Source: Nitrosomonadales bacterium (GTDB taxonomy: Bacteria; Pseudomonadota; Gammaproteobacteria; Burkholderiales; Gallionellaceae). From it: a stretch of DNA of 44,816 nucleotides. A program made the translations under genes and the position numbers. The stretch lies in NCBI GenBank assembly GCA_016195965.1, contig JACPYR010000013.1, forward strand, positions 1 through 44,816, given 5' to 3'. The notes below the pieces were generated by a model. That model did not search any database and was not told the origin of the DNA. It worked only from the letters and a program-made list of their open reading frames with translations. Below, piece after piece: positions 1-44,816 of the stretch (its first letter is position 1; the number at the start of each line of letters is the position of its first letter).

Positions 1-1
1 A

Positions 2-133
2 GATATTACGGAATACATCGTGGGGTTTTACAATTGCCTGCGGCTGCATTCAACCTTAGGCAATTTGCCACCGATAGTTTACGAAATGGAAATGGCAGCA
101 AAAGAACTTATTGATGTGTCCGATAATACCTGA
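2..133 (+). pseudogene. 3' end of IS3-family transposase OrfB (cut by window edge)
   Basis: The first frame from base 2 reads 43 codons to a TGA at 131-133. It contains the pattern FYNCLRLHSTLGNLPP, which matches the conserved C-terminal end of IS3-family OrfB integrases (typically FYN..R.HS.LGY.SP). The DDE catalytic core would lie upstream, outside the window, so whether the full element is intact cannot be judged. It reads toward the chemotaxis cluster and marks its left edge as an insertion site or old rearrangement junction. Confidence 0.85.
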
Positions 134-141
134 CCACTACA

Positions 142-177
142 CCATTAAGTTTAATCAACAGTGCAACGCTACACTAG
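142..177 (-). repeat. Short fragment of the REP/MITE-like repeat family
   Basis: On the minus strand this 36-base stretch reproduces the left end of the repeat seen at 2918 and 36019 (begins CTAGTGTAGCGTTGCACTG and runs to TTAATGG), then similarity stops. The inner palindrome is missing. It sits just after the IS3 transposase stop, so it may be a relic cut by the IS insertion or by deletion. The remaining bases up to the cheR start at 262 show no gene. Confidence 0.7.
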
Positions 178-261
178 CTTGCCTCAAGGCGTGGTTACGA
201 CCGCGCAACGTTAGGTTGAATATGTGCGGCGGATTGCGGAACGGGTAATCAAGAGGAAAAA

Positions 262-1128
262 ATGCACAACACGACAGGGCATGGCAGCCCGGAACACAGA
301 CATAGCGGCCACCCGCCGGATGGTCATGCGATATTGCGCGACAACGAGTTTGCGCAATTTCGCGACATGATTTATCGCATCGCCGGCATCAATTTGTCGC
401 CGGCCAAGAAACAACTGGTCGCGAGCCGCTTGATGAAGCGGCTGAAGCATCTCAATCTGGCGAGTTACGGGGAGTATTTCAAGCTGATCAGCTCCCCTCA
501 AGGCAAGGCCGAATTGCAGGTGGCGGTGGATGCGCTGACCACCAATGAGACGCACTTTTTCCGCGAGCCCAAACATTTCGATTTTCTGCGCAATCGCGTC
601 ATCCCGGCACGCAAGTCCGGACGCGGGCTGCGCATCTGGAGCGCGGCCTGTTCCAGCGGAGAAGAACCCTACAGCATCGCGATGCTGCTGGATGAGTTGC
701 TGGGAAATGAACCTTGGGAGGTGGTGGCCTCCGACATCAGCACCCATGTGCTGGCCAAGGCGCGCAGCGGCCTGTACCCCATCGTGCGTATGCCGGAAAT
801 TCCCAAACATTATTTAAACCGCTACTGCCTCAAAGGGGTGGGTGAGCACGACGGCACCTTGCTGATCGAGCAGTCGTTACGCGACCGGGTGCGCTTCGTG
901 CAGCATAACCTGACCGAAACTCCTGATAAACTGGGCGATTTCGATGTGATCTTTTTGCGCAACGTGATGATTTATTTCGATATGGAAACCAAGCGTCAGG
1001 TAGTATCGAGGCTGCTGCCGAGGTTGCGTCCCGGCGGATATTTTCTGGTCAGCCATTCAGAAAGCCTGAACGGCGTGACCGACGAGGTGAAGCTGGTTGT
1101 GCCGGCTGTTTACCGTAAACACGAGTGA
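262..1128 (+). CDS. cheR: CheR chemoreceptor glutamate methyltransferase (first copy)
   Basis: This is a 288-residue S-adenosylmethionine-dependent methyltransferase that methylates glutamates on chemoreceptor helices during adaptation. After a poorly conserved histidine-rich N-terminus comes the helical CheR_N domain (about residues 28-90). The catalytic domain follows, with the SAM-binding motif around WSAACSSGEEPYS, and the signature FLRNVMIYFD near residue 235. The ATG at 262 has a purine-rich Shine-Dalgarno (AAGAGGAAAA) directly upstream. It leads cheR-cheD-cheB, with cheD beginning 10 bases after its stop. A second cheR lies at 15017 in the same cluster. The family assignment is secure; which receptors each CheR serves is not visible, though mcp3 ends in a CheR-type tether. 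Confidence 0.96.
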   Translation: MHNTTGHGSPEHRHSGHPPDGHAILRDNEFAQFRDMIYRIAGINLSPAKKQLVASRLMKRLKHLNLASYGEYFKLISSPQGKAELQVAVDALTTNETHFFREPKHFDFLRNRVIPARKSGRGLRIWSAACSSGEEPYSIAMLLDELLGNEPWEVVASDISTHVLAKARSGLYPIVRMPEIPKHYLNRYCLKGVGEHDGTLLIEQSLRDRVRFVQHNLTETPDKLGDFDVIFLRNVMIYFDMETKRQVVSRLLPRLRPGGYFLVSHSESLNGVTDEVKLVVPAVYRKHE

Positions 1129-1138
1129 TGGAAGCGCG

Positions 1139-1726
1139 ATGCATAAGCCCGCCCATGTGATCGAGATATTTCTGCAGCCCGGGGATTTTTACTTCGGCGA
1201 CAGGAATACGCGCATCCGCACGCTGCTGGGCTCCTGTGTTTCCATTATCTGCTGGCATCCCCATAAACTGATCGGAGGGATGTGCCACTATATGCTGTCC
1301 TCCCGTGGCAAGCCGCGCGGCGGAGAACTGGACGGCAAATATGCCGATGAAGCGATGGAGATGTTCCTGCGCGAAATCCGCGCCGCGCAGACCCAGCCAT
1401 CCGAATACCAGGTGAAACTGTTCGGCGCGGGCAACATGTTCCCGCTAGAAGGCAACCGGGATTGCCGGGGGTGTACGCCGGAGAAGGCCTATCTCAAGCC
1501 GAAGGGAGCTTGCCCCAAGATTTCCTGCCAGAACCATATGGCGGCCTACTATCTGGTGCAACTGCATGGTTTTACCCTCCAGGCCGAACATCTTGGCGGG
1601 CGGGGGCACCGCCAGTTATTGTTCGATATCTGGAGCGGCAACGCGTGGATGAAGCATGTGCCGGCATCCGTACCGCTCTCGCCCAGCATAGATGGTGTCG
1701 CAGGTAAAGAGGTTGCCGCAGAATGA
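1139..1726 (+). CDS. cheD: CheD receptor glutamine deamidase with a four-cysteine insertion (first copy)
   Basis: CheD deamidates glutamines on chemoreceptors. The start chosen is ATG 1139 (195 residues), because the conserved fold begins shortly after it and GGAAG lies upstream; a longer frame from 1097 would only add 14 residues overlapping cheR. Catalytic residues are visible: Thr28, Cys33 in LLGSCVS and His50 in GGMCHYML. Instead of the usual short stretch after GAGNMF, it has an insertion with Cys109, Cys112, Cys125 and Cys130 (CX2C-X12-CX4C). The other two CheDs of the cluster lack it. That arrangement could bind zinc or another metal, or form disulfides; this is inference. The gene overlaps cheB by ATGA, so the two are translationally coupled. 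Confidence 0.93.
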
Positions 1727-2808
1727 AAAAAATCCGGGTGATGATCGTCGACGATTCCGCCGTGGTGCGACAGGTGCTGTCTGCGGTGCTGGCGGATGAT
1801 GCGTCGATAGAACTGATAGGCGCGGCTTCCGATCCGGTGTTCGCGATCGAGCGTATGCGCAAGCAATGGCCGGACGTGCTGGTGCTGGACGTGGAAATGC
1901 CGCGCATGGACGGCATCACCTTCCTGAAAAAAATCATGGCGGAACGCCCAACCCCGGTGATCATCTGTTCCACGCTGACCGAGCAGGGGGCTACTACCAC
2001 GATGCAGGCGCTGGAGGCAGGCGCATTCACGATCATCACCAAACCCAAACTGGGTTTGAAACGCTTTCTGGAAGATTCGTCGGACGACTTGCTCAGCGCG
2101 ATCAAGGCTGCGGCAAACGCCAATGTGGGTAAATTGGTGCCGGCAGTCAAGGCGCCCGTGGCGGCGCTTGCGGTGCAGCCCAAGTTGTCTGCCGATGCGA
2201 TACTTTCTGCCGCGCCCCACACCGGACATGCGATGGCGGAAACCACGGATCGCGTTGTGGCGATCGGCACTTCTACGGGCGGCACGCAGGCGTTGGAACT
2301 GGTGCTGACGGCATTGCCCAGAGTCTGCCCCGGCATAGTGATCGTGCAGCATATGCCGGAAAAATTTACCGGCGCATTTGCGGCCAGGCTCAACGACCTG
2401 TGCCAGATCGAGGTGCGTGAGGCGAGGAGCGGCGACCGCGTACTGCCGGGGCTGGCGTTGATTGCACCGGGCGGCAGGCATATGCTGCTAAAACGCAACG
2501 GCGCGCAGTATCACGTCGATATAGTGGACGGCCCGCCGGTGAGCCGCCACCGGCCATCGGTGAATGTGCTGTTCCGTTCCGTTTCCAAGACTGCCGGTAA
2601 AAATGCGCTGGGTATCATCATGACCGGCATGGGCGACGATGGTGCGGACGGCTTGCTGGAAATGCGCAATGAAGGCGCGATGACAATAGGCCAGGACGAA
2701 CAAAGCTGTGTGGTGTACGGCATGCCCAAGGAGGCGGTCAAGCGCGGCGCGGTAATCAAGACCCTGCCTCTTGGCGCGATTGCCGGAGCGATCGCAACAG
2801 CCCATTGA
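1723..2808 (+). CDS. cheB: CheB receptor methylesterase/deamidase (first copy)
   Basis: This 361-residue protein-glutamate methylesterase has an N-terminal receiver domain (residues 1-120, phospho-acceptor Asp56 in LVLDVEMP). A linker follows, then the C-terminal esterase domain (about 175-360) with the catalytic triad Ser184 (GTSTGG), His210 (VQHMPE) and Asp306 (MGDDGADG). CheA phosphorylates the receiver to activate demethylation. The start codon overlaps the cheD stop (ATGA). Length and motifs are standard. It is the last gene before a convergent junction filled by a repeat element. Confidence 0.96.
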
Positions 2809-2850
2809 TACGGTAAATACTGCCACCGGGCAGCCCCGGCCCTTAAACCT

Positions 2851-3084
2851 AAAAAACGCAATTCAAGCCACATAACCAGCCACTTGGCTGCCGTATTTTG
2901 GCTGCCTAGTGGAATGGCTAGTGTAGCGTTGCACTGTTGATTAAACCTAATGGAGTTATCGAGCAAGTCCTTTGTGGGAGCGGCTTTAGCCGCGATGCGG
3001 ACAGTAAACTCGAGCGACCAATCGCGGCTAAAGCCGCTCCCACTGGAGAAGTTAAGTTCCAAGCAGAATGCAACACTACACTAG
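2851..3084 (+). repeat. REP/MITE-like element, copy 1 (long form)
   Basis: The core at 2918-3084 has near-identical inverted ends (CTAGTGTAG... and ...CTACACTAG). It encloses a perfect 23-base inverted repeat: arms 2974-2996 and 3021-3043, starting GTGGGAGCGGCTTTAGCC, with a CTCGAG-containing loop. An extra left module (2851-2917) is shared with the copy at 21534-21737 and contains its own hairpin (CCACTTGGC...). The core recurs at 36019-36184. The inner palindrome resembles REP sequences of other proteobacteria. No coding capacity is seen. It lies between convergent cheB and mcp1. Confidence 0.85.
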
Positions 3085-3230
3085 TAGTTTTATCAGAGAT
3101 CACAGAGCACACAGAGAGAGTGGCGATTTCACGCGCTTCTATATGCTCACCCCAAAGGTGCGTCAATCTCTTGCTCTTGGTCCAACCGTCTGTTTTATCT
3201 CTGTGTTCTCTGTGGCTGACTAAGTTTTTC
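3085..3230. repeat. Inverted-repeat element of CACAGAG type
   Basis: About 146 bases flanked by imperfect inverted arms: 3089-3118 carries TCAGAGATCACAGAGCACAC and 3196-3226 carries its near reverse complement (CTCTGTGTTCTCTGTGGC). It has no coding potential and abuts both the REP/MITE element and the mcp1 stop codon at 3234. Together the two repeats fill the whole 2809-3233 gap. It could act as a bidirectional stem-loop at the end of mcp1, but no T-run typical of an intrinsic terminator is evident. Confidence 0.55.
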
Positions 3231-3233
3231 GGA

Positions 3234-4943
3234 TTAAAACAAAATATCGTCCGAGGACGATTGAGCGGTTGTTTGCGCATTCGATGGTTCAGGCACCGGC
3301 ATTGTTTCGTGAACGATAAATTTGCTCACCAGAGCATCTAATTTGATTGCTTCATTCGCAACCTTTTCGATTTCTGCCGATGTGTTGTTCGCACTGAATG
3401 CCGTCTGGTCGGCAACGCTGCTGATATTGATTATGGTGGAATTGATTCTCGTCGCTACCGAACTTTGTTGTTCGACCGATTCGGATATCCGTGCATTGAC
3501 TTCGCGTATCTTGGCGATGGATTGAATAATATTTTCGAATGCCTCGCTGGTTATGTTGATTTGTTCCACGCTTTTGTCGGCCTTGTCGCTGCCGGTGGTC
3601 ATGACTTGCGTCGCTTCTTTCACTCCCACAAGCAGAGTTTCGATTTTTTTCTGAATTTCAAAGGTTGCTTCCTGGGTGCGTTGTGCCAGTTTGCGGACTT
3701 CATCTGCAACCACGGCAAATCCTCGCCCCTGTTCCCCGGCTCGGGCGGCCTCGATCGCTGCGTTAAGGGCCAGCAAGTTTGTCTGGCTGGCAATTCCGGA
3801 AATGATCTGCGTCACGCTACGGATTTCGTCGCTTTCTTTTTGCAAGGTTTGTATGACTACAGTCGCCGCTTTGACATCTACCGCCAATGTATGTATCGAA
3901 ACGACCGTTTCCGATACGGTGGTCTTTGCCGCATTGGCCTGTTCTGCGATGTTTTCAGCAATGGAAACGGCCTCTTTAGCGCCTTCGACGGATTCCTGCA
4001 AGGAGTCTGCAATTGCTGTGACCGCGTTGCTCGCCTCTATGGTTTCTTCCTTTTGAGTTTTGACACCTTGGCCCGTCATATTGGAGACTATGGTCACCCG
4101 CTGGGCGGTATCGGATAAATGGTGCGCGGCAATTTTGACGCCGCCTATCAACTGTCCCAGCTCCTCGTTTTGTTTATTGAAGGCAAGAGCCGCTTGCCCG
4201 ATCTCGTCGTTACTGCTCACCTCGATGCGTAGCGTGAAATTTCCGCTTTTGCCGACTTCATCTATGCTGGAGATCAAACGCCTGATGGGTAAGGTGACTA
4301 AGCGGGTAATGTAGATAGAGAAGAGGCAAGCCAGAAAAACGGCCGATATCCCGCCGATGATGAGTATTTTCATGGTGCGCGAAGCATTGCTCAAACTGAC
4401 AGCAGTGATGTCGTTGGCTTCGGAGATTTGCTGCTGGCGGAAAACTGACAACTCGGATTCGATGGTATCGCTATCCTGATCGAAGCCTACCATCTGGCCG
4501 TTGCCCTTCATGATTAGGTTACCGGCATCGGTTCCCGAACTGATATAGGTTTCGGCCATCTGTTTGCCTTTGGCATAGAAGGTATTGAAGTGGGCCTCTA
4601 TGCGTGCGATCTGCTGCAATTTTGCGGCATTGTTCTCGCGCTGAAATTTTTCCTTGAATTTCGCAATTCCCGCCAGAAACTGTTTGGCAGCCTTATCCGC
4701 ATCCTGAAAACCTTCTCTATCATGCGTAGCGGAAACATCGGTTAGAAACTGTTGCACCTGGGAGCGATCCGTGTCCATCTGATCAACGATCAACACAAAG
4801 GGCAGCGTTTCCCCATTGATCTGCCGGATGTCGGCCATCACGGTCATTAGCGAGTTGCCGGCCAGCAAGGAATTAATCACGAATATTGCCGAGACAATGG
4901 CAAAGCCTAAACCCAGTTTGATACCAATGCGGAAATTTTTCAT
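3234..4943 (-). CDS. Transmembrane chemoreceptor with four-helix-bundle ligand domain (mcp1)
   Basis: This 569-residue methyl-accepting chemotaxis protein has TM1 at about 10-32, a periplasmic four-helix-bundle-like sensor (33-190), TM2 at about 191-212 and HAMP (213-266). The cytoplasmic signalling hairpin has its tip near 385-420 ([20 protein letters not shown]). The ATG has a strong Shine-Dalgarno (GAGGAGATTTA). The ligand cannot be predicted. The protein ends in DDILF rather than a CheR-tethering xWxxF peptide, and this tail resembles the ends of mcp2, CheD2 and CheD3. It is divergent from mcp2 across a 290-bp gap and convergent with cheB1. Confidence 0.93.
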
Positions 4944-5159
4944 TAAATCTCCTCAATATTGCGATTGGGCTACATTGCGGTGGAGCAGGGAGCGCGTTGC
5001 AGCCCAAGTTCATTGCCTTCGGTAGCGCAATCCTTTAACCTAATCGTGGCACTGTAATCATATATATCCGCAGTTAATGGCTCGAAATGAGGCAATATTC
5101 CATCTTTATTGAAGGGATATGATAGCAAAAATAAAATTACACTAAGGTGCGGAAAATCC

Positions 5160-5186
5160 TAAATATTTGCGATTCCATGCCGAAAT
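5160..5186 (+). promoter_or_regulatory. Candidate sigma-28 (FliA) promoter for mcp2
   Basis: TAAA at 5160-5163 and GCCGAAAT at 5179-5186 are separated by exactly 15 bases. This matches the flagellar sigma-28 consensus TAAA-N15-GCCGATAA at the -35 and 6 of 8 bases of the -10. Transcription would start near 5193, about 40 bases before mcp2. The rest of the 4944-5233 gap shows no gene; no equally good site was found for the divergent mcp1. Confidence 0.55.
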
Positions 5187-5233
5187 AGCTTACTTAATCG
5201 TTAAAGAATAAAACCCAGGGGAAACAATATTCA

Positions 5234-6436
5234 ATGGCCAATACGAAATTAATCAAACTCGCTCTCGTGGGTGCCTTGTTGAACGGGATAGTGTTGGCCG
5301 GCCATGCCTTCTATTTGAATAGTCCCGATGCCATGCTGCCTGACCTGCTGGTGTTTTTGCTGATGGTGTTGGTGTGGGGCTATCTGTTAAAACTGGCCGG
5401 CAGCGAAAAAAAGACTGCTGAAAATTTCGATGCGGCATATAGGGGGGATGCCCCGCTGATTCATGAAAGCAATTCTTTTCATGTGCAATTGGGCAAAGAG
5501 CTGTCCGGCCAGCTTGATTCCGCATATACCGAACTGGGCAACACCCGCGCCATACTCAGCGACGCGATCAATACGCTGGTTCGCACTTTTACCGAAATGG
5601 CCGAAGATGTACGCGCGCAGCAGGGCTTGGTGCAGTCTATTTCCGGCGGGGACGATAACGGCAGCGCGCACCTGAAGTTCGAAAAATTCGTTCAGGATAC
5701 CCAGTCGGTGCTGGATCAGTTTGTTGAAAGCACCGTACAGAACAGCACCAGGGCGATGGAGCTGGTGGAAAAAGTCGATGTCGTCACAAAACAGGTCTCC
5801 GGGATTCTGGGAATTTTGAGCGAGGTCGAGAGCATAGCCAAACAAACCAACCTGCTCTCGCTAAACGCCGCAATTGAGGCGGCGCGGGCGGGCGATGCGG
5901 GGCGGGGGTTTGCCGTCGTCGCCGATGAGGTGCATAAACTTTCTGAAAAAACGAATAAGTTCAGCAGCGAAATCCGCACCCTGGTCAACACGGTCAATAA
6001 TTCGCTGGGCGATGCCGAAGTTTTTATCAACAGCATGGCGGCCAAAGACATGTCATTCGTGATGGAATCCAAGCACCACGTGCAGGAGATGATGGACGAG
6101 CTCAAGATAATGAACGAGACCATAGCCAACAATGCCGTCGAATTGGGCAAGATATCTACCAGAGTCGAACAAAACGTGGCCCAGGCCGTGTCCTCTCTGC
6201 AATTCCAGGACATGAGTTCCCAGTTGATATCGCATGCACAGATGCGACTCGCGGCTTTGCGCGAAGTCTCTGAGCAAATGGGCAGGGGTGCGGACAGTCC
6301 CAATCGCGGCGAGTATCTCGAACAAATTTCGGCCTATAACCGTTCCATGCACGAGCATGTCGTATCGCTGGACAACAAAAAAACCAACCCGGTTGCGCAG
6401 AATAATTTAAGCACGGGAGATGTGGAGCTGTTTTAA
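5234..6436 (+). CDS. Short membrane-anchored chemoreceptor with CheZ-like DxxxQ motif (mcp2)
   Basis: This 400-residue receptor has no periplasmic sensor. Two closely spaced hydrophobic segments (about 6-28 and 36-55) anchor it, followed directly by a signalling hairpin with its tip at about 202-235 ([20 protein letters not shown]). Behind the hairpin lies [13 protein letters not shown], in which Asp326 and Gln330 reproduce the D-x3-Q spacing and context of the CheZ phosphatase site (FQDLTGQ). No cheZ is seen in the window, so a CheY-phosphate phosphatase role is possible but is inference. The C-terminus is GDVELF, a tail shared with CheD3. It has a sigma-28-like promoter and is followed immediately by a repeat. 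Confidence 0.88.
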
Positions 6437-6544
6437 GGAGACGCTGATTTATTCGTCATCACCGCGAAGGCGGTGATCCGGTGCCCTAATTTAACCGGGT
6501 TCCCGCCTGCGCGGGAACGACGTAACCGAATAATCAGCGTTTCC
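6437..6544. repeat. 108-bp inverted-repeat (MITE-like) element after mcp2
   Basis: The ends form an inverted repeat: GGAGACGCTGATTTATTCG at 6437 and its near reverse complement CGAATAATCAGCGTTTCC ending at 6544. The inside holds two further hairpins, one of them CCCGCCTGCGCGGGAA, a motif common in dispersed betaproteobacterial repeats. It starts on the base after the mcp2 TAA stop. A half-length copy in the opposite orientation follows the mcp3 stop at 12108. It separates mcp2 from cheY, whose own promoter must lie within it or in 6545-6620. Confidence 0.75.
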
Positions 6545-6620
6545 CTGGTGATGTTTTGTAGGTAAAGACGCATTCTGAAAATGTATTGATGTTCGATTTT
6601 TATTTATAGAGAGAGCAATT

Positions 6621-6986
6621 ATGGCTAAGACAATACTGACTGTTGATGACTCCGCATCCATCCGGCAAATGGTGACTTTCACGCTTAAATCAGCCGGTTA
6701 TTCGGTCGTTGAGGCCGTGGACGGGCAAGAGGGTTTGGATAAGGCCAAGGCGAACGCGATCGACCTGGTGTTGACCGACCAGAACATGCCCAAGATGGAT
6801 GGCTTGACGCTGATCAAGACGCTGCGCGGCCTGCCGCAATATAGAACCACGCCGATCCTGATGCTGACCACCGAGTCCAGCGACGCGATGAAATCGCAAG
6901 GCAAGGCTGCGGGGGCGACAGGCTGGCTGGTCAAGCCTTTCGACCCGCAAAAATTGCTGGAAGTCGTCAAGAAGGTGATCGGCTAG
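6621..6986 (+). CDS. cheY: CheY response regulator
   Basis: This is a stand-alone 121-residue receiver domain. Conserved residues are Asp9 and Asp10 (metal binding), Asp53 (phospho-acceptor, LTDQNMP), Thr83/Thr84 and Lys105 (LVKPFD). Trp102 occupies the place of the switch tyrosine (Tyr106 in E. coli CheY), an aromatic substitution. Phosphorylated by CheA, it would bind the flagellar motor switch. The start has GAGAGAGC upstream. It is followed at 67 bases by cheA, with a GC-rich hairpin in between. Confidence 0.95.
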   Translation: MAKTILTVDDSASIRQMVTFTLKSAGYSVVEAVDGQEGLDKAKANAIDLVLTDQNMPKMDGLTLIKTLRGLPQYRTTPILMLTTESSDAMKSQGKAAGATGWLVKPFDPQKLLEVVKKVIG

Positions 6987-7008
6987 CGCGCGGTTCAAAC
7001 CCGCGCGC
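6986..7008 (+). other. GC-rich hairpin between cheY and cheA
   Basis: An 8-bp stem (GCGCGCGG at 6986-6993 paired with CCGCGCGC at 7001-7008) begins inside the cheY stop codon. There is no following T-run, so it is unlikely to be a full intrinsic terminator. It may protect or process the cheY transcript, giving CheY and CheA different levels; this is inference. Confidence 0.5.
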
Positions 7009-7052
7009 CAAGCTAACCGCAACTCTCATATATCACGTCAGGGAAAAAGCCT

Positions 7053-9179
7053 ATGTCCATCGATATGAGCCAGTTTTACCAGGTGTTCTTCGAGGAGTCA
7101 GCCGAACACCTTGCGAACATGGAAGGCCTGCTGCTCGCGCTCGATCTGGATGCCCCCGATCCCGATCAGCTCAATGCGATTTTCCGCGCCGCCCATTCCA
7201 TCAAGGGGGGCAGCGGCACGTTCGGTTTTACCGATATGACCGGCGTGACCCATGTGCTGGAAACCCTGCTGGACCGTATCCGCAAAAATGAAATCGCCAT
7301 CACCGCCGACATGGTCGATGCGTTTTTGCAGGCGGGCGATGTGCTGCGCGGCCTGCTGGAGGCGCACCAGAACGGAACCATCGCCGATGAAGCCGCGTCG
7401 CGGGATATCTGCGCAAGGCTGGAGGCCTTGACCCGCAACCCGACCGGCGCCAAAAATCCGACCGGCGCCAGCAATCCGGCCGGCAGCGAACAGGCTGTGG
7501 CCGCGCCAGCCAGCCCAATCGCATCGTCTCCTTCTGCGCAACATATATACAAGATTACATTTGCCAACTCTCCCCAAATATTTCCCGGCGAAAACCAGTT
7601 GCAGAATTTGCTGGAAGATCTGGGCAATATCGGAAAGATAGAAAATCAGCAGATCGCGGCAGATGCGGTGACCTTGTCGCTGACCACGCACGCGTCCGAG
7701 GCGGAGTTGCAGGACATCTTCTCGTTCTTCATGGAGTCCGGGCAATTCACCCTTGCATCTCAGGGTGACGCCGGGCAAGCCGCTGCATCGGAAGATGCGG
7801 GCTATGGTTTTTTTGTCGAACCCGAACAGATCAAGGCAGCAGCCGAAGACGCGCAGGGTTTTGGTTTCTTCGTGGAGCCGGAAACGATCAAGTCCGACAC
7901 CGAAAATGCCCAAGGCTACGGCTTCTTCGAAGACGTAAAGCCGCCGCCATCTCCGGCTCCTACAGCTCAAGTCGAAGAAGCGCCGCAGCGCCGCGCAACC
8001 GACAAGGCTCCTGCTGCGGCTGAAACTTCGATCCGCGTGGGCGTGGAAAAGGTCGATCAGATGATCAACCTGGTCGGCGAACTGGTGATCACCCAGTCCA
8101 TGCTGGCCGAAGTGGCCTCCAAGATGGATCCGGTGGTGCATGAGCGGCTGGTCAAGGGTTTGGTCCAGCTCGAACGCAACACCCGTGAATTACAAGAATC
8201 GGTGATGTCGGTGCGCATGATGCCGATCAATTTCGTGTTCAGCCGTTTCCCGCGCGTGGTGCGCGACCTGGCCGTCAAGCTGAATAAAAAAGTGCAACTC
8301 AAGATGGTGGGCGAGGGCACCGAGCTGGACAAGGGGCTGATAGAAAAAATCAGCGACCCGCTGACCCACCTGGTGCGCAACAGCCTCGATCATGGCATCG
8401 AAATGCCGGATGAGCGCATCGCCAAAGGCAAGGACCCGCAAGGCACCATCACGCTTCGCGCCGCGCATCAAGGCGGCAATATCGTCATTGAAGTGGTCGA
8501 TGACGGCGCCGGGCTGAATCGCGACAGGATACTCGCCAAGGCCAGGGAGAAAGGCATAGCCTTCAACGACAGCATCAGCGATGCCGATGTCTGGCTGATG
8601 ATATTCGCGCCCGGTTTTTCGACCGCCGCCGTGGTCACGGATGTATCCGGGCGCGGGGTGGGCATGGACGTCGTGAAGCGCAACATCGAAGGAATCGGCG
8701 GGCGTGTCGAGATTGCCTCCAGGGAGGGAAAAGGCTGCACCATCACCATACGCTTGCCGTTGACGATGGCGATACTGGACGGCTTGTCCATCGCGGTAGG
8801 CGACCAGCTATACATAGTCCCGCTCAGTTTCATTATCGAATCGCTGCAACCCAAGGCCGAAGACATCAAGGAAATCAGCGGGCAGGGTCAGGTATTGCAT
8901 GTGCGCGGCGAGTATCTGCCGCTGATCGCGCTGCACGAAGTGTTCAGCATCCCGCCCAGGGTCAGCAAACCCGAGGACGGCATATTGGTGGTGCTGGAAG
9001 CGGAAGGAAAAAAGGTCGCGTTGTTCGTGGACAACCTGGTAGGCCAGCATCAGGTGGTGATCAAGAGCCTGGAAACCAATTACCGCAAAGTGCCCGGCGT
9101 GTCGGGTGCGACGATCATGGGCGACGGGCGGGTGGCGATGATCATGGACGTGGGGGCGCTGGTCAAGCTCTTGCATTAA
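7053..9179 (+). CDS. cheA: CheA chemotaxis histidine kinase
   Basis: This is a 708-residue kinase. P1/Hpt carries phospho-acceptor His48 (AAHSIKGG). A P2-like domain starts near 163 (HIYKITFANS). The dimerization domain P3 begins near 325 (VEKVDQMINLVGELVI). P4 ATPase has its N-box near 437 (LTHLVRNSLDHG), VVDDGAGL and GRGVGMDVV. A CheW-like P5 fills 570-708. The linker between P2 and P3 has three repeats of a G(Y/F)GFF motif, at about residues 250, 269 and 287, each in a short unit with EPE.IK. An NPTGA repeat lies between P1 and P2. CheA couples receptors to CheY and both CheBs, and is the only CheA in the window. Confidence 0.97.
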   Translation: MSIDMSQFYQVFFEESAEHLANMEGLLLALDLDAPDPDQLNAIFRAAHSIKGGSGTFGFTDMTGVTHVLETLLDRIRKNEIAITADMVDAFLQAGDVLRGLLEAHQNGTIADEAASRDICARLEALTRNPTGAKNPTGASNPAGSEQAVAAPASPIASSPSAQHIYKITFANSPQIFPGENQLQNLLEDLGNIGKIENQQIAADAVTLSLTTHASEAELQDIFSFFMESGQFTLASQGDAGQAAASEDAGYGFFVEPEQIKAAAEDAQGFGFFVEPETIKSDTENAQGYGFFEDVKPPPSPAPTAQVEEAPQRRATDKAPAAAETSIRVGVEKVDQMINLVGELVITQSMLAEVASKMDPVVHERLVKGLVQLERNTRELQESVMSVRMMPINFVFSRFPRVVRDLAVKLNKKVQLKMVGEGTELDKGLIEKISDPLTHLVRNSLDHGIEMPDERIAKGKDPQGTITLRAAHQGGNIVIEVVDDGAGLNRDRILAKAREKGIAFNDSISDADVWLMIFAPGFSTAAVVTDVSGRGVGMDVVKRNIEGIGGRVEIASREGKGCTITIRLPLTMAILDGLSIAVGDQLYIVPLSFIIESLQPKAEDIKEISGQGQVLHVRGEYLPLIALHEVFSIPPRVSKPEDGILVVLEAEGKKVALFVDNLVGQHQVVIKSLETNYRKVPGVSGATIMGDGRVAMIMDVGALVKLLH

Positions 9180-9210
9180 TTGAGGATAAATGACTTACAT
9201 GCTCCCGCGC

Positions 9211-9236
9211 CGATCGCCCTGAGCCTGTCGAAGGTC
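9211..9236. repeat. Dispersed repeat with CCTGAGCCTGTCGAAGG motif
   Basis: This short motif between cheA and cheW belongs to the same family as the TTCGACAGGCTCACC segment at 14894-14917 in opposite orientation. Such sequences are common as dispersed repeats in betaproteobacteria and xanthomonads. The remainder of the 9180-9370 gap holds no gene, but a strong Shine-Dalgarno (TAAGGAGG) for cheW. Confidence 0.5.
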
Positions 9237-9370
9237 GAATGGCAGTTACTTTTACGGTTATTAATAGTTGAGGATTTATTGTTGCGCGGAAGGACAGAGG
9301 GGCGCTGCGCTGACCAGCCGGTCAACCTGGCAATGTTGTAGATGGATACTGATTATTTAAGGAGGGCACC

Positions 9371-9853
9371 ATGCAAGCAAGCGAAGGCAAGGCGGAAGGC
9401 GATAGCCGGGAACTGTTAACTTTTACATTGGGCAGTGAAGAATATGGCATCGACATCCTCAAGGTGCAGGAAATCCGCGGCTACGACGCGGTGACCAAGA
9501 TCGCGAACTCGCCGGAATTCATCAAGGGCGTGATCAACCTGCGCGGCATCATCGTGCCCATCATCGACATGCGCATCAAATTCAAGCTGGGCAACGTGAC
9601 CTACAACGAGATGACCGTGGTGATCATCCTGAATATCGCCAAGCGCGTGGTCGGCATCGTCGTCGATGGCGTATCGGACGTGATCGCGTTGAGTGCAGAG
9701 CAGATCAAGGCCGCGCCGGAATTCAGCGGGGCGATGGACACGCAATACATCAAGGGGCTGGGGACGGTCGATGAGCGCATGATCATCATTGTCGATATAG
9801 AAAAACTGATGACCAGCCGCGACATGGAGCTGGTCGAATCGGCTGTGTCTTAA
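9371..9853 (+). CDS. cheW: CheW receptor-kinase coupling protein
   Basis: This 160-residue CheW-domain scaffold bridges receptor tips to CheA P5. Typical segments are visible: [21 protein letters not shown] near the N-terminus, [19 protein letters not shown] and [11 protein letters not shown]. The ATG follows a near-perfect Shine-Dalgarno (TAAGGAGG, five bases away), suggesting high expression. mcp3 starts 13 bases downstream. It is the only cheW here, so both receptor sets presumably share one array. Confidence 0.97.
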
Positions 9854-9866
9854 AGGGAGAACGAAC

Positions 9867-12107
9867 ATGAATAATCTGACCATCAAAACCCGGCTGATCG
9901 CCGTCATCTGTTTCCTGTCCGCGCTGCTGGTTGGCATAGGCTCATACGGCCTGTGGGGCCTGTCGCGCAGCAATGAAGGGCTGCGCTCGGTGTATGAAGA
10001 CCGCACCGTCGCCTTGGGGCAGCTTGACATAATAGTGCGCAGGCTGCTGAACAACCGCCTGGCGATCGCCAATTCCCTGCTGGACCAGGACAATCCCGAC
10101 AAGGTCAAGCAGTTCACCGATGAAATCGATAGCAACATCGAGATCATCGGCAAAAACTGGGAAGCCTATATGGCCACTTATTTGACGCCGGAGGAGAAGA
10201 AGCTGGCGGACAAGTTTGCGGAGGATCGCAAGAAATTCGTCGGCGAAGGTTTACGCCCAGCCCAGGCGGCGTTGCGCAAAAACGACTTCAAGCTGGCCAA
10301 CGAGATCAGGACAACCAAGATCATCCCGCTCTATCCCGCAGTCCGCGAAAGCCTTGATGCGCTGATCAAGCTGCAGCTGGAAGTAGCCAAGAGCGAATAC
10401 GAGCAATCCGTGTCGCGCTACAACACCTCGCGCATCGTCGCCATCAGCCTGATCCTGTTGGGCATCGCGCTGGCCGCGCTGATGGGCTTCATGCTGGTGC
10501 GCGGCATCGGCCGCGGCCTGCAGTCCGCGATAGGCGTGGCGGAAAAAATCGCCAGGGGAGACCTGTCCAGCCAGATCAGCATCGCCAGCCATGACGAGAT
10601 CGGCAAATTGCTGGTAGCCATGCAAACCATGCAACACAGCCTGAACGGCTTTGTCGCGGCGCAGGGCGTGATGGCCAAGAAACACGCGGAAGGCTGGATC
10701 AGCGATAGGATGGACGCGAGCAAGTTTCCCGGCAGCTACGGCAAGATGGCCGATGAGCTGAACGAACTGGTCGCCTCGCACATCGCGGTGAAGATGAAGG
10801 TGGTCGAGGTCATCACCCAGTACGCCAAGGGCGACTTCAGCCGCGACATGGACAGGCTGCCCGGCGAGAAGGCCAAGATCACCGCCGCAATGGATGCGGT
10901 GAAGACCGCGTTGCTGGGCATCAGCAACGAGATCAAAGTGCTCGCCGAAGCGGGTGCAAAGGGCGACTTCAGCAAACGCGGCGATGCGGACAAATACGAA
11001 TTCATGTTCCGCGAAATGCTGCGCGACATGAACACCCTGATAGAAACCTGCGATGTCGGCTTCCACGACGTGGTGCGCGTGGCCGAGGCGCTGGCCAAGG
11101 CCGATCTGACCCAGACGATCGCGAAGGATTATCCGGGACTGTTCGGCCAGACCAAGGATGCGGTCAACACCACCGTGACCAATTTGCGTGAACTGGTCAA
11201 CCAGATCAAGGACGCGACCGACACCATCAACACCGCCTCCAAGGAAATCGCCGCAGGCAACAGCGACCTGTCGCAGCGCACCGAAGAGCAGGCGTCCAGC
11301 CTGGAAGAAACCGCCAGCAGCATGGAAGAGCTGACCTCGACCGTGAAGCAGAACGCCGAGAACGCCAAGCAGGCCAACCAACTGGCGAAAGGCGCGTCCG
11401 ATGTGGCGGGCAAAGGAGGAGCGGTAGTCGGCCAGGTGGTGACCACGATGGACCAGATCAACGAATCCTCGCGCAAGATTGTGGACATCATTTCTGTTAT
11501 CGACGGCATCGCGTTCCAGACCAACATCCTGGCACTGAACGCGGCGGTGGAAGCCGCGCGCGCGGGTGAGCAGGGGCGCGGCTTCGCGGTGGTGGCGGGC
11601 GAGGTGAGGAATCTCGCGCAGCGCTCTGCTGCGGCGGCCAAGGAGATCAAGACGCTGATAGGCGATTCGGTGGAGAAGGTAGAGGGTGGTTCCAAGCTGG
11701 TCGCACAGGCCGGACAGACGATGGAAGAGATCGTGTCCAGCATCCGTCGGGTGACCGACATCATGAGCGAGATCACGGCGGCATCGAGCGAGCAGAGCCA
11801 GGGCATAGAGCAGGTCAACACCGCGATCACGCAGATGGACGAAGTGACCCAGCAGAACGCGGCGCTGGTCGAGGAGGCTGCGGCGGCTGCCGAATCGCTG
11901 CAGGAGCAGGCGCAGAACCTGACGGTATCGGTGGCGACCTTCAAGATGGACGGGGGCGGCAGCCGCGCCGTTGCGATGAAGCCTGCCAAGACAGCACCCG
12001 TGGCGAAAGCGCCCGCCCGCAAAGCGCCGGTTGCCCAGCCTGTTGGCAAGCCTGCCGGCAAGGCATCCGCCAAACCAACTGACGATGGCGAATGGCAGGA
12101 GTTCTAA
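9867..12107 (+). CDS. Transmembrane chemoreceptor with poly-HAMP linker and CheR-tether tail (mcp3)
   Basis: This 746-residue receptor has TM1 at about 10-32, a four-helix-bundle sensor (35-185) and TM2 at about 191-213. HAMP is followed by a long helical stretch to about 440 with repeated HAMP-like units (note the recurring AKGDFS). The signalling hairpin tip is near 549 ([21 protein letters not shown]). A proline/alanine/lysine-rich flexible tail ends in EWQEF, which fits the xWxxF pentapeptide that tethers CheR (and CheB) to high-abundance receptors. It is the only one of the four receptors with this tail. Bases 11201-11948 are nearly identical to part of mcp4. Confidence 0.95.
11201..11948 (+). 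repeat. 748-bp direct repeat (copy in mcp3)
   Basis: This segment encodes the receptor signalling hairpin and aligns base for base, at a constant offset of 2909 and without indels, with 14110-14857 in mcp4. Differences are scattered and mostly silent. The similarity ends exactly at the end of the hairpin-coding part, where mcp3 continues into its tether tail and mcp4 stops. Confidence 0.9.
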
Positions 12108-12164
12108 GGAAGCGCTGAATTATTCGGTTTCGTCGTTGCCGCGCAGGCGGGAACCCGGTTAAAT
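12108..12164. repeat. Half copy of the 6437-6544 element after mcp3
   Basis: The 57 bases beginning on the first base after the mcp3 TAA match one end and the middle of the 6437-6544 element read in reverse (GGAAGCGCTGAATTATTCGG, then the CCGCGCAGGCGGGAA hairpin, then CCGGTTAAAT). The other end is missing. The mcp4 Shine-Dalgarno (GAGGAGAAAAC) follows directly. Confidence 0.7.
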
Positions 12165-12175
12165 GAGGAGAAAAC

Positions 12176-14860
12176 ATGAGAAATAATCAGCCAATCACCG
12201 ATGTGGAATACGTGCTCAAGGAAACCGATTCCATCGTTTCCAAGACCGACTCCAAGGGGATCATCACCTATATCAACGAAGATTTTTTACGGATCAGCGG
12301 CTTTGCCGAGTCCGAATTGATCGGCACATCGCACAACATCGTGCGCCATCCCGATATGCCGCCCGAGGCGTTTGCCGACCTGTGGCAATCGCTCAAGGCC
12401 AACCGGCCTTGGACAGGCCTGGTCAAAACCCGCTGCAAGAACGGCGATTTCTACTGGGTAGAGGCGAATGTCACGCCTATCTACGAAAACGGGCAGCACG
12501 TCGGCTATATGTCGGTGCGCAGCAAGCCTGCACGGGCACAGATCGACGCCGCATCGGCGGCTTACGCGCTGTTCCGCAACGGTCAGGCCGGCGGCCTGCG
12601 TATCCGGGATGGGCGGGTCGTCAAGTCCAGCCTGCTGGGCAAATTAAACCCGATGAAAAATACCACGATCAAGCTGCGCATGACGGCTGCCTTGCTTGCG
12701 ATGTCTTTGCTGATGCTGATTATCGGCGGGCTGGGTTTGTCCGGCATGGGCAAGAGCTATGATAGCCTGGGCAGCGTTTATGAAGACGGCATCGTTTCGA
12801 TGGAGCACATTACCAGGATACAGAAATTGATGCTGATCAACCGGCTGCGTATCGCCGTCAGCCTGGTAACGCCCACAGCGGAAGTGATACGAAAAAATAC
12901 CGAGGAGGTCGAGCAGAACATCGAAGAGATCGGGAAAATCTGGAAAACATATACCGCCAATCCTTATCTGACGCCCGAAGACAAGGCCCTGGCCGACAAG
13001 TTTGGCGAAGACCGCAAGCGTTTTGTGGTGGAAGGCCTGAAGCCTGCGATTGCGGCGCTGCGGGCTAATGACATTGTGCTGGCCAATCGCATCGTCGTCG
13101 AAAACGTACGCCCCTTATACGAACCGGCTGCCGCAGATGCAGAAAAAATATTGGCGATGCAGATCGACGGCGCCAAAAACGCCTATAACAATGCCGGGGA
13201 ACGCTACGGCTATACGCGCACCATATTCATTGCGCTGCTGACCATCGGGGTCTTGATGGCGTTGTGGGCGGTATTGATGCTGTGGCGTGGCGTGTTGCAT
13301 CCGATAGATACCGTGGTAGGGCTGTTGCGCCAGGTGGCGCAGGGGAATTACACCAGCTCCTTCTCTACAATACGCAACGATGAAATAGGCAAGCTGCTCG
13401 ATGCGATCAAATCCATGCAGATCAAACTGGGATTCGATGTGGCCGACGCGCTGCGCGTATCCAACGAAAACCTGCGCATCAAAATCGGCCTGGACAATGT
13501 TTCGACCAGCGTGATGATTTCCGACCCGGAGCGCAAGATCATCTACATGAACAAGGCCGTGCATGAATTGATGGCTGTCGCCGAAGCCGATATCCGCAAG
13601 GCCTTGCCCGATTTCAGTGCCGCCAAACTGATGGGCGGCAGCATCGATGCCTTCCACAGGAACCCGGCGCATCAGAAGGCGATGCTGGAGAGCCTGAGCA
13701 CGACCCATTGCACCCAGATCGAGTTAGGCGGGCGCACCTTTGCGCTGGCGGCAAGCCCTGTGATCAACGAACGCGGCACCCGCCTTGGGGCCGCGCTGGA
13801 ATGGAAAGACCGCACCGCAGAAGTGGCGGTGGAGAAAGAAGTGGCGGCGATCGTCGATGCAGCGGTGCTGGGGGATTTCACCAAACGCATCGAGATGCAG
13901 GGCAAGGAAGGATTTTTCCGGCAATTGGGCGAAAGCCTGAACCAGTTGCTGCAAACCTCATCCGACGGCTTGGGAGAAGTTGCACACATGCTGGATGCGC
14001 TGGCGCAAGGCAATCTGACCGAGCGTATCACTACCGACTATATGGGCACATTCGGCAAGTTGAAAGACGACGCCAATGCGACTGCCGATAAATTGACCGA
14101 AATCATAGGCCAGATCAAGGACGCCACCGACACCATCAACACCGCGTCCAAGGAAATCGCCGCAGGCAACAGCGACCTGTCGCAGCGCACCGAAGAGCAG
14201 GCGTCCAGCCTGGAAGAAACCGCCAGCAGCATGGAAGAGCTGACCTCGACGGTGAAGCAGAACGCCGAGAACGCCAAGCAGGCCAACCAACTGGCGAAAG
14301 GTGCGTCCGATGTGGCTGGCAAAGGAGGTGCGGTAGTCGGCCAGGTGGTGACCACGATGGACCAGATCAACGAATCCTCGCGCAAGATCGTGGACATCAT
14401 TTCTGTTATCGACGGCATCGCGTTTCAGACCAACATCCTGGCATTGAACGCGGCGGTGGAAGCGGCCCGTGCGGGTGAGCAGGGCAGGGGCTTCGCGGTG
14501 GTGGCGGGCGAGGTGAGGAACCTGGCGCAAAGGAGTGCTGCTGCGGCCAAGGAGATCAAGACGCTGATAGGCGACTCGGTGGAGAAGGTGGAGGGAGGTT
14601 CCAAGCTGGTGGCACAGGCAGGACAGACGATGGAAGAGATCGTGTCCAGCATCCGCCGGGTGACCGACATCATGAGCGAGATCACGGCGGCATCGAGCGA
14701 GCAGAGCCAGGGCATAGAACAGGTCAACACCGCGATCACGCAGATGGACGAAGTGACCCAGCAGAACGCGGCGCTGGTCGAAGAGGCTGCGGCTGCTGCC
14801 GAATCGTTGCAGGAGCAGGCGCAGAACCTGACGGAGTCGGTGGCGACCTTCAAGATGTAG
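12176..14860 (+). CDS. Chemoreceptor with N-terminal Aer-type PAS, 4HB sensor, HAMP and second PAS (mcp4)
   Basis: This 894-residue receptor begins with a cytoplasmic PAS domain (about 5-125) very like that of the aerotaxis receptor Aer. It keeps [10 protein letters not shown] and [11 protein letters not shown], the motifs of the FAD-binding class. At residue 160 a sequence resembling a complete receptor start ([10 protein letters not shown]) begins, giving TM1 about 168-188, a four-helix bundle, TM2 about 348-370, HAMP, a second PAS (435-550) and the signalling hairpin (642-894). The protein thus looks like an Aer-PAS fused to a full receptor. FAD binding and redox/energy taxis are predicted, not shown. 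The C-terminus (TFKM) has no CheR tether. Its hairpin DNA is a near-copy of that of mcp3. Confidence 0.94.
14110..14857 (+). repeat. 748-bp direct repeat (copy in mcp4)
   Basis: This is the partner of 11201-11948: same reading frame, no insertions or deletions, and a few mainly third-position differences. The preceding 3 kb of the two receptor genes are clearly more diverged. This favours a recent duplication or ongoing gene conversion limited to the signalling domain. Confidence 0.9.
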
Positions 14861-14893
14861 GTGGGGATTTATAGAGGTCGAAGGGTGCTGTGG

Positions 14894-14917
14894 TTCGACA
14901 GGCTCACCACGAACGGG
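14894..14917. repeat. Dispersed repeat with TTCGACAGGCTCACC motif
   Basis: A short copy of the same repeat family as 9211-9236, in the opposite orientation. Its last base touches the predicted -35 region of the cheR2 promoter. Confidence 0.5.
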
Positions 14918-14943
14918 AAACTTTTTAATGGTCGAGTCGATAA
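14917..14943 (+). promoter_or_regulatory. Candidate sigma-28 (FliA) promoter for the cheR2 operon
   Basis: GAAACTTT (14917-14924), an 11-base spacer and GTCGATAA (14936-14943) match the sigma-28 consensus TAAAGTTT-N11-GCCGATAA at 6 of 8 and 7 of 8 positions with exact spacing. It lies about 75 bases upstream of cheR2 and would place cheR2-cheD2-cheB2, and probably the STAS and PP2C genes, in the late flagellar regulon. Confidence 0.6.
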
Positions 14944-15016
14944 TCCGACAGGGGCAGGGCGCAAAGAATGCAACCATAGCCCGCCAGAGGCAGGACACTA
15001 ATTTCAGAGAGACGAT

Positions 15017-15910
15017 ATGGTAGACCATCTGCAGACTGGTGACAGGGAACGCGAATTCGCTTTTACCGGCAAGGATTTCGAGCGGGTGCGCCAGTTGATT
15101 TATGCCCATGCCGGGATATCGCTGAATGCGTCCAAACAGGACATGGTGTACAGCCGTCTGGCCAGGCGACTGCGCGCAACCGGGATAGACAATTTCAGCG
15201 ATTATTTGGCGTTGCTGGAAAACAACGACGAGGCGGAATGGGAGGCGTTCGTCAATTCGCTGACCACCAACCTGACCGCGTTCTTCCGCGAGCCGCACCA
15301 TTTCCCCTTGCTGGCCGAACATCTGCTCAAACAAAAAGGCAAGCATCCTCTTGCACTGTGGTGTTCGGCATCCTCGACCGGCGAGGAGCCGTATTCGATG
15401 GCGATGACCATAGTTGAGGCATTCGGCAGTTTCAAACCCCCGGTCACGATAGTGGCGACAGACCTGGATACCAATGTGCTGGCCAAGGCGGCAGCGGGCA
15501 TCTACCCGCTCGATCGTGTCGAGAAATTGTCCGGCGCAGTACTGAAACGTTTTTTCCTGAAGGGAGCGGGGGCGCAGCAGGGCTATGTGCGGGTGCGTCC
15601 GGAGTTGCGGGAAATGATCACGTTCCGGCAGGTCAACCTGCTCGGCGACGAATGGCCAATACGCGGGCCGCTAGATGCGATCTTCTGCCGCAACGTGATG
15701 ATCTACTTCGACAAGGAGACGCAACTCAAGATATTGGGGCGTTTCGCGCCCTTGTTGCAACCGGATGGCCTGTTGTTCGCGGGACATTCGGAGAGTTTCC
15801 ATAATGCCGGGCACCTGTTCAGTTTGCGCGGCAAGACTGTATATGAGCTAGCCAAAAAAAACCAGGCACACCACACGGGAACCGCAACGGCAAAGAACAG
15901 GGAAAGCTGA
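15017..15910 (+). CDS. cheR: CheR chemoreceptor methyltransferase (second copy)
   Basis: This is a 297-residue paralog of the CheR at 262. The N-terminal helical domain covers about 17-95, and the SAM-binding region contains WCSASSTGEEPYS. The motif IFCRNVMIYFD lies near residue 230 and GHSESF near the end. The start ATG follows AGAGAGACGAT. It heads cheR2-cheD2-cheB2; cheD2 begins 6 bases after its stop. A sigma-28-like promoter lies upstream. The presence of two CheRs suggests different receptor preferences, but the sequence does not show which. Confidence 0.96.
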   Translation: MVDHLQTGDREREFAFTGKDFERVRQLIYAHAGISLNASKQDMVYSRLARRLRATGIDNFSDYLALLENNDEAEWEAFVNSLTTNLTAFFREPHHFPLLAEHLLKQKGKHPLALWCSASSTGEEPYSMAMTIVEAFGSFKPPVTIVATDLDTNVLAKAAAGIYPLDRVEKLSGAVLKRFFLKGAGAQQGYVRVRPELREMITFRQVNLLGDEWPIRGPLDAIFCRNVMIYFDKETQLKILGRFAPLLQPDGLLFAGHSESFHNAGHLFSLRGKTVYELAKKNQAHHTGTATAKNRES

Positions 15911-15916
15911 ATCATC

Positions 15917-16531
15917 TTGGCCGACCATTTATTCGAAGAGCTGCAGGCGCCCAACCTTTATTTCGACAGGGGGCACGAAATCGAGGCAGCCAAGATATTG
16001 CCCGGCGAGTATTACGCGACCGCGCGCGACATGATGCTGGTAACGGTGCTAGGCTCCTGCGTTTGCGCCTGCATACGCGACAGAGAACTTGGCATCGGCG
16101 GGATGAACCATTTCATGTTGCCGGATGGCGGCATGGATCAGGGAGATATCCTGGGCGAATCTGCCCGCTATGGCACTTATGCAATGGAGATATTGATCAA
16201 CCAGTTGCTCAAGATGGGGGCCAAGCGCGGCAATCTGGAGGCCAAGGTGTTTGGCGGCGCCGCCGTGTTGCGCGGATTCATGGTCGCGAATGTCGGGGAG
16301 CGCAACGCGCAGTTCGTGCTGAAGTTTCTGAAGACGGAAAATATCCCGGTCGCCGCGCAAGACCTGCGCGATATCCACCCGCGCAAGGTGTATTTCTTCC
16401 CCAAAACCGGGCGGGTCAGGGTCAAAAAACTCAGGCAGGTGCATAACGATACGGTCATCAACCGCGAGTCCGAATACAAGGCGCGTCTGCGCTATGCCAA
16501 GGTCGAGGGCGAGTTGGAATTGTTCGATTGA
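15917..16531 (+). CDS. cheD: CheD receptor deamidase (second copy)
   Basis: This is a 204-residue CheD starting at TTG 15917; no ATG occurs before the conserved core, and coupling to cheR2 (6 bases upstream) may compensate for a weak ribosome site. Catalytic Cys48 (VLGSCVCAC) and His65 (GGMNHFMLP) are present. The core continues through KVFGGAAVL, VGERN and PRKVYFFPKTGRVRVKKL. It lacks the cysteine-rich insertion of CheD1. The C-terminus GELELFD resembles the tails of mcp2 and CheD3. CheD can also act as a receptor-binding adaptor in systems with CheC, but no CheC is seen here. Confidence 0.94.
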   Translation: MADHLFEELQAPNLYFDRGHEIEAAKILPGEYYATARDMMLVTVLGSCVCACIRDRELGIGGMNHFMLPDGGMDQGDILGESARYGTYAMEILINQLLKMGAKRGNLEAKVFGGAAVLRGFMVANVGERNAQFVLKFLKTENIPVAAQDLRDIHPRKVYFFPKTGRVRVKKLRQVHNDTVINRESEYKARLRYAKVEGELELFD

Positions 16532-16577
16532 CCGCGGTATGTCATGATGCGGCACCGCATACCGAGAAGGCGCAACG

Positions 16578-17675
16578 ATGGAAAATCGCAGAATTAAGGT
16601 GCTGGTGATCGACGATTCCGCGCTGATACGCAGCGTGATGAAAGAAATCATCGACCGCGAAAAAGATATGGAGTGCGTCGGCGCTGCGCCCGATCCGCTG
16701 GTGGCGCGCGAGATGATCAAATCGCTCAATCCGGATGTGCTGACACTGGATGTGGAAATGCCCAAGATGGACGGGCTGGATTTTCTGGAGCGCCTGATGA
16801 GGCTGCGCCCGATGCCGGTGGTGATGGTTTCCACGCTGACCGAGCGCGGCTCCGACATCACTTTCCGTGCGCTGGAGCTGGGCGCGGTGGACTTCGTCTC
16901 CAAGCCGAAAATGGATATCGCCCACGGCATGGAAGAATATGCGCTGGAGATTACCGACAAGATCAGGGCTGCCGCCCAGGCGCACGTGCACACGAAAAAG
17001 ACGGTTGCGCCCATGGTGATACAGGAGCGGCTTTCCGCCGATGTGATCCTGCCCAGCAATGTTCCGGGACGATTCTCTTCGACCGAGAAATTGATCATCA
17101 TCGGCGCCTCGACCGGAGGCACAGAGGCGATCAAGGAGGTATTGGTGCGGCTACCCGCAGATGTTCCGGGGATATTGGTGACCCAGCACATGCCGGAAAA
17201 TTTCACCAAGTCTTTCGCGGAGCGCCTGAATAGCCTGTGCAAGATTTCTGTGAAGGAAGCGGAAAATAACGAGCGTATCCTGCCGGGCCACGCTTATATT
17301 GCCCCCGGACATTCCCATTTGCTGCTCAAGCGCAGCGGCGCCAACTACATGACAGAGTTGAGCCAGGGGCCGCCGGTAAACCGCCATCGCCCGTCGGTGG
17401 ACGTGCTGTTCCGCTCTGCGGCCAATTATGCCGGGGCCAATGCGTTGGGCATCATACTCACCGGCATGGGCAAGGACGGCGCGCAGGGTTTGCTTGAGAT
17501 GAAGAATGCCGGCTGCCATACTATCGCCCAGGATGAGGCGACCTGCGTGGTATTCGGCATGCCCAAGGAGGCCATAGCAATGGGCGGCGCATGTGAAGTA
17601 TTGCCGTTGCAGAATATCGCGCAGCGCACCATGACTTATCTTGCCCAGCACAGCGGCAAGGGCAATCGAGTTTGA
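16578..17675 (+). CDS. cheB: CheB receptor methylesterase/deamidase (second copy)
   Basis: This 365-residue protein has a receiver domain with phospho-acceptor Asp58 (LTLDVEMP), a linker, and an esterase domain with catalytic Ser178 (GASTGG), His204 (TQHMPENF) and Asp300 (GMGKDGAQG). All residues needed for activity are present. The order cheR2-cheD2-cheB2 repeats that of cheR1-cheD1-cheB1, pointing to an ancient duplicated adaptation cassette. The STAS gene starts 23 bases downstream. Confidence 0.96.
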
Positions 17676-17698
17676 TATACGCTTAACCGGGAGATAAC

Positions 17699-18010
17699 AT
17701 GGTTTTTAAAGTAACGACGCTGGATAAAGTGGCCCGCATCGAGATGGCCGGTCGATTTGATTTTCAAATACACCGGGAATTCAAGGGCGCATATGACAAA
17801 TTTCTGGATGAAACCGGCATAGTCGAGGTCGAGATCGAGTTGAGCCAGGTCAGTTATCTGGACAGCTCCGCCCTGGGAATGTTGATGTTGCTCAATAAAC
17901 GCGCACATGAAAAAAACAAGACCGTGACCTTGCTCAATCCCTCCCCCGGAGTGGCTCAAGTGCTTGAGGTTGCGAATTTCAACAAGCTGTTCAATATAAA
18001 ACAGGCCTGA
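17699..18010 (+). CDS. STAS-domain anti-anti-sigma-type protein (HsbA-like)
   Basis: This is a 103-residue single STAS domain. The conserved loop YLDSSALGML places the predicted phosphorylatable serine at Ser56/Ser57, as in SpoIIAA and RsbV. In partner-switching systems the unphosphorylated STAS protein binds an anti-sigma factor or another partner; a kinase and a PP2C phosphatase set its state. Both enzymes are fused in the next gene (18069). No sigma or anti-sigma gene is present in the window, so the output may be a remote partner such as FlgM or a diguanylate cyclase, as known for Pseudomonas HsbA. That parallel is inference from domain content and chemotaxis context. Confidence 0.88.
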   Translation: MVFKVTTLDKVARIEMAGRFDFQIHREFKGAYDKFLDETGIVEVEIELSQVSYLDSSALGMLMLLNKRAHEKNKTVTLLNPSPGVAQVLEVANFNKLFNIKQA

Positions 18011-18068
18011 TATTTTCAAAACAAATATTAATCCGTTACCCTGATAAGCCCCATTGCACGGGATACAC

Positions 18069-19841
18069 ATGCGCACCAACCTGCCAGTCAGCAACGTAGA
18101 ACAGCTCATTCCCGAAGACGAGGTGCTGATTTCCAAAACGGACCTGAGAGGGCAAATCACATACTGCAATCAGCCTTTCTGCAGGATATCCGGATATGAT
18201 TTATACGAATTGAGGGGGGCGCCGCACAATCTGATCCGCCACCCCGATGTACCTGCGGAATTGTTTGCCTGCATGTGGCAACAAATAAAATCCGGCAAGC
18301 CTTGGCGCGGGATACTCAAAAACCGCTGCAAGAACGGCGATCACTACTGGGTTGAAGCAAACGTGAGCCCGATACTTCAGGACGGCGAGATCACCGGTTA
18401 TTTATCGCTGCGTTACAAGGTTTCGCCGGAACAGATTGCCATCGCCGAGCGAGCCTATCAAACCAAACAGTTTGAATTGATGTATTCGGACAAGTCCGAC
18501 CAGAATTACATCATCGAATTGCAACTGCGATTGGCCCAGAAAATCGCCTCCATGGAATCTCTCCATGAGCAAAGCACCAGCGATCTGGCGGTGGCCGGTA
18601 ACATCATATCGCGCATTTCAAATGCATTCGGCTCGTCCGACCCGCTGGTCAGGACGCGTATCGTTCCGGCGGAGCAATGCAGCGGAGACCTCATCCTGAT
18701 GTGTCGAACCCCGGTGGATATATTGCATATCATGCTGGCAGACGCCGTTGGGCATGGTTTGGTCGCAGCCATCAATTTACTGCCGCTTAGCCAGATTTTC
18801 TTTTCGATGTCGAAGAAAGCGCTTTCGATCCGGGACATCGCAGTGGAACTGAACTCGAAGATACACCAGCTGATGCCGCCGGAGTGCTTTATTTCCGCCG
18901 TTATGGTTTCAATCGATTTTCGCAAGCGGTGCATCGAGGTTTGGAATGGGGGGATCCCAGCCCCGTTGCTGTTCAGTCTGGATGGCAGGATGCTGCACAA
19001 GTGGTCGGCGCGTAATCTGCCACTGGGGATACTCGATAATGCATCCTTCTCACCCGCAACGGAGGTTTTGTATTACGACGAAGATTGCCAGTTGTTTATG
19101 TTTTCCGATGGCTTGTCCGAAGCGGTATCGCCACAGGGTGAGCAGCTAGGGAATGGGCGTATAGAGGAAATGCTGGCCGGTACGCAGCCGGACTCCCGTT
19201 TTGAGGGCATATTCGGCATGCTGGAAAATCACCTATCCGGAACCCCGGCACATGACGATATTTCTGTAGCCGTGACTACGCTCTATGCCGCAGAAATAAA
19301 TGAACAACCTGCGTCCCGTTCCGGCTCATATCAGGGATATGAGTCAAACAGAGATTGGCGTATCGAGATCGCGCTGGGCGCGGAGGAACTGAAATATCTG
19401 GATGTCATTGCGCTGCTTTCCCAGATGCTCAACGAAATTCATTTTGCGGACGAGCACCGTTCCTCTTTATTCGTCATATTGAGCGAACTGCTGAATAATG
19501 CGCTGGATCACGGCATTCTCGATTTGGACTCCACCGTCAAGCAGGGGCCGGATGGATTTGAAACATATATGAATCTGCGCGACGAGAAATTGCGTTTTCT
19601 GAAACAGGGGTATATCGGAGTTGGGCTGGAAAAAATGATAATAGATGGAAAGAATGGCATAAAAATTCGTGTGGTCGATAGCGGCAAAGGTTTCAATTTG
19701 TCGTCAATCCGTCCGGATACGCTCAATCGGAATACACAGCAGCAGTTTGGAAGAGGCATCGCGCTGGTGCAAAAATTGGCCTATAAGGTGGAATATTCTC
19801 CGCAAGGCAACTCGGTTGTCGCTTATTATGTTTTTGCCTAG
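18069..19841 (+). CDS. Aer-type PAS / SpoIIE-like PP2C phosphatase / RsbW-like HATPase fusion
   Basis: This 590-residue protein starts at ATG 18069, preferred over the TTG at 18054. Domains: an Aer-like PAS (about 8-125; HNLIRHPDVP, KNGDHYWVEAN), a helical linker, a SpoIIE/RsbU phosphatase (about 195-405) and an RsbW-like kinase domain (about 430-590). The PP2C metal-binding acidic residues are visible in SGDL, LADAVGHG, FSDGLSEA and HDDIS. The kinase domain has ELLNNALDHG, VVDSGKGF and GRGIALV. It probably phosphorylates and dephosphorylates the adjacent STAS protein in response to redox or oxygen sensed by the PAS. Pseudomonas HsbR has the same PP2C-HATPase pair but a receiver domain in place of the PAS. 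No transmembrane segment is seen. Confidence 0.9.
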   Translation: MRTNLPVSNVEQLIPEDEVLISKTDLRGQITYCNQPFCRISGYDLYELRGAPHNLIRHPDVPAELFACMWQQIKSGKPWRGILKNRCKNGDHYWVEANVSPILQDGEITGYLSLRYKVSPEQIAIAERAYQTKQFELMYSDKSDQNYIIELQLRLAQKIASMESLHEQSTSDLAVAGNIISRISNAFGSSDPLVRTRIVPAEQCSGDLILMCRTPVDILHIMLADAVGHGLVAAINLLPLSQIFFSMSKKALSIRDIAVELNSKIHQLMPPECFISAVMVSIDFRKRCIEVWNGGIPAPLLFSLDGRMLHKWSARNLPLGILDNASFSPATEVLYYDEDCQLFMFSDGLSEAVSPQGEQLGNGRIEEMLAGTQPDSRFEGIFGMLENHLSGTPAHDDISVAVTTLYAAEINEQPASRSGSYQGYESNRDWRIEIALGAEELKYLDVIALLSQMLNEIHFADEHRSSLFVILSELLNNALDHGILDLDSTVKQGPDGFETYMNLRDEKLRFLKQGYIGVGLEKMIIDGKNGIKIRVVDSGKGFNLSSIRPDTLNRNTQQQFGRGIALVQKLAYKVEYSPQGNSVVAYYVFA

Positions 19842-20040
19842 GCCATGATTTTCATTGCGACCAGATAGGCAGAGAAAATAAGCGTGGCCCCGGAATCGGC
19901 GCTGGGAATCGATTGCGTAATCGGCTCTGCTGTTATGATGCGGGTGGCATGGCTGCCCGATTATCCTGGACGAATTTCTCGACGACAGCCTGCTGTTCGA
20001 TAGCGGCAAACAGCTCTATCCATATCTCTCTTAGGCGAAT

Positions 20041-20898
20041 ATGAACAAGGCCATTACTGAATTGGTGCAGGGTGTAGACAATCTGATCACGTTGCCGGAT
20101 GTGTTCGTGCGCATCAATAGATTGGTGGAAGATGCCAATAGCAACATGGCTGACATCGCCAAAGTCGCCGGGCAGGATCCTTCTTTTTCCATGCGCTTGT
20201 TGCGCGTCGCCAACAGTACTTTCTACGGGTTCCCGTCTACAATAGACACTATCCCCAAGGCGGTCTCCATCATCGGCACCAGCCAGATACGCAGCCTGGC
20301 GCTAGCCACTTCGGTGGCAAGTTCATTCGAAGGGCTGCCCAATTCGCTGGTGTCGATGGGGAATTTCTGGAGGCATAGCCTGTACTGCGCCATCGCGGCG
20401 CGCATCCTGTGCAAGCAGGCGCACAAGTGCGATCCCGATGCGGTGTTTACTGCGGCTTTGTTGCACGACATCGGCGAGCTGGTGATTTTTAACCGTATGC
20501 CGCAACAAGCCAAAGAGGTCTTGTATCTGGTTTTGGACAGCGCAGATGAATTGCCCGTTTATCTTGCAGAACGCCAAATCATGGGTTTCGACCACGCTCA
20601 GGTGGGCGGGGAACTTGCCCGCCAATGGCAGTTGCCACCCATGCTGGTGGAATGTATCGAGTGCCATCATGACATCCGCTCCGCACAACATTTCCCTCGC
20701 GAAACCGCGTTGGTGCATATCGCCAACAGCCTGGCACTGATGGCGGAAACACAGACTCTAGATCAGAAAGATGTTTCGCCTATCGATCAGTTAGCCTGGC
20801 AAATCGTCGGCCTGGATGCCGGTCAGGTCATTCCTGCAGTAGTAGGCGAGGCCCAGGAAATGATCGCCGAAGCCGAAAAACTTTTCATCGGCAAATAG
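20041..20898 (+). CDS. HDOD-domain signalling protein
   Basis: This 285-residue protein consists mainly of an HDOD domain (about 12-215), a relative of HD phosphohydrolases found in signal transduction proteins. It shows FSMRLLRVANSTFYG and SIIGTSQIRSLAL, and the HD-like LLHDIGELVIFNRM. Enzymatic activity of HDOD domains is generally not established. The start ATG follows TTAGGCGA. cheD3 begins 5 bases after its stop, so the two are almost certainly co-transcribed. The 199 bp upstream (19842-20040) hold no convincing gene. Confidence 0.9.
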   Translation: MNKAITELVQGVDNLITLPDVFVRINRLVEDANSNMADIAKVAGQDPSFSMRLLRVANSTFYGFPSTIDTIPKAVSIIGTSQIRSLALATSVASSFEGLPNSLVSMGNFWRHSLYCAIAARILCKQAHKCDPDAVFTAALLHDIGELVIFNRMPQQAKEVLYLVLDSADELPVYLAERQIMGFDHAQVGGELARQWQLPPMLVECIECHHDIRSAQHFPRETALVHIANSLALMAETQTLDQKDVSPIDQLAWQIVGLDAGQVIPAVVGEAQEMIAEAEKLFIGK

Positions 20899-20903
20899 CG
20901 AAC

Positions 20904-21533
20904 ATGCCCACCCCTCCCAATAAGCCTTTGCCCTTGCCTGGATTTGAACATATCAAGCGCGCCTGGAACGAGGTTTACGCAGCTTATGCGGCCCGCTTGA
21001 ATCCCGGCGAATACTATGTGACCAGGAACGACGAGTGCATCTACACCACCTTGGGTTCCTGCATTTCAGCCTGTATCCGCGATAGGGTGAGCGGTGTCGG
21101 CGGCATGAATCATTTCATGTTGCCTGCCGTACCGGGCGACGCAGGACTGAAGAGTGAGGATGTCAGTTACGCAACCCGTTATGGCAACTTTGCTATGGAG
21201 CACATGATCAACGAAATCTTGAAAAACGGTGGCTATCGCAAGAACCTGGAGGTCAAGCTGTTTGGCGGGGGGCGCATTATTGCCGGCATGACCGATGTGG
21301 GCAAACGCAACATAGAGTTTGTAAGAAAATACATCGCGATAGAAGGATTGCAAGTTACTTCTGAAGATGTCGGCGACACGGTCCCGCGCATGGTGGTGTA
21401 TTTCCCTAGCACCGGGAAAGTGCGCGTCAAACGGCTGCGTTCTCTGCATAACAATATCGTTGTGGATATGGAGAGCAGCTATCAGCGCCAGATAGTCGAA
21501 AAACCAGAGAGCGGCGAGGTCGAGTTGTTCTGA
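20904..21533 (+). CDS. cheD: CheD receptor deamidase (third copy)
   Basis: This 209-residue CheD has catalytic Cys53 (TLGSCISAC) and His70 (GGMNHFMLP), followed by KLFGGGRII, VGKRN and PRMVVYFPSTGKVRVKRL. It is closer to CheD2 than to CheD1 and lacks the four-cysteine insertion. The tail GEVELF resembles those of mcp2 (GDVELF) and CheD2. Its ribosome site is weak and translation is likely coupled to the HDOD gene. A REP/MITE-like element begins on the next base after the TGA stop. A third CheD with no accompanying cheR or cheB is unusual. Confidence 0.94.
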   Translation: MPTPPNKPLPLPGFEHIKRAWNEVYAAYAARLNPGEYYVTRNDECIYTTLGSCISACIRDRVSGVGGMNHFMLPAVPGDAGLKSEDVSYATRYGNFAMEHMINEILKNGGYRKNLEVKLFGGGRIIAGMTDVGKRNIEFVRKYIAIEGLQVTSEDVGDTVPRMVVYFPSTGKVRVKRLRSLHNNIVVDMESSYQRQIVEKPESGEVELF

Positions 21534-21737
21534 ACTTCTCCAGTGGGAGCGGCTTTAGCCGCGATTGGTCGCTCGAGTTTACTGCCCGCATCGCCGCTCA
21601 AAGCCGCTCCCACAAAGGACTTGCTCGATAACTCCATTAGGGTTAATCAACAGTGCAACGCTACACCAGCCATTCCACTTGGCCGCCAAAATACGGCAGC
21701 CAAGTGGCTGGTTATGTGGCTTGAATTGCGGTTTTTA
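21534..21737 (-). repeat. REP/MITE-like element, copy 2 (long form, inverted)
   Basis: This is the reverse-complement orientation of the element at 2851-3084. It has the 23-base palindrome arm at 21543-21565 and a partly decayed second arm at 21590-21613. The CAGTGCAACGCTACAC end segment and the additional hairpin module extend to about 21737. The outer end beyond the palindrome is missing where the cheD3 stop codon lies. It occupies the convergent gap between cheD3 and glgP1. Confidence 0.85.
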
Positions 21738-21768
21738 GCATCAAAGCACTTGTTGGGCAGTTCAGGGG

Positions 21769-24240
21769 TTAATCGAGCACCGGTTTTGCTCCCCATATTT
21801 TTGCCGCATAGTCGCTTATGGTGCGGTCGCTGGAAAATTTTCCCATGCCGGCCACGTTGAAAATCGCGCGGCGCGTCCATTGCTCCCGGTCGCGGTAAAG
21901 CGCATCCACACGTTCCTGCGCGGCGACGTAAGCGGCATAATCGGCCAGCAGTAAGTATTGGTCACCACCTTGGGTAAGGTTGCGGACGATAGATTGGAAT
22001 CGATCGGCCCGGTCGGGCGAGAAGTAACCCGAACCTATCATGTCCAGAGCCCATTTCAACTCGTTGTTGGTCTGATAGTAACTCCAGGCGTTGTAGCCGG
22101 AACTTTTCAGCTCGGCGACTTCTCGGGTGTTGAGCCCGAAGATGAAGATGTTGTCTTCACCGACTTCCTGCATGATTTCGATATTGGCACCATCCAGCGT
22201 CCCTATGGTCAGTGCGCCATTCAGCGCAAGTTTCATGTTGCCGGTGCCTGACGCTTCGGTGCCGGCGGTGGAGATTTGCTGAGACAGGTCGGCGGCAGGA
22301 ACGATCTCGCTGGCGGTCGTCACATCGTAATTGGGGATAAAGACCAGTTTGAGCAGGCCGCGCACGGCTGGATCATTGTTGACGATGTCGGCGATGCTGT
22401 TGGCGAGTTTGATGATCAGCTTGGCGGTGGCATAACCAGGCGCCGCTTTGCCGGCGATGATCACGGTGCGCGGCACGACATCCAGTTCCGGGTTGGAGCG
22501 GATACGGTTATAAAGCGTGATCACGTGCAGCAGGTTGAGCAGCTGGCGCTTGTATTCGTGGATGCGTTTGACCTGCACGTCGAACAGGCTGTCCGGATCA
22601 ATCACAATACCCAGCTTGTTCATGACCAGTGCGGCCAGGCGCTCCTTGTTGGCGCGTTTTACCGCGCGGAATTCCGCCTGGAATTTCTTGTCGTCCGATA
22701 GTTTTTTGAGATGCTTCAGTTGCGACAAATCGGTGATCCAATCCTTGCCGATGCGACTGGTTATCAGCTGGGTCAGTCCAGGGTTGGCCTGGTTGAGCCA
22801 CAAGCGCGGCGTGATGCCGTTGGTGATATTGGTCAGCTTGCCCGGATAAACGCGATCAAAGTCGGCAAAGATGGTGGTTTTCATCAGCTCTGAATGGAGC
22901 TGCGCCACGCCGTTGACATGATGGCTGCCCACGATGGCCAGATGCGCCATGCGCACCCGCCGGCCACGGGTTTCTTCGATGATGGACATGCGTTTGAGCA
23001 ATTCCGAATCGCCCGGAAAGTGGTGCATGACATTGGTCAGGAAGCGCTGGTTGATCTCATAGATGATCTGCAAATGGCGCGGCAGAACCGACTCGAACAG
23101 CGACACCAGCCAGGTCTCCAGCGCTTCGGGCATCAGCGTGTGGTTGGTATAGGAAAAGGTACGCGTGGTGATGTCCCAGGCATGATCCCATTTGAGGTGG
23201 TGCAAATCCACCAGCAGGCGCATCAGTTCGGGGATGGCGATCGCGGGGTGGGTGTCGTTAAGCTGGATCGCCACCTTGTTTGGCAGTTCATCGAAGCCGT
23301 GGTGATGTTTCTGGAAGCGGAACAGGATGTCTTGCAGTGAGGCGCTGACAAAGAAATATTGCTGCTTGAGGCGCAGCTCCTTGCCCATGTCGGTGGTGTC
23401 GTCCGGGTAGAGCACCTTGGACAGGTTCTCGGATTGATTCTTGTCTTCGACAGCCCTGATGTAATTGCCTTCGTTGAAATACTTCAGGTCGAAGTCGCGC
23501 GAAGCCTTGGCAGACCACAGTCGCATGTTGTTGACGGTGTCCAGGCCGTAGCCTGGTATAGGCGTGTCATAGGCCATCGCCATCACATCGTCGGTATCCG
23601 TCCAGTGGAAGTGCGAGTTGCCGTGCTCGTCGATAAATTGCGCGACACGACCGTGGAATTTGACCGGGTATAACACTTCAGGGCGGGGGAATTCCCATGG
23701 ATTGCCGTAACGCAGCCAGTTATCCGGATGTTCCACCTGCCAGCCATCCTCGATCTTCTGATGGAACATGCCATATTCGTAGCGTATGCCCATGCCATAG
23801 CCGGGTATGCCCATGGTTGCCATGGAATCCAGGAAGCAGGCCGCCAGCCGTCCCAATCCGCCATTACCCAGCGCGGCATCGAATTCCATGTCTTTCACAA
23901 TGCTCAGATCGATGCCCGCTTCGCTGCATGCCTTGCGCACTTCATCCTCGAAGCCGATGTTCAGCACGCTGTTCATCAGGCTGCGCCCGATCAGAAATTC
24001 CATCGAAAGGTAGTACACACGCTTGGCGTCTTCGACGTAGTAGCGGCGCATCGTGGCCATCCAGCGCTCGATCAACCGTTCACGAACCACATTGGCGATG
24101 GTGAAGAACCAGTCGCGGTCGGTGGCCGTGATCGGGTCTTTACCAACTGAATAAATCAGATGATTGGTCATAGATTGCTGGACCGAATTCAGGCTGGGAT
24201 TGAGCGGTTCGAGCGGTAACTCTTTCGAAGTTTTTGGCAT
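21769..24240 (-). CDS. glgP: Glycogen/maltodextrin phosphorylase (GT35), first copy
   Basis: This 823-residue PLP-dependent phosphorylase releases glucose-1-phosphate from alpha-1,4-glucan ends. The ATG at 24240 (MPKTSKEL) is chosen because a strong Shine-Dalgarno (GAGGAGA) precedes it and the longer frame adds only unconserved residues. Family landmarks: YYLSMEFLIGRSL, DAALGNGGLGRLAACFLDS, QLNDTHPAIAIPELMR, VKRIHEYKRQLLN, and the PLP lysine in EASGTGNMKLALNGALTIG. It is transcribed divergently from gnd across 230 bp with no gene between, so shared regulation is possible. It is one of three GT35 enzymes in this window. Confidence 0.96.
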   Translation of the reverse strand: MPKTSKELPLEPLNPSLNSVQQSMTNHLIYSVGKDPITATDRDWFFTIANVVRERLIERWMATMRRYYVEDAKRVYYLSMEFLIGRSLMNSVLNIGFEDEVRKACSEAGIDLSIVKDMEFDAALGNGGLGRLAACFLDSMATMGIPGYGMGIRYEYGMFHQKIEDGWQVEHPDNWLRYGNPWEFPRPEVLYPVKFHGRVAQFIDEHGNSHFHWTDTDDVMAMAYDTPIPGYGLDTVNNMRLWSAKASRDFDLKYFNEGNYIRAVEDKNQSENLSKVLYPDDTTDMGKELRLKQQYFFVSASLQDILFRFQKHHHGFDELPNKVAIQLNDTHPAIAIPELMRLLVDLHHLKWDHAWDITTRTFSYTNHTLMPEALETWLVSLFESVLPRHLQIIYEINQRFLTNVMHHFPGDSELLKRMSIIEETRGRRVRMAHLAIVGSHHVNGVAQLHSELMKTTIFADFDRVYPGKLTNITNGITPRLWLNQANPGLTQLITSRIGKDWITDLSQLKHLKKLSDDKKFQAEFRAVKRANKERLAALVMNKLGIVIDPDSLFDVQVKRIHEYKRQLLNLLHVITLYNRIRSNPELDVVPRTVIIAGKAAPGYATAKLIIKLANSIADIVNNDPAVRGLLKLVFIPNYDVTTASEIVPAADLSQQISTAGTEASGTGNMKLALNGALTIGTLDGANIEIMQEVGEDNIFIFGLNTREVAELKSSGYNAWSYYQTNNELKWALDMIGSGYFSPDRADRFQSIVRNLTQGGDQYLLLADYAAYVAAQERVDALYRDREQWTRRAIFNVAGMGKFSSDRTISDYAAKIWGAKPVLD

Positions 24241-24470
24241 ATCACGAATCTCCTCTGTGAAAGGGAAGTATAAACAGGATTCCGCTATACGTCTTGTCAA
24301 TTGCAGCGAGCCGGGAGCAAGTGGGGAGATCATCCATATCTGCCCTTTATACGGATGAATTACGGCATATAATCCGTTCGGAATTTTGCAAAACTATAAC
24401 TCTGGTTCAAAGCCTCCAGTCCAGTTGGACTGCAATATTTTTTCTGGCATTATTTTTTGGGGAGACGTTT

Positions 24471-25391
24471 ATGCGTATGGCGATGGTGGGGCTGGGCAAG
24501 ATGGGCGGTAACATGGTGCGCAGGTTGCGCCGGGGGGGCATCGAGGTGGTGGGGTATGACCGCGCTGCGGAGGTGGTCGCGCAATTGGCCAGGGAGGAGG
24601 GCATGATAGCCGCCGCTTCGGTCGATGATGCCGTCACCAAATTATCCGGCCCGCGCGTGGTGTGGCTGATGCTGCCTAGCGGCGATCCGACCGAACAGCA
24701 GATACGCGCGCTGGCGCCGCGGCTGTCCAAAGGGGACGTCATCGTCGATGGCGGCAATTCGAATTATCACGACAGCCAGCGGCGCGGCGCATGGCTGGCT
24801 GAGCAGGGCATAGGCTTCATGGATTCCGGCACATCAGGCGGCATCTGGGGACTGGAGAACGGCTATTGCCTGATGGTCGGCGGCACGCCGGAAGTGGCGA
24901 AAATAATGACCCCAGTACTCAAGGTGCTGGCTCCTTCGGCAGAGCGCGGTTGGGCACACGTGGGCCCTGTCGGTTCCGGGCATTTCACCAAGATGATACA
25001 CAACGGCATCGAGTACGGCATGATGCAGTCTTTCGCTGAAGGGCTGGAGCTGCTGCGCGGCAAACAGGAATTCGATCTGGATCTGGCGCAGATCACCGAG
25101 CTGTGGCGGCATAGTTCGGTGGTGCGCAGCTGGCTGCTTGACCTCACCGCAGAAGCCTTGAAACACGACCAGGAGCTGGCGCAAATCGCGCCGTATGTGC
25201 CGGATTCCGGAGAGGGTCGCTGGACCGTGGTGGAGGCTGTGGATCAGGGCGTCGCGGCGCCGGTTCTGACGCTGGCATTGCAGATGCGCTTCAACAGCCA
25301 GAACCAGACCGGTTATGGTTATCGTCTGCTGTCTACGATGCGCAATGCCTTCGGCGGGCACGCGGTCAAACATACGGACGAGAAATCATGA
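24471..25391 (+). CDS. gnd: 6-phosphogluconate dehydrogenase, decarboxylating, short class
   Basis: This 306-residue enzyme converts 6-phosphogluconate to ribulose-5-phosphate and CO2. The start is ATG 24471 with GGGGAGA upstream. The Rossmann motif VGLGKMGGNMVRRL, the substrate-binding DGGNSNYHDS and SGTSGG, and the catalytic-region GSGHFTKMIHNGIEYGMMQ are present. It belongs to the short (about 300-residue) class rather than the 470-residue one. The second beta-strand ends in Asp (VVGYDRA), which in this fold favours NAD+ over NADP+; this is inference. The gene overlaps zwf by ATGA and heads the gnd-zwf-glk-pgl operon. Confidence 0.95.
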   Translation: MRMAMVGLGKMGGNMVRRLRRGGIEVVGYDRAAEVVAQLAREEGMIAAASVDDAVTKLSGPRVVWLMLPSGDPTEQQIRALAPRLSKGDVIVDGGNSNYHDSQRRGAWLAEQGIGFMDSGTSGGIWGLENGYCLMVGGTPEVAKIMTPVLKVLAPSAERGWAHVGPVGSGHFTKMIHNGIEYGMMQSFAEGLELLRGKQEFDLDLAQITELWRHSSVVRSWLLDLTAEALKHDQELAQIAPYVPDSGEGRWTVVEAVDQGVAAPVLTLALQMRFNSQNQTGYGYRLLSTMRNAFGGHAVKHTDEKS

Positions 25392-26890
25392 AGGTATTGG
25401 AACCCTGCACGCTGGTCATTTTCGGCGCGGCCGGCAACCTGAGCCGGGTCAAGCTGATCCCCTCGCTGTTTCGCCTGGAGCTGGCCAAGCGCTTGCCCGA
25501 GCATATCGCCATCGTCGGTTGCAGCATCGAGTTGCGGCAGCGCGAGGAATGGGTAAGCGAGGTCGTCAAGATTTTGGAGCCTCTCTACCCGCAAGGAATA
25601 GACAGGCAGGCGCTGGAGCGTTTCTGCGCCCGCATGCATTACCATGCGATACCACCCGGCGATACCGCTGCATATCCGCGTTTGCAGCAGATGCTGGAAG
25701 GCGGGGGATTCCCCCCCAACATGGTGTTCTACATGTCGGTCAGCCCGGCTGCGTTTCCGGATATCGTGGATAAATTGGGCAATGCCGGTTTGCTCAAACA
25801 GACCAGCGGCTGGCGCAGGGTGGTGATCGAGAAACCCTTCGGTTACGATTTGCTGAGTGCACAGACGCTGCAAAGCAGCTTATACAAACATCTGGATGAG
25901 CCGCAGATTTATCGCATCGACCATTATCTGGGCAAAGGCACTGTGCAAAACGTGATGGTGTTCCGTTTCGCCAACCTGTTGCTCGAACCGCTGTGGAACC
26001 ACCATTACATCGACCACGTGCAAATCACCCAATCCGAAACTCTGGGTATCGGCGGACGCGCCGGTTACTACGAAGGCGCCGGTGCATTGCGCGACATGAT
26101 ACAGAGCCACTTGCTGCAATTGCTGGCGCTGGTGGCGATGGAGCCGCCGGTGACGATGTCCGCAGAACACCTGCGCGATGAGAAAGTGAAAGTGCTGAAG
26201 GCGATCCGCCCGATCACGCAAAACTCGGTGCATGCCCATGCATTCCGCGGCCAGTACACCAGCGGCACGATCGACGGCCAGACGGTTCCCGGCTATCTGG
26301 AAGAGCCCGGCGTGGCGGAAGACAGCACCACGGAAACCTATGCTGCGCTGAAGCTATTCATCGACAACTGGCGCTGGGCCGGTGTGCCGTTTTATTTGCG
26401 CACCGGAAAACGCATGGCGGAAGGCAGTTCGGCAATCTGCATCCGCTTCAAGAATCCGCCGCAGGATTTGCTGCGCAAAACGCGCCAGGGGCCGCCGCAA
26501 CCTAACTGGATCATGCTGGGCATACAGCCCGACGATTGCATGAAAATGGAACTGCAGGTCAAGGTGCCGGGCCTGGATTTACATACCCGTTCGATCAGTC
26601 TGGACGCGACCTACCGCAAGGAGAGCGACGAGGATTTCGACGCGTATGCCGGCCTGCTGCTGGACGTGATGCAGGGCGACCCTTCGCTGTTCCTGCGCAT
26701 AGACGAGGTGGAAGCGGCGTGGCGCGTGGTGGACCCTATCCTCAAGGTATGGGCGATGGAGCGCGATTTCATCAATACTTACCAGGCGGGCAGCTGGGGG
26801 CCGCGCGGCACTTACCGGCTGTTCGACCGCGACGATCAGTTTTGGCGCCATTCGCTGAATCTGGATGGCGCCAACCTGGAGGCATATTAA
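25388..26890 (+). CDS. zwf: Glucose-6-phosphate 1-dehydrogenase
   Basis: This 500-residue enzyme oxidizes glucose-6-phosphate to 6-phosphogluconolactone. The nucleotide-binding motif FGAAGNLSRVKLIPSLF is a variant of the usual G(A/S)(T/S)GDLA(K/R)RKL, with Asn in place of Asp. The substrate site RIDHYLGKGTVQN has Gly where Glu is common. EKPFGYD and the C-terminal region match the family. Coupled overlaps with gnd (ATGA) and tight spacing to glk and pgl make a single oxidative pentose phosphate operon. The motif variations may affect cofactor choice but do not remove the catalytic histidine region. Confidence 0.96.
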   Translation: MKVLEPCTLVIFGAAGNLSRVKLIPSLFRLELAKRLPEHIAIVGCSIELRQREEWVSEVVKILEPLYPQGIDRQALERFCARMHYHAIPPGDTAAYPRLQQMLEGGGFPPNMVFYMSVSPAAFPDIVDKLGNAGLLKQTSGWRRVVIEKPFGYDLLSAQTLQSSLYKHLDEPQIYRIDHYLGKGTVQNVMVFRFANLLLEPLWNHHYIDHVQITQSETLGIGGRAGYYEGAGALRDMIQSHLLQLLALVAMEPPVTMSAEHLRDEKVKVLKAIRPITQNSVHAHAFRGQYTSGTIDGQTVPGYLEEPGVAEDSTTETYAALKLFIDNWRWAGVPFYLRTGKRMAEGSSAICIRFKNPPQDLLRKTRQGPPQPNWIMLGIQPDDCMKMELQVKVPGLDLHTRSISLDATYRKESDEDFDAYAGLLLDVMQGDPSLFLRIDEVEAAWRVVDPILKVWAMERDFINTYQAGSWGPRGTYRLFDRDDQFWRHSLNLDGANLEAY

Positions 26891-26894
26891 TATC

Positions 26895-27947
26895 GTGAAG
26901 CACTTTCTGGCTGGCGACATCGGCGGAACCAAGACACGTTTGGCAGTAGTGGAGGTCAGCGGCAAGCAGGTTCTCATCGTGCGTGAAACCGATTATCCGA
27001 GCCGGAACTATGCCACGTTCGAGGCCTTGCTCGGTGATTTTCTTGCCAACACGGAAACTCCGCGCCACGCGGCATTCGGCATCGCAGGCCCGGTACAGGG
27101 CAGGGTAGCGCAAACGACCAACTTGCCATGGCGTATCGACGCCGATGCATTGCAGCGGCAATTTGGTTTTGCACGCTGCACCTTGCTCAATGATCTGGAA
27201 GCGACCGCCTATGGTTTACCAGCCTTGGCTGCGGAAGATTTGCTGATCTTGCAAAGCGGGTCAGCGGATGCCTGCGGCAATGCCGCCGTGATCGCCGCCG
27301 GTACTGGCTTGGGCGAGGCCGGTCTGTTCTGGGATGGGCAGCAGCATCGGCCATTTGCCACCGAAGGCGGGCATGCCAGCTTCAGTCCGGGCGATGAATT
27401 GGATATCGCATTGCTGCAGTTTCTGGATGAAACAATTAGCCATTCGACTAGGCTGCAAAAGACCGCAGCCAAGTCGCTGGTTATTCAGCGACAGCATCTG
27501 CATGTCAGCTGGGAGCGCGTCGTTTCCGGCATGGGCTTATTGAGCCTGCATGAATTCTTGCGCCAGCACCGGAATAGCGAAGTGCCGCAATGGCTGGCCG
27601 AAGAAATGCGCAACGGCGATCCGGCAGCAGCCATCTCTGCCGCCGCCTTATCCGGTCGCGATGAAATTTGTGTAGAGACGCTGGCTCGGTTCGTGCGCCT
27701 GTATGGTGCGGAAGCGGGCAATCTCGCGCTCAAGGTGATGAGCTATGGCGGGCTGTATCTGGGGGGAGGCATCGCGCCGAAAATCCTGCCGCTGTTGCTA
27801 AACGGTGCGTTTATCGACGCTTTCCGCAATAAAGGCCGGATGCGGCCTTTGCTGGAAGCCATGCCGGTCAAGGTGATCCTGAATGACCGCGCGGCATTGT
27901 TCGGCCCGGCATTGCGTGCGGCGCAAATCGCCGCCGAGGCACCGTGA
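26895..27947 (+). CDS. glk: Glucokinase
   Basis: This 350-residue hexokinase-fold enzyme phosphorylates glucose with ATP. The phosphate-binding motif LAGDIGGTKTRLAVVE starts near residue 5, with FGIAGPVQG, LLNDLEATAYG and AAGTGLGEAGL following, as in E. coli-type Glk. The GTG at 26895 is chosen because the family begins just before this motif and GGAGG lies upstream (spacing about 12). An ATG at 26865 would overlap zwf by 26 bases and is the alternative. The 3' end overlaps pgl (GTGA). It would feed glucose freed from glycogen or taken up into glucose-6-phosphate. Confidence 0.94.
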   Translation: MKHFLAGDIGGTKTRLAVVEVSGKQVLIVRETDYPSRNYATFEALLGDFLANTETPRHAAFGIAGPVQGRVAQTTNLPWRIDADALQRQFGFARCTLLNDLEATAYGLPALAAEDLLILQSGSADACGNAAVIAAGTGLGEAGLFWDGQQHRPFATEGGHASFSPGDELDIALLQFLDETISHSTRLQKTAAKSLVIQRQHLHVSWERVVSGMGLLSLHEFLRQHRNSEVPQWLAEEMRNGDPAAAISAAALSGRDEICVETLARFVRLYGAEAGNLALKVMSYGGLYLGGGIAPKILPLLLNGAFIDAFRNKGRMRPLLEAMPVKVILNDRAALFGPALRAAQIAAEAP

Positions 27948-28633
27948 ATATCACCGAATTGCCCAATGCGCAGGCCGTCCTGATACATGACGACCTGGAC
28001 GAAATGAGTGTTGCGGTCGCACAGCGCATCGCGACACTGGCTGCGCAGGCGATTGCTGCGCGCGGGGTATTTCATCTCGCGTTGGCTGGGGGCGAAACCC
28101 CGCGCCGCTGCTACGAAAAACTGCGCAACCTCGCGATAGCCTGGCCCCGTGTCCAGATTTATTTTGGCGATGAGCGTTGCCTGCCTGAGGGCGATAAACA
28201 ACGCAACGACAGCATGTCCAAGGAATCATTGCTGGATCATGTCGCGATTCCGCATGCCAATATCCACCGTATTCCTGCAGAACTGGGCGCAAACGAGGCG
28301 GCAGATCGTTATGCTGCGACCATCGGTCTATCATTGCCGCTAGATCTGGTGCTGCTCGGCATGGGGGAGGACGGGCATACCGCCAGCCTGTTTCCGGATA
28401 ATCCGGCCACAGAAAGCGCTATGGTGGTCGTGCCGGTATTCAACGCGCCCAAACCTCCTGCCGAACGGGTGTCGCTGGGCAGGAATACGTTGAATACGGC
28501 ACGACAGAGAATTATCATAGTGGCCGGTTCGGGGAAGCGTGCGGCACTCGGGAAAATATTATTGGGTCAGCCGTTGCCGGTAGCGCATATTGCGGCCGCC
28601 GAATGGCATCTGGACCGGGCTGCGTTACCCTGA
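27944..28633 (+). CDS. pgl: 6-phosphogluconolactonase
   Basis: This 229-residue enzyme of the DevB/SOL/NagB-like lactonase family hydrolyses 6-phosphogluconolactone. It has LALAGGETPRRCYEKL, YFGDERCLPEGDKQRND, LLGMGEDGHTASLFP and the C-terminal VAGSGKRAAL. The start is GTG overlapping the glk stop (GTGA). It completes a zwf-pgl-gnd set that yields ribulose-5-phosphate and reducing equivalents. Confidence 0.95.
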   Translation: MNITELPNAQAVLIHDDLDEMSVAVAQRIATLAAQAIAARGVFHLALAGGETPRRCYEKLRNLAIAWPRVQIYFGDERCLPEGDKQRNDSMSKESLLDHVAIPHANIHRIPAELGANEAADRYAATIGLSLPLDLVLLGMGEDGHTASLFPDNPATESAMVVVPVFNAPKPPAERVSLGRNTLNTARQRIIIVAGSGKRAALGKILLGQPLPVAHIAAAEWHLDRAALP

Positions 28634-28708
28634 CACTGGGTACAAAAACGACGCATCGAAAATACGCCGATTCTGATGAACAATCTCTGGTTGATGAAGC
28701 GGTTGCGC

Positions 28709-28714
28709 TATAAT
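28709..28714 (+). promoter_or_regulatory. Candidate -10 box for the second phosphorylase gene
   Basis: A perfect TATAAT lies 48 bases upstream of the gene at 28763, in an AT-rich stretch after the pgl stop. The -35 region at the right distance is weak, so an activator or a different spacing may be involved. Confidence 0.4.
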
Positions 28715-28762
28715 ATTAAAAATAAAATTAGAATCTGAATTTTTAAATCAAGCTGGGAATCC

Positions 28763-31324
28763 ATGGAAAAAAGCACCGCATTCGTATTGCAAGTACGCCC
28801 CAAAATTCCGGCGCGCCTGGCGCGTCTTGAAGAGTTGGCGAACAATCTTTGGTACAGCTGGGATCGCCCAACGCGCGGACTGTTTGCGAGTTTACATCCG
28901 GGTTTGTGGAAGTCTACGGGTCAAAGCCCTAAGGCTTTTTTAAAACGCGTAGACGAACAGCGCCTGCTGGAAGCGGCAGAAGATCAGGTGTTCATCGGCA
29001 ATTACAATCGCGTACTGGCGGCCTACGATACTTACCACGATCACCGTTTGCCAGCCAGCGGTGCGGGATTGCTGGGCAAAAATGATTTGATCGCCTATTT
29101 TTGCGCCGAATTTGGTTTCCATGAAAGCTTTCCAATTTATTCGGGCGGCTTGGGTATTCTGGCGGGTGACCATTGCAAGGCCGCCAGCGACCTGCGCATG
29201 CCGTTCATAGGCATGGGTCTGTTGTACCGTCAGGGTTATTTTCACCAGACCATAGATGGCGATGGCAATCAAATCGCCACCAATAGCGATTCGCATTTTG
29301 AAGACCTGCCCATTATTCCCTCCAAGCGTGCAGATGGCTCCGAGGTATACACCTCGGTGGATTTGCCGGGGCGCAAGCTCAATATCAAAATCTGGCAGGC
29401 CAAGATCGGGCATATCACGCTATATCTGCTCGACACCGACCTGGAAAGCAACAGCCCGCATGACCGCGACATTACGCACCGCCTCTATGGAGGCGACAAG
29501 ATCATGCGTATCGAGCAGGAAATCGTGCTGGGTATCGGAGGCGTGCGCGCGCTGCAAGAGCTCGGCCTGAAACCCACGGTTTGGCATATCAATGAAGGGC
29601 ACGCCGCGTTCATGATGCTGGAACGGATACGCCAAAAAATCACCAATGATGGCTTGAGTTATTCCGCCGCGCTTGAAGCCGTGTCGGCCAACACGATTTT
29701 TACGACCCATACACCGGTACCCGCAGGGCACGATCATTTTGGCGAAGGCATGATGCATGATTACTTCGAGCAATATTATCCGCAGCTCAAGCTGAGCCGG
29801 GAAGAATTTATGGCGCTGGGCCTGACAAAAAACTCTCCCGATTTCAACATGACGGCGCTGGCGATCCGCTGTAGCCGTTTCCACAATGGTGTTTCGCGCA
29901 TACACGGCGATGTGTCGGCACATATTTGCGGCGACATGTGGCCGCAAATCGAGCATAAAGAAAATCCGATGACGTATGTCACCAATGGCGTGCATGCCCC
30001 GACTTTTCTGGCATCCGAGTGGATCGAGGTGCTGGAACGCTATCTGGGGCTGGAATGGAGCGCGCGCATGAATGACGTGGAATTCTGGAAAGGCGTCGAT
30101 AATATTCCCGACCACCTGTTCTGGAGCGTGCGCCAAACCCTGAAGGCACAGATGTTGAACATGGTGCGCGAACGCATCACCGCGCAACATTTCCGCAACC
30201 ACGGCTCCGAGGCACATCTGGATCGGCTGCTCAAATATGTCAATCCGGAAAATCCCAACATCCTGACTATCGGCTTTGCACGGCGCTTTGCCACTTACAA
30301 GCGTGCCACGATGTTGTTCGGCGACCTGGATTGGCTGCGGGAAATTCTGCATAACCAGGATCGTCCAGCGGTCTTCATCTTTGCAGGGAAGGCGCATCCG
30401 GCGGATATCCCTGGACAAGACCTGATCCGCCGCATCACCCATATTGCCAAGATGCCTGAATTCATCGGCAAGATACTGATGGTGGAAGGCTATGATCTTG
30501 GCCTGTCGCGCACACTGGTTTCGGGTGTGGACGTGTGGCTGAACAATCCTTTGTATCCGCTGGAAGCAAGCGGCACATCGGGCATGAAGGCCGGGCTGAA
30601 CGGATCGATCAACTTGTCGGTATTGGACGGCTGGTGGGGCGAAAGCTACGACGGCGAAAACGGCTGGGCGATCAAACCGGTATCCGAAACTTTGAGCGAA
30701 GAGGTTCGTACCCACGAAGAAACCATCACGCTATACGAGTTGTTGCAAGACCAGATCGTGCCTCTGTATTACGAGCACAGCAAAATGGGCTATTCGCCCA
30801 ATTGGGTGAACATGGCCAAACGCTCCATGGCGACTATCATGCCGCGCTTCAATTCCAAGCGCATGGTAGGTGAATATCTGACCAAGTGCTACTTGCCAGC
30901 CAACCAGCAGCATCGTTTGTACAAGCAAAACAACTATGAGAATTCGCACATCATCGCCGACTGGAAAGCGCGTATCCGCAACGCTTGGTCAGGTGTCGCG
31001 CTGACCCGCCTGGATACCGGACCGAAGGAAATCAACTTCGGGGAAGCGCTGCATATCGAGGTTGGGGTCAAGTTAAACGGCCTGAATCCCGGTGATGTCA
31101 ATGTGGAAATGCTGCTGGGTTTATTTAGTAAACGCGAGGAATTGCAGAATTCACGCCGCTACCGTTTTATAGCCACCGGCGCGATGACTGAGACCGGGGA
31201 GCACATATTTGCCGTTGATGTAAAACCGGAACACTGCGGCAAGTTGGAATATCACATTCGCGCCTACCCTTACCATGAGATGCTAACGCATCCTTTTGAG
31301 ATGGGCATGATGCACTGGCTGTAA
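28763..31324 (+). CDS. glgP: Alpha-glucan phosphorylase with N-terminal DUF3417 domain (GT35), second copy
   Basis: This 853-residue phosphorylase belongs to the subclass with an N-terminal DUF3417 region (about 1-110; LARLEELANNLWYSWDRP). The GT35 core includes YFCAEFGFHESFPIYSGGLG, HINEGHAAFMMLERIR and FTTHTPVPAGHDHF, and the PLP lysine lies in EASGTSGMKAGLNG. It differs clearly from the classical forms at 21769 and 33504. It is followed at 47 bases by glgA, suggesting joint control of glucan synthesis and breakdown. The start ATG has GGGA upstream. Confidence 0.95.
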   Translation: MEKSTAFVLQVRPKIPARLARLEELANNLWYSWDRPTRGLFASLHPGLWKSTGQSPKAFLKRVDEQRLLEAAEDQVFIGNYNRVLAAYDTYHDHRLPASGAGLLGKNDLIAYFCAEFGFHESFPIYSGGLGILAGDHCKAASDLRMPFIGMGLLYRQGYFHQTIDGDGNQIATNSDSHFEDLPIIPSKRADGSEVYTSVDLPGRKLNIKIWQAKIGHITLYLLDTDLESNSPHDRDITHRLYGGDKIMRIEQEIVLGIGGVRALQELGLKPTVWHINEGHAAFMMLERIRQKITNDGLSYSAALEAVSANTIFTTHTPVPAGHDHFGEGMMHDYFEQYYPQLKLSREEFMALGLTKNSPDFNMTALAIRCSRFHNGVSRIHGDVSAHICGDMWPQIEHKENPMTYVTNGVHAPTFLASEWIEVLERYLGLEWSARMNDVEFWKGVDNIPDHLFWSVRQTLKAQMLNMVRERITAQHFRNHGSEAHLDRLLKYVNPENPNILTIGFARRFATYKRATMLFGDLDWLREILHNQDRPAVFIFAGKAHPADIPGQDLIRRITHIAKMPEFIGKILMVEGYDLGLSRTLVSGVDVWLNNPLYPLEASGTSGMKAGLNGSINLSVLDGWWGESYDGENGWAIKPVSETLSEEVRTHEETITLYELLQDQIVPLYYEHSKMGYSPNWVNMAKRSMATIMPRFNSKRMVGEYLTKCYLPANQQHRLYKQNNYENSHIIADWKARIRNAWSGVALTRLDTGPKEINFGEALHIEVGVKLNGLNPGDVNVEMLLGLFSKREELQNSRRYRFIATGAMTETGEHIFAVDVKPEHCGKLEYHIRAYPYHEMLTHPFEMGMMHWL

Positions 31325-31371
31325 TCACAGCGCTTGCATTTGCTAATTTCCTGTCGAAAAGTGAGACTGCA

Positions 31372-32826
31372 TTGGCTGATCTAAAAGTCCTGTTCGCAAC
31401 ATCGGAAGTCGCCCCGTTAATCAAGACAGGCGGCCTGGCCGATGTCAGCGGCGCACTGCCCGTTGCTCTGCGCGCCATCGGCGTCGATGTGCGCATATTG
31501 GTGCCGGGTTATAACCAGGTGATCGCAAAACTAGCGCACTATCAAGTTGTGGCAACCTTCGATAATTTGCCGGGTTTCCCATCCGCGCGTCTGTTGTCCA
31601 GTACGATGGCGCATGACGTACCTTTGCTGGTGCTGGATTGTCCCAGCCTGTATCAGCGTGAAGGCGGGCCTTATCAAAATGCCCTCGGTCACGACTGGTC
31701 CGACAACGCGAAACGATTTGGCTTGCTATCAAAAGTGGCTGCCCTGTTGGGTTGCAGCGACTCGCCGCTGGATTGGCGTCCCGATATTGTGCATTGCAAT
31801 GATTGGCAAACCGGCCTGACGCCGGCGTATTTGCATTTCGCGCCGGGAGGGGTGCCCAGCATCATCGCTATCCACAACATCGCTTTTCAGGGGATTTTCC
31901 CCCCGACCATGGTGCAGGAATTGAATCTGCCTCCTGCCAGTTTCAGCGTCGAGGGAGTGGAGTATTACGGCAATATGTCGTTTCTGAAAGCCGGCCTGTT
32001 TTATGCCGACCACATTACGACCGTCAGCCCGCACTACGCTAAGGAAATTCAGCAGGATGATCTGGGGTTCGGTATGCAGGGCCTGCTGGCTAGCCGCCGT
32101 GATAGCCTGACCGGCATACTCAATGGTATCGATACGGACGAATGGGATCCGACTTCCGACAAACATCTGGTCCAGACCTACAGCAGCCACAATATGAGCG
32201 GCAAGGCCGCCAATAAAGAGGCCTTACAGCGCAGAATGGGTTTGACTGTTGCATCGGAAGTGCCAGTACTCGGCGTGGTCAGTCGCTTGACCCATCAGAA
32301 GGGACTGGATCTGTTGCTGGAAATTGCACCTATCCTGACAGAGTTCCCGGTACAACTGGCCATACTTGGCAAAGGCGATCCACAAATACAGAAAACCGCG
32401 CGTGATTTATGGCGTCTCTATCCGGGCAAGATAGGTGCCGTGATCGGTTTCAGCGAAGAGCTGTCGCATTTGATTGAAGCCGGATCGGATATTTTCGTCA
32501 TGCCGTCGCGTTTCGAACCTTGCGGGTTAAACCAGATGTATAGCCAGCGTTATGGCACTCCACCTATCGTGCATGCTACAGGCGGTCTGGTCGATTCTGT
32601 GGTGGACTGTACGCCCGAAACACTCACGGATGGCACTGCCAGCGGATTTTCATTCAGCGGCATGAGCGATGAAAATTTATACTTTGCCATCCGGCGTGCG
32701 GTCAATCTCTATTACGATAAAAAGCAATGGCAGACACTGCGCAAGAATTGCATGGCGAAGGATTTTAGCTGGAATAACAGCGCCGAAGCCTATCGCGCTG
32801 TGTACCGCAAGGTATTGCGGGATTAA
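31372..32826 (+). CDS. glgA: Glycogen synthase (GT5)
   Basis: This 484-residue glucosyltransferase elongates alpha-1,4-glucan from ADP- or UDP-glucose. It has the N-terminal KTGGLADVSGALP (Lys18), HCNDWQTGLTP, VSRLTHQKGLDLL, and the C-terminal MPSRFEPCGLNQMYSQRYGTPP with the E-X7-E-type motif. The start is TTG at 31372, since the conserved core begins immediately after it and no nearer ATG exists. No glgC (ADP-glucose synthesis) or glgB (branching) gene is found in this window. Confidence 0.96.
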   Translation: MADLKVLFATSEVAPLIKTGGLADVSGALPVALRAIGVDVRILVPGYNQVIAKLAHYQVVATFDNLPGFPSARLLSSTMAHDVPLLVLDCPSLYQREGGPYQNALGHDWSDNAKRFGLLSKVAALLGCSDSPLDWRPDIVHCNDWQTGLTPAYLHFAPGGVPSIIAIHNIAFQGIFPPTMVQELNLPPASFSVEGVEYYGNMSFLKAGLFYADHITTVSPHYAKEIQQDDLGFGMQGLLASRRDSLTGILNGIDTDEWDPTSDKHLVQTYSSHNMSGKAANKEALQRRMGLTVASEVPVLGVVSRLTHQKGLDLLLEIAPILTEFPVQLAILGKGDPQIQKTARDLWRLYPGKIGAVIGFSEELSHLIEAGSDIFVMPSRFEPCGLNQMYSQRYGTPPIVHATGGLVDSVVDCTPETLTDGTASGFSFSGMSDENLYFAIRRAVNLYYDKKQWQTLRKNCMAKDFSWNNSAEAYRAVYRKVLRD

Positions 32827-32846
32827 ACGGTTTTTTGGAACCATCC

Positions 32847-33374
32847 ATGAAGCTTAACATTATCAGCCTGTGCACCTTGGTATTGGGTGTCTTTCCGGCC
32901 TTTGCTGTGGGCTTCGATCCCCAGGCCGTTGTCGCTGCTCACAACAAATGGCGCACGGCAGCCGGTGTAACAGAAAAACTCAGCTACTCATCCAAACTGG
33001 CCGTTTCTGCCCAGGCGTGGGCGGACGATCTGAAAACGTCTAACCAGTGCCAGATGCGCCACAGCAAACCTGATGGAAAGTACGGTGAGAATCTTTTCTG
33101 GGGCAGCGCCTTGAATTGGTCTGATGGCCGCAGAGAGCTGCAAAAAGTTTCACCGGAACATGTAGTGGATAGCTGGGGAAATGAGCAGGCCGATTACGAC
33201 TACGCCGCTAATAGTTGTAAACCGGGCAAGATGTGCGGCCATTACACTCAGGTGGTGTGGCGAACAACATCTACGGTCGGTTGTGCAATGGCCGTGTGCA
33301 AGGATACTCTGCAGCAAATTTGGGTATGTCAGTATCAGCCTGCCGGAAATATCGTGGGGCGCAGGCCTTATTAA
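32847..33374 (+). CDS. Secreted CAP/SCP-domain protein
   Basis: This 175-residue protein has a signal peptide (about 1-22, LCTLVLGVFPAFAVG) and a CAP (cysteine-rich secretory/PR-1) domain. Landmarks are AAHNKWR, HSKPDGKYGENLFWG, the CAP2-like GHYTQVVWRTTSTVGCA and the CAP1-like VCQYQPAGN. Several cysteines could form disulfides in the periplasm or outside the cell. Bacterial CAP proteins have mostly unknown roles. ATG 32847 is preferred (GGAA upstream) over TTG 32835. It lies 20 bases after glgA within a glycogen cluster, an odd location for an exported protein. Confidence 0.88.
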   Translation: MKLNIISLCTLVLGVFPAFAVGFDPQAVVAAHNKWRTAAGVTEKLSYSSKLAVSAQAWADDLKTSNQCQMRHSKPDGKYGENLFWGSALNWSDGRRELQKVSPEHVVDSWGNEQADYDYAANSCKPGKMCGHYTQVVWRTTSTVGCAMAVCKDTLQQIWVCQYQPAGNIVGRRPY

Positions 33375-33503
33375 ATTAAGCGGGGAGTCAAACCGGATTT
33401 CATATGCCCGAATACATTACAATCTGAAACTCATACGTATTTGAGTTACATTGCAACGCAGTTCTAATCGAAAATCAATTTTTAATCAAAAATATCAAAA
33501 CTC

Positions 33504-36011
33504 ATGGAATTCAAGCAAGTTAAAGCCAGCATCCTGAAAAAATCCCTCACCGAGCTACCAGCCTTGGGCATGGATGCACGCAGCATCGCGACGGACTTCC
33601 GGCGCTATTTCAGCCATACGCTGGGACGAGACAAGAACTGCAAGTCTGTACATTATTTATATACCGCCTTGGCCTATACGCTACATGACCGGTTGATGGA
33701 GCGTTGGAAAAATACTCATTACGCCTACAATGAAAGCAATTGCAAGCAAGCCTATTACCTGTCGCTGGAGTTCCTGATGGGCAGGGCACTCGGCAATGCG
33801 ATGCTTAATCTTGGGGTGCAAGACGAGACCACGCGTGCGATGTACGATCATGGCATCGTACTGGAAGAAATCGCGGAACGCGAACACGACGCCGGGCTGG
33901 GAAATGGCGGCCTGGGCCGCCTGGCTGCCTGCTTCCTCGATAGTTGTGCGACCTTGCAATTGCCCGTGATGGGCTATGGCATCCGCTACGAATATGGAAT
34001 GTTCCGCCAACGTATCGAAGGCGGGCACCAGATCGAGGAGCCAGACCACTGGCTGCGAGACGGTAATCCATGGGAACTGGAACGGCCAGAATTCACCCAA
34101 AAGGTACGTTTCGGCGGTCGCACCGAGTATTACCACGATCACTCAGGTGAACTGCGCGCACGCTGGGTGGATGCACATGCAGTGCTTGCCGTGCCCTACG
34201 ACATACCCGTGCCGGGCTACCAAAACGGGACGGTAAACACCTTGCGGTTATGGAGTGCTGCGGCAACCGACGAATTTGATTTGGGTGAGTTTAATGCCGG
34301 TAGCTACACAGAATCCGTCGCCGCAAAAAATGCCGCCGAGCACATCACCATGGTGCTCTACCCGAATGATGCCAGCGAAAACGGCAAGGAATTGCGCCTG
34401 CGTCAGCAATATTTTTTGGCTTCGGCCAGCCTCCAGGATATTTTGCGACGCTGGGTAAACCGTCATGGCAAAGATTTCACCAGTTTTGCCGCAAAAAATC
34501 ATTTCCAACTGAACGATACCCATCCCACCTGCGTCGTCCCCGAGCTGATGCGCCTGTTGATGGATGAACATGAGATGTCCTGGGATCAGGCATGGGCAAT
34601 TACCAGCAGCACGGTTGCTTACACCAACCATACCTTGCTGCCGGAAGCGCTGGAAAAGTGGCCGGTACGGATGTTCCGTGGCCTGTTGCCGCGCTTGCTG
34701 GAAATTATTTTTGAGATCAACGCGCGCTATTTGGCGCAGGTGACGCTGCAATGGCCGGGAGACATGGATCGCTTGCGGCGCATGTCCATCATCGAGGAAG
34801 GGCCCGATCCACATATCAGGATGGCCTATCTGGCTATCGTGGCAAGCTTTTCAGTAAATGGCGTCGCAGCCCTGCATTCGGAACTGCTGGAACAAACCTT
34901 GTTCCGCGATTTTTATGAACTGTGGCCAAAAAAATTCAATAACAAAACCAATGGCGTTACCCAACGCCGCTGGCTGGCCTGGGCCAATCCGGCACTCGGC
35001 CAGTTGATCACCGCAAAAATCGGCGACGGCTGGACCACAGATCTGGGGCAATTGCGCAAACTTGCACGTTATGCGGATGAAGCCTCATTCAGGAAGCAGT
35101 GGCGCAAGACCAGCCAAGTCAACAAGGCGCGCCTTGCCGCTCTGGTGCAGCAGGAATGCGGGGTCACCTTTAATACCAGCGCGCTGTTCGACGTTCAAGT
35201 CAAGCGCATCCATGAGTACAAGCGCCAGTTATTGAATGTGCTGCACGTTATTCACCTGTACGACCGTATCAAGCGGGGCGACACCGTCAACTGGATACCG
35301 CGCTGTGTGTTGATCGGGGGCAAGGCGGCACCCGGTTACATGATGGCAAAAAATATCATCAAGCTGATCTGCAATGTCGCAAATGTCGTGAATAACGATC
35401 CTGCGGTCGGCGATTTGCTCAAGGTGGCGTTCCTGCCTAATTACCGTGTGACCGCAATGGAAATCGTCTGCGCCGGCACCGATCTGTCCGAACAGATTTC
35501 CACTGCCGGAAAAGAGGCTTCAGGCACCGGCAATATGAAGTTCATGATGAACGGTGCGCTCACCATCGGCACGCTGGATGGCGCCAACATCGAGATGCGC
35601 GAAGAAGTCGGTGCAGAAAACTTCTTTCTGTTCGGGTTGACCGCCGAAGAAGTCGAGGGGAGAAGGGCGCGGCATCATCCGAATGCGATCATCGCTGCAG
35701 ACGAAGATTTGAAACGTGTAATGCACCTGCTGAATTCCGGGCATTTCAACCAGTTCGAGCCGAATATTTTTGATCCCATCATCAATTCGTTGACCTCATA
35801 TGGTGACTACTGGATGACGACAGCCGACTTCCGCAGTTATGTCGATGCGCAGCAGCGCGCCGCCGAAGCCTTTCGCGATCAAGAGCACTGGACGCGCATG
35901 AGCATTCTCAACACCGCTGCCAGCGGAAAATTCTCCAGCGACCGCACCATTCAGGAATATAACAAGGACATCTGGAAATTGAAGCCGATCAAGGCATTTC
36001 CGGTGGAATGA
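33504..36011 (+). CDS. glgP: Glycogen/maltodextrin phosphorylase (GT35), third copy
   Basis: This 835-residue classical phosphorylase is related to, but clearly diverged from, the one at 21769. It has YYLSLEFLMGRAL, DAGLGNGGLGRLAACFLDS, HFQLNDTHPTCVVPELMRL and VKRIHEYKRQLLNV, and the PLP lysine lies in EASGTGNMKFMMNGALTIG. It appears intact. The Shine-Dalgarno is not obvious. The 129 bp upstream are AT-rich and hold no gene. It is followed after 7 bases by a REP/MITE-like element at a convergent junction. A third phosphorylase suggests condition-specific isozymes. Confidence 0.96.
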   Translation: MEFKQVKASILKKSLTELPALGMDARSIATDFRRYFSHTLGRDKNCKSVHYLYTALAYTLHDRLMERWKNTHYAYNESNCKQAYYLSLEFLMGRALGNAMLNLGVQDETTRAMYDHGIVLEEIAEREHDAGLGNGGLGRLAACFLDSCATLQLPVMGYGIRYEYGMFRQRIEGGHQIEEPDHWLRDGNPWELERPEFTQKVRFGGRTEYYHDHSGELRARWVDAHAVLAVPYDIPVPGYQNGTVNTLRLWSAAATDEFDLGEFNAGSYTESVAAKNAAEHITMVLYPNDASENGKELRLRQQYFLASASLQDILRRWVNRHGKDFTSFAAKNHFQLNDTHPTCVVPELMRLLMDEHEMSWDQAWAITSSTVAYTNHTLLPEALEKWPVRMFRGLLPRLLEIIFEINARYLAQVTLQWPGDMDRLRRMSIIEEGPDPHIRMAYLAIVASFSVNGVAALHSELLEQTLFRDFYELWPKKFNNKTNGVTQRRWLAWANPALGQLITAKIGDGWTTDLGQLRKLARYADEASFRKQWRKTSQVNKARLAALVQQECGVTFNTSALFDVQVKRIHEYKRQLLNVLHVIHLYDRIKRGDTVNWIPRCVLIGGKAAPGYMMAKNIIKLICNVANVVNNDPAVGDLLKVAFLPNYRVTAMEIVCAGTDLSEQISTAGKEASGTGNMKFMMNGALTIGTLDGANIEMREEVGAENFFLFGLTAEEVEGRRARHHPNAIIAADEDLKRVMHLLNSGHFNQFEPNIFDPIINSLTSYGDYWMTTADFRSYVDAQQRAAEAFRDQEHWTRMSILNTAASGKFSSDRTIQEYNKDIWKLKPIKAFPVE

Positions 36012-36018
36012 CCCTTTG

Positions 36019-36184
36019 CTAGTGTAGCGTTGCACTGTTGACTAAACTCTTAATGGAGTTATCAAGCAACTCCTTTGTGGGAGCGGCTTTAGCCGCGATG
36101 CGGACAGTAAACTCGAGCGAGACCAATCGCGGCTAAAGCCGCTCCCACTGGAGAAGTTAAGTTCCAAACAGAATGCAACACTAG
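36019..36184 (+). repeat. REP/MITE-like element, copy 3 (short form)
   Basis: This matches the core of copy 1: CTAGTGTAGCGTTGCACTG at the left, a perfect 23-base inverted repeat (36077-36099 and 36126-36148), and GCAACACTAG at the right. It lacks the extra hairpin module found in copies 1 and 2. The ends carry CTAG on both sides. It lies in the convergent gap between glgP3 and the radical SAM gene. Confidence 0.88.
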
Positions 36185-36232
36185 ATGTGATGACCGCTGG
36201 AGAGGGCGGATAATTTCCCAATCTGCGTGGAT

Positions 36233-36268
36233 AAAAAAGGCTTATTTCCAAAGGAAATAAGCCTTTTT
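36233..36268. terminator. Bidirectional intrinsic terminator
   Basis: A 13-bp stem (AAGGCTTATTTCC, loop AAA, GGAAATAAGCCTT) is bordered by a run of A on the left and T on the right, so it can end transcription in both directions. It serves the convergent glgP3 and radical SAM genes. Confidence 0.9.
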
Positions 36269-36314
36269 CGGATGTGGCGTCAAAATCCGGAGCGAACATG
36301 CTCAGGTATTACTG

Positions 36315-38015
36315 CTAAACCTCCTGCTTTTCAACCGGGGCTGCCAAAGCCTTGGGAAGAACATCCGCCATGTCAGGGAAACGTCTGAGCTCGGGCTTGA
36401 GTTTGGGTCCCAGATACTTGTAGATCAGCAGCGCATGGTCACGGTAATACGCCGTCAAATTAGAGTGTGGATGGAATTGCCGGAAGAACGGCAGAGCCCT
36501 GAGGAAATTATGCCACGCTTCTTCCATGGTTACTCCGCTGGAACAACGGTAAGCCAATTGCCCGCCTATTGGGGTCTCACCCACCACCCAGCTTTCCTCA
36601 ATTCCATAATTTTCTGGGTTCTTGGCGATGGGTGATCCGGCGTCGAGGCCGAAAGGCCCGCTGTTGATGGCGTAGATGTAGTCTCTATTGTCATTCAGGA
36701 AGTTGAGGGTGTCGGCAAATTCTTGGTGCGTTTCTGTAGGGAACCCACAGATCACGAAGACATGATTTTCAATTCCGACTTCGTGGGCATTTTTCATCAC
36801 CTCTGCGATCTCCTCGACTTGTGTGCCTTTGCCCATCAGGTCAAGTATCCGTTGGTTGCCACTTTCCAATCCCCACAACAAAAATTTGCACCCTGATTCT
36901 GCAATTGACTTCAGTACAGCCGGGGTAAAAGTCCTGTTGGGTTTCGAATATGCGTAATAGGTGATGTCCAACCCTGCGTTTTTGATGGCTTCTGCCAGAC
37001 GCACAAACTGCCCCGGGGCGATCATTTCATCGACGAAGGAAAAATTGCGCAGCCCCTTGTCGACGAAGTGCTGCAGCACTTCGATGATCGCATCCAGAGA
37101 GCGCACCCGATACGTATCACCGGCTGAAAAGTAGTGCACACAGAATGTACACTTCCGCCAGTAGCAACCCCGGGAAAGCAACAGCGGAATGACGGGTTCG
37201 GGAGAAAAGTAGGCGTTCAAGTTGAGTCCGCCAAAGTCTGGGATACCGAATTGATCGACATCTTTGTGAAATATCGGCGGCTCTTTCACGACTTGGCCTG
37301 CATCCCAATATACCGCCCCGGCAACACCCTTGGGGTCGCCACCTTGGCTTAACAGTTGCACGAGGGGTGCTTCACCGTCGCCGGCCACGATGACGTCCGC
37401 AGCTTCGGGATACCATTTCATGAAATGGACTGCACCATCTATCAGGCAACTCCCCCCCATGAAAACCTTCAGTTTGGATTGTTGGCGCAGAAACCGCCCT
37501 ATTGCCGCACCGACGGGAAGTTGCTCCGAAAAGATCATCGAGACACCGACATAAGTTGGCTTTAATGCCAGTATCTGATTCATGCAATCTTTGAGCAGCG
37601 GGGTCAGCTTTTGACTACGCTCATATTCCGCACAATCAACGGTTAGCATCTTGGTGGAAAATTCGATGAATCTTGAAAACACCCCACCGCACTTCTCGTA
37701 AATATCCGGGCGGGTCAGCATGAAGTCATTATCTTCCCCCTTTAAAACCTTAACAGCCTCGAGCAATTCCTGTTTAGTCGTGCCAAGTTGTTTATATATA
37801 TGTTCGCTAAAATCACCAGTGCCGGATTTCAGTCCGGTAAATACACTGTCGAGAACCCAAAGATTCAAATCCAGTAATTTGACCTCCCAATCAGGCAGCT
37901 GTCGTTCGACATAACCTTTCAGCATCGCAATTCCCAAAGGAGGCGATGTTGATATGGTGACAGGGGGAAAAACCAGGACCAATGTTTTTTTGGCCGTTTT
38001 CTTGGCGGTTTTCAT
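36315..38015 (-). CDS. B12-binding-domain radical SAM protein (orphan)
   Basis: This 566-residue protein has an N-terminal cobalamin-binding-like domain (about 10-220; LVLVFPPVTISTSPPLGIAML, then VGVSMIFSEQLPVG and MGGSCL) and a radical SAM barrel. The cluster cysteines read GCYWRKCTFC, that is CX4CX2C rather than the usual CX3CX2C. LLWGLESGNQRILDLMGKG and VICGFPTETHQEF are typical of this class. ATG 38015 is preferred because AGGAAG precedes it; a TTG at 38036 would add seven residues. Family members do B12-dependent methylations and other radical reactions, but the substrate here is unknown and no precursor peptide or pathway gene is adjacent. It is flanked by a repeat and IS remnants. Confidence 0.85.
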   Translation of the reverse strand: MKTAKKTAKKTLVLVFPPVTISTSPPLGIAMLKGYVERQLPDWEVKLLDLNLWVLDSVFTGLKSGTGDFSEHIYKQLGTTKQELLEAVKVLKGEDNDFMLTRPDIYEKCGGVFSRFIEFSTKMLTVDCAEYERSQKLTPLLKDCMNQILALKPTYVGVSMIFSEQLPVGAAIGRFLRQQSKLKVFMGGSCLIDGAVHFMKWYPEAADVIVAGDGEAPLVQLLSQGGDPKGVAGAVYWDAGQVVKEPPIFHKDVDQFGIPDFGGLNLNAYFSPEPVIPLLLSRGCYWRKCTFCVHYFSAGDTYRVRSLDAIIEVLQHFVDKGLRNFSFVDEMIAPGQFVRLAEAIKNAGLDITYYAYSKPNRTFTPAVLKSIAESGCKFLLWGLESGNQRILDLMGKGTQVEEIAEVMKNAHEVGIENHVFVICGFPTETHQEFADTLNFLNDNRDYIYAINSGPFGLDAGSPIAKNPENYGIEESWVVGETPIGGQLAYRCSSGVTMEEAWHNFLRALPFFRQFHPHSNLTAYYRDHALLIYKYLGPKLKPELRRFPDMADVLPKALAAPVEKQEV

Positions 38016-38218
38016 GCAGCTTCCTTGACTAAACAACCACGGGCCAAAGCACGTGAGTTCAAATTACGGACTGAATGTCCGGATATATGCGTCGACTGAA
38101 CGACCGTAGCTTCCTCATTATTTCACAGTAGGGAGGTTGGATATTATTGCATACGAAAGTTCACTTGTGGCATTCTCCCGGACACGTTCGTGGTTATATC
38201 GAAACATTCCCACGTTCA

Positions 38219-38383
38219 TCAGGCAATTTTCGAAACTTCACTCAGCATCGCTTTCCCAGCGCCACTGCCGATCTTGGGTGCAATCGAGTCTATCGTCGCC
38301 CACAGCGAGGGATACTCACTGCGATGCTCTTGCACCAGCTGGACTGATCGCTCTTTTACTTCGGGAGAATATTCGTTTGACCC
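38219..38383 (-). pseudogene. Remnant of IS3-family transposase OrfA
   Basis: On the minus strand the frame reads [15 protein letters not shown] followed by [17 protein letters not shown], the N-terminal helix-turn-helix region of IS3-type OrfA (consensus SPEVRERAVRMV.EH). Similarity ends after KIG near 38265 and the frame stops at 38219-38221; an in-frame stop also lies just upstream of the similarity. The rest of the element is missing. The flanking 38016-38218 shows no recognizable gene. Confidence 0.7.
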
Positions 38384-38464
38384 TAAAAACCGCAGTTGCC
38401 CCTATGCAAACCCTCTGTAAATGAAGCAGGCTGTGGAATTGATCACTTTTAGAGGAGTCACCCG

Positions 38465-38653
38465 ATGGGTGAATCAAAACTGAAGCAAGCAAAGTACGAA
38501 GAAACGCTCATGACGTGCGCAAGCGTGCAGACCGTGGCGGGTCGAGTCCGGGTGCGCTGGGAAAGCAAAAGTGCAGCCACGCCGATGGGACAGTTAGCGT
38601 ACTTCATCGAGTTTCTCACCCTGACCGGATTGTGGTCGCGCTGGCAACATTGA
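38465..38653 (+). pseudogene. Truncated N-terminus of a DDE transposase (IS4/IS1380-like)
   Basis: This 62-codon frame has a good Shine-Dalgarno (GAGGAGTCACCCG). It contains GRVRVRWESKSAATPMGQLA and FIEFLTLTGLWSRW, resembling the beginning of IS4/IS1380-type transposases (G.V...WD..A..TPLGQL.FF..FL...GLF..W). It then stops abruptly, and no catalytic DDE region follows. The exact IS family is uncertain. Likely a remnant left by deletion. Confidence 0.5.
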
Positions 38654-38697
38654 AGGAAAATTCACAGTTCAATTGATGAAGAATCAAACATGTAAGG

Positions 38698-39615
38698 TTA
38701 TCGCTGATCGTGCGGAACTGTCACCGTTGTACTGACAGTCGATTTATTGCCTGAGCCATCGGTGGCTGAATAGGTAATGGTGTAGATGCGGCCAGCCAGG
38801 TTGGTTCCCGTGCGTGTCGCGCGCAGGCTGAATTGGCGATCGTCAGCGCCATATTGGGCTCCCTGAATGTCGTCCGCTGCCAGCACCTCGTTGGAGCTGA
38901 TGGATACGAGTTGGATTTCTGGCTGGGGATCATAATCATCTTTAACCGCCAAGTTAATCACAACATCCACCATCTTGTTATTGGGCGGCCAAATTACTGC
39001 AGGAATTGCGCTCACCGTGAGTGCAGGCGGTGCGGTATCGCCTTTCTCAACAGGTATCGACAAGATGTCGTTTCCATAGATTACTGACGCATACCCACGT
39101 ACATAAGCATAGTCTGGACGTTCCACCTTTACAGAGAACTCACTAGATGTTTGTCCCGACGCGATAGCCTTGCCACCCGGATAGACTTGGGGTGCATTCG
39201 TTTCTTTGAGGAGTTGAGGCCAAAGTTCCTTGACAAAAGAGCCTTCAATCCAGTCTATGCCCATTGCCCCACCTTCGTCCGCCTCCGTAATAAGCTTACC
39301 TCCCCATCCATCAGGACATGAAATTATTGAGGGGGGATACCACATATCTATCGAGGCTAGGTCAGGGGCGGCAGGATCATCAGGCAACTCATTAAACCCA
39401 ACGAAACTGCTGTCCTCTTCACCTGTATTGCCGAGAGTAATTCTATTGATGCTTTGTGTACCATTATTTTTGACCTGATAACGGTAAATCACATACCCCC
39501 CGTAATGCATACCTGTTGCAATAATTTGAACCGGCTTAGCATTAGTCTGGGGATAAGTCGGCACCGAGAGCGCGAACAGGGATAAGGCGCAAACTATTTT
39601 AATAAAATCAATCAT
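38698..39615 (-). CDS. Secreted protein with C-terminal Ig-like/HYR-type repeat domain
   Basis: This 305-residue protein has a signal peptide (about 1-24). Its uncharacterized middle region contains WWYPPS-like and CPDGWGG-like segments. The C-terminal domain (about 205-300; PALTVSAIPAVIWPPNNKM, YTITYSATDGSGN) is of the beta-sandwich type found in bacterial surface and exported proteins. The start has GAGGTGA, which overlaps the stop codon of the upstream M15-like gene, so the two are coupled. Base composition is visibly poorer in GC than the chemotaxis and metabolic genes, fitting acquired DNA. Function unknown; probably surface or periplasmic. Confidence 0.75.
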   Translation of the reverse strand: MIDFIKIVCALSLFALSVPTYPQTNAKPVQIIATGMHYGGYVIYRYQVKNNGTQSINRITLGNTGEEDSSFVGFNELPDDPAAPDLASIDMWYPPSIISCPDGWGGKLITEADEGGAMGIDWIEGSFVKELWPQLLKETNAPQVYPGGKAIASGQTSSEFSVKVERPDYAYVRGYASVIYGNDILSIPVEKGDTAPPALTVSAIPAVIWPPNNKMVDVVINLAVKDDYDPQPEIQLVSISSNEVLAADDIQGAQYGADDRQFSLRATRTGTNLAGRIYTITYSATDGSGNKSTVSTTVTVPHDQR

Positions 39616-39621
39616 GGCTAT

Positions 39622-40326
39622 TCACCTCGGGGACTCAAAATGTGATCGGTCATTGGGCACAGTTCTGAACATGGCGCACCCGGCCGCAATTGTATCGGCA
39701 TCCTTATAGTCCGAAAGACCAATATCAACGGCACGTCCAGATGAATGAGGCGAGGTCTTCCCTGGCTGGTGCGAAAACTTGCTGTGATATTTAAACTCGG
39801 CTTTAACTTGGCGCTTGATATCGGCACATGCCGCATCGTTATTGTTCATAAGCAATTGCCATTTGTCGTAAACCTCACGGATATGCGTTTGATACGCCGG
39901 GGGTCTATAGCCAGATACTAATCTGGCTATGATACGAGGTCGATGCGCTCGTGCCGCCCTCGCAATACAGGCTGCGCCGTCGCGGGTGGCCTGGGTCACA
40001 TTAATCATATCTTTGAAACCGTTTTCATAGGGTTGCACTGCAGGATCTATTGGCGTAAGTGGATCAACTGGACAGGCATTTGACCTTGAACAAGTCTGAC
40101 CATCCGGGTTTGGTGTGTAAGGAATTTCCGATCTTGTAGTAGGAACTGGGCATTGCTTTTTTAGAATTGGAATGTGATATGTGCTCCCAATTGCATAAAC
40201 ACCAATAAAATCATTATACGAAATATCTAGATAAGACATATACAACCATAACTGGAAGCTATAAGGATTTATATTATTCCTTAAAATAATAATACATGGT
40301 TGTCCATCCAGCACAACCGGAAACAT
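39622..40326 (-). pseudogene. M15-peptidase-like domain, probably the 3' part of a frameshifted gene
   Basis: The frame (234 residues) ends in a domain with SGYRPPAYQT, SPHSSGRAVDIG and DRSHFE. These are the zinc-ligand motifs (SxHxxGxAxD and HxE) of M15/VanY-type D-Ala-D-Ala carboxypeptidases, which cleave peptidoglycan stem peptides. There is no signal peptide and no Shine-Dalgarno before its first ATG (40326). The frame upstream, offset by one base, has both. The simplest reading is one exported peptidase gene broken by an indel near 40274-40326; two coupled genes or programmed frameshifting are alternatives. Confidence 0.6.
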
Positions 40327-40606
40327 TCACTTGCATGGACAAAATAGCCATCAAAGCTTCTTCAGTAGTAAGGAACTCTCCAGTTCCTGCACTACCACTG
40401 CATTCGTGAGTCATACCACCTATTTGCACATCAGCATTATAGGTATAATATGGCAAGCTCCAAGATTCAATGATTGGCACAGTTTCGGCAAGCGAGGAAA
40501 AAGGAACGGCAGCCAAAAATAAAACTGCAACCTTGTGGTTGAGTATAGTCAAACAAGTGCAGACCATTCGATTCAACCGGTTTGCTCCATGTACATCCGT
40601 TCCCAT
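40274..40606 (-). CDS. Exported N-terminal segment, frame overlapping the M15-like ORF
   Basis: This 110-residue frame has a strong Shine-Dalgarno (AAGGAGG) before ATG 40606 and a signal peptide (hydrophobic VAVLFLAAVPFSSLAE at about 27-42). The mature part has two cysteines and no domain I recognize. It overlaps the M15-like frame by 53 bases in the +1 frame. It ends in YYYFKE immediately where the other frame continues with NPYSFQLWLYMSY, which would read naturally as one protein if a base were restored. Taken alone, it would be a small secreted protein. Confidence 0.6.
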   Translation of the reverse strand: MGTDVHGANRLNRMVCTCLTILNHKVAVLFLAAVPFSSLAETVPIIESWSLPYYTYNADVQIGGMTHECSGSAGTGEFLTTEEALMAILSMQVNVSGCAGWTTMYYYFKE

Positions 40607-40790
40607 GTCGCCTCCTTGTAGTTGGTCGTGCCGTGCAACTGGTGTTAAACAGTTTTCTATTTATTGCCGAACAACGCTCCCAAACTCATAAGATCAACAC
40701 AAGGTTGCACACTAGCGATTTACCTGTAGCTTCGTCTATAGGATTTGGCTGAATTTCACTCAGCTATTTCGTGTACTGTTCGTAAGAATG

Positions 40791-40819
40791 TTGTCGCTGA
40801 CCAAAAATTGACCCACTTA
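40791..40819. mobile_element. Possible IS21-type terminal sequence in the 40607-41078 gap
   Basis: The sequence TCGCTGACCAAAAATTGACCC resembles the terminal repeats of IS21-family elements (GACCAAAATTGACCCA pattern), but no istA or istB coding sequence follows. The rest of the 472-bp gap has no gene I can support, only a 19-base palindrome at 40850. Confidence 0.35.
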
Positions 40820-40849
40820 TTCCATTTTCACTTCAAACGGGAAATAATC

Positions 40850-40868
40850 CGTCGGGTTTAACCCGACG
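40850..40868. repeat. Perfect 19-base palindrome
   Basis: CGTCGGGTT-T-AACCCGACG forms a perfect 9-bp inverted repeat around a central T. It could be a small hairpin, an operator-like site or part of a dispersed repeat. It lies in a gene-free gap downstream of recQ with no T-run, so it is not a clear terminator. Confidence 0.5.
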
Positions 40869-41078
40869 CTGGCTCTGTCGTGAGGAATTCCGACCTACAA
40901 AATGCTCGATTGAAATGGAATTGGTATCAGGCATGCCATTCGCGGCTCCATACCCAGCGCCGTAAACTTGCCCTTGGCGGTTCGTTTACAGATTGTCGTA
41001 TTGCTGTACTTCGCCACAGTCAGCATCGGATCTAATGTGCTCCATTGCAAAACCGCTGGCTTGAAGCATCATTCGTAT

Positions 41079-42917
41079 CTATTGCGATAGATCTTTATTT
41101 TGGTTGTCAATTACTTCTATAAAATGGGGAGCGTAGCGCGAGAGCTTAGCCTGTCCGACGCCACTGATTTTACTGAATTCTGCCGTAGTACGCGGACGTT
41201 GATTGAGAATTTCCAGCAAGGTGCTGTCGTGGAAAATCACATAGGGTGGAACGCCCTGTTCGCGGGCGAGTGCTATGCGTTTGGCTTTGAGGGCGATCCA
41301 TAGCGGATCGTCGTTCGCCCCGGAAAATGGCTCGCGTGATTTGCTAGTTCGTTGCGACTGTCGGCCAGTTTTCCTGATGGCTGGATCGGCATCTCGGCGC
41401 AGCCATACCGATTGTTCTCCCCGCAGTATCGGGCGTGCGGCTTCGGTAAGTTTCAGTCCGCCATAGGCTTCGATATCGGTTTCCAAAAGGCCGCTCGCCA
41501 CCAGTTGGCGATAGACGCTGCTCCATTGCGAGGCGTTCAATTCCTTGCCTATGCCGAAAGTGGAAAGCGTTTGGTGATTGAGCTTTTCGATGCGATCGGT
41601 GAGCTTGCCGATCAGCACGTCGCTCAAGTGTCCGGCACCGAAACGTTGTCCGGTACGAAAGACGCAGGATAACGCCATTTGTGCTGCCAGCGTAGCATCC
41701 CAGGTATCCACTGGCTCCAAGCAATTGTCACAGGCACCGCAGTTGCCCGGATGTTCTTCGCCGAAATAGCGCAGCAGGGTTTGATGGCGGCAGGTGGTCG
41801 ATTCACAGTATCCGAGCAATGCATCCAGCTTTTGTCGTTCCAGGCGCTTGCGTTCTTCGGACGCCTCGCCGCTGTCTATCATCTGACGCATAGACACGAC
41901 ATCGCCAAGACCGTATGCCAGCCAAGCGTTGGCGGACTGACCGTCGCGCCCGGCGCGACCGGTTTCCTGATAGTAGCCCTCCATGCTTTTCGGCAGGTCG
42001 AGATGAGCGACGAAACGCACGTTGGGTTTGTCTATCCCCATGCCGAACGCGACAGTAGCCACCATCACCACACCTTCTTCGCGCAGAAAGCGGCTCTGAT
42101 TTTTGCCGCGCGTCGTGGCATCCAGTCCGGCGTGATAGGGCAGTGCATCCCAGCCTTGTCCTTTTAACCAAGCGGCGGTTTCTTCGACTTTCTTGCGCGA
42201 CAAGCAATACACAATGCCTGCATCATTAGGATGTTCTGCTTCAAGAAATGTCTGTAACTGATTGCGTGCATTATTTTTTTGAGTGACGCGATAGCGAATA
42301 TTGGCACGATCGAAGCTGGATACGAACTGGCGTGCTTGTTGTAACGCTAGCCGCTCGACGATCTCGCCGCGCGTTGGCTTGTCAGCAGTTGCGGTCAGCG
42401 CAATACGCGGCACCGCAGGAAAACGTTCGTGCAACACCGTCAGCGCGCGGTACTCGGGGCGGAAGTCGTGGCCCCATTGAGAAACGCAGTGCGCTTCATC
42501 GATCGCAAACAGCGCAAGCCCGTTAACTTCTTGCAAACGCTCCAGCAGATTCAGGAAACTGTCCGTCATCAAGCGTTCAGGAGCGACATAGAGCAGGTCG
42601 AGTTCGCCGCGCAGCATTTGATTTTGCACTGCACGCGCTGCATCGGCGCCGATGCTGGAATTGAGGAAGGCGGCCTTTACCCCAAGCTGGCGTAGCGCAT
42701 CTACCTGATCCTGCATCAGCGCAATCAGCGGTGAGACCACGATGCCCACACCAGGACGCAGTAGTGCTGGAATCTGATAACACAGCGACTTGCCGCCGCC
42801 TGTCGGCATCAGCACCAGCGCATCGCCGCCTGCGATGACATGTTCAATAATCGCCTGCTGTTCACCGCGGAAAGCCGCGTAGCCGAATACGGAGCGCAGG
42901 GAATCCAGAGATTGCAT
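41079..42917 (-). CDS. recQ: ATP-dependent DNA helicase RecQ
   Basis: This 612-residue 3'-5' helicase acts in recombination and replication repair. Walker A lies at about 38-48 ([12 protein letters not shown]), with DEAH and the aromatic-rich loop ([18 protein letters not shown]) near 140 and motif VI ([10 protein letters not shown]) near 320. A four-cysteine zinc site follows (CRHQ...CGACDNC, about 378-402), then a winged-helix RQC region and a C-terminal HRDC domain (about 525-605; [14 protein letters not shown]). ATG 42917, four bases after the pgi stop, is preferred over a TTG at 42929 that would overlap pgi. Co-transcription with pgi is likely. Confidence 0.96.
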
Positions 42918-42921
42918 ACTG

Positions 42922-44586
42922 TTAATCAATGACTTGGGAGTTCTTATTGAAGTGGTCGATCAGTCCATTTGTCGAGGCATCATGCCCTGAGTTTGATGTC
43001 GCATCGCGCAATTCCGACAGAATCTTGCCGGCCAGTTGCTTGCCCAGCTCTACCCCCCATTGGTCGAAGGAGTTGATATTCCACACCACGCCTTGCACGA
43101 AGACCTTGTGCTCATAGAGTGCGATCAACATGCCTAGAGTATGTGGGTCCAGCTTGTCGAACAGGAGGGTGTTGGTCGGTTTGTTGCCGGGGAAAACTTT
43201 ATGCGGTAGCAGCGCATCCAGCGCCTCGCCTTGCAAGCCTTGGGCTTGCAGCTCGGCACGCGCTTCTTGTTCGGTCTTGCCCAGCATCAGTGCTTCGCTT
43301 TGCGCAAAACAGTTGGCCAGCAGGATGGCGTGATGTTCTCCGAGCGGATTATGGCTATGCATGGGAGCAAGAAAATCCGCCGGGATCAAGCGTGTGCCCT
43401 GATGAATCAGCTGATAAAAGGCGTGCTGACCGTTGGTGCCGGGCTCGCCCCACACCACCATGCCGGTATCATAATCCACCGGATTGCCGTCACGGTCGAC
43501 GCGCTTGCCGTTGCTCTCCATCTCCAATTGTTGCAGATAGGCGGCTAAGCGGTGCAGGTATTGATCGTAAGGGAGTATCGCATTTGATGCGGATCCAAAA
43601 AAATTGCCATACCAGATACCGAGCAGCCCCATCAGCACTGGAATGTTCTGGTCCAGCGGCGCGCTTTTGAAATGCTCGTCCATTACATAAGCGCCCACCA
43701 GCAGTTCCTCGAACTTGTCCATGCCGATGAACAGCGCGATGGGCAGGCCGATGGCCGACCATAAGGAATATCGTCCACCGACCCAATCCCAGAACTCGAA
43801 CACGTTATCCGGGGTGATGCCAAACTGCGAAGTGGCGGTCAGGTTGGTGGAAACTGCGGCGAAATGTTTTGCGACGGCTTGGTCGACATCTATTTTGGCG
43901 CCCAGTTTCTCGACCAGCCAAGCTCGCGCCGAACGGGCGTTGGTCAACGTTTCCTGGGTAGTGAAGGTCTTGGAGCTAACGATGAACAGCGTGGTTTCGG
44001 CATCCAGCTTCTTCAACGTTTCGGTGAGATGGGTGGCGTCGATGTTGGATACAAAGTGCGCGCGCAAATTGGCTCTGGCATAGGGTTTAAGCGCTTCGCA
44101 GACCATCATTGGGCCGAGGTCTGAACCCCCGATGCCGATGTTGACTATGTCGGTGATAGCCTTGCCGGTATAGCCCCGATGCTGCCCATTGCGTACCGCT
44201 TCGGAGAAACTGCGCATCATCCCCAATACGCGCCGAACATCCGGCATGACATCCTTGCCATCCACCAGCACCGGGCGTTCAGAGCGATTGCGTAGCGCGG
44301 TGTGCAGCACAGCACGATGTTCGGTGCAATTGACCTTTGTTCCGTCGAACATACGAGAAATCCAGACTGGCAACCTGGCTTGCACGGCAAGTTCGAGCAG
44401 CAACTTCACCGTCTGTTCGTTGATGCGGTTCTTTGAATAATCGAACAACAGGTTGCCGAACTTGATCGAAAATTTATCAAAGCGCACTGGATCATCGCTA
44501 AACATCTGGCGCATGTGGATCGCTTCAATGGCTTTGTGGTGAAATTGGAGCGCATGCCAAGCGGGAGATTCAATAAGTTTCGACAT
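42922..44586 (-). CDS. pgi: Glucose-6-phosphate isomerase
   Basis: This 554-residue enzyme interconverts glucose-6-phosphate and fructose-6-phosphate. Family signatures are [36 protein letters not shown] and [22 protein letters not shown] 44586 matches the E. coli-type start (about 549 residues); a TTG at 44607 would add seven residues. It joins the glucokinase, Zwf and phosphorylase products to glycolysis or gluconeogenesis. An IS30-type transposase ends about 100 bp upstream, so its promoter may lie partly in IS-derived, AT-rich DNA (44587-44684). Confidence 0.97.
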
Positions 44587-44684
44587 GATGGTATTCGCTA
44601 AGATCAATATAAAAAATAAAATCCCTCTACTTCGTATTGTTTATGCAAACATTCAATTAACAAATTGAAATAAATCACGCGGAT

Positions 44685-44816
44685 TCAATTTTGAAGTGCA
44701 ACACCTGACTTGAAGAATACCTGAGCGGGTGTCAGAAATCCAAGCCGTTTTCTCGGTCTGTTGTTCAATCGTTTCATCGCGTGGTTAATCTCCTGCTGTG
44801 TGATGGTGGTGAAGTC
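44685..44816 (-). pseudogene. 3' end of IS30-family transposase (cut by window edge)
   Basis: On the minus strand the last 43 codons read TQQEINHAMKRLNNRPRKRL and then GFLTPAQVFF, ending at a stop at 44685-44687. This is the conserved C-terminus of IS30-family transposases (LN.RPRK.LG..TP.EVF). The remainder lies beyond the window, so intactness is unknown. Terminal inverted repeats should fall between 44640 and 44684, but I could not define them. Confidence 0.88.

Follow-up and report, generated by a model that had tools for sequence, protein, structure and literature searches.

The chemotaxis operon in the 44,816-nucleotide stretch of Nitrosomonadales DNA analysed here (the window) is probably closed by a CrsR/HsbR-like switch in which an Aer-type PAS domain, predicted to bind FAD, occupies the place of the receiver and flavin redox would likely set the phosphorylation of a STAS serine. 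Because this PAS head is predicted to bind flavin, the redox state of the cell would likely set the switch directly. The host assembly comprises 2.73 Mb in 95 contigs and is 82.9% complete. The operon runs in the order CheY, CheA, CheW, chemoreceptor, PAS-chemoreceptor, CheR, CheD, CheB, STAS gene and PAS-PP2C-HATPase gene, and is followed by an HDOD gene and a further CheD gene. The original prediction had described a STAS protein with a DSS loop followed by an Aer-like PAS-SpoIIE-RsbW fusion within a che operon, and Pfam and motif searches confirmed this at the positions given below.

From 6621: CheY (own ORF reading and similarity across loci).
7053..9179, forward strand: CheA (809.9 bits to the E. 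coli-type equivalog NF007835, cut-off 793).
9371..9853, forward strand: CheW (own ORF reading; conserved in loci).
9867..12107, forward strand: TarH-HAMP-MCPsignal chemoreceptor with the C-terminus EWQEF (Pfam).
12176..14860, forward strand: chemoreceptor with its own Aer-type PAS, PAS-TarH-HAMP-MCPsignal (Pfam).
15017..15910, forward strand: CheR (own ORF reading and similarity across loci).
15917..16531, forward strand: CheD of the operon (own ORF reading and similarity across loci).
16578..17675, forward strand: CheB, immediately 5' of the STAS gene (Pfam).
17699..18010, forward strand: STAS protein of the anti-sigma-antagonist type, 103 aa (Pfam STAS_2/STAS).
17864-17866, forward strand: predicted phospho-acceptor Ser56 of the STAS protein (DSS at 55-57).
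18069..19841, forward strand: switch protein, PAS - helical linker - SpoIIE/PP2C - HATPase_c_2, 590 aa (Pfam, AF2 model, Foldseek).
18102..18464, forward strand: Aer-type PAS head, residues 12-132 (sequence, Foldseek to 8dik).
18501..18629, forward strand: long helix, residues 145-187, at the PAS-PP2C joint, predicted signalling linker (DSSP of the model; pLDDT only ~60-87).
18648..19283, forward strand: PP2C/SpoIIE phosphatase domain, residues 194-405 (Pfam, motifs, model).
19356..19838, forward strand: HATPase_c_2 (RsbW-type) kinase/anti-sigma domain (Pfam, motifs).
20041..20898, forward strand: HDOD protein, 3' of the STAS/switch pair (Pfam, locus comparison).
20904..21533, forward strand: third CheD of the window (Pfam, locus comparison).

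The STAS gene starts 23 bases after the end of cheB, and 58 bases separate its own end from the start of the switch gene, for which we preferred the ATG at 18069 over the TTG at 18054 because the homologues start with that Met. Scanning positions 14700-21800 for promoters and terminators gave nearly the same numbers of sites as shuffled sequence (6 against 5.9 and 9 against 7.5, respectively). Two F7 traits are present in the operon, an E. coli-type CheA (NF007835) and a 36H receptor; the latter assignment follows the gapless alignment of the signalling domain of the chemoreceptor at 9867..12107 to an entry which we take to be Tsr, presumably a 36H receptor.

The STAS protein exceeded the Pfam gathering scores of both STAS_2 (E 1.9e-16) and STAS (1.8e-13) and passed, narrowly, the cut-off of the NCBIfam anti-sigma antagonist TIGR00377 (53.9 against 53.45). 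The first Ser of its DSS loop is residue 56, and the DSS motif recurs in 83 of the 85 STAS ORFs of related loci. In the switch protein, PAS_3 (3.3e-15), SpoIIE (6.1e-28) and HATPase_c_2 (4.6e-12) all scored above gathering. The phosphatase motifs SGD (from residue 205), ADAVGHG (224), FSDG (345) and HDD (395) are present, as are the kinase motifs NNALDHG (476), DSGKGF (537) and GRGIAL (561). PP2C and HATPase kinase domains are therefore, by Pfam and motifs, joined in one chain as in HsbR/CrsR-type switch proteins, and with the DSS serine in the adjacent STAS protein the HsbR/HsbA-like anatomy claimed in the original prediction was borne out. No Response_reg match was obtained with Pfam in the switch protein, where the Aer-type PAS is found instead. 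The AlphaFold2 model of the full protein, built on a 43-sequence alignment, had a mean pLDDT of 80.8 and a pTM of 0.47, and its top Foldseek match was Rv1364c (PDB 3ke6).

A second STAS and PAS-PP2C-HATPase pair (63% and 54% identity) is located elsewhere in the genome, in a further che cluster, with the STAS gene at L011:7448-7780 and the switch gene at L011:5646-7433 on contig C17, which argues that the pairing is not due to chance. At E ≤ 0.01 the window STAS protein has no match in the genome beyond its own gene and the STAS gene of this second pair, and both adjoin a switch protein. The second cluster contains a chemoreceptor-like protein, CheY, CheA, CheR, CheD and the pair, with neither CheB nor CheW recognised in this stretch. 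According to our own reading of the domains, a gene for a receiver-PP2C-receiver-PAS-GGDEF-EAL protein lies at its other end.

Of the 7997 candidates scored in the protein search, 1781 were homologues at E ≤ 1e-30, and the best 120 are described here as the nearest relatives. Among these best 120 of 1781, 43 proteins of ~590 aa have the architecture of the window protein (both copies of its genome included), 60 proteins of ~835 aa consist of PAS, insert, PP2C and HATPase, and 17 carry a HAMP region, all 17 with an N-terminal CxxCH motif. The organism names among the matches listed were Gallionella, Gallionellales, Ferrigenium, Sideroxyarcus and Nitrosomonadales; judging from what its nearest relatives are called, the bacterium of the window would be Gallionella-like. 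In our own reading, the insert of the ~835-aa form has membrane-like segments. BLAST returned no convincing match of this ~245-aa insert to the periplasmic region of a chemoreceptor, and of 58 receptor-like ORFs the insert profile brought 6 above inclusion (best 2e-10), a weak match in which one of the six was a PAS switch protein that had been sorted with the receptors. The fold search with the model of the CxxCH-HAMP form (mean pLDDT 66) recovered phosphatases for the most part and did not reveal what the sensor is.

At the level of the order, 87 of 399 genomes matched the switch protein at 1e-50. The PAS and the rest were matched together only in the window's own genome (twice) and in G281, which belongs to the same genus; three further matches were confined to the PAS, and among the 399 genomes none of the remaining matched frames was as long as the long PAS form. 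Within the genus the switch was matched in 27 of 76 genomes, sorted here by match range and frame length: three have the short PAS form, 14 have frames of 834-879 aa (long-PAS size), one has a 700-aa frame, and nine have frames of 583-632 aa matching outside the PAS (receiver size).

We then compared gene neighbourhoods in 79 scan loci (the best 80 of 178 were kept), 12 other loci of relatives, the window and the second cluster; L049 is the same record as L062 and was left out of the ORF counts. The 98 switch ORFs sampled, labelled by BLAST and motif rules, comprised 64 with a receiver, 9 with the short and 14 with the long PAS form, 9 with CxxCH and 2 without a recognised head, and Pfam detected the receiver in all nine receiver-labelled proteins tried. 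A same-strand STAS gene was present within 5 kb of 62/64 receiver, 9/9 short PAS, 9/14 long PAS, 9/9 CxxCH and 1/2 unrecognised forms, and within 200 bases of 62/64, 4/9, 9/14, 4/9 and 1/2 of them, respectively. Thus, the linkage of the PAS architecture to a STAS gene, proposed as a check in the original prediction, extends to all nine short forms at the wider distance and to four at the narrower. Five of the 14 long forms lacked a STAS gene within 5 kb, two of these five having 8 kb of upstream sequence. CheB was found within 6 kb of 48/64 receiver, 8/9 short PAS, 8/14 long PAS, 9/9 CxxCH and 1/2 unrecognised forms.

The commonest gene order in the sampled loci, cheR-cheD-cheB-STAS-switch, is common to PAS-headed and receiver-headed forms. 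The PAS head of the window protein stands in the receiver's place at this conserved slot, since relatives carry a receiver there (locus comparison, Pfam), a point that the original prediction had not brought out. Sensor heads occurred in 24 of the 79 scan loci (from the best 80 of 178); 18 of these are records named Gallionella, Gallionellaceae, Gallionellales or Ferrigenium and six bear broader names. Receiver heads are also found in Gallionellaceae (L099, L123 and L126). Moreover, a single STAS gene stands between a CxxCH-headed and a PAS-headed switch in L061 and L062, and in L069, L072, L074 and L080 both head types lie 3' of one STAS gene, after HDOD and CheD, which adjoin the window pair as well. 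HDOD 3' of the STAS gene, adjoined by a CheD like that at 20904..21533, was seen in these four loci and in L082 and L084. Many Gallionella-type genomes have as head an Aer-type PAS, its longer form or a HAMP sensor with CxxCH (c-haem-like), and in some cases two heads adjoin one STAS gene.

In the genus, FlhA was detected in 26 of the 27 genomes with the switch core compared with 20 of the 49 without it (Fisher p 1.1e-6, the test ignoring the relatedness of the genomes). The distance from module to flhA is at most 10 kb in 21 of the 27 and 19 kb in one; in four, the two are on different contigs. The sigma matches in module genomes had the size of RpoD, of a ~290-aa sigma or of FliA; those of FliA size (~240-277 aa), assigned by size and position only, occurred in 26 of the 27, in 23 of these 26 on the flhA contig. 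Of 60 genomes from the family, 46 have FlgM, and in G281 it is found with a FliA-size sigma and FlhA on the contig of the module. A flagellar output is thus likely for the relatives, and by analogy with HsbA the likeliest STAS target in flagellated relatives would be FlgM/FliA.

The sole genome without FlhA among the 27 is that of the window. In this 83% complete assembly FlhA, flagellin and FlgM were not found, FliA had no match over the cut-off, and no flagellar genes were found beside either copy of the STAS/switch pair. Control of swimming, as the original prediction had it, was consequently not upheld for this genome, though FlhA is present in the other 26 genomes of the genus with the module. 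Since FlgM, a FliA-size sigma and FlhA occur together in G281, their absence is partly one event, possibly either an assembly gap or a loss of flagella. Such an absence also suits a tentative alternative, in which the output is c-di-GMP or surface/pilus behaviour and not flagella, particularly in the window's own genome. The search for partners elsewhere in the genome, as envisaged in the original prediction, failed to recover flgM but did recover the GGDEF-EAL protein, by our own reading, beside the che genes of the second cluster. In Pseudomonas, phosphorylated HsbA acts on a diguanylate cyclase (PMC6482189). The incompleteness of the assembly and the presence of FlhA in 26 of the 27 module genomes, with the module close to flhA in 21, weigh against this alternative, which we regard as possible but rather doubtful.

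The flavin-dependent input that we favour is well supported by sequence. The solved PAS closest to the window PAS is that of E. coli Aer (8dik, 151 bits), with identical residue numbering by our own count, and the FAD-PAS domains of Aer, NifL and MmoS are among the closest structures. Modelling of the PAS, suggested in the original prediction, gave a predicted fold that Foldseek placed on 8dik with a TM of 0.95 (by target length) and an rmsd of 0.9. The FAD contacts of Aer are H53, N85, R115, R57 and W70 (with M69), and G28 is a stabilising glycine, according to PMC9668731. All seven residues are present in the window PAS; position 69 (M in Aer) is variable within the family. H53, R57, W70, N85 and R115 occur together in 43 of the 43 short and 56 of the 60 long PAS forms listed, and in 13 of the 19 chemoreceptor PAS domains near the module. 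They are kept in two of the four other Aer-type PAS domains of the genome that could be aligned (six were tried), one of these four being the PAS of the window chemoreceptor. In view of the HsbR/HsbA-like anatomy, the STAS linkage and the five Aer contacts, flavin input in place of the phosphorelay, as the original prediction had put it, is the best reading.

In the mechanism that we envisage, the PAS would act through helix 145-187 on the PP2C dimer, the balance between dephosphorylation of Ser56 by PP2C and its phosphorylation by the HATPase would shift, and the free STAS protein would then bind or release its target. The sign could be either, with the oxidised form switching the phosphatase on or off. 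It could also be that the PAS is a flavin-free module, or one for another ligand, serving mainly for dimerisation or protein binding, in which case the protein would be a partner switch but no redox sensor. The PAS of B. subtilis RsbP works with a partner, and RsbQ has been modelled at the PAS-linker interface (PMC12143880); in addition, four of the 60 long forms listed lose an FAD contact. Given the completeness of the contacts in the short forms and the FAD-PAS domains among the closest structures, we consider this unlikely.

To follow the heads and cores separately, trees were built from the PAS domains and from 61 of 96 switch cores, the latter extending from just 5' of the PP2C domain to the C-terminus with the heads excluded; the 64 receiver rows were thinned to 37, and eight long-branched ones were then removed. 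In the core tree the sensor-headed cores formed two clades of 25 and 7 rows (100/100 for each) with receiver-headed cores between them, and a tree uniting them in one clade, as expected if the core had acquired sensor heads once, was rejected (AU test, p 5e-6). In the PAS tree, 23 switch heads and 19 chemoreceptor heads fell on opposite sides of a branch supported at 99/95, which ruled out a recent capture of the PAS from the neighbouring PAS-chemoreceptor (12176-14860). The sensor cores thus fall in two clades but the PAS heads in one, and heads and cores therefore have different histories. Either heads were swapped from core to core, or neighbouring copies underwent conversion of their cores. 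Receiver forms are the more widely spread, which suggests that the change went from receiver to sensor, both trees being unrooted.

Microaerophilic iron oxidisers inhabit opposing gradients of O2 and Fe(II). We tentatively propose that Gallionella-type iron oxidisers may have rewired a che-operon switch from a phosphorelay to direct redox sensing: cytosolic flavin and periplasmic c-haem heads, swapped repeatedly on one core and in several loci both facing one STAS, would compare inner and outer redox to set flagellar gene expression. Ancestral F7 chemosensory clusters possess an anti-sigma antagonist and a phosphatase. A natural series of switches in which flavin-type and c-haem-type sensors replace the receiver of that phosphatase, with the operon position unchanged, would reveal the input needed at this slot (redox or energy state), and it would link the lifestyle of these bacteria to a defined redox switch. 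The pair is, at the same time, an assayable protein system with one serine as its readout.

In both trees the branch of the window copy is long. Together with the flagellar markers not found, this could suggest that the module in this genome is a relic from a flagellated ancestor without present function; we think this very improbable, because both copies in the genome, one in each of two che clusters, are open frames that keep the catalytic motifs and FAD contacts, and both have an open STAS gene at their side. Least probable is control of RpoS availability, as by CrsR-CrsA in Shewanella che1, which has the same neighbourhood and a similar anatomy (PMC9855816), since none of the genus's 27 genomes with the module, that of the window among them, had an RpoS match reaching the curated cut-off; their sigma matches had the other sizes given above.

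A che operon closed by a partner switch with a redox-type head is our preferred reading. In Aer the output is a chemoreceptor signalling domain, whereas in the window protein it is the PP2C-kinase. HsbR carries a receiver head, RsbP needs RsbQ, and in Rv1364c a STAS domain is fused in the same chain. To our knowledge, RsbP has no kinase domain in its chain and is not encoded in a chemotaxis operon, and Rv1364c has a PAS that is not Aer-type and a gene outside che operons. The likenesses are to Aer in PAS sequence, fold and FAD contacts (8dik; PMC9668731), to the B. subtilis energy-stress phosphatase RsbP in a PAS and coiled-coil over a PP2C domain that acts on a STAS protein according to energy state (PMC3183031, PMC12143880), and to M. 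tuberculosis Rv1364c (PDB 3ke6) in the PAS-RsbU-RsbW order in one chain (PMC12143880). For RsbU, the last source shows control of a PP2C dimer by a linker like the 145-187 helix, and it suggests that heads of the PAS, receiver and HAMP types can replace one another on such a linker.

With HsbR-HsbA of Pseudomonas aeruginosa the window pair shares PP2C and kinase domains with a STAS partner, the STAS serine being residue 56 in both; according to PMC6482189, HsbR is a response regulator fed by HptB, and HsbR-HsbA controls FlgM, HsbD and RpoS via Ser56 of HsbA. Unlike that system, the window switch has no receiver, and FlgM was not found in the window genome. A closer comparator than the HsbR/HsbA of the original prediction is CrsR-CrsA together with the F7 chemosensory cluster (PMC9855816, PMC7184735). 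CrsR and CrsA in the che1 (F7) locus of Shewanella oneidensis likewise represent an anti-sigma antagonist and a PP2C/anti-sigma-kinase regulator within a che locus, and they control RpoS (PMC9855816, PMC6482189); the window differs in its Aer-type PAS head and in the lack of RpoS over the cut-off in its genome. The stage 1 F7 cluster, as described in PMC7184735, has the order cheY-cheA-cheW-receptor-cheR-cheD-cheB with an anti-sigma factor antagonist and a serine phosphatase at its end and 36H-type receptors. The antagonist and phosphatase pair closing the che cluster and the 36H-type receptors are shared with the window; unlike the window, the stage 1 cluster has an mcpA-like receptor before the pair, and the gene order differs. 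In the open-licence literature searched we found no description of a PAS-headed partner switch in a che operon, which is not proof of absence. The che-operon partner switch is already known, and what would be new, judging from the sequences compared, is a redox-type head replacing the receiver, mostly in Gallionella-type records.

In five genomes of the genus (G339, G434, G438, G442 and G445), each 99% complete, no match was found to FlhA, FlgM or the PP2C-kinase switch core, and in them the absence of the module coincides with that of the flagellar markers.

Further genes were assigned by our own reading in the window and beside the second che cluster of the same genome (locus L011):

window 262-2808, left end, second cheR-cheD-cheB set
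window 21769-24333 and 28763-36011, glycogen/glucan phosphorylases and one glycogen synthase
L011:13573-16905 (-), receiver-PP2C-receiver-PAS-GGDEF-EAL fusion

With the set so read, the window holds three cheD genes, the other two lying at 15917 and 20904. The glycogen genes lie 3' of the window che cluster, and the fusion, which adjoins the second cluster, appears to combine phosphatase and c-di-GMP domains in one chain.

The DNA also carries an interspersed repeat, about 140-210 bases long with copies 90-96% identical, which lies within both che clusters or on their borders, as well as at other places in the window:

window 2849-3056, 21530-21738 and 36018-36161, repeat copies
L011:8004-8142, repeat copy

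Six loci of relatives encode CxxCH-containing sensors with a PP2C-kinase core:

L061:5351-7483
L062:3336-5630
L069:5722-7947
L072:5848-7995
L074:5576-7951
L080:6014-7954

In these loci a single STAS gene and a PAS-headed sibling stand beside the CxxCH-containing switch, the core of which is the same as that of the PAS-headed siblings.
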